Origin: Neoarius graeffei
Lineage: Eukaryota > Chordata > Actinopteri > Siluriformes > Ariidae
Length of the DNA stretch: 64,000 nucleotides
Direction of reading: 5' to 3'
Assembly (NCBI RefSeq): GCF_027579695.1
Contig: NC_083582.1
Coordinates: 511,878 to 575,877 of the forward strand
The notes below the pieces were generated by a model that was given only the letters and a program-made list of their open reading frames with translations, had not been told where the DNA came from and did no database searches. Position numbers and translations under genes: made by a program. Every line of letters starts with the position of its first letter. Within the stretch, counting starts at the first letter, position 1. Below are positions 1 through 64,000 of this stretch, one piece after another.

Positions 1-3000
1 CTAGCTAGTGATTTGCCTGTTGTAGAATTGGTTGTGGATGGAAAGGTGCTCCCTTTCTTAATTGACACTGGTGCTACAATGTCCTCGGTGGGAAAGTCAT
101 ATGAGGGTCCGATGTCTAACAAAACCGTTCGCTCTGTGGGAATTGATGGGGTCCCTTTTCCTTCCCCTTGCACTCCTCCGTTACTGGTAACCTGTCCCGC
201 TGACCCAGCACTTCGTAAACATCACTCTTTTGTGTTGATGTCACAGTGTCCTTTTAACTTAATGGGACGGGATCTAATGAGCCTGTTACATTTATCCATT
301 TCGTTTCAGGGATCCAAGATGACAATTTGCACTCCTGACTCGCTGCCTCCTGCTTTATCTTATCTTTCTTCACATGTGACTGTGCCAAATATCTCTGCTG
401 TTTGCATGACTTCTGTAAACTCTGTTATTCCCTCTGCTGACCCTTCTACGGCTTTGGCTGAAATTCCCTCCTCTCTTTGGGCTGAACAGAAGGATGAGGT
501 AGGCCTGGTTAATTGTGTTCCTTATGAAGCTAAGCTGAAACATCTGCTCCCTGTTTATGTTAACCAGTATCCTCTCTCTGAGGATAAAGTCAAAGGGATT
601 GATGTCATCCTCCGGTCTCTCCTTGAACAAGGCGTGGTGAGAGAGTGTATCAGCCCGTACAATACACCTGTCAACCCCGTGCCCAAGCCAGACGGTACCT
701 GGCGTTTTACGCAGGACTTGCGTAAGATTAATGAACTAATTGTTCCTGTAGCACCTATTGTACCTGACGTTTCCTCTGTAATATCACAAGTTCCTGCTGA
801 TCATTGCTGTTTCTCCGTCATTGATCTCTGCTCTGCTTTTTTCAGCGTTCCGGTTGGAGAAAACACACAGCCTTTGTTTGCGTTCACGCACAGACGGAAG
901 CAGTATACTTGGACACGCCTACCACAAGGTTTTATTGATTCTCCAGCTGTGTTTTCAGCTGTAATTCGTAACGCACTTTGTGACCTCTCCCTCCCCCAGG
1001 GCTCTGTGATCCTGACCTACGCCGATGATCTTCTGATATCCGCTGAGTCCCCAGAAATCTGCCAAGCCGCATCATTGCACCTGCTCCAACATCTGGCAAA
1101 AAAGGGTTTCAAGGTTTCCAGAACCAAGCTCCAGTTCTGCAAAGACACTGTTAAGTATCTGGGCTTTGAACTTTCACAAGGTTGTCGTAAGCTGTCAGCT
1201 GATCGGGTGCAGGCGATTCTAGACACGAAACGCCCTGCCACTAAGCATGCCCTCATGTCTTTTCTGGGTCTTATCAATTACTGCAGACAATGGATCCCTG
1301 ACTGCTCCTCCTATGACAAGATTCTCCGTGCTGCAATCTCTCCTCAAGACCCACAGCGACATCCTTTGACCTGGACTGACACTATGATTAACGCTTATCA
1401 CTCCCTCAAAAGCGCTCTCTGCTCCGCCCCAGCTCTGGGTTTACCTGACTACTCCAAGCCCTTTCATCTCTACTCCTGTGAACAACAAGGTACGGCGTCT
1501 GGTGTTTTGGCTCAGGAGCATGGAGGGGGGATTCGTCCGTGTGCGTTCTTATCTAAAACATTAGACACTGTTGCTCAAGGCTTGCCTGCGTGTCTAAGAG
1601 CTGTCGCCGCCTGTGCTATGATGGTTTCAGATGCAGAGAAATTGGTTTTGTCTCACCCACTGATCTTGCACTCGTCACATCAAGTTAAACAGGTATTGCA
1701 AAATTTGCAGACTCAACATATGACTGCACAGCGACGCTCCGGATATGAAACCATTCTCCTTTCTACTGATAATCTCGAAATTCGAACCGCATCCTCTAAT
1801 ACTGTAGGTCACGCTCTCGCACGCCTTCTTAACTCTCAGGACGACACCTTAGAGGACACTGATCATGACTGTCTATCTGAAATCTTGCATACTACCAGTA
1901 TCAGGCCTGATCTTTCCTCCAGCCCTCTGGAGACTGGGGAAGTAATCTTTGTTGATGGCTCTTGTTCTAAACCTTCAGATAATGTTTTCCTCTGTGGCTA
2001 TTCTGTGTGTTCCCTGCCTGACATTGTACACGAGGCCTATGCTCTCCCGTTCTCTTCCGCTCAGGCAGCCGAATTGTATGCACTAATGCGTGCCTGTATT
2101 TTGTTTCAGGGCAAGGACGTCACTATCTACACAGACTCTCGTTATGCCTTTGGGGTGGCTCATGATTTTAGGAAGATTTGGCAGTCACGGGGCTTCCACG
2201 CAGCAGATGGGAAGCCCATTTCACACTCAACCTTAGTACAAAATCTTATTGATTCTTGTCATCTCCCTAGGTCACTCGCTATAGTCAAGACTAAAGCGCA
2301 TGCTTCGGGAAACACCCCTGAACGCATGGGTAACTCTCTTGCTGATCGTATGGCGAAATTTGCTGCTGCTTCTGGTGTCATGTCTCCTGGTCTAGACTCT
2401 TCATCATGTAATACATCTTGTCTTGCTAGTAGTTTGATCCCAGATTTAGACCTTATCTCTTTACAGGCTTCAGCTTCTCCAAATGATTCTGCCTTTTGGC
2501 AGCTACAAGATGCTTATGTCGCCTCTGATGGCCTATGGTACAGCCAAGATGGCCGTCTTTGCCTTCCATCACACTGCCTTCCTTTCCTTGTGCATGAATT
2601 TCATGGCGTAACACACCGTGCACGAAGGGGAGTAAAGGGGGACATGAACAAACTTTTCTGTATAGCTAATCTAAACAGTTTGGTGGATTCAATTCTCGAG
2701 AGATGCCTCATCTGCGCACAGAACAATCACTCCAAAGCAGTCGCGAAACACGAGTGTTTACCCATACCGACATCTCCATTCTCAGAATGGCAAATTGACT
2801 TCACACACATGCCTCCCTGTGGGCCGTTTAAATATCTCTTGGTGATTGTGGACAAATTTTCTAAATGGGTAGAAGCCTTTCCGTGTTCTAGAGAGAATGC
2901 AAAGGTAGTGACTCGTACGTTGGCAAAAGAAATAATACCTCGTTATGGGGTTCCTATTGCCATAGACTCAGACAAAGGTACCCCTTTCGCCTCAAAGGTC

Positions 3001-3570
3001 ACACAAGATCTGTGTAAGTATCTTTCACTAAACTGGCGCTTTCACATTCCATACCATCCTCAATCTTCTGGTATCGTAGAGCGTACTAATCGAACATTGA
3101 AAGACAAACTAACTAAGGCTATGCAGACCACGGGTTCCAGAAATTGGGTAGACCTATTGCCAGCCACACTGGCCGAAATTCGCATGACATCGAAGCCTAG
3201 TCTCGGCGGCTATTCCCCCTACGAGATCATTTTTGGGCGACCGTTCCCTGTCCCCTGGAGAAAAGGGACTCCGGCTCTGGGTACCTCTGATTTGAAGACA
3301 CATATGGATGAGTATTCTGCAGCCCTTATCGATAAATTGCATGAAATTTGTAATAAGGTCAATAGTACAATATCACTTCCACCATCGGCAAACACACACC
3401 CCTTCCAAGTGGGAGATAAGGTGCTGGTGCAATTTTTTAAACGATTTGGACAATTGGGAAAACCTCGATATAGTGAGCCTGCAGAAATAGTCGCCATTAC
3501 TCGTACTGCTGTTTTAACTGACCTTTTTCCACAGTGGATTCATGCCACCCGACTGAAGAAGGCTCCGTAA
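1..3570 (+). CDS. pol: ERV-A pro-pol polyprotein (5' partial)
   Basis: The reading frame is open from the first base to a stop at 3568-3570. It encodes the polymerase polyprotein that copies and integrates the viral genome. Numbering from base 13, the aspartic protease motif DTGA is at residue 18 and RT YADD at about 336. RT is followed by a degenerate tether and then RNase H, starting at VDGSCS near 647 with E and D partners in AAELYA and YTDSRYA. Integrase has an HHCC zinc region (HEFHG...CLICAQ) and the core triad D929, D987, E1023, with 35 residues between the last two. No internal stop or frameshift is visible. An upstream gag and readthrough or frameshift expression are expected but cannot be seen here. 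Confidence 0.92.
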   Translation, partial: LASDLPVVELVVDGKVLPFLIDTGATMSSVGKSYEGPMSNKTVRSVGIDGVPFPSPCTPPLLVTCPADPALRKHHSFVLMSQCPFNLMGRDLMSLLHLSISFQGSKMTICTPDSLPPALSYLSSHVTVPNISAVCMTSVNSVIPSADPSTALAEIPSSLWAEQKDEVGLVNCVPYEAKLKHLLPVYVNQYPLSEDKVKGIDVILRSLLEQGVVRECISPYNTPVNPVPKPDGTWRFTQDLRKINELIVPVAPIVPDVSSVISQVPADHCCFSVIDLCSAFFSVPVGENTQPLFAFTHRRKQYTWTRLPQGFIDSPAVFSAVIRNALCDLSLPQGSVILTYADDLLISAESPEICQAASLHLLQHLAKKGFKVSRTKLQFCKDTVKYLGFELSQGCRKLSADRVQAILDTKRPATKHALMSFLGLINYCRQWIPDCSSYDKILRAAISPQDPQRHPLTWTDTMINAYHSLKSALCSAPALGLPDYSKPFHLYSCEQQGTASGVLAQEHGGGIRPCAFLSKTLDTVAQGLPACLRAVAACAMMVSDAEKLVLSHPLILHSSHQVKQVLQNLQTQHMTAQRRSGYETILLSTDNLEIRTASSNTVGHALARLLNSQDDTLEDTDHDCLSEILHTTSIRPDLSSSPLETGEVIFVDGSCSKPSDNVFLCGYSVCSLPDIVHEAYALPFSSAQAAELYALMRACILFQGKDVTIYTDSRYAFGVAHDFRKIWQSRGFHAADGKPISHSTLVQNLIDSCHLPRSLAIVKTKAHASGNTPERMGNSLADRMAKFAAASGVMSPGLDSSSCNTSCLASSLIPDLDLISLQASASPNDSAFWQLQDAYVASDGLWYSQDGRLCLPSHCLPFLVHEFHGVTHRARRGVKGDMNKLFCIANLNSLVDSILERCLICAQNNHSKAVAKHECLPIPTSPFSEWQIDFTHMPPCGPFKYLLVIVDKFSKWVEAFPCSRENAKVVTRTLAKEIIPRYGVPIAIDSDKGTPFASKVTQDLCKYLSLNWRFHIPYHPQSSGIVERTNRTLKDKLTKAMQTTGSRNWVDLLPATLAEIRMTSKPSLGGYSPYEIIFGRPFPVPWRKGTPALGTSDLKTHMDEYSAALIDKLHEICNKVNSTISLPPSANTHPFQVGDKVLVQFFKRFGQLGKPRYSEPAEIVAITRTAVLTDLFPQWIHATRLKKAP

Positions 3571-3625
3571 TAAAGTTGTGTTACAATCAGTTGCTATTAA
3601 CGCTTTTTGTGTCCCTATCTAGTCT

Positions 3626-3670
3626 CTTTCTCTCTCTCTCTCTTTCTCTCTCCCTTTCTCTGTGCTATAG
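3626..3670 (+). promoter_or_regulatory. Candidate env splice acceptor of ERV-A
   Basis: A long uninterrupted TC-rich tract runs into TGTGCTATAG, ending at AG 3669-3670, between the pol stop and the env start. This is the expected place and form for the acceptor of a singly spliced env mRNA. The matching donor is outside the window. Confidence 0.55.
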
Positions 3671-3786
3671 AATTGACCTGTGTGCAAACGCTGACTGAGT
3701 TGTGCAGCCCGGCTGACTGAGAATCCGTTACTGCCCGTGAGACGTTGTGAACAAAGAGGGGAAGAGATCTTGCGCCCAGTCCAGAT

Positions 3787-5415
3787 TTGGAACCGTGGAA
3801 CCGAACCACCTCACTACAATCCATGATGGTCCACATCGCGGGTCTCATGACATCACTGCTCGGGGCAGGGCTACCCGCCCGAGCCTTCAGGATCACTTCC
3901 TTGCTCGGGGCAGGGTTACCCGCCCGAGCATTCGTGTCCGCTTCCTCTCTGCTCGGGGCAGGGTTACCCGCCCGAGCCTTCGTGGCTGCTGCATCTCTGC
4001 TCGGGGCAGGGTTACCCGCCCGAGCCTTCGTGACCATTTTCCTATTGCTCGGAGCAGGGTTACCCGCTGGAGCTGGACCTCGGGACAACATCTTCTGGCA
4101 ATTTGCTAACTGGACTGCACGGGCTCACACAAATGAAAGTTGTTATGTATGTCATTTGATGCCATCCTCCACTATTATTACACGCCCACCTTTGCCATTA
4201 TGCTCTGAAGCTTTATATTATGCTTGGGGGCCAAAAGGCCAACCTTCTAAATTTTGGGGCCCTTTCTGTAATTACTCTCCTCACCCTTCTGTGGTAGCAA
4301 AGTTAAACCAGACTTCTTCAGTACATGGCACAAATACCCCCGACATTATATTACAAGATTCTATTCTCACTACTCTGAAAGTAGATATGCCTTCTAATTT
4401 CACTTTCCCTCATTGTTTTAGAATGAATTACTCTCAAAAAAGTAATATTTATTTAGGACACATTCCTAAGTCTCAATGTAAGCAGATATATGATCAGAAT
4501 TCCGTCACCTCTCCATGTCCTCGCTGGATCCCAAATTCATGCCGATGTAAACCTCCGCTAACTGATTGTACACTCAACAGTATCGGATATATCCAAAATA
4601 CATGTAAAGCTCATCCTAATTGCGTTCCACCACACCCTAATAATTATCCTGGTGTTAAATTGGCATTAAACTGGTATTGGTACTGCGGTAATAGTAATCT
4701 CCTTGTTTCATTTCCCACTAAGTGGTCAGGCATTTGCGCTCCCATACAACTCAAAAACGCTATCACTGCTATCCATCCTCTCTCTGCTCATCGCCCAAAA
4801 CGAGATGTTATTCATAATTTTCCACCCCTGGAACATCATCTTACTACTCGGTGGCACAGGTTTTGGACATCAATGTTTCCTCATTTTGGTGTAGCTGATC
4901 TATGGAAGAATGTAGAATTAACACATTATCGCTTGGCCAGCTTTGTTAATGAAACCATTAAAGCTGTCGATGGTATTAAGACTGAATTAACCTCCCTGCG
5001 TCTAATGACTACTCAAAATCGTATGGCCCTTGATATTTTGTTAGCAGAAAAGGGGGGTGTTTGTGCTATGATTGGAGACAGCTGTTGCACTTTTATTCCC
5101 ACTAATGATAACCCGGATGGTGAAATAGGTGCAGCCGTACATCAAATGAGACAGATTGCTCAACAATTAGAACATGATGAACATGGGGATACGGCAGGGT
5201 GGGTGTGGTTTTCTAGACTGTTTGGTAATTTGTCTAGTTGGTCTGCTATTTTTTCTATGTGTATTCCTGTAGTGGTGATTGTTCTTTTGTTTATTTTTCT
5301 GGGACCTTGCATTCTGAGATGCTTGATGGACAGAATGCATAAGATGATTTATAGTCTTACCCGCAAACCTCTGCATAGAGAGAATAATGTATATTATCGT
5401 CCTGCTAGCGTGTAA
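3787..5415 (+). CDS. env: ERV-A envelope glycoprotein with repeated leader
   Basis: A 542-residue class I fusion glycoprotein precursor. After a short N-terminus come five copies of an LLGAGLPARAF-type segment (about residues 24-96). In the ERV-B envelope this segment occurs once, at the end of the signal peptide. SU has a CYVC (CXXC) motif at 119-122 and several N-glycosylation sites. A basic cleavage site, RPKR, is at 336-339. TM has an LMTTQNRMALDILL heptad/immunosuppressive-like segment, C426-X6-C433-C434, a membrane anchor at about 484-508 and a short tail. The ORF is uninterrupted. The first ATG at 3787 is used here, but an ATG at 3823 is also possible. Whether the expanded leader still directs secretion is unknown. 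Confidence 0.88.
   Translation: MEPWNRTTSLQSMMVHIAGLMTSLLGAGLPARAFRITSLLGAGLPARAFVSASSLLGAGLPARAFVAAASLLGAGLPARAFVTIFLLLGAGLPAGAGPRDNIFWQFANWTARAHTNESCYVCHLMPSSTIITRPPLPLCSEALYYAWGPKGQPSKFWGPFCNYSPHPSVVAKLNQTSSVHGTNTPDIILQDSILTTLKVDMPSNFTFPHCFRMNYSQKSNIYLGHIPKSQCKQIYDQNSVTSPCPRWIPNSCRCKPPLTDCTLNSIGYIQNTCKAHPNCVPPHPNNYPGVKLALNWYWYCGNSNLLVSFPTKWSGICAPIQLKNAITAIHPLSAHRPKRDVIHNFPPLEHHLTTRWHRFWTSMFPHFGVADLWKNVELTHYRLASFVNETIKAVDGIKTELTSLRLMTTQNRMALDILLAEKGGVCAMIGDSCCTFIPTNDNPDGEIGAAVHQMRQIAQQLEHDEHGDTAGWVWFSRLFGNLSSWSAIFSMCIPVVVIVLLFIFLGPCILRCLMDRMHKMIYSLTRKPLHRENNVYYRPASV
3856..4074 (+). repeat. In-frame minisatellite in env leader, 5 units of 45-48 bp
   Basis: Five consecutive units each encode LLGAGLPA followed by a variable tail (FRITS, FVSASS, FVAAAS, FVTIFL). 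Unit length is 15 or 16 codons, so the frame is kept. The fifth unit is degenerate and joins the mature SU. The 27-bp core has dyad symmetry, with GCTCGGG at one end and CCCGAGC at the other. Confidence 0.9.
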
Positions 5416-5489
5416 CACTAATCTTAATCATAATCTTACTTACTTACATATTTACTTAAAAAATCTAAAGTTAATACTGTGATTAGTAT

Positions 5490-5501
5490 TAAAGGGGGGG
5501 A
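5490..5501 (+). promoter_or_regulatory. Polypurine tract of ERV-A
   Basis: TAAAGGGGGGGA lies immediately before the TG that opens the 3' LTR, the standard primer site for plus-strand synthesis. Confidence 0.8.
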
Positions 5502-5502
5502 T

Positions 5503-6696
5503 TGTTGGGTCAAAAATTATTATATGTAGATTATGATCAGAATATGAATCAGAATCAGTAGGTTAAATCAGGATATATGTAGGTGTATATGTAAGTTTAG
5601 TGAAATAGTGATTCTTAGCTTATTCTGTGTTAAGATTTAGTTTGAAATGACCTTAGGTCCGGCTGGACATTGTTTGGGAACATTTTGTTTATGAATGTGT
5701 ATTTTTGAACAGAGACGTGTCTGAAGGTCTGTTTTAGTGTCAGATCGACTCATACCACACTCAGAAATAGTAGAATTAAAGTTCATGATTATGCTTATTC
5801 ATTCAGTTGAATCTTAGGTCATGGCTTCATAAAGGCTATGAAATACACTGAAATATATTGAAATATACTATGGTAATGATTAATATTAGTTTTATAGATC
5901 CCGTAATTAATGAATACATTCCGTGATTAATGTTAGTTTCATAGTTCTAGATTAGTTTCATAATGACATTATAATTATAATTAAGATCTCATGATTCTAA
6001 GGATTTTTAGTTTAAGAGCATTAACCTAATTTAGTTATAAGTTTAATCCTGTTAGTGGTTTAATTGTTCTCTCTCTTTCAGACATATTCTCATTGTACTT
6101 GTGGTTAAGTTGTTCTTTTTTTTATGTTTATTCTCTTATAACATTCATTATTAAGAGCTGATTGTTATTTGTTAATTACTTATGTTGATGGAATCAAGAT
6201 AATCAAGATTATTACTGACTGACCACACATTCATGTGTTAAGAATTATTCATGTTAATCATTAAGAATTAGTACGATCCTTTCTGTGCAAACTAGTGTTT
6301 TTTGACCTTCTTCGTAGGCAAACATTAAACATTATCTATGTTTATACATTCCAAACTATTCCACGAAGAATCAGACATAACATCTATCTGTACCTTATTG
6401 TCAGCAAAAATGTTATTATATTATTATGATTGATTCAAGATCATTACACACTTCTACATAGACACACACACATAGACACACACACACACACGAAGACAAA
6501 ACATAAACACAGCAACACTATAAGACATTCCCACAAATGTTTTCATTCAGACGAAGCGAGCGAATAAACTGGCATGTGAACAACCCACACGTGTTCTCCT
6601 GTCTGTTTCTGAGCGATTCGTCTCCTTGTCTCCTTCGGGCCCGAAGGGAAGGCATTCACGAAGGAATCCAGGGTCTCTTTCTGGGTGAACCCAACA
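5503..6696 (+). repeat. 3' LTR of ERV-A (1194 bp)
   Basis: The LTR opens with TGTTGGGT at 5503 and closes with ACCCAACA at 6696, a perfect 8-bp inverted terminal repeat that fixes both ends. It is AT-rich and has a CA-rich microsatellite around 6463-6491. A candidate AATAAA polyadenylation signal is at 6563-6568. I saw no convincing ORF in it. The 5' partner LTR is outside the window, so age cannot be estimated. Confidence 0.82.
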
Positions 6697-9414
6697 CCCT
6701 CCTCGTGGCAGACTGTTTTCCCTTTCTCAGCCAGAACGCAAGGCCATGGAGGAGTACATCAAGGAGGCCTTGGCCTCTGGGTTCATTCGACCCTCCACCT
6801 CACCTGCTGGTGCCGGCTTCTTCTTTGTCGGCAAGAAGGATGGGGGGCTCCGGCCATGTATTGATTATAGGGGCCTGAACAAGATCACCATGCACAACCG
6901 CTATCCCCTTCTGCTGATGTCCACAGCATTCGACCTGCTCCAAGGCGCCACCATCTTCACCAAGTTGGACTTACGGAACGCATACCATCTCGTCCGTATC
7001 TGACAGGGAGACGAGTGGAAGACCGCCTTTAACACCCCATCAGGGCACTATGAGTACCAGGTCATGCCCTTCGGACTCACCAATGCACCAGCTGTTTTTC
7101 AGGCCCTTATCAATGACGTCTTGAGGGATATGATTAATCAATACGTTTTCGTCTACCTCGACAACATCCTGATATTCTCCAAGACCTTACAGGAGCACTG
7201 CCACCATGTCCGCCAAGTCCTCCAGAGAGTTTTACAGAATAATCTGTTTGCTAAAGCCCAGAAATGCGAGTTTCATGTCCCCGAGGTCTCCTTCCTGGGA
7301 TTTATCATATGAACGGGGCAACTCCAAATGGACCCAGCCAAGACCCTGGCCGTCCAGGACTGGCCTACTCCCAAGTCCGTTAAGGAGGTTCAGTGGTTCT
7401 TAGGATTCGCTAACTTCTACCGCAAGTTCATCAGGAACTTCAGCTCCATAGCAGTACCTATGTCGGACCTCACCAAAAGGACTGGTGGTTCCTATGTCTG
7501 GTCCCCTCAGGCGGAAAAGGCGTTTAATGACCTCAAACACCGCTTTTGCACGGCACCTATTCTGGTTCTCCCGGACACCTCCCAACCATTCATCGTGGAG
7601 GTGGACGCCTTGGACAGTGGTGTCGGCGCGGTGCTCTCTCAATGCTCAGAAGGGAAGCTGCATCCCTGCACTTACTTCTCCCACCGCCTGAGCCCTGCAG
7701 AGTCCCGCTATGATGTGGGGGATCGGGAACTGCTAGCGGTTAAACGAGCCCTTGAGGAGTGGAGGCACTGGCTGGAGGGAGCGCAACATCCATTCCTGGT
7801 GTGGACCGACCATAAGAACCTGGAGTACCTCCAGCAAGCCAAGAGGCTGAACCCACAACAGGCTAGGTGGGCTTTGTTTTTCAGCCGTTTCAATTTCACT
7901 CTATCATACCGCCCGGGCTCTAAGAACACCAAACCGGACGCACTCTCCAGGCTGTTCTCACCCAACAACAGGGAGAGTGAAGTTGGGCCTGTCATCCCTG
8001 TATCCCGGATTGTGGATCCTGTCCGCTGGGGTATTGAGGAGACCGTTCGACAAGCTCAACGCCGGGACCCTGATCCTGGGACGGGGCCACCGGGCCTCCT
8101 GTATGTCCCTCGTCAAGCCTGGGCCAAGGTTCTCCAGTGGGCTCACTCTTCCCCTCTCACCGCCCACCCGGGAGCTCGGAGGACCCTGGACTTCCTGAAA
8201 AGACGCTTCTGGTGGCCTAATATGGAGAAGGAAGTAAGGTCATTCATCCTGTCCTGTGAGGTCTGCACCAGAACCAAGAACCCGCGACAGCGTCCCCAGG
8301 GTCTCCTGCATCCTCTGCCTATTCCCTGGCGTCCCTGGTCCCACGTGGCGGTTGACTTCATCACGGGTCTCCCTGAGTCTCAAAGTAACACTGTCATTTT
8401 GGTCATTGTGGACAGATTCTCCAAGGCCTGATGCTTTATACCACTGTGCAAACTCCCTTCTGCCCTTGACACTGCTAAATTGCTATTTAATCACGTCTTC
8501 CGAGTCTTTGGTCTTCCACAGGACATCGTCTCTGACCGGGGGCCCCAGTTCTCCTCCCGAGTGTGGCACGGCTTCTGCAAACTCATCGGGGCCACTGCCA
8601 GCCTCTCCTCTGGGCTCCACCCCCAGTCCAATGGCCAGATGGAGAGGCTCAACCAAGACCTGGAAACCACCCTGCGAGGCCTGGCTATGGATAACCCGAC
8701 ATTGTGGAGCACCTGGCTGCCATGGGCTGAGTACGCCCACAACACTCTGCAGTCATCGGCCACCAAGCTGTCGCCATTCCAGTGCCAATTTGGGTTCCAG
8801 CCACCTCTGTTCCCGGACCAGAACGCTGGGGTGCCCTCAGTCAACCAATACGTGAGATGGTGTCGCAAGACCTGGAGCAAGGTCAGGAGGACACTCATCC
8901 AGACCTCCAGTACCAACCAGACTCAGGCCAACCGCCATAGGAGACCTGCCTACACTTTCCACTCTGGGCAGCAGGTTTGGCTGTCCACCAAGGACCTTCC
9001 GCTGCGGGTGGAGAACTGCAAGCTTGCTCCTTGCTACATTGGCCCCTTCAAGGTTGTACACAGAGTTAACCCTGTCTCCTACCAGCTCCAGTTACCACGT
9101 ACGCTAAGGATTAACCCCACATTCCATGTTTCCCTGTTGCGGCCCGTACTGACGTCCACATATGCCCCTGCCCCTAGGAACCCCCCGCCCCCCCTCATCT
9201 ACCAGGGTCAGACTGTTTTCACCATGCGCCGCCTGCTGGACTCCCGCCGGGTTCGCGGGGGTCTCCAATATCTTGTGGACTGGGAGGGCTATGGCCCTGA
9301 GGAGCGCTGCTGGGTCCCAGCTTGGGACATACTAGACAAAGAACTTTGTCGGGACTTCCATTCAGCCCATCCTGATCATCCTGGGAACGTCAGGAGATGC
9401 TCCTGGGGGGGTCC
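6697..9414 (+). pseudogene. Gypsy-A pol remnant (RT, RNase H, integrase, chromodomain)
   Basis: One reading frame runs through the whole region, broken by stops at 7001-7003, 7310-7312 and 8429-8431. RT motifs are clear ([31 protein letters not shown]). The catalytic box reads YLDN instead of YLDD, so the RT would be impaired. The gypsy RNase H ([26 protein letters not shown]), the integrase zinc finger (HPGARRTL...CEVCTRTK) and core (VDFITG, SDRGPQF, NGQMERLNQ) follow. A C-terminal chromodomain (YLVDWEGYGPEERCW) would target integration to chromatin. It is a decayed copy. The last codons overlap the start of the LTR. Confidence 0.88.
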
Positions 9415-9808
9415 TGTTAGGACTGGGACTGTTTTGGCCTCTAGAGGTCGCTGTTATTTCCTTTTCTGGTCATGTTTGTTTTGGCCTCTAAAGGTCACCA
9501 CTGTGTTCTGTGTTTTGTTTTTGTCTTATTGCCTGTTTCCTGCCCCACCCTGTCCTTAATTAGTTTGTGTATTTATACCCCTGAGTTCAGTCCTCTTGTC
9601 ACGGAGTCTTTGTGCTGTTATGTTTAGCTCCAGTTAACTCTGCATCGTGTTCCTTGCCTTTGTCTTTTTGGTTTTGCACTTTGCTTTTCTTTTTGGACTT
9701 TTTGGACCTAGTATTTACTGTTTTTTGGATCTTCTGAGTGTTGGTATTTTTGCCTTTTCTTTTCTGTTTTTTTGGCTTTTGTTTTGACTTTTGTACTTTG
9801 GATATTTC
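9415..9808 (+). repeat. Truncated 3' LTR of Gypsy-A
   Basis: It starts TGTTAGGACTGGGACTG after a CTCCTGGGGGGG polypurine-like tract. A TATA-like TATTTATACCCC is near 9569. Compared with the inverted copy next door it carries an extra roughly 45-bp stretch in which the TTTTGGCCTCTARAGGTC motif is duplicated. It stops at GATATTTC, about 125 bp short of the full LTR end. Confidence 0.8.
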
Positions 9809-10326
9809 TGTTAGGGTTTTGCTGGGATTAATCCAGCAAACACCCACTAGGCCACCAGGGGGATGACTCAAATGCAGAGGCGTGAGGCAGAAGTAGAAAA
9901 AGTATCAAAAGGTTTATTTACAATATATACAGTCCAAAAGAAATAATCCAAAACACTCAGAAGATGAAGGGAAAAATAAGAAATATCCAAAGTACAAAAG
10001 TCAAAACAAAAGCCAAAAAAACAGAAAAGAAAAGGCAAAAATACCAACGCTCAGAAGATCCAAAAAACAGTAAATACAAGGTCCAAAAAGTCCAAAAAGC
10101 AAAGCAAAGTGCAAAACCAAAACAACAAAGGCAAGGAACATGGTACAGAGGAAACTGGAGCTAAACATAACAGCACAAAGACTCTGTGACAAGAGGACTG
10201 AACTCAGGGGTATAAATACACAAACTAATTAAGGACAGGGCGGGGCAGGAAACAGGCAATAAGACAAAAACAAAACACAGAACACAGTGGTGACCTCTAG
10301 AGGCCAAAACAGTCCCAGTCCTAACA
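9809..10326 (-). repeat. Inverted full-length solo LTR of the Gypsy-A family (518 bp)
   Basis: Read on the minus strand it begins TGTTAGGACTGGG at 10326 and ends AAAACCCTAACA at 9809, with TGTTAGG/CCTAACA ends. It contains the same TATTTATACCCC box and an AATAAA-type signal. It forms a large inverted repeat with 9415-9808. Its outer end falls inside the transposase of Tc1-1. Confidence 0.85.
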
Positions 10327-11056
10327 CATTGTTTTGCTGGAAGGTGAATCTCCTTCCCAGTCTCAAGTCTTTTGCAGCCTCCAACAGGTTTTCTTCCAGG
10401 ATTGCCCTGTATTTAGCTCCATCCATCTTCCCATCAACTCTGACCAGCTTCCCTGTCCCTGCTGAAGAAAAGCATCCCCATAGCATGATGCTGCCACCAC
10501 CATGTTTCACAGTGGGGATGGTGTGTGCAGGGTGATGAGCAGTGTTAGTTTTCCACCACACATAGCGCTTTGCATTTAGGCCAAAAAGTTCAACTTTGGT
10601 CTCATCTGACCAAAGCACCTTCTTCCACATGTTTGCTGTGTCCCCTACATGGTTTCTGGCAAACTGCAAATGGGACTTCTCATGCCTGTCTTTCAACAAT
10701 GGCTTTCTTCTTGCCACTCTTCCAAAAAGGCCAGATTTGTGGAGTGTATGACTTATAGTTGTCCTGTGCACAGATTCTCCCACCTGAGCTGTGGATTTCT
10801 GCAGCTCCTCCAGAGTGATCATGGGCCTCTTGGCTGCTTCTCTGACCAGTGCTCTCCTTGCTCGCTCTGTCAGTTTAGGTGGATGGCCATGTCTTGGTAG
10901 GTTTGCAGTTGTGCCATACTTTTTCCATTTTTGAATGATGGCTTGAACAGTGCTTCTTGATGTTCAGAGCTTGGGATATTTTTTATAACCTAACCCTGCT
11001 TTAAACTTCTCCAGAACTTTATCCCTGACCTGTCTGGTGAGTTCTTTGGTCTTCAT
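10327..11056 (-). pseudogene. Tc1-1 transposase fragment
   Basis: A DD(34)E-type transposase that cuts and pastes the element at TA sites. The start codon is probably ATG at 11056-11054 (MKTKELTRQ). The paired helix-turn-helix region is frameshifted near 10960-10985. The frame is then open through SVHRTTISHTLHKSG, the first catalytic Asp in LWSDETK and HGGGSIMLWGCFSS. The sequence stops at FTFQQNN, so the second Asp box is altered and the Glu-containing C-terminal third is absent. Confidence 0.85.
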
Positions 11057-11437
11057 GATGCCGTTTGTTCTTCAGTGTTCTCTAACAAACCACTGAGGCC
11101 TTCACAGAACAAGTGTATTTATGCTGAGAGTAAATTACACACAGTAGGACTCTATTAACTAATTAGATTACTTCTGAAGGCAATTGATTGCACTGGATTG
11201 TATTTAGAGGTATCAGAGTACAGGGGGCTGAATACTAATGCACATCACATTTTTCAGATTTTTATTTGTTTAAAATTTTGAAGACCATTTATCATTTTCA
11301 TTACACTTCACAATTATGTGCTACTCTGTGTTGGTCTATCACATAAAATCTCAATAAAAAACTTTTAAGTTCGTGGTTGTAAGGTGGAAAAATGTGAAAA
11401 AGTTCAAGGGGTATGAATACTTTTTCAAGGCACTGTA
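10327..11437 (-). mobile_element. Tc1-1: Tc1/mariner element, 3' part missing
   Basis: The right end carries a Tc1-type terminal sequence: CTTTTTCAAGGCACTG followed by TA at 11436-11437. The left end is lost: transposase sequence runs straight into the LTR at 10326, within the second catalytic Asp region. Only one terminal inverted repeat remains, so the copy cannot move. Confidence 0.85.
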
Positions 11438-11940
11438 CATATAGATGTAAAGTTGTGAGTTGGATCTCAGGCACAGAGGGTCAGGTCATAACTGTAAGAA
11501 GGTGATGAAGGGTGTCCAAGGGGAGGGTGTATCCTGAATGTTGTTTAAGTTTGGAGTGGATATATTGTCCAATGATATATAATCCGTTAACAAATTTTTC
11601 CAATGAGTGATGTGTACAGTGTTCCTTGATTTCCAGTTCATGAGGATTGTTTTCTTGGCAATAGTCAGCGCTACTAGCAGTATTTTATTGTATGAGGTGC
11701 TTATATTGATAGCGGTTGTATCACCAAGTATACATAGGGAAGGGGTTGCTGGGATGTGACAGCCAAGAATGGTAGAGAGTGATTCTGTGACACTTAACCA
11801 AAACCTGTTGATTGGAGTGCAATGCCAGACAGCATGAATGTATGTGTCTGGGTTATTTTGCATGCAGTGAGAACACAAGTCAGAGTCAAAGCCCATTTTA
11901 TATAGTTTCTGTGCAGTGAAGTGAAATCTGTGAAGTACCT
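11438..11940 (-). pseudogene. L1-like LINE, ORF2 C-terminus and 3' end (first part)
   Basis: A minus-strand frame at 11486-11896 encodes the C-terminus of a vertebrate L1-clade ORF2, with a Cys/His cluster (CSHCMQNN...HAVWHC) and IAKKTILMNW. The rest, to 11438, looks like its 3' untranslated end. The coding sequence continues after the Gypsy-B insertion at 16877: the reading KVLHRFHFTAQKLYKMGF spans the junction once Gypsy-B and one TSD copy are removed. It is an old 5'-truncated copy. Confidence 0.7.
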
Positions 11941-12250
11941 TGTAGCGCGTATCGAGTGTGGGTGGAGCACAGAGGACGGCAGGACAATGCTTGGAGGCAG
12001 ATAAATCTATTTATTTTCACAACTTTTCAGTCTAAATACTTCCTTCCATACACACACACACACACTTGTCTGGTCCCGGGTTGCGCTCCCTCTCCTCTCT
12101 CTCTGCCTCCTTAAATAGGGAGCGGTTACTGGGAAAACACACACACAAACACAGGTTAATTATCCTCAGGTGTCGCGATTCTGCCACTCACCTTCCCTGG
12201 CTCCACCCTCCTGTCACAGACCGGCACTTGACCACGCCCCCGCTGCCACA
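11941..12250 (-). repeat. 3' LTR of Gypsy-B (310 bp)
   Basis: TGTAGCGCG...TGCCACA on the plus strand. It contains a CA microsatellite near 12051-12064, and its reverse strand has an AAATAAATAG polyadenylation-like signal. The adjoining CCCCCACCACCC (about 12252-12263) is the complement of the polypurine tract. Confidence 0.9.
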
Positions 12251-15200
12251 TACCCCCACCACCCGACTCAGGCCGGGCGCTCGTCCGGCCTGCAGCCGAC
12301 TCCTCCCCCCCCCTTGACGGGAGAGGAAGTCCGCCACGACCATCTGCGCCCCCGGCCTGTGGACCACCTTGAAGTTGAAGGGTTGGAGTGCCAGATACCA
12401 ACGGGTGATCCGCGCGTTGGCATCCTTCATGCGGTGCAGCCACTGGAGGGGCGCGTGGTCCGAACAGAGAGTGAAAGAGCGCCCCAGCAGGTCGTAACGG
12501 AGGGCGAGGACCACCCACTTAATCGCCAGGCACTCTTTTTCAATTGTGCTGTAGCGCCCCTCACGCACTGACAGCTTCCGGCTGATGTACAGGACCGGGC
12601 GGTCCTCCCCCTCCACCTGCTGGGACAAAACGGCCCCCAGCCCTCTGTCTGACGCATCGGTCTGCAACACAAAAGGGAGAGAGAAGTCAGGGGAGTGTAA
12701 AAGTGGCCCCCCACACAGTGCAGCCTTTACCTCAGAGAAAGCACGCTGGCACTGCTCCATCCACTGGACCGGATCTGGCGCCCCCATTTTAGTGAGGTCA
12801 GTCAGCGGGCTGGTGACGTCCGAATAATTAGGTATAAACCTACGATAGTAGCCAGCCAGCCCCAGGAACTGCCTCACCCCCTTTTTGGTCTTGGGCCTCA
12901 GGCAGGCCGCAATCGCTGCTGTCTTATTAATTTGGGGACGCACCTGCCCGTTGTCCAAGTGGAAGCCCAGATACCATACTTCCACCCGCCCAATCGCACA
13001 CTTCTTCGGGTTGGCAGTGAGTCCCGCCCGCCTCAGCGACCTAAGGACGGCCCTCAGGTGTTGTAGGTGCCGCTGCCAATCATTACTATAAATGATGATA
13101 TCATCTAGGTAAGCAGCCGCATAGGTGGCGTGGGGCCGGAGGACCCGGTCCATCAGCCGCTGAAACGTAGCAGGCGCCCCAAACAGCCCAAAAGGAAGTG
13201 TGACGAACTGGTGTAAGCCGAACGGTGTGGAAAAGGCCGTTTTTTCCCGGGATAATGGAGTCAAGGGGATCTGCCAATATCCCTTCGTCAAATCCAGTGT
13301 CGAGTAAAAGCGAGCCGTGCCTAGTCGATCGAGCAGCTCATCAATACGAGGCATTGGGTACGCGTCGAATTTAGACACTGCGTTGACTTTTCTATAGTCC
13401 ACACAGAACCGGACCGAGCCGTCGGCCTTGGGAACCAAGACCACTGGGCTGCTCCAGTCACTGTGGGACTCCTCGACGATGCCCATTTCGAGCATGGCCT
13501 GAAGTTCTTCCCGAACCACCTTTTTTTTGTGTTCGGGTAATCTATAAGGACGGCTCCGCACTACCACCCCTGGGGGCGTCTCTATGTGGTGTTCTATGAG
13601 GTTAGTGCGACCGGGCAGGGGCAAGAACACATCCGAAAACTCGGCCTGCAACTGGGCGACCTCCCTGAGTTGGGTCGGGGAGAGGTGGTCTCCACAGGGG
13701 ACCGGAGAGGTACGTGATGCCAATGACCCTTTTTGGACCTCCGGCCCCAGCTCCGCCTTCTCCGGAACTACCGACACCAATGCCACGGGGACCTCCTCAT
13801 TCCAGAGTTTCAGCAGATTGAGGTGGTAGATCTGTAGCGCCCCCTCCCTGTCCGTTCGCCTAACCTCATAGTCGACGTCCCCGACTCGCCGTGTGACCTC
13901 AAAGGGTCCTTGCCACTTGGCGATTAATTTGGAGCTCGACGTGGGCAACAGGACAAGTACCTTATCTCCCGGAGTGAATTCTCTAAGGCGCGTGCCCTTG
14001 TTGTACAGGCGGGCTTGCCGTTCCTGGGCCTGCCACAAATTCTCCTGAGTTAGGTGGGTGAGCGTGTGGAGTTTTGCACGCAGATCCATAACGAACTGAA
14101 TTTCGTTTTTGCTCTGTGAAGGTCCCTCCTCCCAATTTTCCCGCAGAACATCTAAGATGCCGCGTGGCTTACGGCCATATAATAATTCAAATGGGGAGAA
14201 CCCCGTGGAGGCTTGGGGGACCTCTCGCACTGCAAACAACAAGGGTTCGAGCCACTTATCCCAGTTATGTGCGTCCTCACTTATGAATTTTTTGATAATG
14301 TTCTTGAGGGTGTGATTGAACCGTTCAACTAAACCGTCCATCTGTGGGTGATAAATGCTGGTGCGGATCGGCTTAATACCCAGTAGCCCATACAGTTCGC
14401 TCAGTGTCCGTGACATAAACGAGGTGCCTTGGTCAGTCAGAATCTCTTTCGGGATTCCAACCCGGGAGATGACGTGGAAGAGGGCCTCTGCAATACTGCG
14501 TGCTGAGATATTGCGAAGAGGCACCGCTTCCGGGTATCGCATTGCATAGTCCACCAGAACCAATATAAAGCGGTACCCTCGTGTTGACCGATCTAATGGC
14601 CCAACGAGATCCATCCCAATTCTTTCGAACAGGGTCTTGATTAATGGTAGGGGGCGCAAGGGCGCTTTTGGAATGGCCGCTGGATTTACTAACTGGCATT
14701 CACGGCACGCCGTACACCACTTACGGACGTCGCCGCGAATCCCCGGCCAATAGAATCGGGCCATTATCCGGGCGAGTGTCTTATCCTGCCCAAGGTGTCC
14801 AGCCATGGGATTAACGTAAGCCGCCTGGAATACCAATTCCCGGCGGCTCTTTGGAATTAACAATTGGGTGACTCACTCTTTCATCTGAGCGTCCTGCGTC
14901 ACTCGGTATAACCTATCCTTCAAAATGGAAAAATAGGGGAAGGATGGGGTGGCGTTCGGCTGGAGCGTCTGACCATCAATTACTCTCACTTGGTCAAACG
15001 CGTGTCGCAGAGTCTCGTCTCGCGATTGTTCCAGTGGGAAATCCGCGAGGGATTCCCCAATAGAAAGAGGAGGGCCGGTGGCTCCTCACTCTGTCACGGA
15101 GATGACGTAGACAGCTCTGCGACCGCAGCTCCAGCCAAAGCGACACCAGGACCCTCCCCTGTCAACTGGCAGGACCCACTCTTTACTAGGCGTGCCATTA

Positions 15201-15906
15201 AACCCCGAAATCCCGGCCAATCAGTCCCCAAGATCAAAGAGTGGGTAAGGCAAGGATTAACCGCCGCCTTCACTATCGATTTTTCCCCTCTGAAATGTAT
15301 GTGGACCGACACCAACGGGTAGCTGTGAATATCCCCGTGCACACACAACACCTTCACCCCTTGTGCTCCCCCCAATGCCTCGTCTTGCACCAGGCTTTGG
15401 CGGATTGAGGTCTGATTGCAACCTGAATCCACCAATGCCTGATATGTAGCCCCTTGTACACTTACCGGTATGCGATACGCTCCGGCCCGATCGAGGGCAG
15501 CCTCTGGCACGTCGGGGATCCGCACCACCGCCCCCACTTCCATCGCTGCACACTGTTGCTGCAGGTGGCCCGGTTCCCTGCAGCGCCAGCAGACCGGCTC
15601 GGGCCTTCCCTCTGCAGCTGTGTTCTGGGGCTCACTCACCTGAGGGGGGGGAGAGACAGACACAGAAGGGAGAAACGGGAGGGCACCACGGGTGCGGCGG
15701 GCTGGCTGGGGTGGAGCCGGCCCCCGTCTCCGCGGTGGGGGAATGGGGAGAGGACGGGACACGGGAGGAGGGGGGGAGAAAGAGAGAGAGAAGAGGAGAG
15801 AGAAGCTGATGACGTCCACTGTCCTGCCGCCGGAACAGCCGCCAGATGATCCTCCACCAGTCCCACGGCCTGATCCAGTGACGCCGGGTGGTGGCACTGG
15901 ACCCAC
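12188..15906 (-). pseudogene. pol: Gypsy-B NC-protease-integrase-RT-RNase H
   Basis: The frame starts upstream of a CCHC zinc knuckle (CWRCREPGHLQQQC) and the protease motif VDSGCNQTS (ORF 15906-15094). After a stop at 15094 and a short disturbed stretch with another stop just before 14863, an 891-residue frame (14863-12188) holds the integrase. This has a zinc region, GMDLVGPLD, TDQGTSF and GLVERFNHT. Then come RT (DGSVRFCVDYRKVN, TLPFGLFGAPATFQ, YLDD) and gypsy RNase H ([24 protein letters not shown]). The pol frame is -1 relative to gag. It is decayed only by a few lesions. Confidence 0.9.
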
Positions 15907-16520
15907 TCCGCGGTTCCGGCTGGTAAGCGGGCGATGAACTGTTCCAGCGCCACCTGGTCGATGATTCCCTTGGCGTCGCGATCTTCAGCCCTCAGCCACT
16001 GCCAGCAGGCGTCCCGGAGCTGCTGGCCGAACGCGAACGGGCTGCCGACTTCCTCCATCCGCAGTGCGCGAAAACGCTGGCGCTGCTGTTCCGGCGTGCG
16101 CCCCACGCGCTGGAGGACAGCCCTGCGAAGGTTGGCGTAGGCCAGCCTGCAGTCGGCGGGGAGCTGTAGTGCGGCCAGCTGCGCCTCTCCCATCAGGAGG
16201 GGGAGGAGGCGCGCCGCGCGCTGCTCCATCGGCCACCCCGAGGCTTCGGTGACCTGCTCGAACAATGTGATGAACGCCTCGGGGTCGTCCTGCGGGCCCA
16301 TCTTAGTCACGGTGAGGGGAGACGGGCCCGCGGCCAGGGCGCTGGTGGACCCCGCCGCCGCGAGGAGACGCCGGAACGCCTCTCGATCTTCCTGCTGGGC
16401 CAGCACCAGGGCTTCAAAGTGGTGCTCCTGCTCCTTTCGGAGCGTGACAAGTGCCTGGTGCTGGCTCTGCTGAGCCGTGGCGAGGGCGTGGACCAAGTCC
16501 ACGAACGGGGAGGATTCCAT
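15636..16520 (-). CDS. gag: Gypsy-B Gag (matrix/capsid with SCAN-like C-terminal domain)
   Basis: The start ATG at 16520 (MESSPFVDLV) follows the primer site by about 30 bases. The roughly 294-residue product has a coiled N-terminal part (ATAQQSQHQALVTLRKEQEH), then a capsid-like region (DDPEAFITLFEQV, ARLLPLLMGEAQLAAL). Last comes a domain that resembles SCAN (PFAFGQQLRDACWQWLRAE...EQFIARLPAG). Vertebrate SCAN domains are thought to derive from Gmr1-type capsids. The frame ends TCT CTC CCC CCC CTC AGG TGA, where the -1 frame enters the zinc knuckle. Confidence 0.85.
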   Translation of the reverse strand: MESSPFVDLVHALATAQQSQHQALVTLRKEQEHHFEALVLAQQEDREAFRRLLAAAGSTSALAAGPSPLTVTKMGPQDDPEAFITLFEQVTEASGWPMEQRAARLLPLLMGEAQLAALQLPADCRLAYANLRRAVLQRVGRTPEQQRQRFRALRMEEVGSPFAFGQQLRDACWQWLRAEDRDAKGIIDQVALEQFIARLPAGTAEWVQCHHPASLDQAVGLVEDHLAAVPAAGQWTSSASLSSSLSLSPPLLPCPVLSPFPHRGDGGRLHPSQPAAPVVPSRFSLLCLSLPPLR

Positions 16521-16549
16521 GGGGCTGCTGTGTTGGTGCTCCACCTTAA

Positions 16550-16567
16550 TCCCGGGTTTCGGCACCA
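16550..16567 (-). promoter_or_regulatory. Primer binding site of Gypsy-B (tRNA-Phe)
   Basis: On the minus strand TGGTGCCGAAACCCGGGA starts one base after the 5' LTR. It is complementary to the 3' end of vertebrate tRNA-Phe with CCA. Confidence 0.8.
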
Positions 16568-16568
16568 C

Positions 16569-16876
16569 TGTAGCGCGTATCGAGTGTGGGTGGAGCACAG
16601 AAGACGGCAGGACAATGCTTGGAGGCAGATAAATCTATTTATTTTCACAACTTTTCAGTCTAAATACTTCCTTCCATACACACACACACACTTGTCTGGT
16701 CCCGGGTTGCGCTCCCTCTCCTCTCTCTCTGCCTCCTTAAATAGGGAGCGGTTACTGGGAAAACACATACACAAACACAGGTTAATTATCCTCAGGTGTC
16801 GCGATTCTGCCACTCACCTTCCCTGGCTCCACCCTCCTGTCACAGACCGGTGCTTGACCACGCCCCCGCTGCCACA
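16569..16876 (-). repeat. 5' LTR of Gypsy-B (308 bp)
   Basis: Nearly identical to 11941-12250, with a 2-bp length difference in the CA repeat and a few substitutions. A CTCCCTATTTAAGGAGG box (minus strand) is a plausible TATA-like promoter. Confidence 0.9.
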
Positions 16877-17000
16877 TACCTTATATTGTATTAATTGTAG
16901 ATTGCTATTTTTTTGTCATGATGTAGATGTTTTTACAGATTTGGGTCCAGAAGTCGGCACCGGGAGTAATGGACAAATCTGATTCCCAAAAAATGTATTA
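16877..17000 (-). pseudogene. L1-like LINE, continuation beyond Gypsy-B
   Basis: The minus strand encodes SDLSITPGADFWTQICKN, typical of an L1 ORF2 C-terminal region. It leads directly into the part at 11486-11940 when Gypsy-B is removed. Bases 16877-16881 are the second TSD copy. The 5' end near 17000 is approximate. Bases 17001-17225 are AT-rich and hold nothing I can identify. Confidence 0.6.
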
Positions 17001-17225
17001 ATATTAAATAGTTCATAAAAATTACACAAAGTTCTATTTGACAAGTGTTGACATCACCTACAATATTGCATTCCACCAAAGAAAATTACTTGAAATATAA
17101 CAACAGTACTAAGTCGGTATGTTAATTAAAATAGTAGGTTACATGTAATAATGCATCATACCCTTAAGGCATACTTATCACAAGATGGCTGACACTCACA
17201 AGTGTGGCCTGGCAGGTGCTGCATA

Positions 17226-17358
17226 TTGTTTGTTTAAACCATCCAAGCCATCTAAATTAACATCGCATCATTGGCTCATGATGCTGTATGCAACATACAG
17301 CATCATGAGCCAGTGATGCGATGTTAATTTAGATGGCTTGGATGGTTTAAACAAACAA
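17226..17358. repeat. Near-perfect palindrome, 65-bp arms, 3-bp centre
   Basis: The arms 17226-17290 and 17294-17358 are reverse complements with a single T/C mismatch (CATCATTGG versus CATCACTGG) around a CAA centre. It lies at the upstream edge of the Rex1/CR1-like LINE. No transposase or target duplication was recognised for it. Confidence 0.92.
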
Positions 17359-17519
17359 CTACTCTGCTTTTGATATCTGTTCAACATCGTTTTACCAAAG
17401 AAAATGGCAATTATGTCCTCCCTTCCGCTCAAAGGAGGTTACATCTATTATACTCGAAGTTCTTGATCAATGGACAAATGAGGGTGCCTCCAAAGTTGTG
17501 CGAGACATCTAGCTCATAA

Positions 17520-19024
17520 GGACTCTTCCAACTCGTCACAATATTATTACTGGCTGGTGATGTTGAACTAAACCCAGGCCCACAACCTACAGATGCTGCG
17601 ACCATATGTTTACAGGAATATGCGACGAGTCTACCATTTTATGGTGTTCAACTCATAAATCCTAATAATAATCCTTTCATCAATGCGGCCGTGACTTACT
17701 TACCCCCGGCATTGCCAGCAGTTACTTCACCCCTCGCTTTTGTTGGCGGGTGTTTTCCTTTGGCCGGAGGGTGGGGGGGTGGAGACTTTGTGGTCATTGG
17801 CTGTACCTGGATTGGGCCTATTAAACAGCGGGGAAGCAAGCTCGACACCGGAGCAGTTTGGCGTTACTCGGGCTTCCAGTGGTGAGTTTCCAATAATTCC
17901 ATTCTTGGATTGCCATGCCACATTAAGCCCATATATTAACGCTACACCGACTAAAGCCAGGAATCCTGTAATGAAAAAACACCGGACCACAAAATTCTTT
18001 TCAACGTTGAATCATGCTAAAACTGTCTGGGATCCACGGTGTAAAGACAAAGGCTTATTTGGCGGACATTTAAATATCAGGAGTATGACATCCAAATGTG
18101 AACAACTGGAACATTTACTTTGTAACTCCAGTATTGATTTTTTTTGGTCTGACTGAAACTTGGTTAACTTGCTCATCTCCAGAAGCCTTAATATCTATGC
18201 CAGGATACGACGTTTTTAGAAGAGACAGAGATCAAGGTAGGGGAGGAGGTGTTCTATTATATGTGAGAAATACTTTAAAATGTAAGCAGATTGAATGGCC
18301 AAGACAATGTAATATTGATATTGAATGTGTTGGTGTGTCACTATCTACTGAAATGTCATTTACCTTAATTTGTTTATACCGAAAACCCTCGTCAAAACTA
18401 GATTTTTATGATCAATTGAAAGTTCTTCTTCTCATCTCATTATCTCTAGCTGCTTTATCCTGTTCTACAAGGTCACAGGCAAGCTGGAGCCTATCCCAGC
18501 TGACTACAGGTGAAAGGTGGGGTACACCCTAGACAAGTCACCAGGTTATCACAGGGCTGACACACAGACAACCATTCACACCTACAGTCAATTTCAAGTC
18601 ACCAGTTAACCTAACCTGCATGTCTTTGGGGGAAACCAGAGCACCCAGAGGAAACCCACGTGGACAACATGCAAACTCCGCACAGAAAGGCCCTCATCGG
18701 CCACAGGGATCGAACCCGGGCTTTCTTGCTGTGAGGCAACAGCACTAACCACTACACCACTGTGTTGCCTGAAAGTTCTTCTTAGCCATTGTAATTTTAA
18801 CAAAGAGATCATTATCATGGGTGATTTCAATATAAATTGGAATTATAACAATGCAAGGAAAAACCTCAAGAAAATAATTGATTATTATAATCTTACACAG
18901 CTAGTAGAACAATCTACAAGAATAACCACTTGCTCTGAAACAAGAATAGATCTATTGTTTACAAATAAACCTGAAAGGATCATTAAGACATGCAATCTTT
19001 TGACTGGCTTGTCAGATCATCATG
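17520..19024 (+). pseudogene. LINE-R 2A peptide and APE endonuclease remnant
   Basis: A frame from 17520 to 17885 reads LLLAGDVELNPGPQPT. It is followed, after frameshifts, by endonuclease motifs. These are GGHLNIRSMTSK (about 18060), the catalytic-Glu box LTETWL (18139 onward), RGGGVLLYVRNT, CLYRKPSS, MGDFNINW (18817) and LSDHH (19008 onward), the last just before Tc1-2. The endonuclease nicks target DNA for reverse transcription. The 2A sequence would separate it from an upstream product co-translationally. At least two frameshifts and a SINE disrupt it. Confidence 0.75.
18431..18769 (-). mobile_element. tRNA-headed SINE (copy 1)
   Basis: It is flanked by the 14-bp TSD TGAAAGTTCTTCTT (18417-18430 and 18770-18783). 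The tRNA-like head with degenerate A and B boxes is at the right end (minus orientation), and a short ATGAGATGAG-like tail is at the left. The body shares ACCAGTTAACCTAACCTGCA and related segments with copy 2 at 41827-42200. This copy is shorter and more diverged. It interrupts the endonuclease of LINE-R. Confidence 0.85.
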
Positions 19025-19453
19025 TACAATCCCGATTCCAAAAACGTTGGGACAAAGTACAAATTGTAAATAAAAACGGAATGCAATAATTTACAAATCT
19101 CAAAAATTGATATTGTATTCACAATAGAACATAGACAACATATAAAATGTCGAAAGTGAGAAATTTTGAAATTTCATGCCAAATATTGGCTCATTTGAAA
19201 TTTTATGACAGCAAAAAGTTGGGACAGGGGCAATAAGAGGCTGGAAAAGTTAAAGGTACAAAAAAGGAACAGCTGTAGGACCAAATTGCAACTCATTAAG
19301 TCAATTGGCAATAGGTCTGTGGCAGTGGGGGTGTGGTCAAGCATCGGTCTGTGACTGGAGGGTGGAGTCAGGGAAGGTAAGTGGCAGAATCACTGCACCT
19401 GATGTCAGTTAACGTGTGTTTGTGTGTCTTCCCCAGTGACCACACCCGATATA

Positions 19454-21063
19454 CAGTGGTGCTTGAAAGTTTGTGAACCCTTTAGAATTTTCTATATTTC
19501 TGCATAAATATGACCTAAAACATCATCAGATTTTCACACAAGTCCTAAAAGTAGATAAAGAGAACCCAGTTAAACAAATGAGACAAAAATATTATACTTG
19601 GTCATTTATTTATTGAGGAAAATGATCCAATATTACATATCTGTGAGTGGCAAAAGTATGTGAACCTTTGCATTCAGTATCTGGTGTGAGCCCCTTGTGC
19701 AGCAATAACTGCAACTAAACGTTTGCGGTAATTGTTGATCAGTCCTGCACACTGGCTTGGAGGAATTTTAGCCCGTTCCTCCGTACAGAACAGCTTCAAC
19801 TCTGGGATGTTGGTGGGTTTCCTCACATGAACTGCTCACTTCAGGTCCTTCCACAACATTTCCATTGGATTAAGGTCAGGACTTTGACTTGGCCATTCCA
19901 AAACATTAACTTTATTCTTCTTTAACCATTCTTTGGTAGAATGACTTGTGTGCTTAGGGTCGTTGTCTTGCTGCATGACCCACCTTCTCTTGAGATTCAG
20001 TTCATGGACAGATGTCCTGACATTTTCCTTTAGAATTTGCTGGTATAATTCAGAATTCATTGTTCCATCAATGATGGCAAGCCGTCCTGGCCCAGATGCA
20101 GTAAAACAGGCCCAAACCATGATACTACCACCACCATGTTTCACAGATGGGATAAGGTTCTTATGCTGGAATGCAGTGTTTTCCTTTCTCCAAACATAAC
20201 GCTTCTCATTTAAACCAAAAAGTTCTATTTTGGTCTCATCTGTCCACAAAACATTTTCCCAATAGCCTTCTGGCTTGTCCACGTGATCTTTAGCAAACTG
20301 CAGACAAGCAGCAATGTTCTTTATGGAGAGCAGTGGCCTTCTCCTTGCAACCCTGCCATGCACACCATTGTTGTTCAGTGTTCTCCTGATGGTGGACTCA
20401 TGAACATTAACATTAGCCAATGTGAGAGAGGCCTTCAGTTGCTTAGAAGTTACCCTGGGGTCCTTTGTGACCTCACCGACTATTACACGCCTTGCTCTTG
20501 GAGTGATCTTTGTTGGTCGACCACTCCTGGGGAGGGTAACAATGGTCTTGAATTTCCTCCATTTGTACACAATCTGTCTGACTGTGGATTGGTGGAGTCC
20601 AAACTCTTTAGAGATGGTTTTGGAACCTTTTCCAGCCTGATGAGCATCAACAATGCTTTTTCTGAGCTCCTCAGAAATCTCCTTTGTTCGTGTCATGATA
20701 CACTTCCACAAACATGTGTTGTGAAGATCAGACTTTGATAGATCCCTGTTCTTTAAATAAAACAGGGTGCTCACTCACACCTGATTGTCATCCCATTGAT
20801 TGAAAACACCTGACTCTAATTTCACCTTCAAATTAACTGCTAATCCTAGAGGTTCACATACTTTTGCCACTCACAGATATGTAATATTGGATCATTTTCC
20901 TCAATAAATAAATGAGCAAGTATAATATTTTTGTCTCATTTGTTTAACTGGGTTCTCTTTATATACTTTTAGGACTTGTGTGAAAATCTGATGATGTTTT
21001 AGGTCATATTTATGCAGAAATATCAAAAATTCTAAAGGGTTCACAAACTTTCAAGCACCACTG
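19454..21063 (-). mobile_element. Tc1-3: complete Tc1-like element (1610 bp)
   Basis: The ends CAGTGGTGCTTGAAAG and its complement are flanked by TA at 19452-19453 and 21064-21065. Terminal inverted repeats extend about 210 bp and are highly similar. The single gene is on the minus strand. Of the three Tc1 elements here it is the only one with both ends, so its ends could still be mobilised by an active transposase supplied elsewhere. Confidence 0.93.
19674..20696 (-). pseudogene. Tc1-3 transposase, one premature stop
   Basis: It starts at ATG 20696 (MTRTKEISEELRK) with paired helix-turn-helix DNA-binding domains (SKTISKEFGLHQSTV, HESTIRRTLNNNG) and a GRPTK-type hook. The catalytic residues are all present: Asp in WTDETK, Asp in QQDNDPKH, Glu in NPMEMLW. 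The frame closes at a TGA (19836-19838) just after WKDLK. Recognisable C-terminal residues (KPTNIPELK, RKRLVAVIAAQGAHTRY) continue to a natural stop at 19674. The only visible lesion is that stop. Confidence 0.88.
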
Positions 21064-21242
21064 TAAGGAGAGAGAGAGCAGAGGAAGAGAGCTCTCTCCC
21101 CAACCAGACGACTTGTGTGTGTGCGCGTGTGTGGCTGGGAGTGTGAATACTACACTGAAAAGTGCAAAATAAAGAGTTTTTGGGAACTCAGTTTTGGCTT
21201 GCCATCCTTCTGTGCTCCACCCACCCATCCGAATTGCAATAG

Positions 21243-21260
21243 TGGTGCCAAAACCCAGGA
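21243..21260 (+). promoter_or_regulatory. Primer binding site of Gypsy-C (tRNA-Phe, diverged)
   Basis: TGGTGCCAAAACCCAGGA starts one base after the LTR. It differs by two bases from the tRNA-Phe site of Gypsy-B. Confidence 0.75.
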
Positions 21261-21285
21261 TCGGAGCACAGAGAAGAACAGCCCC

Positions 21286-22167
21286 ATGGAGTCCTTCCCC
21301 TTCGCAGACCTGGTCCACACTCTCGCCACGGCCCAGCAGAGCCAGCACCAGGCACTAGTTGCCCTCTGGAAGGAGCAGGAGCAAAGGTTCGAGGCCCTGG
21401 TGCTGGCACAGCAGGAAGATTGTCAGGCATTCCGGCACCTCCTCGCATCGGTGGGGTCCACCACCTCCACTGCCGCGGGCCCTCCCCACCTCACCCTAAC
21501 GACGATGGGCCTGCACGACGACCCCGAGGCCTTCCTCACGCTCTTTGAGCAGGCAGCAGAGGCCTCAGGCTGGCCGGTGGAACAGCGCGCAGTGCACCTC
21601 CTCCCCCTGCTAATGGGCGAGGCGCAGCTGGCCGCGCGACAGCTCCCCGCTGACAGCCGGCTGGTCTACACAGACCTCCGCCGGGCCATCCTCCAGCTTG
21701 TGGGGCACACCCCCAAACAACACCGACAGTGCTTCCGCACTCTGCGCCTGGAGGAAATCGGCTGGCCATTCGCGTTTGGCCAGCAACTCCGGGACGCCTG
21801 CTGGCGGTGGCTGAGGGCTGATAACCACGACGCCGTGGGAATTGTCGATCTGGTGGTACTGGAACAGTTCATCGCCCGACTACCTGAAGAGACCGCGGAG
21901 TGGGTCCAGTGCTATCGCCCGGCGTCACTGGATCAGGCCATTGAGATGGCGGAGGACCATTTGGTGGCTGTTCCGACAGCAGGACAGCAGATCTCCTCTT
22001 CTCCCCCCTCCTCTCTCTCTCTCTCCCCCCCTCCCCTTCTGTGTCTTGTCCTTGCCCTGTTCCCCCACTGTGGAGGTGGAGGCCGGCTCCACCCCAGCTG
22101 GCCCGCTGCACCCACTGTGCCCTCCCGTTTCCTGCTTCCATGTCTGTCTCTTCCCCCCCTCAGGTGA
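21286..22167 (+). CDS. gag: Gypsy-C Gag (matrix/capsid with SCAN-like domain)
   Basis: The start ATG at 21286 gives MESFPFADLVHTL, aligned with Gypsy-B Gag. The product has about 293 residues: a Gln-rich coiled N-terminus, a capsid core (LLPLLMGEAQLAARQL) and a SCAN-like segment (PFAFGQQLRDACWRWLR...EQFIARLPEE). The C-terminal tail is Ser/Pro-rich. The frame is open to the stop at 22165-22167 and overlaps the -1 pol frame (22041 onward) by about 126 bases, exactly as in Gypsy-B. Confidence 0.85.
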   Translation: MESFPFADLVHTLATAQQSQHQALVALWKEQEQRFEALVLAQQEDCQAFRHLLASVGSTTSTAAGPPHLTLTTMGLHDDPEAFLTLFEQAAEASGWPVEQRAVHLLPLLMGEAQLAARQLPADSRLVYTDLRRAILQLVGHTPKQHRQCFRTLRLEEIGWPFAFGQQLRDACWRWLRADNHDAVGIVDLVVLEQFIARLPEETAEWVQCYRPASLDQAIEMAEDHLVAVPTAGQQISSSPPSSLSLSPPPLLCLVLALFPHCGGGGRLHPSWPAAPTVPSRFLLPCLSLPPLR

Positions 22168-23742
22168 GTGAGCCCCAGAGCACTGGTGCAGAGAGAAAGC
22201 CCGGGCCGGTTTGCTGGCGCTGCGGGAAGCCGGGGCACCTCCAGCAGCAATGCTCGGCAATGGAGGTGGGCACGGTGGTCCGGATCCCCGACGCACCAGG
22301 AGCCGCCCTTGATTGGGCTGGAGCATATCTCATACCGGTGAGTGTCCAAGGGGATACATATCAGGTGTTGGTGGACTCTGGCTGTAATCAGACCTCAATC
22401 CACCAAAGCCTGGTGCAAGACAAGGCATTGGGGGGAGCACAATTGGTGAAGGTGTTGTGTGTGCACATGGATGTTCACAACTACCCTTTAGTGTCGGTCT
22501 ACATTCTTTTTCGAGGGGAGAAATTTAGTGTAAAGGCGGCGGTTAATCCTCGCCTTACCCATTCGATAATCTTGGGGACTGATTGGCTAGGATTTCGTGA
22601 GTTAATGACTCATTTAGTGAAAAATGGGGCCTGCCATAGTTCAGCAGGGGGAAGTCCTGGTGTGGCATTGGCGGGAGCAGATGTCACAGATCCGTCTACA
22701 TCATCTCTGTGTCAGAGCGAGGAGCTGCAGGCTCCTCCTCCTTCTCTCAGGGAATCCCTCACGGATTTCCCATTAGAACAGTCACGGGACGAGACTCTGC
22801 GGCATGCGTTTGACCAAGTGAGAGTAATCGATGGTCAAATGCTCCAGCCAAACGCCACCCCGTCCTTCCCCTATTTCTCCATTATGAGAGATAGATTATA
22901 CCGAGTGACGCAGAACACTCAGACTAAGGAGCCGACTACACAGCTTTTGATTCCAAAGAGCTGCTGGGAATTTATATTCCAGGCAGCTCACTTTAATCCC
23001 ATTGCTGGACACTTGGGGCAGGATAAGACATTAGCCCAAATAATGGCATGGTTCTATTGGCCAGGGATTCGCAGCGATGTCCGTAGGTGGTGTACGGCAT
23101 GCCGCGAATGCCAGTTAGTAAATCCAACAGCCATTCAAAAAGCGCCTTTGCGCCCTCTGCCATTAATCAAGACCCCATTCAAAAGAATTGGGATAGATCT
23201 CGTCGGGCCATTAGATCGGTCAACACGAGGGTATTGCTTTATTTTAGTTCTGGTGGACTATGCAACGCGATACCCGGAAGCAGTGCCTCTTCGCAATATC
23301 TCAGCAGGCAGTATTGCAGAGGCGCTCTTCCACGTCATCTCCCAAGTTGGAATCCCCAAAGAGATTCTGACTGATCAAGGCACCTCGTTTATGTCACGCA
23401 CACTGAGCGAACTGTATGGTTTATTGGGAATTAAGCCGATCCGCACCAGCGTTTATCACCCACAAATGGACAGTTTAGTCAAATGGTTCAATCGCACACT
23501 CAAGAATATAATTAAAAAGTTTGTTCGCGAGGACACACGCAATTGGGATAAATGGCTCAAACCCCTGTTATTTGCAGTGCGAGAGGTCCCACAAGCCTCC
23601 ACGGGGTTCTCCCCATTAGAGTTATTATATGGGCGTAAGCCGTGCGGCATCCTAGATGTACTGTGAGAAAATTGGGAGGAGGGACCTTCCCCGAGCAAAA
23701 ATGAAATTCAGTACGTTATGGACCTGTGCACAAAACTCCACA
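22041..23742 (+). pseudogene. pol: Gypsy-C NC-protease-integrase (first part of pol)
   Basis: This frame is -1 relative to gag. It holds the zinc knuckle CWRCGKPGHLQQQC, protease VDSGCNQTS and integrase (GHLGQDKTLAQIM, CTACRECQ, GIDLVGPLD, TDQGTSF, SLVKWFNRT). The third catalytic position of integrase reads K where Gypsy-B has E (GLVERFN), so the triad is lost. A TGA at 23664-23666 closes the frame, and integrase sequence then runs to the ERV-L insertion point. Confidence 0.85.
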
Positions 23743-23746
23743 CACC

Positions 23747-24604
23747 TGTTGGTAACTCGCCAGCGCCCCCTATAACGATCCCACAATTCCTTGCGCGCTC
23801 CACCCGGATGTGATGTAAAGTGGAACTGCTTTAACTGTATCGAGAGCGCCTCGATTCGCTCTCTCATGTTCTGACTACTGGAGTGGTCGGACGGACTGTA
23901 GGCACGCAAGCTACAGTGTTGAGACTAACCGCTATTGTCTGAGAACAGCCTGTTCAAATTAGTTTCGGCCGAACTTTTGAACGACCCGCTAAGTTTCAGC
24001 GATATAGTGGTTTCGATTCTAAACCTTTGCAAAGTTTAACTACAGTTAAGTAGTTTTCCACGCTAAGAGGCATTTGCGGACAGCTTCGCTCCTCTCAGCC
24101 TTTTTCTCGTCGACGCATCACCGGAGGTTTCTCCTGAAGCACCGTGGGCCAGCTAGGCCTTCATCTCCCTGCTTCGTTAGCCGCGGTTGGACGCAACGCG
24201 CCGCTAACCTCCTCTCCTCGGACTGCGACCCTCAGCGCGGACATCGGAGAAAGAACTTCCATCGCATTGAGTAGGCACTTGGGCAAATTTTTAATTTGTA
24301 GCTTATTCAGATGGTTGTTAGGGTCATGTTTAAGCTTTGAGCTATTTAGCATACCCGCTCAGACACGGAAGGTGTTTGTTTGTTTTTATTGTTTGTTTGT
24401 TTGTTTTTATTGTTTGTTTTGGTTCTGTTTTTTTTCTTTGAACTTGTTAGACAGGGTATCTTGCATGATATCTTTCCTTAACTCCATTGCTAGCTTCCCT
24501 ATCTGATTAGCAGCGCAGCGACAAGTTTGTTATTTTAAGCTCCGAGGCTAGACCGCTACAAGGCCTAGTTCTCTCCATCCAACACATATACACACTCTCT
24601 CACA

Positions 24605-24649
<45 letters not shown>

Positions 24650-25538
24650 GTTGAGTTCTTTGCCTAGATAGTCTGTTGGAAATTGTTGTTAAGTGCAGTG
24701 TTTGGATCCAGCTGTAGCGTGGTCAGATTCTCCTTAGCAACTTATTGCTAGCTACCTCAGGGTGATACGCTAGCTGGTAGGCTTGTGTTCTCGACTAGGC
24801 CTGCAGGCGCCATTTTTCCGACGCCATTTTGATACCTTCCTCATTGAGTTACCTGTGATACGACACCTAGGCACTGACCGCCATTTTGTTTAAGCATTGC
24901 CAGAGTGGCTAGCATTAGCATCTGCCCACAGATACCTACACAAAGCACACATTAGCCACAGAGCTAATCCTTTGTTCTATTTAGCTAACATTCCTTTGTT
25001 TTAGCTAACATTCCTTTGTTTTAGCTAACGACAAGCTAGGTCACACACACACACACACACACGCATCGGCTTGCCCTAGCCTCACACACACGCACACACA
25101 AGGGATTCTTTTCTTTTTTTTTTTCCTTCTCTCTTTCTCTCTCTCTTTCCCTCAAATTTATAGTCCAGGTGTAATTGTTCCATTGTTTTGTCTTGTTATT
25201 ACCTTTGCTGACATTGAATGTATTTTGAGTTTATTATTATTAGTGAGTAGTAGACAAATAAAAGCTAATAAAATTGAATTGCATTTTACTTGTTCCTGTT
25301 GTTTATTCACAAGGTCAACTATTTAGAACTCCTTTTTCCTTCAGAATTTAGCTTTTGTATACAACTGGGTTTCCCATCTAATACAGAGCTACCATTAATC
25401 TTGAATGTAACCATTCACGGTGAGTGTTAAGATTAATAATTTAAGATTTTATGAGACTGATCTTTATTTATAAATTGATTAATTTAATTATCAATTATTA
25501 CATAATTTATAATTTAATTAATCCCAATTAAACCTACA
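23747..25538 (+). repeat. 5' LTR of ERV-L (1792 bp)
   Basis: It opens TGTTGGTAACTC and ends AACCTACA. Features include a CT microsatellite (about 24610-24647), three CGCCATTTT motifs (24808, 24822, 24879), tandem TTAGCTAACATTCCTTTGTT units near 24980-25029, CA repeats near 25042-25062 and AATAAA at 25257-25262. A 120-codon frame inside it is low-complexity and is not called a gene. Confidence 0.95.
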
Positions 25539-25970
25539 TTAAAGTGGTGCCTCGTGTGAGGACTAGTTTAATGACCTTGTGAATTTCTCAACAATAACTT
25601 GTAAACTGCTGTATACCCAAAATCAACTGCCAAGGTATAACACAGATGACTTTAATGGTGAATCATTAACAGTGTGTTAATCACAGAACTGAAATTCAGC
25701 TGCCAACCACAGTTAGCTGATAAACTGGTTTAATTGATTAGTACATTAGAGTAATATCTAATCCAAGTACTTAATTAATATTATTAATAATAATAATCAT
25801 TATTGTTAACTAATTATTAATTGAGCTAATTAATACAAGTGAAACATTAGTGAAAACAAAGTAGCTAAGAAACCACATCAATTATTTAGCAACTTGGATT
25901 AAATTAAATTCTAACCTAATCAACCCCTAGTATTAATTTCCTTTAAGTTAATTAATACATTTCGAACAAA
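25539..25970 (+). promoter_or_regulatory. ERV-L leader with atypical primer site
   Basis: After the LTR come TTAAAG and then TGGTGCCTCGTGTGAGGA (25545-25562), which begins with the TGG expected of a primer site. The first seven bases would fit tRNA-His or tRNA-Phe, but the remainder matches no vertebrate tRNA 3' end I know, and the 6-base offset from the LTR is unusual. The rest of the leader is AT-rich. AAG|GTATAA near 25636 is a weak donor candidate for env splicing. Confidence 0.5.
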
Positions 25971-27776
25971 ATGTCGCGTTCCCCATCAAGGGACTCAGAA
26001 GGGCCCCTCCTCTCTCTCTTCGACGTTGTAGGCGATTTAGGCCAAGTCCCGGAGGATAGGAGAAATTACTTCTGTGATCTGGACCAAAAGGCTCGCTTTG
26101 ATGAAATACACATAGCCGTTAGGGAACTTAAGGAGCGTACTATGACTCTTCCAGAAGGGCTACCCAAATTGTTCATGATCTACTATAAGGAAATGGAACA
26201 TGTGTGTATGACCCTCGAACAAGAGAAAAGAACACTAAAACGACAACTGGCCGAAGCTCAAAGGAGAGCAGAAAGCGCGGAGAGTAGCCTCGTGGGCCTG
26301 AGAGCCACACAAGATGAACTAAAGCGCGAAATAGAATACCTCAGAGAAGAAGTGACGCAAGCACGTCGCTCAGATGAGGGATCGGCCAAACCCTCCCAAG
26401 AACAGAGTTCCGCTCTGGAGGAGGAAGAACCTGAGCTTAGAACGGTAGATCAGACACCGCACTCAAGCTCAACTCGCGTGAAAGTCGCGCGATCGCCACC
26501 TCGTGGCGCTGGGAGTTTTTACTTTACTCCCCACTACACCCCCTCGCGCTTCAATATCGCTGCAGCCTCTAGCCCGCAGAAAACGCCGCGCTACGTACCC
26601 TCAGACTCCTCTGACGGAGAGGCCGCCTCCAAGCCGAAACGCAGACATAGGCGATATGAGAGCAGCTCAAATAGCGAAGACAGCGAGGACCCCTACGGGT
26701 CAAAATCAAAACGCCTCGTCGCAGAACGCAAAACTAGGATCCGCCAAATCGACGTCCTTGCGAAAGACATAGAGCGTTTTGAGCCGGAAAATCATAGACA
26801 CCGAAGCGTTAATGATTATTTCCGGGAAATCGAGCGTAGCCTCCTGGACCTGCCAGAGGCTACATCGCATGAAAAGGCCAGACTAGTCTGGAAAACTTTA
26901 GGTAGTGGCGTACGAGCATTCGTTGAGACCTTACCGCAGTCAGTCCTCGACAACTACAAGAAGATACGCAAGTACTTGAAAGAGGAATACTCGTTGTACG
27001 AGGACGAGACTGCTGCGACGATGGGTGCCATTCTGATCAGACAGAAACGAAGCGAACACCCTCGCGAGTACTACCGTCGGCTCCGTGCAGCGTACTTTCA
27101 GGGCAGAAGCGAGCCCGGGCTAGAGGAAGATCGCAACTTCAAGTCCCTCTTCCTCCATAACCTTCACCCGTGCATCCGTAACCAAGTAACACTCGCGTGT
27201 CGCCAGCGCCCCCATACTATGAGAGAAATGCGTCGCACCGCACAACTAACGTGGGAGATGTTCGTCCGACCCACAGACCGCCACGAGGACGATCCCAGAG
27301 TCCTCAGCCTATATGAGCAGGAAGATCAGTCCTTAGGCCTAGAAGGGGGTGAAGCCCCAAACCGCGGGCCCCCTTGGGCGAACCCAAACCCCGGCCACCA
27401 GACGTCGAGTCAACCCAAAGGTAACTGGAAAGTTCGACAAGCTGGAGCCAAGGGGGAACAGGGCCCCAACGCCAAAGGGCAAGGTAACCGCAAACCTGGC
27501 AGTCACGGCCCTAAATCTCAGAATAGCGGACAGTCAAGGCCCCATCGCAACTCCTCTCGAAGGGAGCGGAGCCCTAAGCTAGCTACCGCTAAACAAGCCA
27601 ACCAAGAGCCGCTTGGGATGGCAGAACTGAGGGCTGAATTAGCACGGATTAAACAAGCCAACCAAGAGCCGCTTGGGATGGCAGAATTGAGGACCGAATT
27701 AGCACGGGTTAAACAACTGCTGAGCAATAAGAACAGGAAGGGTAAGCCGAGCAAGGACAGGGACGAACCGTCAGCA
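25971..27776 (+). CDS. gag: ERV-L Gag polyprotein
   Basis: A 602-residue structural precursor starting ATG TCG CGT (no Gly at position 2, so no N-myristoylation motif). Residues about 80-135 form a charged coiled coil (EQEKRTLKRQLAEAQRRAES). A Ser/Pro/acidic linker follows. The capsid-like part is at about 250-440, with an MHR-like stretch near 355-375 (QKRSEHPREYYRRLRAAY). The C-terminus is rich in Gly, Asn, Lys, Arg and Gln with no CCHC knuckle, recalling the basic boxes of spumaviral Gag. Two 20-residue repeats (NQEPLGMAELR type) end the protein. The UGA stop at 27777-27779 is in frame with pol. Confidence 0.88.
27591..27710 (+). repeat. 60-bp tandem duplication in ERV-L gag
   Basis: Two adjacent 60-bp units (27591-27650, 27651-27710) begin AAACAAGCCAACCAAGAGCC and differ by a handful of bases. 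Each encodes 20 residues with a Leu/Ile heptad-like pattern. Confidence 0.93.
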
Positions 27777-27831
27777 TGACTAGGCCGGGACCCATCCCCA
27801 CCACCACCGCGTGTCTACCTCGTGGGGTGGG
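27777..27831 (+). promoter_or_regulatory. Gag-Pol stop-codon readthrough signal
   Basis: The gag stop is TGA followed by CTAGG (27777-27784), the UGA-CUAG context known for efficient readthrough in animals and alphaviruses. Pol continues in the same frame. Starting 11 bases after the stop, CCCATCCCCAC (27791-27801) pairs with GTGGGGTGGG (27822-27831), leaving a single bulged T, to form a 10-bp GC-rich hairpin. This predicts a Gag-Pol fusion made by suppression, as in gammaretroviruses. The signal's activity is inference. Confidence 0.75.
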
Positions 27832-30800
27832 GAAAGGACCCCTGCCCAATAGGCAGCGATGAGTTGAAACCACCCCCTCCGTTAGTGAAGCCTGACCCGC
27901 AGGATGCACCCCTGACGCAGTTTCTTGGAGATTTGGTTAGGAAAGGCAACGCCAAGCGTATCTATACCCCAGTGGTGGTAGAAGGCAACGTTTCCCTCCA
28001 AGCTCTCTTGGATACCGGGTCAGAAATCACCCTGATGTGTTCCAAAGTCTTTGCAGAGGTTTCTGATGCGCGGCGCGCGCAAGGTAGACCCATCAGAACC
28101 GAACGTTGTGACGTCAACTTGGTTAGCTTCACCCAGAATCAAGCCCCAGTAACAACCATTGCATGGTTAGAACTCACCTTCCAGGGCATGTCCATCACTC
28201 ACCCCACTTACATCTGCTCTGTCGGGGTAGAACCGTTCCTCATTGGCCAAGACCTACTAGATAGGCTAGCGCCCCTCATTGACTGTCGTCGTGGGCAACT
28301 GTGGGCCCAGGTCGCGTCCCCACAGACCCCAGATCCTCGTCGTCACGATCGAGCCTGTTGCGATGAAGTTAGCGTGGAGGCTACTCCACTGATAGCTGAG
28401 TCAGGGCAGGTCCCCGAGAACCTCGAGACCACTCCGCTCCACCCTGAGCCGAGTCAAGACGCACCAAACTCAACCGACACTCCTCTCAACCGCAACGCGC
28501 TTGATGGCCACCCGTCTTTCCTTTGCTTTCTTGGCGAATCTGCCCCAACCAGGTACTACCCCTGGATATCTGGCAACATTATTGTCAACGGCGTCACGGC
28601 ACCTGGCGTCAGGTTAGCGCTTTGGTCAGAGAAGTCAGCCATCAGCCAAACGTGGTTCGACATAGTGCGTCAGAGCACTCCTTCCCCTGTCTTTGTGCAG
28701 AAGAGCCACCGGCTACTGTCAGCCGAACAACCCCAGAGCCCCATCAAAGCCACAGGCGTCTGCGCCGTGTCGCTCGCCATCGGTCAGAGAGAATTCCTTC
28801 ATTTCTTGAGTGTCGTCCCCGGACTTCCTGACCCACTGGTCATTGGGGCAGACATCTTGGTCAGACTGGGAGCCCAACTGGACCTAGTCAACCGGGTCAT
28901 CTGGACCCAAGCCGACGCTGCTAAGCACCCGTTCCAAGCTGACCCGGAACAAATGCGGTCAGGACAAACGATTCCCCAAGCCTGCCATGTCGCTAGCGAA
29001 TTTGACATTGTCATTCCCGCTAGGACTGCTGGTTCCCCTCTTAAGCTGGTCATCATGAAAGACCAACAGTTTCGTAGCTCCCAGGCGTTCTTCCAGCCTC
29101 TCAGATTCTTCATGGAGCTCGATTTAGCCGTGTGTGGGACTCCGCTGCTTGAAGTGAGTCATCGTTCCGCTTACCTCCTGGTTCAAAACTCCACGCGGGA
29201 CGCCATCACGATCCCCGCCCGTCGGCCTTTAGGCCTTCTGATAGACCAGGCATTCCATGACTTTGAACTCACCATTCCAGTCATCGGTGAGCTGCCAACG
29301 CCGGACACTCATTCCGATCCAGTGGAACCTCCCTGGATCACTCTTCCTTTCCACATGATCCACGTCGAACCTCACGACATGCTTCGCGACGAGCGCATAG
29401 TCATGACCAGAACTGACACCCCGAAACACATGCTGGTGTACGCTCTTGCCACGCAATCGAGCAACGACACCCCTGCAACTGAGGTCGTCGATTCAGCTCT
29501 AGGTGAACCGTACCCAGGCTTCGAACGAGAAGTTCAACAACAGCTGGTGAAAGCTGACAGCCTGACCACGGACACCCAGAGACGACAGCTCCGTGAACTG
29601 TTCTACGACTTCAAGGCGATCTGGGCGCGAGATTCTAATGACTGCGGAGTCACGGACATCCACACCGTCCGAATCCCAACAGATCCGAACGCTCCACCGA
29701 CGTTCGTGCGGCAATACAAAATCCCGTTAGCCGCATACGACTCAATACAAGAAACACTGGACACTCTGCTGGAAAAGCAGATCATTCGTGAGTGTAACTC
29801 GACTTACAACTCCCCCTTGTGGCCGGTGCTGAAACCGAACGGCAAGTGGCGTCTCACCATTGACTATAGGCAGCTGAACAAGCAAGTGCCCTTGTCAAGA
29901 TGGCCCATGATCCATCTGGATCAAGAACTTGCCAAGGTGAAGGGTGCAAAGTTCTTCTCCACCGCCGACGTGGCGAGTGGATTCTGGACCATGCGCGTGG
30001 ATCCAGCTGACCAGCACAAGCTGGCCTTTTCCTTTGGGAACCGCCAGCTAACTTTCAACCGATGTCCGTTCGGCTACGCGAACTCCCCCGCTGAATTCAA
30101 CATCTTCTTGCATAAGGCAATGAGCGATGCCGCAGCTCGTGGCAACTTGATCTATGTCGATGACATCCTCATTAGGTCACAGACTTTTGATGCACACCTC
30201 GAAGAGATACGCCATGTTCTGTCTCAGCTGTCCAGAGCAGGAGCGAAGCTCTCTGTCACCAAAGGGCAGTGGTGTCGCACCAAAGTTGAATACGTTGGAC
30301 TGTGCGTCGGGCCAGATGGCATTGAACCCCAGTCAGGGAGGGTGCGGGCTATCCAAGACATCAAAGCCCCATCCAACGTACCCGAACTCAGGAGCTTCTT
30401 AGGGGTCTGCAACTACTCCCGACAGTTCATTGAGGACTACGCGGACATAGCACGACCGCTCACCGAGCTCCTCCGGAAGGATAAACCCTTCCAGTGGAGT
30501 GACCCTCAAGAACTCGCGTTCAAGAGCATGAAGCAGAAGCTCTGCTCCGCTCCCTGCCTCGCGTATCCCGACAAAGACAAACCGTTCTTCTTGGAGGCTA
30601 GTTTCTCCACCCACTGCCTGAGCGCTGCACTGTCACAGCAGCATGACAAAGATCGCCGTGTCGTAGCATACGCCAGTCGGCCCCTCAGTGCTGTGGAGTT
30701 TAAATTTTCAGACTGCGAAAAAGCCCTGCTGGCCACGGTCTGGGCCGTTGAACACTTTCGCAGTTACATTGGTGGCCAGAAGGCAGTGATAGAGACCAAT

Positions 30801-32984
30801 CATCAACCGGTCTCGTTCTTGAACAGCCAGAGGCTGAGAGAGGGAAGAGTTTCGAACAGTCGCATCGCAGCTTGGATGATGGCACTACAGGGCTACGACG
30901 TCGAGGTGAAGTACGCCCAGAACCACAAGATGGCGCTTGGCCGAGGCCTGGCGGAATGCCAGCATTGCGACTGCGAGAATAGTCCGGATCAAACCGAACT
31001 AACAACCGTACCTGCTCTCCCCTCCGACCACCACTACTATGACGAGAACGTCTGCAAAGACCTCCCCACCGCTTACATAGATGGATGCTCATTCCATCAT
31101 GAACGCAAAGTCCAAGCCGGTGTCGGTATCGTATGGGCGAACGGCCCTATACAAGGGAAATACCAACATCGACTCGGGGCTAAGACTAGCCAATATGCGG
31201 AGGTAGCAGCCGTGCTCATCGTCCTGCAACAAGCTGCCCGTGAGAGCATCAAGCGGTTAGTCCTCTGCTCTGATTCAAATTATGCCAGGCATAGCTTCGT
31301 CTCACACTTTCCCTCGTGGAAGGTGCGGGACATGAAAAACGCAAGGGGCAAGGAAGTGAAACACTCCGAACTCTTCCTAGCATGCGATCGACTCGTAACC
31401 GAACAGGGAATGTGCGTCTATTGGAAGAAGGTGAAGGGACATTCTCAAGTCCCAGGACCTGACAAAGTCGGTAACGATGAGGCAGATGGCCTCGCCAAAG
31501 CGGGAGCCGTGGACGGCCCCCTTTGGGAATTCCAGCCGTCATGGCTTCCCGAGACGCCACGCCATAACGTAACCGCGATTACTCGCCGACAGGCTAGAGC
31601 AGGTCAAACTGACGCAGTACCCCAAGCAGGAACCGTGCAACTCGGCCGACTGCCCCAGGACGCCGACCTGGTGTCTATGCAGGAAAGGGATCCCGTGATC
31701 CACCAAATCCGTAAGTTCCTTGCGGACCCCGTGGCGTCCCCAATTTCCCCACAAGAGTTGCAACAGTCCCGAGACTTAAACCACCTTCACAATCTCAAAA
31801 ACGGCTTAAAACTCGAGAAAGGACTCCTGGTGTACACACCACGCAACCAGGGACCTCCCCGGTGGGTCGTGCCCACAGATCATAGGGGGGTCATGTTGCA
31901 GTACGCTCACGACAGCCCGTGCGGGGGCCATAGGAACGCTCAGGCGACCTACCAGACACTCCAACAGATTGTCTATTGGCCCTTCATGATTCAGGACGTT
32001 ACCGAGTATGTTAAAGGGTGCTTGATTTGCTGCCAATTCCGACCAGCCCAACCGTTGAACCGCGCCCCACTGCAAAGCAAAGGCATCTCATTCCCCTGGT
32101 CTAATCTCCAGATAGACTGGGTCGGACCAGTGCCGAAATCGGCTCGAGGTAATAAGTATCTCCTGACCGTCACTTGCGCGTTCACGAAGTGGGTGGAATG
32201 CTTGCCCGCCCCAAACGAAACCGCAGAGACCACCGCTCTCCTTCTTATGAACCATGTGTTCAGCCGTTGGGGCTTGCCCCTATCCATTGATTCCGACCGA
32301 GGTACTCATTTCACCGCAGAGGTCATGAGAGTGTTGTGGGAGATGCTCGGAGTCGAGGCAAAATTCCACATCGCGTATCATCCTCAGTCTTCTGGTCAGG
32401 TCGAACGCGCCAACCAAACCATCGTGAGCATGCTTCGCAAGTATGTTAGCCACCATGGCAAAGATTGGGACATCAAACTCCCTCTGGTGCTGATGGCCAT
32501 TCGGTCCACTCCTCACCGCACCACCGGAGTCACCCCGTTCGAAATGATGACTGGCCGTGAAATGGTTCTTCCCTTACACCTCCTCTACCGACCAGAGGAC
32601 CTAAGCGTCGCCACTGCGTACACCGCACACCAGTACGTCACCGACTTGCAACGCCACTTGCAGGCCACGTTTGCGTGGGCCCAGGAACACCTCGAAAAGA
32701 GTGCGAAAGGACAGAAAGCTTACTACGACAGAAAGGCGACACACCGTGAGTACGAAGTAGGCGACAGAGTCCTATACTTCAATTTCACCAAACCGGTAGG
32801 AGTAGCCAGAAAATTCTTACCCCGTTGGTCCGGCCCTTTCGAAATCGTCGGTAAACTGTCCCCCGTCGCCTACCGCATCAAAACTTCGAAGCCCAGCCAG
32901 GCGCCTTCGTATAGATGGGCCCATAGCAACCAAATAAAGCTTTTTGAGCAGTCCACACTCCATAGGGGGGTGGACAAACAATAA
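27780..32984 (+). CDS. pol: ERV-L Pol polyprotein (PR, PR-like, RT, dead RH, RH, IN)
   Basis: The frame is open from the gag stop to 32984 with no ATG near its start, consistent with readthrough. Numbered from 27822: protease DTGS at 64, then a second protease-like domain (about 245-355) that has lost the catalytic Asp. Next is a small beta-rich segment ([10 protein letters not shown]). RT has YVDD at 778-781. A gypsy-type RNase H follows without its Asp residues ([12 protein letters not shown]). A second RNase H has an intact-looking D-E-D-D set (YIDG at about 1087, YAEV, CSDS, NDEAD). Integrase has a zinc finger (HRNAQ...CLICCQ) and the core D1432, D1492, E1528 with 35-residue spacing. No stop or frameshift was seen. 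Confidence 0.9.
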
Positions 32985-33077
32985 GTTATAGCCTGCCCAA
33001 CTTAGTTGCATGCCTCTCAATCCATAAGCGTGCATCTATAAGTAACCACCCTCGTTACCACTCAAATCGGAATAACA

Positions 33078-33095
33078 AACTCCTGTATGTTGCAG
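33078..33095 (+). promoter_or_regulatory. ERV-L env splice acceptor
   Basis: The sequence CTCCTGTATGTTGCAG ends with AG at 33094-33095, one base before the env ATG at 33097. Pol ends 110 bases upstream, so env needs either splicing or internal entry. This acceptor places the start codon at the very front of the spliced exon. Confidence 0.65.
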
Positions 33096-33096
33096 A

Positions 33097-34839
33097 ATGG
33101 CCCCTCTCTGGATCCTCGGCATCTTCCTAGTCCTGCAGACCACATTGGCCGGTAACATAGTGGAACCAGGTCCGCCGAGTGGCATTGTTCTCCAAGATGC
33201 CCCAGGACTGCTCCTCACCAATTGCCGCGTCCATACCCAGCGCGTGTACACCCGCCTCGATCCTTGGGACGTGTACCGTAAGCATTTTAGATCGCCCACA
33301 CAAACAAACCTCGAAACCGGGCCTGACTCCGAGATTGGGTCCAACATCGAACACGCCAAGCGTACCACAGTTCACATGCTCGAACAGTTACAGAAGTTCA
33401 TAGTCACTGAGGAGGAACTCAGCGGCAAAACACGCCCTAAACGGTTCCTCGGAGGACTACTTACTGCTGCATCCGCCATTGGCTCTCTGTTCTCAATGGG
33501 CCTCTCTGCCGTTAACACCGTTAGCCTAACCGCGGTCAAACGAGAAATGAACATTCTTAAGGAAGAAATGCCAGAAATCCAGGGTAGACTACTAACTCAA
33601 CAGGAGGAGCTGCAGGGCCTAGGCAAAACCCTGCAGGGAACCATACTAACCGTTAACATGCATTCTACATTAATCAAGAACACAGTACATGCCGTAGACA
33701 GGCTAGCAGCAATCATGAGAAGCGAAGTCAAGTACGTCCGAGTAATCCGAGACCTAATGCAGGACCTGATGAGAGAAGTAAGTAGCTCTCTCAGCACCCT
33801 GAGTGGAGGTAAAATCCCACCATATTTGATACCCCTCAGCATGGTTGACAGCATACTCCGATCTACTACCACGACTAACGTTTACTCATCACAGATTCAT
33901 CTGGCTTATAGTCTTGGCAGTGCTATCCCCATTTTTGTGAACCCTCAAAACCTAGAAATAGGCTTCATCCTCAATCTCCCCGTTATTGAACGGCAAAACA
34001 TATACAGAATCAAATCTGTCCTTAATGTAGGTTTCTGGAACAACGACGTACACGTACGTTTGCAGACACCTTCCACCATAGCCTATCACGATGACAACCC
34101 CTCTATCTACCTCGTCCCTAATTTAGACATGTGCACCTCTACCAAAGATATCCACTGGGTCTGCCCCAGCAATCCCTTTATCCGAGACACCACAGACCGT
34201 CTCTGTGGATTGACAAAAGTCCCCGAGCAGAAGTGTGCAGGCAAATTGTCTATTAAAGATGAAGGAATAGGAACTAGAGTAGAAAGAGCTGGTAATCGGT
34301 GGCTAATCAACACTCCCCAAACTGAGATTCTGGTATCATATGATCAACATAACACTGCCACTAGAATGAAGATACCTAACGAAACCTCTCTCCTAAGTGT
34401 CCCACTAGGAGCCACTGTTCACGTGGGTGACATCACCCTCCATCACCTTAGCGCGGACCAGTATGAGACCGAGATAGAAATGCCCGATGCCTTCCCAGGT
34501 CACGAACTTGAGATAAACTCCACCCTCCAAGCACAACTACTGCTGGAAGGGACCAAAACCGTGCAATTCGATCTTAAGCCCACTGGCATCGCTACCACTT
34601 TCTTGAATAACCGCGCAAACCCTTCGTCCGATCAAGGATCTTTAATAAGCCGAATTGCGCTGGGATTTCTAGCTGGCGGTTGGGTTATCACAGTCTTCAT
34701 AGCCATCACTCTACATAGGTACATACTGACACTACACCGCAAACTGGACAAAATGATCTACGCACCTGAGAAATTAGATCGTGGCATTGTCCGATTCTCC
34801 ATCAGGCCTAAGGCCTCCACTAACTTTCTTGAAGAGTAG
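33097..34839 (+). CDS. env: ERV-L envelope, class I F-type fusion glycoprotein layout
   Basis: The 580-residue ORF begins with a signal peptide (MAPLWILGIFLVLQTTLA). A short N-terminal subunit ends at the furin-type site RPKR (113-116). It is followed at once by a hydrophobic Gly/Ala-rich fusion-peptide-like stretch (FLGGLLTAASAIGSLFSM) and a long heptad region (about 140-235). A Cys-containing ectodomain with N-glycosylation sites follows, then a membrane anchor (about 520-541) and a 39-residue tail. There is no CX6CC motif. The small-subunit/long-fusion-subunit plan is that of paramyxovirus F-like proteins, as reported for lokiretroviral Env. The ORF is intact. Confidence 0.85.
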   Translation: MAPLWILGIFLVLQTTLAGNIVEPGPPSGIVLQDAPGLLLTNCRVHTQRVYTRLDPWDVYRKHFRSPTQTNLETGPDSEIGSNIEHAKRTTVHMLEQLQKFIVTEEELSGKTRPKRFLGGLLTAASAIGSLFSMGLSAVNTVSLTAVKREMNILKEEMPEIQGRLLTQQEELQGLGKTLQGTILTVNMHSTLIKNTVHAVDRLAAIMRSEVKYVRVIRDLMQDLMREVSSSLSTLSGGKIPPYLIPLSMVDSILRSTTTTNVYSSQIHLAYSLGSAIPIFVNPQNLEIGFILNLPVIERQNIYRIKSVLNVGFWNNDVHVRLQTPSTIAYHDDNPSIYLVPNLDMCTSTKDIHWVCPSNPFIRDTTDRLCGLTKVPEQKCAGKLSIKDEGIGTRVERAGNRWLINTPQTEILVSYDQHNTATRMKIPNETSLLSVPLGATVHVGDITLHHLSADQYETEIEMPDAFPGHELEINSTLQAQLLLEGTKTVQFDLKPTGIATTFLNNRANPSSDQGSLISRIALGFLAGGWVITVFIAITLHRYILTLHRKLDKMIYAPEKLDRGIVRFSIRPKASTNFLEE

Positions 34840-35193
34840 GCTTGCTAACACGCTAACTAACCCCTCTTTTCCATTTTCCTTTATGGAGTTTTGATTATTT
34901 TTGTTTGCTGTGTGAAATATTGTATGTAGAAGGTAGTTAAGTAGCCATAGTGTAATTGTTTTCATGTCCAAGTGCCTATGCTTTCATGCCCAAGTGCCTA
35001 TGCATCTTATGGACTGTATGAAATGAATTGAACTGTTGAACTGTGTCTGAAAGACTTTTCACAGAAAGGACCCTTGGAACTACCTCATTGTGGAACTACC
35101 TCATTGTGGATTACTAGGGACCGTGGGCCGCAGACTAAACACCATGTGCCCATAGGGTATCACTCCTTTCAGCGCCTATGGCCAAGGGGGGAA
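34840..35193 (+). promoter_or_regulatory. ERV-L 3' untranslated region with polypurine tract
   Basis: No gene was seen. The segment contains direct repeats (CCAAGTGCCTATGC twice near 34968-35002, and GGAACTACCTCATTGT twice near 35076-35106). It ends in the polypurine tract AAGGGGGGAA (35184-35193) immediately before the 3' LTR. Confidence 0.8.
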
Positions 35194-36051
35194 TGTTGGT
35201 AACTCGCCAGCGCCCCCTATAACGATCCCACAATTCCTTGCGCGCTCCACCCGGATGTGATGTAAAGTGGAACTGCTTTAACTGTATCGAGAGCGCCTCG
35301 ATTCGCTCTCTCATGTTCTGACTACTGGAGTGGTCGGACGGACTGTAGGCACGCAAGCTACAGTGTTGAGACTAACCGCTATTGTCTGAGAACAGCCTGT
35401 TCAAATTAGTTTCGGCCGAACTTTTGAACGACCCGCTAAGTTTCAGCGATATAGTGGTTTCGATTCTAAACCTTTGCAAAGTTTAACTACAGTTAAGTAG
35501 TTTTCCACGCTAAGAGGCATTTGCGGACAGCTTCGCTCCTCTCAGCCTTTTTCTCGTCGACGCATCACCGGAGGTTTCTCCTGAAGCACCGTGGGCCAGC
35601 TAGGCCTTCATCTCCCTGCTTCGTTAGCCGCGGTTGGACGCAACGCGCCGCTAACCTCCTCTCCTCGGACTGCGACCCTCAGCGCGGACATCGGAGAAAG
35701 AACTTCCATCGCATTGAGTAGGCACTTGGGCAAATTTTTAATTTGTAGCTTATTCAGATGGTTGTTAGGGTCATGTTTAAGCTTTGAGCTATTTAGCATA
35801 CCCGCTCAGACACGGAAGGTGTTTGTTTGTTTTTATTGTTTGTTTGTTTGTTTTTATTGTTTGTTTTGGTTCTGTTTTTTTTCTTTGAACTTGTTAGACA
35901 GGGTATCTTGCATGATATCTTTCCTTAACTCCATTGCTAGCTTCCCTATCTGATTAGCAGCGCAGCGACAAGTTTGTTATTTTAAGCTCCGAGGCTAGAC
36001 CGCTACAAGGCCTAGTTCTCTCCATCCAACACATATACACACTCTCTCACA

Positions 36052-36092
<41 letters not shown>

Positions 36093-36981
36093 GTTGAGTT
36101 CTTTGCCTAGATAGTCTGTTGGAAATTGTTGTTAAGTGCAGTGTTTGGATCCAGCTGTAGCGTGGTCAGATTCTCCTTAGCAACTTATTGCTAGCTACCT
36201 CAGGGTGATACGCTAGCTGGTAGGCTTGTGTTCTCGACTAGGCCTGCAGGCGCCATTTTTCCGACGCCATTTTGATACCTTCCTCATTGAGTTACCTGTG
36301 ATACGACACCTAGGCACTGACCGCCATTTTGTTTAAGCATTGCCAGAGTGGCTAGCATTAGCATCTGCCCACAGATACCTACACAAAGCACACATTAGCC
36401 ACAGAGCTAATCCTTTGTTCTATTTAGCTAACATTCCTTTGTTTTAGCTAACATTCCTTTGTTTTAGCTAACGACAAGCTAGGTCACACACACACACACA
36501 CACACGCATCGGCTTGCCCTAGCCTCACACACACGCACACACAAGGGATTCTTTTCTTTTTTTTTTTCCTTCTCTCTTTCTCTCTCTCTTTCCCTCAAAT
36601 TTATAGTCCAGGTGTAATTGTTCCATTGTTTTGTCTTGTTATTACCTTTGCTGACATTGAATGTATTTTGAGTTTATTATTATTAGTGAGTAGTAGACAA
36701 ATAAAAGCTAATAAAATTGAATTGCATTTTACTTGTTCCTGTTGTTTATTCACAAGGTCAACTATTTAGAACTCCTTTTTCCTTCAGAATTTAGCTTTTG
36801 TATACAACTGGGTTTCCCATCTAATACAGAGCTACCATTAATCTTGAATGTAACCATTCACGGTGAGTGTTAAGATTAATAATTTAAGATTTTATGAGAC
36901 TGATCTTTATTTATAAATTGATTAATTTAATTATCAATTATTACATAATTTATAATTTAATTAATCCCAATTAAACCTACA
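35194..36981 (+). repeat. 3' LTR of ERV-L (1788 bp)
   Basis: Same sequence as 23747-25538 apart from a CT repeat that is 4 bp shorter, as far as visual comparison shows. It ends AACCTACA and is followed by the TSD copy CACC. Confidence 0.95.
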
Positions 36982-36985
36982 CACC

Positions 36986-38766
36986 TAACCCAGGAGAATT
37001 TGCGGCAGGCCCAAGAACGGCAAATCCGCCTGTATGACAGGGGTATGTGCCTTAGGGAGTTTGCACTGGGAGATAAAGTACTTGTACTCTTGCCCACATC
37101 GAGCTCCAAATTGATCGCCAAGTGGCAAGGACCCTTTGAGGTCACACGGCAAGTCAGGGACGTCAACTATGAGGTGAGGTGAACGGACAGGGGTGGGGCA
37201 CTACAGATTTACCACCTCAATCTGCTCAGACTCTGGAACGAGGAGGTCCCCATAGTGTTGGTGTCAGTGGTTCTGGAGAAGGCGGAGCTGGGGCCGGAGG
37301 TTCAAAAGGGAACATTGACATCGCGTACCTCTCCGGTCCCCTGTGGAGACCACCTCTCCCCGACCCAACTCACGGAGGTTGCCCAGTTGCAGACCGAATT
37401 TTCGGACATGTTCTCCCCCCTGCCCGGCCGCACCAGCCTCATAGAATACCACATTGAGATGCCCCCAGGGGTGGTAGTGCACAGCCGCCCTTACAGGCTA
37501 CCTGAACACAAGAAAAAAGTGGTTTGGGAAGAACCCAAGGCAATGCTCGAAATGGGCATCGTTGAGGAGTCCCACAGTGACTGGAGCAGCCCAGTGGTCT
37601 TGGTTCCCAAGGCCGACGGGTCGGTCCGGTTCTGTGTAGACTATAGAAAAGTCAATGCGGTGTCTAAATTCGATGCATACCCAATGCCTCATATTGACGA
37701 GTTGCTGGATCAACTAGGCACGGCTCGCTTTTACTTGACACTGGATTTGACAAAGGGTTATTGGCAGATCCCCTTGACTCCACTATCCAAAGAAAAAATG
37801 GCCTTTTCCACACCGTTTGGCTTATACTAATTTGTTACACTTCCTTTTGGGCTGTTTGGGGTGCCCGCTACGTTCCAGCGGCTTATGGACAGGGTCCTCC
37901 GCCCCCACACCACCTATGCGGCCACGTACTTAGATGATATCATAAGCTATAGTAATGACTGGCCACGGCATTTAGAACACCTAAGGGCCATCCTTAGGTC
38001 GCTGAGGCAAGCGGGTCTCATGGCCAACCCGAAGAAGTGTGCGATTGGAAGTGCGGTATCTGGGCTTCCACTTGGGCAATGGGCAGGTGCATCCCCAAAT
38101 TAACAAGACAGCAGCGATTGCGGCCTGCCTGAGGCCCAAGACCAAAAAGGGGGTGAGACAGTTCCTGGGGTTGGCTGGCTACTATCGTAGGTTTATACCT
38201 AATTATTCGGATGTCACCAGCCCGCTGACTGATCTCACTAAAAAGGGGGCACCAGATCCGGTCCAGTGGACAGAGCAATGCCAGCGGGCTTTCTCGGAGG
38301 TGAAGGCTGCACTATGTGGGGGGCCACTGTTACACTCCCCTTGATTTTTCTCTCCCCTTTATGTTGCAGACGGATGCGTCGGACAGAGGGCTGGGGGCTG
38401 TTTTGTCCCAGGAAGTGGAGGGGGAGGACTATATCAGCAGAAAGCTGTCGGTGCATGAGGGGTGCTACAGCACCATCGAGAAAGGGTGCCTAGCCATCAA
38501 GTGGGCGGTCCTCACCCTCCACTACTACCTGCTGGGATGCCCTTTCACCCTCTGTTCGGAACACGCACCCCTTCAGTGGCTCCACCGCATGAAGGATGCC
38601 AATGTGCGGATCACCCGTTGGTATCTAGCACTCCAGCCCTTTAACTTCAAGTTGATCCACAGGCCGGGGGCACAGATGGTCATGGCGGACTTCCTCTCCT
38701 GTCAAGGGGGGGAGGAGTCGGCTGCAGGCTGGATGGCCGCCCGGCCTGAGTCAGGCGGTGGGGGTA
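36986..38766 (+). pseudogene. pol: Gypsy-C integrase tail, RT and RNase H (second part of pol)
   Basis: It resumes the pol frame after ERV-L with AQERQIRLYDRG, then LPTSSSKLIAKWQGPFEVT. RT (DGSVRFCVDYRKVN, LPFGLFGVPATFQ, YLDD at about 37933) and gypsy RNase H ([24 protein letters not shown]) follow. Breaks are a TGA at 37180, a stop at 37828-37830 (FGLY*), a frameshift near 38045 and a stop at 38341 (LLHSP*). The gene ends near the polypurine tract GGTGGGGGTA before the LTR at 38767. Confidence 0.87.
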
Positions 38767-39078
38767 TGTGGCAGCAGGGGTGTGGTCAAGCGTCGGTCTG
38801 TGACCAGAGGGCGGAGTCAGGGAAGGTAAGTGGCAGAATCACTGCACCTGATATCAGTTAACATGTGTTTGTGTGTCTTCCCCAGTGACCGCGCCTGATA
38901 TAAGGAGAGAGAGAGAGCAGAGGAAGAGAGCTCTCTCCCCAACCAGACGACTTGTGTGTGTGCGTGCGTGGCTGGGAGAGTGAATACTACACTGAAAAGT
39001 GCAAAATAAAGAGTTTTTGGGAACTCAGTTCTGGCCTGCTGTTCTTCTGTGCTCCACCCACCTGTCTGAATTGCAACA
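38767..39078 (+). repeat. 3' LTR of Gypsy-C (312 bp)
   Basis: TGTGGCAGCAGGGG...GAATTGCAACA, uninterrupted. It shows the CCTGATATAAGGAG promoter box into which Tc1-3 jumped in the other LTR, and an AATAAA at 39005-39010. Confidence 0.9.
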
Positions 39079-39143
39079 AGGTCATTAACATGACTGGGTA
39101 TAAAAAGAGCATCTTGGAGTGACAGTGGCTCTCAGAAGTAAAG

Positions 39144-39837
39144 ATGGGAAGAGGATCACCAATCCCCCTAATTCTGCGCCGACAAATAGTGGAGCAATAT
39201 CAGAAAGGAGTTCAACAGTGTAAAATTGCAAAGAGTTTGAACATATCATCATCTACAGTACATAATATCATCAAAAGATTCAGAGAATCTGGAAGAATCT
39301 CTGTGCATAAGGGTCAAGGCCGGAAAACCATACTGGGTGCCCGTGATCTTCGGGCCCTTAGACAGCACTGCATCACATACAGGAATGCTTCTGTATTGGA
39401 AATCACAAAATGGGCTCAGGAATATTTCCAGAGAACATTATCTGTGAACACAATTCACCGTGCCATCCGCCATTGCTAGCTAAAACTCTATAGTTCAAAG
39501 AAGAAGCCGTATCTAAACATGATCCAGAAGCACAGACATCTTCTCTGGGCCAAGGCTCGTTTAAAATGGACTGTGGCAAAGTGGAAAACTGTTCTGTGGT
39601 CAGACAAATCAAAATTTGAAGTTCTTTATGGAAATCAGGGACGCCGTGTCATTCGGACTAAAGAGGAGAAGGACGACCCAAGTTGTTATCAGTGCTCAGT
39701 TCAGAAGCCTGCATCTCTGATGGTATGGGGTTGCATGAGTGCGTGTGGCATGGGCAGCTTACACATCTGGAAAGACACCATCAGTGCTGAAAGGTGTATC
39801 CAGGTTCTAGAGCAACATATGCTCCCATCCAGACGAT
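39144..39837 (+). pseudogene. Tc1-2 transposase, N-terminal two thirds
   Basis: ATG at 39144 (MGRGSPIPL). The helix-turn-helix part has QCKIAKSLNISSSTVHNIIKRF. A stop at 39477-39479 replaces a residue after AIRHC. The catalytic core then follows (first Asp in [24 protein letters not shown]), running to MLPSRR, where L2-a is inserted. The remainder is at 45069-45402. Confidence 0.85.
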
Positions 39838-40984
39838 CAAATCAAATCAAATCAAATCAAGTTTATTTGTACAGCGCTTTTAACAATAAACATTGTCGCA
39901 AAGCAGCTTTACAGAATTTGAACGACTTAAAACATGAGCTAATTTTATCCCTAATCTATCCCCAATGAGCAAGCCTGTGGCGACGGTGGCAAGGAAAAAC
40001 TCCCTCAGACGACATGAGGAAGAAACCTCGAGAGGAACCAGACTCAAAAGGGAACCCATCCTCATTTGGGCAACAACAGACAGCCTGACTATAATATTAA
40101 CAGTTTTAACAGGTATAACCCTCAACTGTCCTCATGGGGCCGTCCTTCACAGGAGTGGAGCGATAAAACTCCGACCAGACACAGGGCACCAGGATGGATC
40201 AAGCAGGTCTGAGGGGCAGAAGAGGCCAGCACCTCAATCCCAGGATCAACATGTAACTCAGAGGGACAGATGGGGGGGGAAGAGAGAGAGAGAAAGAAAA
40301 CATGTTGTTAGGTATGCCCTAAAAATGACAAGTATTAAATCTGTGTGGTAGGCTCGCAGAGACGAGAGTCTTTACATCAGGCATGACACACAATGGCATG
40401 TTAATATGGTAAAAAAAATATATCATGACCTGCTCTGGCTGGATGCTTGATTGGGTGATGGGAGCACACTCCTCAGCAATGATGAGATGCAGATGGGACC
40501 CTTAGGCCTGGCCAAGACAATTCAGTTACATTTCACCGGGTCTGGGACATGCGACAGAATGTCTGACGGCTGATTCCCTGCAGGCTACGATAGCCAGTCG
40601 AGGTCCCCACCGTCTCCACCAAAAGATTTCCTGTTGACTCCATGTAACTCAGAGGGACAGATTTGGAGTGGGGGGGGAGAGAAAGAAAACACAGGTGGTT
40701 AGGTATGCCCAATGTCACCTGAATAAGTAGGAACAGTATACATATTGCACCGAGTACAAGCAGGGACTCCGGCAACTAACTATGACAGCATAACTAAAAG
40801 GAGAGAGCCAGAAGGTAACACAGGCATGAGGGAGCCCCGGGACATAAAGTAGCCAGCCACTGCACCGTCAACAAACTCGAGTGAGCAAGCGAGTGGGGAC
40901 TGACAGCATCCATACATCCCAGTTTACCAAAACACTCTATGTCTGAGGACCCTCCAGATCTACTCCTTTACCTCATAAACACCA
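39838..40984 (-). other. 3' UTR of L2-a
   Basis: No gene. The last roughly 200 bases hold the tail shared by many fish L2 LINEs and their SINE partners (GTTTTTCCTTGCCACCGTCG, AAGCTGCTTTGCGACAATG). The upstream part matches the 3' UTR of L2-b (56444-56967) up to about 40463 and then continues with sequence that L2-b lacks. Confidence 0.8.
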
Positions 40985-43900
40985 TTAACAAAAGGCTTGA
41001 CTAAACAGATATGTTTTCAGCCTAGACTTAAATGCTGAGACTGTGTCTGATTCCCGAACATTACTTGGAAGGCTGTTCCATAACAGTGGGGCTTTGTAAG
41101 AAAAGGCTCTGCCCCCTGATGTAGCCTTCACTATACGAGGTACCAGCAGATAGCCTGCACCTTTTGATCTAAGTAGGCGTGGCGGGTCATAGAGGAGCAG
41201 AAGTTCACTCAGGTACTGTGGTGCGAGACCATTTAGTGCTTTAAAGGTCAATAGTAGTATTTTATAATCAATACGAAATTTGATTGGGAGCCAATGCAGT
41301 GTGGATAAGACAGGCGTGATGTGGTCATATTTTCTAGTTCTAGTAAGGACTCTTGCTGCGGCATTTTGAACTAACTGGAGCTTGTTTATGCACTTATTGG
41401 AACATCCAGACAGTAAGGCATTACAATAATCCAACCTGGAGGTAACGAAAGCATGGACTAGTTTTTCTGCATCATGCAATGACATTAAATTTCTTATCTT
41501 TGCAATATTTCTGAGATGAAAGAAAGATATCCGGGTGATGTTATCAATGTGAGTTTCGAATGAAAGACTGGGGTCAATAATCACTCCGAGGTCTTTTACT
41601 GCTGCACGTGAAGAAACAGAAAGGCCATCCAGAGTTACTGTGTAATCAGAAAACTTACTTCTAGCTGTATGTGGTCCTAGCACAAGTACTTCAGTCTTGT
41701 CAGAGTTAAGCAGAAGGAAATTTATAAGCATCCAGTGTCTAATGTCCTTAACACATTCCTCAATTTTATTAAGCTGGTGTCTCTCATCAGGTTTTGCAGA
41801 AACATACAACTGTGTGTCATCAGCATCTCATTCTCATTATCTCTAGCCACTTTATCCTTCTACAGGGTCGCAGGCAAGCCGGAGCCTATCCCAGCTGACT
41901 ATGGGCGAAAGGCGGGGTACACCCTGGACAAGTCGCCAGGTCATCACAGGGCTGACACATAGACACAGACAACCATTCACACTCACATTCACACCTACGG
42001 TCAATTTAGAGTCACCAGTTAACCTAACCTGCATGTCTTTGGACTGTGGGGGAAACCGGAGCACCCGGAGGAAACCCACACGGACACGGGGAGAACATGC
42101 AAACTCCACACAGAAAGGCCCTCGCCAGCCCCGGGGCTTGAACCCAGGACCTTCTTGCTGTGAGGCGACAGCGCTAACCACTACACCACCGTGCCGCCTC
42201 TGTCATCAGCATAACAGTGGAAACTAATACAATGTTTACGAATAATATCGCCCAGAGGTAACATATATAGAGAAAAAAGCAGTGGACCCAAGACAGAACC
42301 TTGTGGAACACCGAACTTTACCTCGGTACGTCTAGAAATATCACCATTTATATCAACATACTGATAACGATCAGTTAGATAAGACCTGAGCCAGGAGAGG
42401 GCCATTCCCTTAACTCCCACAACATTTTCTAGTCTATCCAGAAGAATGGAATGATCAATGGTATCAAATGCTGCACTAAGGTCAAGCAACACAAGTAGCG
42501 AGACACAGCCCTGATCAGACGCCAACAGTAGGTCGTTTACTACTTTAACCAGTGCTGTCTCTGTGCTATGATGAGGTCTAAATCCTGACTGATACATTTC
42601 ATGGATGTTATTCCTATGTAAATATGAGCATAACTGCTGTGCCACAGCTTTTTCAAGGATCTTGGAGATAAAGGGGAGGTTTGATATTGGTCGATAATTG
42701 GACAGCTGACAGGGATCAAGGTCAGGTTTTTTAATCAGGGGTTTGATAACTGCTAGTTTAAAGGATTTGGGTACATAGCCAATCATAAGAGAAGAATTTA
42801 TTATTTTTAGAAGCGGTTCAATTACTCCAGGCATTATCTGTTTGAATAGATGTGTCGGTAAGGGATCTAGTACGCAAGTTGAGGCTTTTGATGTAGAGAT
42901 TAATGAAAGTAATTCAGTTTCTTTTAGGGGAGTAAAACATTCTAACTGATGATCTGATACAGTTATATTGTTAACTACAGGGTCACTTTCATTGTCTAAC
43001 CTTAAATTAGTAGTTTGAATTTTTTGTCGGATATTCTCAATTTTGTCATTAAAAAAATTAATGAAGTCATTGCTACTACATACTGCAGGTGTGCATGTGT
43101 TGATAGTGGACTTATTCCTGGTTAATTTTGCTACAGTATTAAATAGGAATCTAGGATTATTTTTGTTATCTTCTATTAGGGAGGAGAGATATGTTGATCT
43201 CGCAGCACTAAGAGCTTTTCTATACCTCAGGAAGCTCTCCTTCCACGCCAATTTGAACACTACCAATTTTGTTTGATGCCATTTACGTTCCAATTTTCGA
43301 GTGGTCTGTCTTAATGTGCGAGTGTCATCATTATACCAGGGTGCTAATTTTTTGTCTCTGACCATTTTCCTTTTTAGAGGAGCTACATTATCTAAAGTAT
43401 GGCGGAATGTTGACTCTAAGCATTCAGCTGCCTGATCGAGTTCTGCAGGGGCTGACAGTGACCCAATCAAAGTTGACAGCTCTTGGAGATCATTTATAAA
43501 GCTCTGTGCAGTAGTTGACGTGAAAGTACGTTTAATACAGTAGTGTGGTGAGGTGCATATATTATTACTCAGACATATTTTGAATGAGATGAGACAATGA
43601 TCTGAGATAACTTCAGACTGTGGAAGTATGACTATATTGTCTACGTTTAATCTGAATGTTAGTATTAGATCAAGGGTGTGACCACCATTATGGGTCGGTC
43701 CTATGACATTCTGCTTAATCCCGACTGAATCTAAGATGGACACAAACGCTGTTTTCAAAGGGTCTTCTGGGTTATCAAAGTGAATATTAAAATCTCCGAC
43801 AACTAAAGCTTTGTCTAAGGAAATAACCAAATCTGAGATAAAATCTGCAAATTCAGAAAGAAACTCAGAATATGGCCCCGGGGGCCTGTAAATAATAAGC

Positions 43901-44349
43901 AATGGAATTAACTGGGTAGACTTATTTTTCGAGGCTACCTACATTATATGAGTATGAAGAACTTCAAATGTATTAAATTTATAACCAGGTTTTTGTGTTA
44001 CACCTAGATAATCGTTATAAATAACCGCGACGCCTCCTCCTCTGCCAGTTAGACAAGGCTGGTGTATATAACTGTATCCAGGAGGACTCGCTTCATTTAA
44101 TGCTATATATTCATTTGGCTTAATCCATGTTTCTGTTAAACACAGTACATTAAACTCCTGATCAGTAATGAGTTCATTAACCATTAGCGCTTTAGATGTA
44201 AGAGATCTAATATTTAATAGCCCCACCTTTAGATCAAAGGTGCTGGCAGCAGCTGTACAGTCAGTCTGATCTAATTTTATATTGATTAGGTTACTGGAAC
44301 AAACTCTCTGAAAATTTCTACCTTTTTGTTGAGCTCGGGGAACAGACAC
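40985..44349 (-). pseudogene. L2-a ORF2: APE endonuclease and reverse transcriptase
   Basis: ATG at 44349. Endonuclease motifs are [37 protein letters not shown] and ISDHCLISF. The frame has one TAG at about 43939 (HTHIM*). The RT follows with [61 protein letters not shown] and CYADD. A SINE interrupts at the CYADD box. The C-terminal part (41809-40985) ends SRLKTYLFSQAFC. Apart from that stop and the SINE it is uninterrupted, so it decayed recently. Confidence 0.88.
41827..42200 (-). mobile_element. tRNA-headed SINE (copy 2)
   Basis: The TSD TGTCATCAGCAT (41815-41826, 42201-42212) defines the insertion. The head at the right end reads on the minus strand as GGCACGGTGGTGTAGTGG then TTAGCGC. 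It has a polymerase III B-box-like GGTTCAAGCCC (complement at 42134-42144). The tail is TAATGAGAATGAG. It is longer than copy 1 and inserted in L2-a. Confidence 0.88.
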
Positions 44350-44445
44350 AGTCTCGATGTAGTGGGCCCTGAGTGACGACTCTGTGCAGCTAGCAGACAG
44401 TCGGTTTAGCCTGTTCGTCTGCTCCCTGGCCTTGGCTCTGGATTG

Positions 44446-45063
44446 TCAGAAATTAACTAGGCCTGTTCTGAGACTATGACCTATGCTGCAGGAAATGAGA
44501 GCAGCACCTTCCCGAGTGGGATGGATACCGTCCCGCCCTAACAGGCCAGCAGTGCCCTCAAAATTAGCCCAATTATCTATAAAGCCCACACTGTTTTCAG
44601 AGCACCACCTGGACAGCCAGCAGTTCAGCGACCATAACCTGCTGTAAGCTACATCGCCACGCCGCATTGGGATGGGGCCAGAGCATACTACAGCATCGGA
44701 CATCGCCTTCGCTAATTTAAACACCTCTACAAAGTTACTCTTAGTAACCTCAGACTGACGAAGGCGTATATCATTAGCTCCTGCATGGATAACTATCTTT
44801 GAGAACCTGTGCTTGCCTAGGACCCTAAGATTACCTGCTATGTCCGGCGCCCTGGCTCCCGGTATACACCTGACTAAAGCTGCTGGTGCCCCTAAAGGCT
44901 GAGCTAATTTCATGTGCCGTATGATAGAGTCCCCTATAACCAGAGCTCTTTCAGGTTTCTCAGTGGGTGCATCACTAAGGAGAGCAAACCTGTTCGACAC
45001 GTGACGCGGAGAGGAGTGGTGCTCCCGTGGGCGAGCCTCAGCGGTAGCTTTGGCTCTACGCTT
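44446..45063 (-). pseudogene. L2-a ORF1, esterase part
   Basis: The open frame runs from the 5' truncation to 44446 and includes an SGNH/GDSL hydrolase-like domain: VIGDSIIRH (catalytic-Ser block), IHAGANDIR (Asn block) and DGIHPTREG (Asp/His block). Such esterase domains occur in ORF1 of CR1/L2-type LINEs, where they may aid membrane or RNP handling. The N-terminal zinc and coiled-coil part seen in L2-b is missing here. Confidence 0.8.
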
Positions 45064-45068
45064 ACGAT

Positions 45069-45402
45069 GTCTCTTTCAGGGAAGACCTTGCATTTTCCAA
45101 CATGACAATGCCAAACCACATACAGTACTGCATCAATTACAGCATCATGGCTGCATAGAAGAAGGGTCCGGGTACTGAACTGGCCAGCCTGCAGTCCAGA
45201 TCTTTCACCCATAGAAAACATTTGGTGCATCATAAAACGGAAGATATGACAAAAAAGACCTAAGACAGTTGAACAACTAGAATCCTACATTAGACAAGAA
45301 TGGGTTAACATTCCTGTCCCTAAACTTGAGCAACTTGTCTCCTCAGTCCCCAGACGTTTACAGACTGTTGTAAAGAGAAAAGGGGATGTCTCACAGTGGT
45401 AA
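45069..45402 (+). pseudogene. Tc1-2 transposase, C-terminal third
   Basis: It continues from 39837 with CLFQGRPCIFQHDNAKPH (second Asp) and, after a frameshift near 45160, LNWPACSPDLSPIEN (catalytic Glu). One internal stop (RKI*QKRPK) is present, and the natural end is GDVSQW with stop at 45400-45402. Confidence 0.85.
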
Positions 45403-45479
45403 ACATGGCCTTGTCCCAACTTTTTTGAGATGTGTTGTCATGAAATTTAAAATCACCTCATTTTTCTCTTTAAATGATA

Positions 45480-46330
45480 CATTAAATGATACATTATGGC
45501 TAATATTATCAATGCACTGAAAACCTCCAAGGCTAAAGATGTCTATGGGCTTGATACAAATTTTTTAAAATATATACAAAGAGTCTCTAGTTCACCCAAT
45601 AACTTACCTGATTAATCTTTCCTTTAAATGTTCTGTTGTCCCATCAGCTTGGAAGGTGGCCATGGTTACACCAATATTTAAATCAAGGGAAAGAACAGAA
45701 ATGGCCAATTATCGTCCTATCAGCATTGCTAAATTATTAATCGAATATCTAAATATAGGACATAATCCTTTGTACCCCATGCAGTTCGGTTTCTGTACTC
45801 ATCATTCTACAGATACCGTAAATTGCTTATTATTAGAGAAGATAAAATGCCTTTTGGATAACAACTCCTATGTAGATGCCATGTTTTTAGATTTAAAGAG
45901 GGCATTTAATACTGTTAACCACCAGGTTCTTTTATCTAAGTTAACTTATTTTAATTTTTCTGAGAAAGCTATTCAGTGGATGAATTCTTACTTGTCTTCC
46001 AGGAAGCAATGTGTGTATGTTGGTAATACCAAATCTTCCCTTATTGATTGCCTTGTAGGAGTCCCACAAGGCTCCATACTTGGTCCAATTCTATTCACAT
46101 TATATATAAATGATCTACCTGATGTCTGTCATAGTGTTAACATCCAGATGTATGCGGATGATGTAGTAATTTATACGCATGCTAAAAACATCCAACAAGT
46201 TACATCGACTTTAACATCTGTAATGACTCATATTCAGGATTGGCTAACTGAATCATGCCTATATCTGAACACCAAAAAAACAGTCTGCATGATGTTTTCT
46301 AAACAGACTACTAAGGCTACATCTACTTGA
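45480..46330 (+). pseudogene. LINE-R reverse transcriptase part
   Basis: RT motifs are IINALKTSKAKDVYGLD, MANYRPISI, MQFGFCTHHSTDTVN, AMFLDLKRAFNTVNH, GVPQGSILGPILFTLYINDL and MYADDVVIY. It ends at about KKTVCMMFSKQ, with the C-terminal domain and 3' tail absent. Frameshifts occur near 45590-45640. The gap between the endonuclease end (19024) and this start is larger than Tc1-2 alone explains, so LINE sequence was deleted. The family resembles Rex1/CR1-group LINEs. Confidence 0.75.
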
Positions 46331-47197
46331 CAACGGCAACGAGATTTTTTTTTACATATCGCGTCCACATGGGCAACGGATCAGTAAAATATCAGGTACA
46401 TATGGCAATGCAACGCTTGCTGAAAACGATGCAATACACATGCCACACCTCTACGTGCACTGTAAGACGGTCCCATCGGAGACACCAGAACAATAGAAGA
46501 AGTACGACACATGCGCCTTCTTCTACCCGGCGTCATAGACATATAAACATTGAGCTGGTGGCCCTTTGCTGGGACACGTCAGAGTGTCCGCCATATTGGA
46601 TGTGGCAAATCTTCCCTGTAAACCAATGCAAGTAAATGGACTGAACTTCATAAAGCCCCTTTCTACAATAATGTTTAACTCGAAGCCTTTTATTCACCCA
46701 TTAAGACACACACGTATATATTTGAGAAACAAACAGGCATCAAAACAACATATATAAATTTTAATGTTGTAGGTGCAATCAGTTAATTATTGAAATTAAG
46801 TGATCAATCTCATTAAATTTGAAGGTTAATAATTAAAATGAATCAATCCCATTGAATCGTTTACTTTGACTCATTTGAATTGAATCATACCATTGAATCA
46901 GTCTCATTTGAAGTGAATCATTCAGTGAATCATTTAGTGAATCATTCAGTGAATCATTTAGTGAATCATACCATTAATCCTGGATAAATTACCAAACAGC
47001 TAGATTATGATATATTTCCAAATTATTATTGATCACTTACTATATTACATAAATCTGCACCTTTTTGAATTCTTTGCGATTGGGGACTTCAGATATTGTT
47101 CACACCAACAAGATGAATACACACAGCTTCGATAATAAATTAATTTATTATACAAAGATAAAAATAATAAATCAATATATACAAGCAGTGAGGTGTG

Positions 47198-47205
<8 letters not shown>
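46331..47205. other. No gene recognised
   Basis: Non-coding, partly low-complexity sequence. A stretch around 46580-46615 (CCGCCATATTGGATGTGGCA) looks like dispersed repeat DNA, but I could not assign it. A short 12-bp tandem array is annotated separately. Confidence 0.5.
46914..46970. repeat. 12-bp tandem repeat TGAATCATTYAG
   Basis: Four full units alternate TGAATCATTCAG and TGAATCATTTAG, followed by a partial one. Related TGAATCA words precede it from about 46871. Confidence 0.85.

Positions 47206-47264
<59 letters not shown>
47206..47264. repeat. (GT)n microsatellite
   Basis: About 29 uninterrupted GT units, followed by TTTTAGGCCCC. Confidence 0.95.
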
Positions 47265-47267
<3 letters not shown>

Positions 47268-48284
47268 AGGCCCCTAGGCCTGAGCCAAGGTGTGTGTGTA
47301 TGAGGGAGCTATAAAATTTGGAATGTTCTTATCTGATGTTTTGGTATGTTGAGTGTGGAGGAGGGGCTTGACCATGTGTTTAGACAAAAGGCTAGTTCTG
47401 TAGGCCCAGATTAGCTTCGTGTTGCTAAGCTAAGACAAAAGGGAAACTATCTAAAGTGTATCAGGCCTGGTCAGGCCTGTTGAGCACGTGTTTCTAAGTA
47501 ACAAAAGGATTCCACACTCATAACATTACCAAACTCCTGAACTCTTAATAAGATCAAAATGTGTGTTAAGAGAATTATGTTAGTAAGAAGAATAAGAGAA
47601 AGAGAGACATGCACAGCCTATTAAAACAAATGAGATTAAACAAACAGAACAATTAAATTCGACATGCTGCGTGTCTAATAGTGTAATGAATAAACTTGGG
47701 TTTAAATTCACACTTTCAATAAAGCAACTTCCTAAAACTAGCTTAATTATCATGCCCAAATATATTTTACTCAATATCTTGCCTCTAGCAAAGTTCTGAG
47801 AAGATGTTCGCCGTTGCAGAGCTTTGCTGTTCATGAAGCATGTAGAAAGCGCGGAGAGCTTCCTGGTCCAGCGGATCACTTGGGTCGTTTCCGTGAAGGC
47901 AGAGGATTCTTGGTCCGAACTTCAGCGTTCGTGAGGAAAAGTCTCTGATCAGAATAATATGCACAGCGCTTTAATCAGGAGGAATCTGGTCGCTTCTAAT
48001 TATAAATTAAAACTGCGTTTGAGCGGCAGTCGTGACGCCACTTCTAATACGAATAAACCGGTTGTAACTCAGGTTGAGTTTAAAGATCGTGCTATTCTGG
48101 ACTTTTACCTTGGCCAGTGGTTAAGCACAGAACACGCTGGCTGGTGAATCTTGCAAGAAAGAAGTGTTTCGGGTTTGAGAGCATCTCTTTTGTGTGTCTA
48201 GATTCCTTGGAATCCGGACATGAGAGACCAAGAGCGGAGCTTCCGCCTGGACTTATGCGCGCATGGCGGACTGACGTAGATGAT
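47265..48284. other. No gene recognised
   Basis: AT-rich to 47800, then higher GC. No ORF in it resembles a known protein, and no terminal repeats were found. Confidence 0.45.
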
Positions 48285-48360
48285 CCCGCCCACGCGTGAC
48301 GTAGGTCACGCGGAAGAAGACTGGGAGTTGTAGTTCTTAGAGACAAAATGGCGGCATGAT
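48285..48360 (+). promoter_or_regulatory. CpG-promoter-like motif cluster
   Basis: Within 75 bases lie an inverted repeat CGCGTGAC-GTAG-GTCACGCG (48293-48312) with a CRE-like TGACGT, an ETS-like CGGAAG (48311-48316), the complement of a ZNF143-type ACTACAACTCCCAG (48321-48335), and a YY1-type AAAATGGCGGC (48345-48355). These motifs co-occur in vertebrate housekeeping promoters. No credible downstream coding exon was found, so it could be a promoter relic, an unannotated transcript start or part of an unknown repeat. Confidence 0.4.
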
Positions 48361-48523
48361 ACCTACAATGTGATGGTTATAAATAGTGTGAGAAATACCC
48401 GTCAATATTCCGTGGGAGGTGTGACCTAAATTTCCTCAACATGCAGCAGGCCTATACCAGAATCAAGCTATCGGAAACTTTTTTTTTTATTCCGCTGCTA
48501 CTATCGTAGGCTACTAACGATAT

Positions 48524-49500
48524 CTACACATCAAGGCATGTTTTGGAGCTCAGCAGGGATCGTGTAGAACATAGGCTTCTGAGTACATTTTTCACAAGCT
48601 TTAGCTTGGAGAAAGACCTCTCCACTGTTGCAGTGGACACTGGAATCGTGGCATATATTCTCATCATTTCCTCCAGTGCTGGGAAGATGTCATGTCCACT
48701 GTTGTCTCTTAGCATTCTTAAGATCCCCTTCAGTGTGAGAGTGTCTGGGAAAGAAGCATGGAAAACTCTGAGCTCTGTCTTCAGCTTCTCTTCTTCTCCT
48801 CCATAGAATTCACACAGTGTGTGAATAGTTTCAGTAGAGTCAGGACCCATGGCGTCTTTACCTACCCAGTTACTTGCCTTTGTGAAACTGTGGAGTGCAC
48901 TGAGTACTTTGAAGGACTGTGTCTTCCCATCTCCCTTAAATCTCCTATGTAGTTCCTGAAAAAGAACATCAAGGAATGGATAGTACATTTTCACTCTGTA
49001 GTACTCTTCCACTGATTTGAAAGAGTGGCTCTCTGTGACTGCAGTAGAACTGTGTGTATACTTTGCAGGAACCTTTCTCTGCCTTTTCTGTCCTGGGGGG
49101 ACTGTGGGGATGTTGATCCCAGAAGCCTCTGCCTTTTCTGTGGCACTCTTGAACAGTTTGGAAAACTGTTCTTCTGCTCTCAGATTGGATAAGGTATCCA
49201 TGACTCCCCCAACAACACCATATGCAGTGGACAGGTCAATATCCTGGTTCTGCAGTGCATCAGATGCAACTGCAGTGACATCAAAAACTGGTGTGGCTAT
49301 CGCAAGGCACAGTACAAACTCAAAGTCAATGGCATTAAGGTACATTCTTGCATCACCAGCAGCAGTATCTGGAGGCTTGTGGACTGTTAGATCAGTGAGG
49401 ACCTTCACCACAGAATCCATCACCTTGTTGAGGGCCTTTAGTGCCTTCTCCCTACATGCTCAGCGTGCGTCAGAGAGCTTCTGCAGTTGAATGACACGTT
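48524..49500 (-). pseudogene. hAT transposase C-terminal fragment
   Basis: The minus-strand ORF (48524-49423, extending to about 49500 after a stop) encodes part of the RNase H-like core insertion domain and the hAT C-terminal dimerisation segment (IPVSTATVERSFSKLKLVKN). The last residues after LRSLCSTR are close to the expected C-terminus. The N-terminal zinc finger and first catalytic residues are absent, and I found no terminal inverted repeats. An AAT/ATT microsatellite cuts its upstream side. Confidence 0.82.
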
Positions 49501-49573
49501 CTCCAGGGTGCAGGTCCTGTTGGCATTTTACAAATGTCGTGTGTCTTTTTGTTGAGACAGTGAAGAACTATCT

Positions 49574-49574
<1 letters not shown>

Positions 49575-49618
<44 letters not shown>

Positions 49619-49621
49619 TCA

Positions 49622-49660
<39 letters not shown>
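49575..49660. repeat. Back-to-back (TAA)n / (ATT)n microsatellite
   Basis: About 14 TAA units (49575-49616) are followed by TGTCAT and about 13 ATT units (49622-49660). The two arrays are mutually complementary, so the locus is a 40-bp-arm palindrome. Confidence 0.92.
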
Positions 49661-49661
<1 letters not shown>

Positions 49662-49915
49662 AGCATGCACAGTAGTAGCAGAGACAATAAACTTTAGATC
49701 TGTATCTCGGACTTGTAGCCTAAATCAGACCTGTAGTGAGGTAAATATGATCCGCCATGAACAAGGTGAATTTTATTTTGAAATTTAATACGGCATTTTA
49801 TTTTGTATTTTATACTCGATTTCCTGTACCATGCAAACTTCTCTGTGCTGCTCGATGCGCCGTACTCCAACGTCCAGCAAAAATAGAAACTGACACATAA
49901 CTAGTGTTGCCACCT

Positions 49916-49999
49916 GTCCCGGTTTTTCCTGATTGTCCCGGATTTTCATGGTCTGTCCCGGAAAAAAAAAAAAAAAATCCGGGACACTGAATGTCCCGG
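49916..49999. repeat. Sub-terminal TGTCCCGG repeats with A-loop hairpin
   Basis: TGTCCCGG occurs at the left end four times directly and once as its complement. TGTCCCGGA and TCCGGGACA flank a 14-17 base A run and form a hairpin. A diverged TGTCCAGG lies near the right end (52031). Such sub-terminal motifs often bind hAT transposases. Confidence 0.7.
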
Positions 50000-50112
50000 T
50001 GTTTTGTACATGATGGGCAAAATGTGTATTTCAACTTGCGAGCCAACTGAGAACCAGTTTGCTTTTCCATAGCTCGCCCGTGCTAAGCGCCACTAAGCGG
50101 AGCCACATCATC

Positions 50113-50180
50113 ACATCGCTGAATACGTCATTACATCGCTGTATACGTCACTTACGTCGCTGTATACGTCAGTTACGGCG
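50113..50180 (+). repeat. About 20-bp tandem repeat with CRE-like words
   Basis: Three units of the type ACATCGCTGTATACGTCACT are followed by a partial unit. Each contains TACGTCA. The array lies about 290 bases upstream of the small gene's ATG and may act as its promoter or enhancer. Confidence 0.75.
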
Positions 50181-50465
50181 CTACATTTACATAAACCTTG
50201 GCACGAATATCAAAGCAAAAACACGGAAGAAGCAGCAGTAACAATAATAATAATAATAATAATAATAATGGATGACTTCGCGTTTGTACAGCTGCTGCTT
50301 CTCGGCGCTTAAAAATGGCAATCTTTCGTGGTCTTGTTATTGTTGTTGGTCTTAACAACTCCGCCCCCCCGCTGATGTAAGCGGTTCTTTCCTCTGGCCC
50401 AGTAGAGAGTTGGTGCTAGCCTGGAACCGGCTTGGACTGATAAAAGAAACAGACTCTCTGTTGCA

Positions 50466-52000
50466 ATGGTGAAGGCTGAGCTTCAAGTCAGGCTAAACTT
50501 TCAGTTGTCCTGTACTGAGTTCAAGACATTCATTGAAAATCAGCCAGGACTCATAGCAGCAGCAAAGAAAAACACCAAATATAAATGGAAGATTAGGTAA
50601 GGTTTTGGTGAATTAAATGAAATAGTGTAGTGTAGTACATACTCCTGTATGTACTGTATGTGCCCAGTTATATCAGCTACATGTCCTCCTATGTATTTGT
50701 TTAGCCAAGAGCAGCAGAGGCATAGGCAAGCACAAGCAAAGCACACACCACACTCTAAGCAATCAGGTAAGCTGTTTGACACTACACCTTACATTGTTAC
50801 ATTCAGGTATTCTTAGATACAATGAAAAATTATATTATTTATTTTTTTTCCACATAAGCAAACAAACAGAACTTAATTATGTATTCCCCTTTTACCTGTG
50901 CCCACTACTGCTCCCAGGTGTCCACAACCAAAAACTGTTGGAAATAAACCAAAATACTGAAGACCTAGCCTAGTAAACTAGACCCACCCGCGGGCAAAAA
51001 TATTTTTGCCTAGCGAATGGGTCTAGCCTCGCACCATGTAAACAAAAACACTCCGGGCATCAAATCGTGCCCGCCAATCACAACGCAAGGTTTTTGTTTG
51101 GATTCTTTGGGCGGGCTTTTGCAGGAGTGATGACAAAGCTGCACGACGCTGGAGAAAGCGCAGCAGGAAAGATGGCTACGGCTAGTGAACAGCGTGCGTT
51201 TGACTCCGCTTTGGAATCAGTTTTAGAAGAATTAGACTTGGAGTTTTCATTGAAACATGAGCAGGAAGAGGCTCTCCGCTCATTCCTTTTCAAGAAGGAC
51301 ATTTTCGCTGTTTTGCTGACCAGCTATGGCAAAAGTCTGATCTACCAGCTGGCTCCGCTCATAGCCAAAAGGATGGGCTAGTTTGTGCAGTACGAAGAAT
51401 TAATAAACAGCTTTAAAACATTATTTTTTGATTGTTTCTTATTTTCCCGTTATTTTAAATTTAAGGGAAATTATTTCACCAAACACCACTAAATAAAAAC
51501 TCTCAAAAACAGTTTAAGCAAACCCTTGAAAAACACTTGGGAAAAAAAATGAGTGTATGTTAAGTATGTGGTACAGACTCCAAACTTGTGGTCATTATCT
51601 CCAAACTTCTTAATATCTAGAACATGTTTATTAATTAATACGCATTTTGAAAAATTATTTATTTCAAGGTCTCCCCCACTGCTTTCTGTCGCTCTGACTA
51701 CGTCACAGTCACTGTTGCGCTGATTGGTCAGAGCGTTGGCCTATACGCACAGAGACAGTTTGAAAGACAGCGGTTTGTTCCTCCTACCCGCTTCGGAAAT
51801 GTCTACGGATCGAGGCCAGACTAAATATTCACATTTAGTCTGGCTTGCCAGGCTAATGAAGACCTGCTATATTATGTAAAGCAATTAACTAAACAAATAA
51901 CTAGCAAAAGCGTCATTTTTACTAATTAGAGCAATACAATTTCAGCGTAGAAGGGCGATTTTTGTCTTGGGTTAGATGTGCGAAGGGCGCCGTTGCTTAC
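50466..52000 (+). CDS. Predicted three-exon small gene in the hAT-type element
   Basis: Exon 1, 50466-50596, starts ATG GTG AAG and ends at donor AG|GTAAGG. Exon 2 is 50705-50766, between TTTGTTTAG and CAG|GTAAGC. Exon 3 begins 50918 after CTGCTCCCAG. Introns of 108 and 151 bases have good pyrimidine tracts, and phases 2 and 1 match across both junctions. Exon 1 encodes FQLSCTEFKTFIENQPG, and exon 2 is Gln/His-rich. Exon 3 is interrupted at 50965 by the nested element, where the frame now stops after two codons. The original exon would continue from 51865 to a TAG near 51933. I recognise no family. The end coordinate is approximate. Confidence 0.45.
50966..51856 (+). mobile_element. Nested non-autonomous hAT-like element (891 bp)
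   Basis: It is flanked by the 8-bp TSD TGAAGACC (50958-50965, 51857-51864). The ends TAGCCTAGTAAACTAGAC and GTCTGGCTTGCCAGGCTAA are imperfect inverted repeats. It interrupts exon 3 of the small gene and carries a helicase-like coding fragment. Outside that fragment it holds AT-rich non-coding DNA. Confidence 0.78.
51172..51381 (+). pseudogene. Captured RecQ-like helicase N-terminal fragment
   Basis: A 69-codon frame from ATG 51172 (MATASEQRAFDSALE) reaches LKHEQEEALRSF and a Walker A-like TSYGKSLIYQLAPLIAKRMG, then a stop. This matches the Q-motif and motif I region of RecQ-type DEAD/H helicases, which pair ATP binding with DNA unwinding. All later motifs are missing. The canonical GxGK context reads TSYGKS. 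It looks like a captured exon inside the nested element. Expression is unknown. Confidence 0.6.
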
Positions 52001-52074
52001 AAGCAAAAAGGTCGATTGGATGGTCGAAATGTCCAGGATTTTTGTCAGACACAGGTGGCAACCCTACACATAAC

Positions 52075-52465
52075 ATTGTTTTTTTCTGAAACATAACCCA
52101 CATTTGATTTGAGCACGTTGTGGAAGACGCACTTCCTGCTTCCTGAGTTGTTCGCGCCAAGTCCTTTTTTCCCGTGAGTGCCGGCGTTAATTACTAATCC
52201 TTTTTTAACTTTTTTCTACAAATAAATTTCCAGTATCCTCTTCATTTTTATTGTACTGTCGCTTTCATTTTTGTACTTTTCACTTTCGCTTTCCTTTTTC
52301 CGTTTTTTTTCCCCGTTTTTTTCTCTTTCTTTTTTCGGAAGAACACCGAGACCGGAAGCTTTCTTTTTCTCTCCTCCTGTGTAAAGACCACAAGCGGAGG
52401 CCATCCACATCTGATCTGCTTTAATATCAACAGATCTTCATTTAAGGTACGTGAATCTTTTTATC
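52075..52465 (+). other. L2-b 5' UTR region
   Basis: Pyrimidine-rich DNA (many CTTTC and TTTTTTC runs from about 52200) leads to the L2-b ORF1 start. The exact 5' end of the LINE was not defined and is probably near 52100. No gene. Confidence 0.5.
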
Positions 52466-53369
52466 ATGGCACACCTTCAGCCTGTTCAGTGTGCTGAGTG
52501 CAGGATGTTTAGTCATTCTTCCTCCGTCACTAGCGATAGCTTTATTAGCTTTACTTGTGATAAGTGCAGATTAGTTAGCTCTCTGACGGAGAAGATTACA
52601 GTGCTAGAAGCGCGTATCCAGGCTTTAGAGCAGGTTAGTGAGCATGAGAATAGTGTAGTTTCTGTTAGGGAAAGTCTGGACGCCCTAGGTGGAGTTAGCA
52701 ATCCCCCAACTCCGGCATTAGAGCCCTTACAGTGGGGCGAATGGGTGACGGCTCGGCGGCATAAACGTAGAGCCAAAGCTACCACTGAGGCTCGCCCACG
52801 GGAGCACCACTCCTCTCCGCATCACGTGTCGAACAGGTTTGCTCTCCTTAGTGATGCACACACTGAGAAACCTGAAAGAGCTCTGGTTATAGGGGACTCT
52901 ATCATACGGCACATGAAATTAGCTCAGCCTTTAGGGGCACCAGCAGCTTTAGTCAGGAACCAGGGCGCCGGACATAGCAGGTAATCTTAGGGTCCTAGGC
53001 AAGCACAGGTTCTCAAAGATAGTTATCCATGCAGGAGCTAATGATATACGCCTTCGTCAGTCTGAGGTTACTAAGAGTAACTTTGTAGAGGTGTTTAAAT
53101 TAGCGAAGGCGATGTCCGATGCTGTAGTATGCTCTGGCCCCATCCCAATGTGGTGTGGCAATGTAGCTTACAGCAGGTTATGGTCGCTGAACTGCTGGCT
53201 GTCCAGGTGGTGCTCTGAAAACAGTGTGGGCTTTATAGATAATTGGGCTAATTTTGAGGGCACTGCTGGCCTGTTAGGGCGGGACGGTATCCATCCCACT
53301 CGGGAAGGTGCTGCTCTCATTTCCTGCAGCATAGGTCATAGTCTCAGAACAGGCCTAGTTAATTTCTGA
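52466..53369 (+). pseudogene. L2-b ORF1: zinc motif, coiled coil, esterase
   Basis: ATG at 52466 (MAHLQPVQCAEC). Two CXXC pairs (CAEC and CDKC about 20 residues apart) form a zinc-binding motif. It is followed by a coiled coil (SLTEKITVLEARIQALEQ), a basic linker and the SGNH/GDSL-like esterase (VIGDSIIRHM, IHAGANDIR, DGIHPTREG). Relative to L2-a, an 11-base deletion near 52957 shifts the frame between the Ser and Asn blocks. The rest to GLVNF at 53369 is readable in another frame. Confidence 0.8.
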
Positions 53370-53465
53370 CAATCCAGAGCCAAGGCCAGGGAGCAGACGA
53401 ACAGGCTAAACCGACTGTCTGCTAGCTGCACAGAGTCGTCACTCAGGGCCCACTACATCGAGACT

Positions 53466-56443
53466 GTGTCTGTTCCCCGAGCTCAACAAAAAGGTAGAAA
53501 TTTTCAGAGAGTTTGTTCCAGTAACCTAATCAATATAAAATTAGATCATACTGACTGTACAGCTGCTGCCAGCACCTTTGATCTAAAGGTGGGGCTATTA
53601 AATATTAGATCTCTTACATCTAAAGCGCTAATGGTTAATGAACTCATTACTGATCAGGAGTTTAATGTACTGTGTTTAACTGAAACATGGATTAAGCCAA
53701 ATGAATATATAGCATTAAATGAAGCGAGTCCTCCTGGATACAGTTATATACACCAGCCTCGTCTAACTGGCAGAGGAGGAGGCGTCGCGGTTATTTATAA
53801 CGATTATCTAGGTGTAACACAAAAACCTGGTTATAAATTTAATACATTTGAAGTTCTTCATACTCATATAATGTATGTAGCCTCGAAAAATAAGTCTACC
53901 CAGTTAATTCCATTGCTTATTATTTACAGGCCCCTGGGGCCATATTCTGAATTTCTTTAGGCCCCCGGGGCCATATTCTGAATTTCTTTCTGAATTTGCA
54001 GATTTTATCTCAGATCTGGTTATTTCCTTAGACAAAGCTTTAGTTGTCGGAGATTTTAATATTCACTTCGATAACCCAGAAGACCCTTTAAAAACAGCGT
54101 TTGTGTCCATCTTAGACTCAGTCGGGATTAAGCAGAATGTCATAGGACCGACCCATAATGGTGGTCACACCCTTGATCTAATACTAACATTCAGATTAAA
54201 CGTAGATAATATAGTCACACTTCCACAGTCTGAAGTTATCTCAGATCATTGTCTCATCTCATTCAAGATATGTCTGAGTAATAATATATGCACCTCACCA
54301 CGCTACTGTATTAAATGTACTTTCATGTCAACTACTGCACAGAGCTTTATAAATGATCTCCAAGAGCTGTCAACTTGATCAGGCAACTGAATGCTTAGAG
54401 TCAACATTCCGCCATACTTTAGATAATGTAGCTCCTCTAAAAAGGAAAATGGTCAGAGACAAAAAATTAGCACCCTGGTATAATGATGACACTCGCACAT
54501 TAAAACAGACCACTCGAAAATTGGAACGTAAATGGCGTCAAACAAAATTGGTAGTGTTCAAATTAGCTTGGAAGGAGAGCTTCCTGAGGTATAGAAAAGC
54601 TCTTAGTGCTGCGAGATCAACATATTTCTCCTCCCTAATAGAAGATAACAAAAATAATCCTAGATTCCTATTTAATACTGTAGCAAAATTAACCAGGAAT
54701 AAGTCCACTATCAACACATGCACACCTGCAGTATGTAGTAGCAACGACTTCATGAATTTTTTTAATGACAAAATTGAGAATATCCGACAAAAAATTCAAA
54801 CTACTAATTTAAGGTTAGACAATGAAAGTGACCTTGTAGTTAACAATATAACTGTATCAGATCATCAGTTAGAATGTTTTACTCCCCTAAAAGAAACTGA
54901 ATTACTTTCATTAATCTCTACATCAAAAGCCTCAACTTGCGTACTAGATCCCTTACCGACACATCTATTCAAACAGATAATGCCTGGAGTAATTGAACCG
55001 CTTCTAAAAATAATAAATTCTTCTCTTATGATTGGCTATGTACCCAAATCCTTTAAACTAGCAGTTATCAAACCCCTGATTAAAAAACCTGACCTTGATC
55101 CCTGTCAGCTGTCCAATTATCGGCCGATATCAAACCTCCCCTTTATCTCCAAGATCCTTGAAAAAGCTGTGGCACAGCAGTTATGCTCATATTTACATAG
55201 GAATAACATCCATGAAATGTATCAGTCAGGATTTAGACCTCATCATAGCACAGAGACAGCACTGGTTAAAGTAGTAAACGACCTACTGTTGGCGTCTGAT
55301 CAGGGCTGTGTCTCGCTACTTGTGTAGCTTGACCTTAGTGCAGCATTTGATACCATTGATCATTCCATTCTTCTGGATAGACTAGAAAATGTTGTGGGAG
55401 TTAAGGGAATGGCCCTCTCCTGGCTCAGGTCTTATCTAACTGATCGTTATCAGTATGTTGATATAAATGGTGATATTTCTAGACTTACCGAGGTAAAGTT
55501 TGGTGTTCCACAAGGTTCTTTCTTGGGTCCACTGCTTTTTTCTCTATATATGTTACCTCTGGGCGATATTATTCATAAACATTGTATTAGTTTCCACTGT
55601 TATGCTGATGACACACAGTTGTATGTCTCTGCAAAATCTGATGAGAGACACCAGCTTAATAGAATTGAGGAATGTGTTAAGGACATTAGACACTGGATGC
55701 TTATTAATTTCCTTCTGCTTAACTCTGACAAGACTGAAGTACTTGTGCTAGGACCACATACAGCTAGAAGTAAGTTTTCTGATTACACAGTGACTCTGGA
55801 TGGCCTTTCTGTTTCTTCATGTGCAGCAGTAAAAGACCTTGGAGTGATTATTGACCCCAGTCTTTTATTTGAAACTCACATTGATAACATCACCCGGATA
55901 GCTTTCTTTCATCTCAGAAATATTGCAAAGATAAGAAATTTAATGTCATTGCATGATGCAGAAAAACTAGTCCATCCTTTCGTTACCTCCAGGTTGGATT
56001 ATTGTAATGCCTTACTGTCTGGATGTTCCAATAAGTGCATAAACAAGCTCCAGTTAGTTCAAAATGCAGTAGCAAGAGTCCTTACTAGAACTAGAAAATA
56101 TGACCACATCACGCCTGTCTTATCCACACTGCATTGGCTCCCAATCAAATTTCATATTGATTATAAAATACTACTATTGACCTTTAAAGCACTAAATGGT
56201 CTTGCACCACAGTACCTGAGTGAACTTCTGTTCCTCTATGACCCGCCATGCCTACTTAGATCAAAAGGTGCAGGCTATCTGCTGGTACCTCGTATATTGA
56301 AGGCTACATCAGGGGGCAGAGCCTTTTCTTACAAAGCCCCACAGTTATGGAACAGCCTTCCAAGTAATGTTCGGGAATCAGACACAGTCTCAGCATTTAA
56401 GTCTAGGCTGAAAACAGATCTGTTTAGTCAAGCCTTTTGTTAA
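53466..56443 (+). pseudogene. L2-b ORF2: endonuclease and reverse transcriptase
   Basis: Same domains as L2-a ORF2, in one orientation without a SINE. Lesions are a tandem duplication of about 32 bp (53929-53990, GGGGCCATATTCTGAATTTC twice) that introduces a stop, a deletion near 54375 (after LQELST) and a TAG at 55325-55327 within [15 protein letters not shown] and the C-terminal domain ([19 protein letters not shown]) are present. Confidence 0.87.
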
Positions 56444-56967
56444 TGGTGTTTATGAGGTAAAGGAGTAGATCTCGAGGGTCCTCAGACATAGAGTGTTTTG
56501 GTAAACTGGGATGTATGGATGCTGTCAGTCCCCACTCGCTTGCTCACTCGAGTTTGTTGACGGTGTAGTGGCTGGCTGCTTTATGTCCCAGGGCTCCCTC
56601 ATGCCTGTGTTACCTTCTGGCTCTCTCCTTTTAGTTATGCTGTCATAGTTAGTTGCCGGAGTCCCTGCTTGTACTCGGTGCAATATGTATACTGCTCCTA
56701 CTTATTCAGGTGACATTGGGCATACCTAACAACCTGTGTTTTCTTTCCCTCCCCCCCACCCCAAATCTGTCCCTCTGAGTTACATGGAGTCAACAGGAAA
56801 TCTTTTGGTGGAGAGGGTGGAGACCTCGGCTGGCTATCATAGCCTGCAGGGAATCGGCCGTCAGACATTCTGTCGAATGTCCCAGACCCAGTGAAATGTA
56901 ACTGAATTGTCTTGGCCAGCCCTAAGGGTCCCATCTGTATCTCATCATTGCTGAGGAGTGTGCTCCC
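56444..56967 (+). other. L2-b 3' UTR (partial)
   Basis: No gene. It is collinear with the 3' UTR of L2-a (complement of about 40984-40463) but lacks the final conserved tail. Confidence 0.8.
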
Positions 56968-56969
56968 AT

Positions 56970-57197
56970 CAAAACCTATTTCTAGCTGCATGTGGTCCGA
57001 GTACAAGTACTTCAGTCTTGTCAGAGTTAAGCAGAAGGAAATTAATAAGCATCCAGTGTCTAATGTCCTTTACACATTCCTCAATTCTATTAAGCTGGTG
57101 TCTCTCATCTGGTTTTGCAGAAACATACAACTGTGTGTCATCAGCATAACAATAGAAGCTAATCTGAATCTGATACAGTTATATTGTTATCTACAGG
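56970..57197 (-). pseudogene. L2-c: inverted L2 fragment, left part
   Basis: It matches the RT region of L2-a in the same (minus) orientation: 56985-57155 corresponds to about 41655-41830, then it jumps to sequence like 42955-42985. It is therefore internally deleted. The ERV-B insertion (TSD ACAGG) cuts it at 57197, and the fragment resumes at 63901. Confidence 0.8.
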
Positions 57198-57627
57198 TGT
57201 AAGAATATAATCCTGAATACTCCTAAACCTACTCTTGTAAATGCGCGGCCCAAGGGTGACTGTCGTGTAGTGTAGCAGTTTAGGGTTAACTTTAGGCTAG
57301 CTATAATATGCACTGCTCTGTACATTTTGTATTTTTTCATGTTCTGTTCCTGTTTCATATCCTGATTTTGTCTATGTTTTTGTGTGAAACATCCTGTTGA
57401 ACTGTGCATAACTCTTGTGACCTTGACTGAGTGTGCAAAGCACATTCCATAATTTTCCACTGCTGATACTCCCTATGAAGAGTGTATATATAAAGCCCCG
57501 ACGCAGCTGCGCATTGGGGCACGACTGAGAATAAACCAGATTGATTTAAGTCATGTGGTTCGCTCTCTTCTTGTCCTCGGAGATCTCCTGGTAATGCATC
57601 TGAACAGCACGCAGCGCAATCCTAACA
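57198..57627 (+). repeat. 5' LTR of ERV-B
   Basis: TGTAAGAATA...ATCCTAACA. TATATATAAAG at 57485-57495 is a good TATA box, and AATAAA at 57530-57535 a polyadenylation signal. Confidence 0.95.
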
Positions 57628-57630
57628 ATT

Positions 57631-57648
57631 TGGTGACCCCGACGTGAT
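57631..57648 (+). promoter_or_regulatory. Primer binding site of ERV-B (tRNA-Trp)
   Basis: TGGTGACCCCGACGTGAT, three bases after the LTR, is complementary to the 3' end of vertebrate tRNA-Trp including CCA. Confidence 0.88.
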
Positions 57649-57657
57649 ACTCTCAAT

Positions 57658-57667
57658 CAGGTAAGAC
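57658..57667 (+). promoter_or_regulatory. Candidate 5' splice donor of ERV-B
   Basis: CAG|GTAAGAC, cut after 57660, is close to the donor consensus and lies between the primer site and gag, where the env mRNA donor is expected. Confidence 0.65.
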
Positions 57668-57701
57668 ATGTTTGATTGACTACCTGGTTGGAAGTAGTTC
57701 C

Positions 57702-57837
57702 GTAGTGCCCTAAGGAGGGCTTTGTTTTCCCTGGTTCGAGTCCAGGAAGAGCGCGCTATAGAAATTTGTGTAGCGCCCTAAGGAGGGCTTTGTTTTCCCT
57801 GGTTCGAGTCCAGGAAGAGCGCGCTATAGAAATTTGG
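57702..57837 (+). repeat. Two 68-bp leader repeats with tRNA-like fold
   Basis: The units 57702-57769 and 57770-57837 differ by one base (TAGTGCC/TAGCGCC). Each has an exact polymerase III B-box GGTTCGAGTCC inside CCTGG-TTCGAGT-CCAGG (57730-57746, 57798-57814), the 5-bp stem and 7-base loop of a tRNA T-arm. A second hairpin GCCCT-AAGG-AGGGC and closing TAGYGC/GCGCTA ends are present. Confidence 0.85.
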
Positions 57838-57887
57838 ATAAATATCTGCTGTTTGTTTCTGTTCAGATCCGTTTGCTTTACTGTACG

Positions 57888-58219
57888 ATGGGGGGCTCGT
57901 ATCCTAAACCTGAGGTCACAGACACCCCGGCGGAATGGATGAATAAGTGTGGTTTAGGCTATTACGTTACGCCGTGGCTGGACAATTTGGCTGGGTGGAC
58001 GGAGGCAAATCCTCAGATTCCATCGTATCCCCGTGATGGGACGTTTAATCCAGGTTTCCTTGCTTCAGCGCACCGTATGATTTACGAAAGAAATGGTTTG
58101 ACATGAAGAAGGTATGGGATAAATCAAAGGGTGTTTACACCCCGAGACCTGTTTTAAAGGCTATTCCAAAACCAAAACTTTCTCAGTCAACCTCCCATGT
58201 AAAAGCAAGGGAGGAATAG
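57888..58219 (+). pseudogene. gag: ERV-B gag remnant (matrix N-terminus)
   Basis: ATG at 57888 gives MGGSYPKPE, with Gly2 in an N-myristoylation context, as in matrix proteins. About 72 codons are readable to a stop at 58104-58106. A one-base shift continues DMKKVWDKSKGVYTPRP to a TAG at about 58217. Capsid and nucleocapsid are gone, apparently through an internal deletion ending near 58220. Confidence 0.75.
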
Positions 58220-58700
58220 TTACGTCCCACTCATTCCTCATCTCATATACATGTCCAGTAAATTTGTTTGCACATGATTTAATGTGCAAATTAGAAGTAA
58301 ATCTCACATCCACTCTAGATGGACTAACTATTGAAGTAAGTGAAATGTGCGGTGTGCAGTATGGGTTTGGAAGCCCTCTGTATGTGTATGTCTGGCAGCT
58401 CTGTTCAGATCAGCTCACACAAACTCCAAAACACCTTGTACAGCTCGCACACTTGAACACCTCATCAGTTGACACAGATTATATGATGAGGAGCGTTTGC
58501 TCGAAATAGTCGATGTGTTGCAACCTAGAAATGACGTCGCTGTGAATATAAAGGAAGAAATAGCTCCGGCTCAGGAAGGTGGCCGTCCGCGTCAGCGCAC
58601 CGTGTCGACATTTTTTTTGAGGGACACACCGAATGCTTTGCAGCTCCTGCGTGAGCAGTTAACTAGGTATTTCTCCGCCTGATGTTTTTGCCCTATCCAG
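58220..58700 (+). pseudogene. ERV-B protease C-terminal remnant and unassigned sequence
   Basis: A frame encodes HSFLISYTCPVNLFAHDL, matching the C-terminal part of the ERV-A protease (HSFVLMSQCPFNLMGRDL); the catalytic DTG part is missing. Downstream, the frames 58310-58509 and 58488-58682 (ERLLEIVDVLQPRND, RPRQRTVSTFFL) have no counterpart in ERV-A that I can see, and their origin is unknown. Confidence 0.6.
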
Positions 58701-58704
58701 TTCT

Positions 58705-61700
58705 GTGCTGCCACATAACATTCTGAACGCTGCTTGTACGTCCCAAGCTCCTTCCCCTGTTCTCTCTGCTCTTCCTAACACCCTGTGGGCGGATCATAAG
58801 GACGATGTGGGCTCTGTGAGCTGCTCTCCGTATGAAGCTGTTATTAAACACTCTACACCTGTTTATGTTAAACAATACCCTCTGTCTCCTAGTAAGCTCG
58901 ATGGTATTGACAATATTCTACAATCTCTTTTGCAGCAAGGTGTCGTGGTTCCTTGTGTCAGCCCGTATAACACCCCAGTGAACCCGGTCCCAAAACCGGA
59001 TGGCACATGGCGCCTCACTCAAGATCTACGTAAAATAAATGAACTCATCGTTCCCGTGGCTCCAGTGGTCCCTGACGTTCCTTCTCTTATGTCTTCTATT
59101 CCGTGTGACCATGCTTATTTCTCTGTGATTGATTTGTGCTCTGCCTTTTTCAGTGTTCCTGTGGGCCATGAGACTCAGCCCCTGTTTGCTTTCACACACA
59201 GGGGAAGACAATACACATGGACGCGGTTGCCACAGGGTTTCATTGACTCACCGGCGGTCTTCACTGCCGTATTGCGGGACGCGCTGGCTGATCTCTGTCT
59301 TCCCCGGGGCTCCACGGTGCTCCAGTACGCGGATGATCTCCTGGTAACGGCGGAGGATCAAGACGCTTGTGCTGCCGCCACATTGTCTCTCCTCACACTC
59401 CTGGCACAGAAGGGTTTCAAGGTCTCCCGCACGAAGTTGCAGTTTTGCCTCACAACTGTTCGCTACTTGGGACATGACCTCTCCCAGGGTTCCAGGAGGC
59501 TTAGCCCAGAACGCGTTCAAGTCATTATGGACACTCAGGTACCTGCAACCAAGCACGCTCTCATGGCATTTCTGGGCCTCATCAATTACTGTCATCAATG
59601 GATCCCTGACTGTTCAATCTATGACAAATGTTTGCGTTCAGCTATAAGTCACTCAGATCCTTTGACTCAGCCCCTGGTCTGGACTGAGGACATGCTAACG
59701 GCCTTCAAGGCTCTGAAGCAAGCTTTGTGCTCCGCCCCTGCTCTCGGGCTGCCGAACTATCGTTTGCCGTTTCACCTGTATGTGTGCAATCAGAAGGGGA
59801 CCGCCTCTGGGGTGCTGGCTCAGGAGCACGGGGGGGCATGCGACCTTGCGCGTTTCTGTCTAAAACTCTTGACGCTGTGGCACAAGGGCTTCCTGGCTGT
59901 CTTAGGGCTGTTGCTGCGTGTGCTCTCATGGTCACGGACGCTGAAAAACTTGTTTTGTCGCATCCGCTCATTTTACACACTTCACATGACGTCGTGTACA
60001 TTCTGCGGAATCTTAGCACTCAGCATTTGTCTGCTCAGCGTCGCTTTGGCTATGAGTTTATTCTTTTGGCCACAGAGCATCTCACTGTTAAGCCCTCCTC
60101 GTCGTTTGATTCTGTCGCCCACGCTCTTCAGCGTCTTCTTAACTCACAGGATGACGATGTTGCGTTTGACTCACATGACTGTCTTTCTAATATCGTTTTT
60201 GAAACTAGCATCCGCCCAGATTTACACTCCACCCCTCTTTCCACAGGCGATTCTTTTTTTGTAGATGGTTCCTGTTCCCGCCCTGTGGATGGTGTGTTCC
60301 TGTGTGGTTACTCTGTTTGTCGCCTCCCTGATGAAATTGTTGAAGCTCATTCTTTGCCTTTTTCTTCTGCTCAGGCTGCGGAGCTCTATGCTTTGACTCG
60401 CGCGTGTATTTTGGCTCAAGACACAGACGTTACTATTTACACCGACTCACGCTACGCTTTCGGCGTGGCGCACGACTTCGGCCGCATTTGGGCGTCTCGG
60501 GGGTTTACGACAGCCGACGGTAAGCCCATTTCTCATTCTTCACTTGTTACTGATTTAATCACCGCCTGTCTCCTTCCGTGCACGTTGGCCATTGTTAAGA
60601 CACGCGCGCACACAAGAGGGGACTCATTTGAAGTAAAGGGCAATTCATTCGCTGATCGACTCGCTAAAGCTGCAGCCGCATCCGGTGTCCTGCCTCCAGG
60701 CTTTAATTGCGCTTTAGTTTCTACTGATCGCATGGTTAGCGCTGTCTTACCTGACATAGATCTCATTTCTATCCAGGCCTCGGCCTCTGTGGCAGATACG
60801 CAGTTCTGGGACGCCCAGGGCGCGACAGAGAAGAGTGGCGTTTTGCTTGACGCACAGGGCCGTCTTTGTTTACCTCGTCACTGTACTCCCTTTCTCGTCC
60901 GCGAGTTCCATGGTCCCACTCATCGCGGCCGAAGAGGGGTAGTGGAGGATATGAACAGAACATTCTGCATCAATAATTTGCACACAGACGCACACAACAT
61001 TCTGGACAAGTGTTTAACGTGCGCCCAGAATAATCTATCTAAACCAGGCGCGGTACATCAGCACCTTCCCATACCCGACACGCCTTTCCAAGAATGGCAG
61101 ATCGACTTCACTCACATGCCAAAGCAGGGCCCGTTCAAATACCTTTTGGTCATGATTGACAAATTTTCATGGTGGATTGAGGCTTTCCCGTGTAGCAAAG
61201 AGAACGCCCGAACAGCAGTGAACAAACTTACACAGGAAATTATCCCACGTTACGGTCTTCCGGTAGGAATTGACTCTGATAAGGGAACGCCGTTCACCTC
61301 TAAGGTAACGCAGGAGCTATGTAAAGACCTCAAGATCAATTGGCATTTTCATATCCCATACCATCCACAGTCCTCTGGCATTGTGGAGCGCGCGAATAGA
61401 ACAATTAAGGGTAAGTTGCGTAAGGCTATGCAAGACGCAGGCACGAAAAATTGGGTCCAAGTTTTACCGTTGGTCCTCGCTGATATGCGCATGACTGCTC
61501 AGGTCGCTCTCGACAATTTATCTCCGTACGAGCTCGTCATGGGACGCCCCTTTCCTGTCCCTTGGCGTAGAGGCATGCAGGTTATAGGAACGGGTGATCT
61601 TGAAGTACATCTCAGCGAGTACGCGGTGGGTCTCATGCGGGTGCTGGATGAGTATTGGGCAAGAGTAAATTCCAAAAAGCCTCCCATTCCAGAGGCACAC

Positions 61701-61883
61701 ACTCACCCCTTTGAGGTAGGGGACAGAGTTTTAGTAAAGAGATTCGCTAAACTAAACGCTCCCATGGAGGAGTCACCCTACAGTGGGCCCACCGATGTAC
61801 TCACTGTAACTCGCACGGCTGTGCTAACGGACCTTTTTCCACAGTGGATCCATGCCAGCAAAATAAAGAAGGCTCCAATGTAA
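58705..61883 (+). pseudogene. pol: ERV-B pol (RT, RNase H, integrase), one frameshift
   Basis: RT runs in the first frame (58705 onward) with SPYNTPVNPVPKPDGTWR, LPQGFIDSP and YADD (about 59326). At a G7 run (59830-59836) the frame changes by one base compared with ERV-A, and pol continues in another frame to 61883. RNase H has VDGSCSRPVDG, AAELYA and YTDSRYA. Integrase has a zinc region (HEFHG-type REFHGPTHRGRRG, CLTCAQ) and a core (QIDFTHM, DSDKGTPF, GIVERANRT). Otherwise the gene parallels ERV-A pol. Confidence 0.9.
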
Positions 61884-61906
61884 TAGAAATCTATATTGTT
61901 GATGCT

Positions 61907-61927
61907 TAACAGACTTTTGTGTTTCAG
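61907..61927 (+). promoter_or_regulatory. Candidate env splice acceptor of ERV-B
   Basis: ACTTTTGTGTTTCAG ends at 61927, about 200 bases before the env ATG and just after pol ends. It is the best acceptor-like site in this interval. Confidence 0.5.
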
Positions 61928-62132
61928 AAAGTTGCTGTGACAATAGCTGACGGCCTTTTCAGGGATCCCCTTCCAGCATCTGGAGCAATCCAGTTTCGGC
62001 TGATCTACAAAGAGGGGATGGTTGGTGAGTCTTGCAAAGTTCTGGGCTGAAGAGTCTGAAAAGCACGGGAGCCTGTGACATTTTTCGCCGTCTGCACCCT
62101 GTGAGCATTAGAGAACAAAGTCAGTGACCAGT

Positions 62133-63425
62133 ATGACTTTCTTCATCATCGTGCTGATCTCAACGCTTGGGGCAGGGTTACCCGCACAAGCAATACACCG
62201 GGACCCAAGGGATAACGAGTTTTGGAAATATGTAAACTTCACTGTAAAAACATCAATGAATATGAGTAAACCCTGTTATGTGTGTTCTTTGTTACCCCAT
62301 GACAGCAGCGATCCTTTTCCGGTCCGAATAGCCCCGTCTAACTACTCTAAGGTTAATATGACATGGCTCAGCCTGTGGCCCTCGTATACTCAAACTAAGG
62401 TTTTCCTGACAGACAATACAGACCCAGAGGTAAGGTTGTCAATACACTGGGATACCTCTATGAATTATTCAGTATGCTTTCATCGATATGAAGGTGACGG
62501 TACGGAAGTAGACCGAGAGGCGTTCAATCACTGTAGTCTTTCGAACCCAACCGTATGTATCCGGAGAAATTTTTCTTCCCCCTGGCAGAAAGGTCTACCT
62601 GGCTGCCGTTGTCAACATATCTTTAACCTGAAACGGGACACGGCGGGACGTACCATGTTTAATTCTGACTACCCGATCTGGCTACCAGATTGGTATTGGG
62701 ATTGCGACCGGGGTAAGTTGTGGTCTTACCTTCCCTCTCTTCAACGCGGCCTGTGTGCCCTGGTTCAGGTCCAGCATGCATTTACTGTTGTGCCCGTCCC
62801 TGAGGTTCTCAATACGGGCCGAAGGCGGCGATCCGTAGACGACGATTTTTTCCCGCCTTGTGAACATCAATTAGAAAGCAAATGGAATAAATTTTGGCAA
62901 TCGTTGGTCCCACAATACGGTCTAACACAGGTATGGAACCAACTAGAAGTAACTCACTATCGTCTTGCTACCTTTGTTAATGCTACTAACGCCGCTATGG
63001 AAGGCATCCGCGTCGAACTAACGGCGCTGCGCTTAATGACAACCCAGAATCGAATGGCTTTAGACATACTTCTCGCTAAAGAGGGCGGTGTTTGTGCAAT
63101 GATAGGCGACTCTTGCTGTACCTTCGTTCCTAATAAGGATGACGAAAGCTTCGGGGAGATTGCAAAACAATTAGGAAAGATGCGACAGGTAGCTCACGAT
63201 TTACATATGGACGAGCAAGCTAGCTCGCCCTGGGGATGGGGGTGGTTGCACGTTTTGTTCGGAAATCTGGCTCCTTATATCTCTATGATCATTCCCGTTG
63301 TGTTTATTGGCCTTCTGGTGTGCCTGTGTGGCCCGTTTCTTTTCCATTGTTGCATGGATCGTATATATAATATGATGATCTCGCACACAGGTTATGTCCC
63401 TGTGTCGGCCAAGACTGGGGTGTGA
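62133..63425 (+). CDS. env: ERV-B envelope glycoprotein
   Basis: The ATG at 62133 opens a 430-residue protein. The signal peptide (MTFFIIVLISTLGAGLPAQA) ends in the single LGAGLPA segment that is multiplied in ERV-A. SU is short, with CYVC at 48-51, several N-glycosylation sites and a furin site RRRR at 230-233. TM carries LMTTQNRMALDILL, C321-X6-C328-C329 and a membrane anchor (about 387-410, SMIIPVVFIGLLVC), then a 20-residue tail. The frame is intact. A GTG at 62124 in the same frame is unlikely to be the start. Confidence 0.9.
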   Translation: MTFFIIVLISTLGAGLPAQAIHRDPRDNEFWKYVNFTVKTSMNMSKPCYVCSLLPHDSSDPFPVRIAPSNYSKVNMTWLSLWPSYTQTKVFLTDNTDPEVRLSIHWDTSMNYSVCFHRYEGDGTEVDREAFNHCSLSNPTVCIRRNFSSPWQKGLPGCRCQHIFNLKRDTAGRTMFNSDYPIWLPDWYWDCDRGKLWSYLPSLQRGLCALVQVQHAFTVVPVPEVLNTGRRRRSVDDDFFPPCEHQLESKWNKFWQSLVPQYGLTQVWNQLEVTHYRLATFVNATNAAMEGIRVELTALRLMTTQNRMALDILLAKEGGVCAMIGDSCCTFVPNKDDESFGEIAKQLGKMRQVAHDLHMDEQASSPWGWGWLHVLFGNLAPYISMIIPVVFIGLLVCLCGPFLFHCCMDRIYNMMISHTGYVPVSAKTGV

Positions 63426-63455
63426 ATAATACTCTGGGCTTGCGTCAGAGTATTA

Positions 63456-63465
63456 AAGAGGGGAT
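63456..63465 (+). promoter_or_regulatory. Polypurine tract of ERV-B
   Basis: AAGAGGGGAT immediately precedes the TG of the 3' LTR. Confidence 0.75.
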
Positions 63466-63895
63466 TGTAAGAATATAATCCTGAATACTCCTAAACCTAC
63501 TCTTGTAAATGCGCGGCCCAAGGGTGACTGTCGTGTAGTGTAGCAGTTTAGGGTTAACTTTAGGCTAGCTATAATACGCGCTGCTCTGTACATTTTGTAT
63601 TTTTTCATGTTCTGTTCCTGTTTCATATCCTGATTTTGTCTATGTTTTTGTGTGAAACATCCTGTTGAACTGTGCATAACTCTTGTGACCTTGACTGAGT
63701 GTGCAAAGCACATTCCATAATTTTCCACTCCTGATACTCCCTATGAAGAGTGTATATATAAAGCCCCGACGCAGCTGCGCGTTGGGGCACGACTGAGAAT
63801 AAACCAGATTGATTTAAGTCATGTGGTTCGCTCTCTTCTTGTCCTCGGAGATCTCCTGGTAACGCATCTGAACAGCACGCAGCGCAATCCTAACA
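63466..63895 (+). repeat. 3' LTR of ERV-B
   Basis: 430 bp; five substitutions versus the 5' LTR (two at ATAATAYGCRCTG, then CCACTSCTG, GCGCRTTGG and GGTAAYGCAT). It is followed by the TSD ACAGG. Confidence 0.95.
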
Positions 63896-63900
63896 ACAGG

Positions 63901-64000
63901 GTTATATAAATTGTCACTTAAGTTGTCTGACCTTAAATTAGTAGTTTGAATTTTTTGTCAGATATTTTCAATTTTATCATTGAAAAAAATCATGAAGTCA
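63901..64000 (-). pseudogene. L2-c: inverted L2 fragment, right part
   Basis: GTTATATAAATTGTCACT, then CCTTAAATTAGTAGTTTGAA, corresponds to L2-a near 42980-43070 (ORF2 between endonuclease and RT). It continues the fragment that ends at 57197 and runs out of the window. Confidence 0.8.

What the first reader, a model, noticed from the sequence alone, without database searches (positions are those of the whole stretch)
23747..36981. Apparently intact, recently inserted lokiretrovirus-like provirus
The sequence shows paired 1.8-kb LTRs that differ by eye only in a CT repeat, a 4-bp TSD and open gag, pol and env. Such a provirus is young and could be expressed or polymorphic. Domain layout (F-like Env, two RNase H domains, no zinc knuckle) fits the lokiretrovirus lineage, known mainly from genomic copies. 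The family assignment is inference.
Basis: partly seen in the sequence, partly recalled or inferred. Interest (0 to 1): 0.88.

Follow-up and report, generated by a model that had tools for sequence, protein, structure and literature searches.

The report
Young lokiretrovirus with second, dead protease
A catfish chromosome carries a very recently inserted virus of the lokiretrovirus kind, one of a family of near-identical copies, whose enzyme polyprotein holds a second, degenerate protease domain that I did not find described, and whose gag and pol genes are parted by a stop codon of a known leaky type.

Summary
The LTRs (23747-25538, 35194-36981) differ by no substitution in 1788 aligned bases, only by 4 bases of a CT repeat; the TSD is CACC; gag, pol and env are open. 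The host is very probably the catfish Neoarius graeffei. Nine further loci sampled there have 1 LTR-LTR substitution in 15,862 bases.

The lokiretrovirus reading is supported: degenerate first and complete second RNase H, F-like Env (26 of 33 Envs scanned), no zinc knuckle, RT clade of 56 rows apart from gypsy and foamy rows.

Pol carries a second retropepsin domain behind the protease (profile E 2.6e-16, score 96; best of 50 shuffles 17) whose DTG reads ALW; it has one origin and is shared by teleost and frog relatives. Gag and pol share a frame and are parted by GCA-UGA-CUAG-GC, the efficient readthrough context of OPRL1, in 12 of 12 pieces seen; the review read lists UAG for retroviruses.

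I found neither in print, but the founding lokiretrovirus paper was not held. What the dead domain does is inference.

The parts
23743..23746 (.). target site duplication CACC, left copy
   Evidence: sequence
23747..25538 (+). 5' LTR, 1792 bp, TG...CA
   Evidence: 0 substitutions in 1788 aligned bases against the 3' LTR
25545..25561 (+). probable primer binding site TGGTGCCTCGTGTGAGG, 6 nt after the LTR; looks like elongator tRNA-Met (tRNA recalled, not checked)
   Evidence: sequence; the tRNA search did not complete
25971..27779 (+). gag, 602 aa, ends GCA TGA; no CCHC zinc knuckle; conserved core about residues 250-465
27590..27709 (+). 60-bp tandem duplication near the gag 3' end
27774..27785 (+). 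gag-pol junction GCA UGA CUAG GC, type II readthrough context, same frame on both sides
   Evidence: identical in 11 of 11 other junction pieces
27780..32984 (+). pol, 1734 codons open
27912..28325 (+). protease domain PR1 (Pol 45-182), DTG at Pol 78-80
28497..28934 (+). second, degenerate retropepsin domain (Pol 240-385), ALW at 280-282 in place of DTG
   Evidence: hhalign to PR1 E 2.6e-16
28947..29339 (+). beta domain (Pol 390-520), related to the spacer domain of gypsy Pol between protease and RT
   Evidence: hhalign E 5e-6, probability 86%; this stretch itself has no Pfam match and its profile no PDB match
29580..30500 (+). reverse transcriptase, YVDD at Pol 792-795
30495..30896 (+). first RNase H (tether), degenerate
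   Evidence: Pfam; sequence
31068..31508 (+). second RNase H, acidic residues present
   Evidence: Pfam; sequence
31869..32384 (+). integrase: zinc-binding H2C2 and DDE core with D-x35-E
33097..34839 (+). env, 580 aa, F-like; RPKR cleavage site at Env 113-116, hydrophobic segment about 515-540
35184..35193 (+). polypurine tract AAGGGGGGAA
   Evidence: sequence
35194..36981 (+). 3' LTR, 1788 bp
36982..36985 (.). target site duplication CACC, right copy
19314..39076 (+). interrupted SCAN/Gmr1-like gypsy element (integrase before RT) that holds the provirus; LTR 19314-19453 + 21068-21239 and 38763-39076
   Evidence: the name Gmr1 is recalled

Best explanation
An intact-looking, very recently integrated endogenous lokiretrovirus of an ariid catfish, one of many near-identical copies. 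Shown: paired near-identical LTRs, 4-bp TSD, open gag, pol and env, a degenerate and a complete RNase H, F-like Env, RT in the lokiretrovirus-like clade, and a protease followed by a homologous domain that lost the catalytic Asp. Inferred: full-length RNA makes Gag, and a minority of ribosomes read UGA-CUAG through to make Gag-Pol; PR1 acts as the usual homodimer; the second retropepsin domain keeps the fold but not catalysis and most likely serves as a structural or dimer-interface partner that sets when PR1 becomes active; Env is made from a spliced RNA, is cleaved at RPKR and fuses membranes in the paramyxovirus F manner.
For: LTRs, TSD, ORFs. Empty site in the neighbouring element copy. 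Age: (8 of 9 other loci with no LTR-LTR substitution, 1 with one). TSDs at 8 of 8 assessable other loci. RT clade. Env. Second retropepsin: score 96 against a maximum of 17 in 50 column shuffles; matches of either domain to the other two Pol stretches score 9-12; both domains in 54 of 82 proteins with any protease hit, of 210 held; the profiles were built from 25 aligned rows, many of them among these; 48 of 54 gap-free rows lack the Asp; second domains on one side of a branch 99/93; both kinds apart from gypsy proteases 98/92; closer to the window than the linker before it in 24 of 24 relatives. Readthrough: same frame; GCA-UGA-CUAG-GC in 12 of 12 pieces, window included; of 15 gag relatives printed (22 found) 9 end in Ala, 7 of them in Ser-Ala; the first Met of the pol frame, codon 86, lies behind DTG 78-80, so starting there could not give an active protease. 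Context known as efficient (PMC4132726, passages).
Against: 19 of the 210 proteins held match both gag and pol, so the stop is not universal or gene models bridge it. The stem-loop after the stop is not unusual (16 of 200 shuffles fold as well; 13 of 692 windows as low, 49 after GC adjustment). The second domain alone matches no Pfam family in the window, and PDB retropepsins only at E 0.28 or worse. Several relatives (P0024, P0043, P0044, P0056-P0060, P0073, P0074, P0161) show PR1 and no separate second domain. Env matches Fusion_gly below Pfam's cutoff in this copy, and a profile of 33 Envs found no F protein in the PDB. The copies are close kin, so their shared junction shows only that it is not private to this copy. 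No structure, expression or protein data.
Confidence: 0.75

Rival explanations
1. The UGA is a nonsense mutation that kills Pol, so the copies are moved in trans by a partner with an uninterrupted gag-pol frame.
For: 19 of 210 proteins held match both gag and pol in one predicted protein; the window's gag frame stops at 27777.
Against: 11 of 11 other junction pieces, from ten loci, carry the same stop and context; pol stays open for 1734 codons; 7 of 15 gag relatives printed end in Ser-Ala as here; UGA-CUAG is a proven leaky context (PMC4132726, passages).
Confidence: 0.07
2. Pol is made from its own spliced RNA as in foamy viruses (recalled), without readthrough.
For: Foamy RT is the best PDB match.
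Against: The first Met of the pol frame (codon 86) lies behind the protease active site, so an upstream start codon would have to be spliced in; gag and pol are in one frame at a leaky stop.
Confidence: 0.1
3. The second domain is not a retropepsin but an unrelated beta domain or a chance profile match.
For: No Pfam hit in the window, PDB hits only at E 0.28 or worse.
Against: E 2.6e-16 over 132 columns, 50 shuffles far below; same spacing of G, D, R, D and W at Pol 156-175 and 356-375; 3 of the 4 weak PDB hits are retropepsin-type (DDI1/DDI2 as retropepsin-like is recalled).
Confidence: 0.05
4. The element is an env-bearing gypsy, or lies inside foamy, gamma or epsilon ERVs.
For: Of canonical retroviruses only two foamy rows could be put in the tree.
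Against: Branches 97/86 and 100/99 separate it from foamy and gypsy rows; degenerate tether plus second RNase H; F-like Env.
Confidence: 0.05

Closest known systems
Lokiretroviruses (Wang and Han; described in PMC9040795, parts 1-2 of 4 read)
   Same: Vertebrate hosts, dual RNase H with degenerate tether, F-like Env, RT outside canonical retroviruses and gypsy.
   Different: In that paper 'protease' occurs once, for Odin Pol, and 'readthrough' and 'stop codon' not at all; no second protease domain or UGA-CUAG junction was seen. The founding lokiretrovirus paper was not held, so it may describe them.
BHIKHARI (Bik-1 to Bik-5) of zebrafish (PMC10996621, passages)
   Same: Endogenous relatives of lokiretroviruses with recent, near-identical insertions; Bik-1 Gag 617 aa against 602 here.
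   Different: The Bik-1 consensus holds a single long ORF, a Gag; this copy has gag, pol and env. Sequences not compared here.
Foamy viruses
   Same: Best PDB match of the RT (160 bits).
   Different: Separate branch of the RT tree.
Gamma- and epsilonretroviruses (readthrough)
   Same: One stop codon between gag and pol is read through.
   Different: They are listed with UAG, type III, and a pseudoknot or extended stem-loop (PMC3542737, passages); here UGA-CUAG, type II, whose UGA-CUA form is listed there for alphaviruses.
Odin retrotransposons of sea anemones (PMC9040795)
   Same: Dual RNase H; sister of lokiretroviruses.
   Different: No env.

Membership tests
Lokiretroviruses | dual RNase H, first one a degenerate tether | tested here: met
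   RT_RNaseH stretch 906-1039 with LEAS where Ty3-type enzymes have a catalytic Asp (comparison recalled); separate RNase_H 1097-1243 with its acidic residues
Lokiretroviruses | Env similar to Mononegavirales fusion glycoproteins | tested here: met
   26 of 33 Envs (window included) match PF00523, best 1e-8; this copy 3.5e-4, below the curated cutoff; the PDB profile search found none
Lokiretroviruses | RT sister to canonical retroviruses, outside gypsy | tested here: inconclusive
   apart from 44 gypsy (100/99) and 2 foamy rows (97/86); other canonical genera were not in the tree, and the program warns of a long branch at the foamy rows
Lokiretroviruses | RT groups with named lokiretrovirus references | not tested
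   no named reference sequence was available
Lokiretroviruses | host among lampreys, fishes, amphibians, reptiles | tested here: met
   host contig C13 has the same length as the Neoarius graeffei contig of P0122; relatives named in lamprey, teleosts, frogs
Intact young provirus | paired near-identical LTRs, TSD, open genes | tested here: met
Intact young provirus | insertion polymorphic or expressed | not testable with these tools
   no other individuals or RNA data
Type II stop readthrough | UGA followed by CUA or CGG | tested here: met
Type II stop readthrough | extended stem-loop about 8 nt 3' of the stop | tested here: inconclusive
   a stem-loop is predicted there but is not better than shuffles (z -1.47, 16 of 200) or other windows
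Retropepsin family (second domain) | sequence homology to a retropepsin | tested here: met
   to PR1 of the same family of elements; direct PDB matches not significant
Active aspartic protease (second domain) | D-T/S-G catalytic triad | tested here: not met
   ALW in the window; Asp absent in 48 of 54 gap-free rows

The most novel reading that the evidence does not exclude
Lokiretroviruses duplicated their protease once, before the teleost and amphibian lineages of the virus parted, and turned the second copy into a catalytically dead partner domain, as retroviruses did with RNase H and its tether; the dead copy occupies the PR1 dimer interface in the Gag-Pol precursor and times maturation. 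Together with an OPRL1-type leaky stop this would be a new way of controlling retroviral Gag-Pol.
Probability: 0.3. Interest if true: 0.8.

Novelty: new variant of a known kind. Interest (0 to 1): 0.6.

Why it matters
A family of very recent lokiretroviruses with at least one fully open copy makes a lineage close to the root of retroviruses testable: is it still moving, is it expressed, how is its Pol made? A conserved dead protease beside the live one would be a second case of duplicate-and-degrade in retroviral Pol after the RNase H tether, and would bear on how protease timing evolved. UGA-CUAG at a gag-pol junction would add a retrovirus lineage to the users of that readthrough signal.

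Tried and rejected
Nonsense-mutation reading of the UGA: not the main reading, because 12 of 12 pieces seen share it. Chance match of the second protease: rejected by shuffles and tree. A pattern search found DSG or DTA strings somewhere inside the second domain of P0007, P0033, P0051 and P0067; in the alignment they are not at the catalytic column. An RNA structure as stimulator: not supported beyond chance. The beta domain has no Pfam match in the window and no PDB match (single relatives had one Pfam hit at E 0.009 or weaker ones); it matches the gypsy spacer domain. The 122-aa frame in the LTR has no Pfam match. Troyka: no tether, 3-bp TSD and CG..CG ends (PMC12440569, parts 1-2 of 5 read), so not this. 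Three scans of IMG/VR found no relative. The founding lokiretrovirus paper is not held. A first comparison of LTR pairs gave up to 9 differences per pair because the pieces ran past the LTR ends; after trimming to the LTR the count is 0 or 1. Genome-wide counts of junctions, other lineages in the host and the tRNA-Met check were asked for and not answered.
Full report
What was checked. The two LTRs align over 1788 bases with no substitution and a single 4-base gap in a CT run; the provirus is flanked by CACC on both sides and begins and ends TG..CA. Gag, Pol and Env are open. The element sits inside a SCAN-domain gypsy element of the Gmr1 order (SCAN gag, knuckle, protease, integrase to the left; RT and RNase H to the right; the name Gmr1 is recalled). 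A second copy of that gypsy element lies uninterrupted by the provirus at about 11.9-16.9 kb on the minus strand, and the joined flanks run across its empty site at 87.5% identity over 1207 bp, except for an 8-base length difference at the site itself.

Host and age. The best Env match (99%, 4 differences in 580 residues) is annotated in Neoarius graeffei on a contig of 82,585,149 bases, and contig C13 of the window's own genome has exactly that length, so the host is very probably N. graeffei, family Ariidae. The first 600 bases of the LTR match at 40 scored places out of 742 candidates: 17 pairs about 11 kb apart (the window's included), one row of three on C27, and three single matches. I fetched LTRs of nine further plus-strand loci (eight pairs and the C27 row) and of one single match (C3:50475079); the other eight pairs and two single matches were not fetched as LTRs, though loci L001 and L002 of one of them came and were not used. 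Eight of nine loci have no LTR-LTR substitution and one has 1 in 1756; the sum is 1 in 15,862 aligned bases. Length differences in simple repeats were not counted, the C10 pieces ended short of the LTR end, and the aligner is lenient to gaps. Against the window's LTR the copies differ by 3-11 substitutions per about 1740-1780 bases, so they are not one duplicated segment. TSDs are present at 8 of 8 assessable loci, 4 bp in seven and readable as 5 bp in one (C18); C10 was not assessable. For the window pair alone, 0 in 1788 gives an upper 95% bound of about 0.0017 per site, below about 0.2-0.8 million years at an assumed 1-5e-9 per site and year. The sample favours close matches to the window, and gene conversion could lower the counts. 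Apart from the 801-base junction pieces the genes of the other copies were not examined; the pairs on C18 and C6 lie about 0.45 kb closer than most, so some copies may carry deletions.

Lokiretrovirus test. In a tree of 102 RT rows (105 collected, 3 identical ones dropped; hits of 225 query positions or fewer left out) the window lies with 55 other rows (named hosts include a lamprey, a cutthroat eel, an anchovy, carps, killifish and frogs) on one side of a branch with support 97/86; 44 gypsy rows (100/99) and two foamy rows lie outside. The labels follow the rank of the search hits, not prior names. The program warns of long branches, the foamy one among them. PDB scores of the RT run foamy 160, Ty3 123, MLV-type 105, HERV-K 47, HIV about 33-35 bits; the foamy match is longer at its start, and the identity of several chains is recalled. 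The first RNase H is degenerate and a second is complete. Env has RPKR, a following hydrophobic stretch, and F similarity in 26 of 33 Envs scanned. PMC9040795 (parts 1-2 of 4 read) names dual RNase H and F-like Env as lokiretrovirus features.

The second protease domain. Between the protease (Pol 45-182) and the RT lie about 400 residues. Residues 240-385 are homologous to the protease: hhalign probability 98.7%, E 2.6e-16, score 96, against a maximum of 17 in 50 column-shuffled controls and 9-12 for matches of either domain to the other two stretches. G, D, R, D and W near the end of the fold are spaced alike in both. The DTG of the first domain reads ALW in the second. Among the 210 proteins held, 82 have any protease hit and 54 have both domains, some in part only; the profiles were built from 25 rows that include many of them. 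At the catalytic column 48 of 54 gap-free rows (window included, one more row gapped) lack Asp; the six with Asp are P0051, P0054, P0065, P0066 and P0069, which read DLK, DLR or DLG, and P0080, an ordinary gypsy-type protease. In a tree of 75 protease domains (25 chosen relatives and the window, 26 gypsy rows) first and second domains together stand apart from gypsy proteases (98/92), and the second domains lie on one side of a branch (99/93), the frog-clade rows beside the teleost rows; the first domains do not form one group there, and columns are few. The second domain is closer to the window than the linker before it in 24 of 24 relatives (medians 33% against 12%). It is not universal in the predicted proteins: P0024, P0043 (lamprey), P0044, P0056-P0060, P0073, P0074 and P0161 show PR1 alone, and gene models may be cut. 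The distance from DTG to RT is 509-555 residues in P0002, P0007, P0016 and P0062, 259 in lamprey P0043, and under 300 in 29 of 30 gypsy rows with a motif (15 of 45 had none).

The beta domain. Pol 390-520 matches the spacer stretch of 26 gypsy Pols (E 5e-6, 86%), so the second protease, not this domain, looks like the addition.

The gag-pol junction. Gag ends GCA UGA and pol goes on in frame with CUA GGC. All 11 other junction pieces, from ten loci (C27 gives two), have the same 20 bases there and no other stop in frame within the piece; because the copies are close kin this shows only that the stop is not private to this copy. Of 15 gag relatives printed (22 found) nine end in Ala, seven in Ser-Ala, four of the seven from one killifish species, which suggests an older stop at that place; against it, 19 of the 210 proteins held match gag and pol in one predicted protein. 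PMC4132726 (passages) reports UGA-CUAG readthrough, about 31% in OPRL1, whose usual last codon is GCA and whose next bases are GC, and names alphaviruses, and two giant viruses, among the viruses with UGA-CUA. PMC3542737 (passages) lists gamma- and epsilonretroviruses with UAG. The predicted stem-loop after the stop is not unusual. The first Met of the pol frame, codon 86, lies behind the active site.

What is in print. Searches for lokiretrovirus, duplicated protease domain, catalytically inactive tandem retropepsin, two protease domains, pseudoprotease, lokiretroviruses with protease and UGA, CUAG, readthrough and gag-pol (68 papers, 15 listed, two opened) showed no report of either feature in lokiretroviruses. 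The library is open-access only, hits were mostly seen as listings, and the founding paper is missing.

Noticed in passing
window 11941-16880 (-): A copy of the same SCAN/Gmr1-like gypsy element without the provirus, LTRs about 99% alike (308 of 312); it serves as the empty-site reference.
   Followed up: yes
window 19454-21067: About 1.6 kb inserted in the 5' LTR of the gypsy element that hosts the provirus.
   Followed up: no
window 57198-64000: Another LTR element, 300-base repeat pieces 99% alike, with RT, RNase H, integrase and a TLV_coat-type Env: probably a gamma-like ERV.
   Followed up: partly
window 3751-5415: Open frame with TLV_coat Env similarity, and chromodomain gypsy Pol pieces at 7313-9559.
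   Followed up: no
window 25539-25544: Six bases lie between the 5' LTR end and the presumed primer binding site, more than the usual two or three (recalled).
   Followed up: no
G000:C27:78285-102896 (L011-L013): Three LTRs of the family in a row, as in an LTR-internal-LTR-internal-LTR array; recombination product or assembly effect.
   Followed up: partly
G000:C18 and C6 pairs: LTR spacing about 0.45 kb shorter than in most pairs, so these copies may carry internal deletions.
   Followed up: no
P0065, P0066: Basal relatives have one visible protease reading DLG in place of DTG, grouping weakly (86/82) with the second domains.
   Followed up: partly
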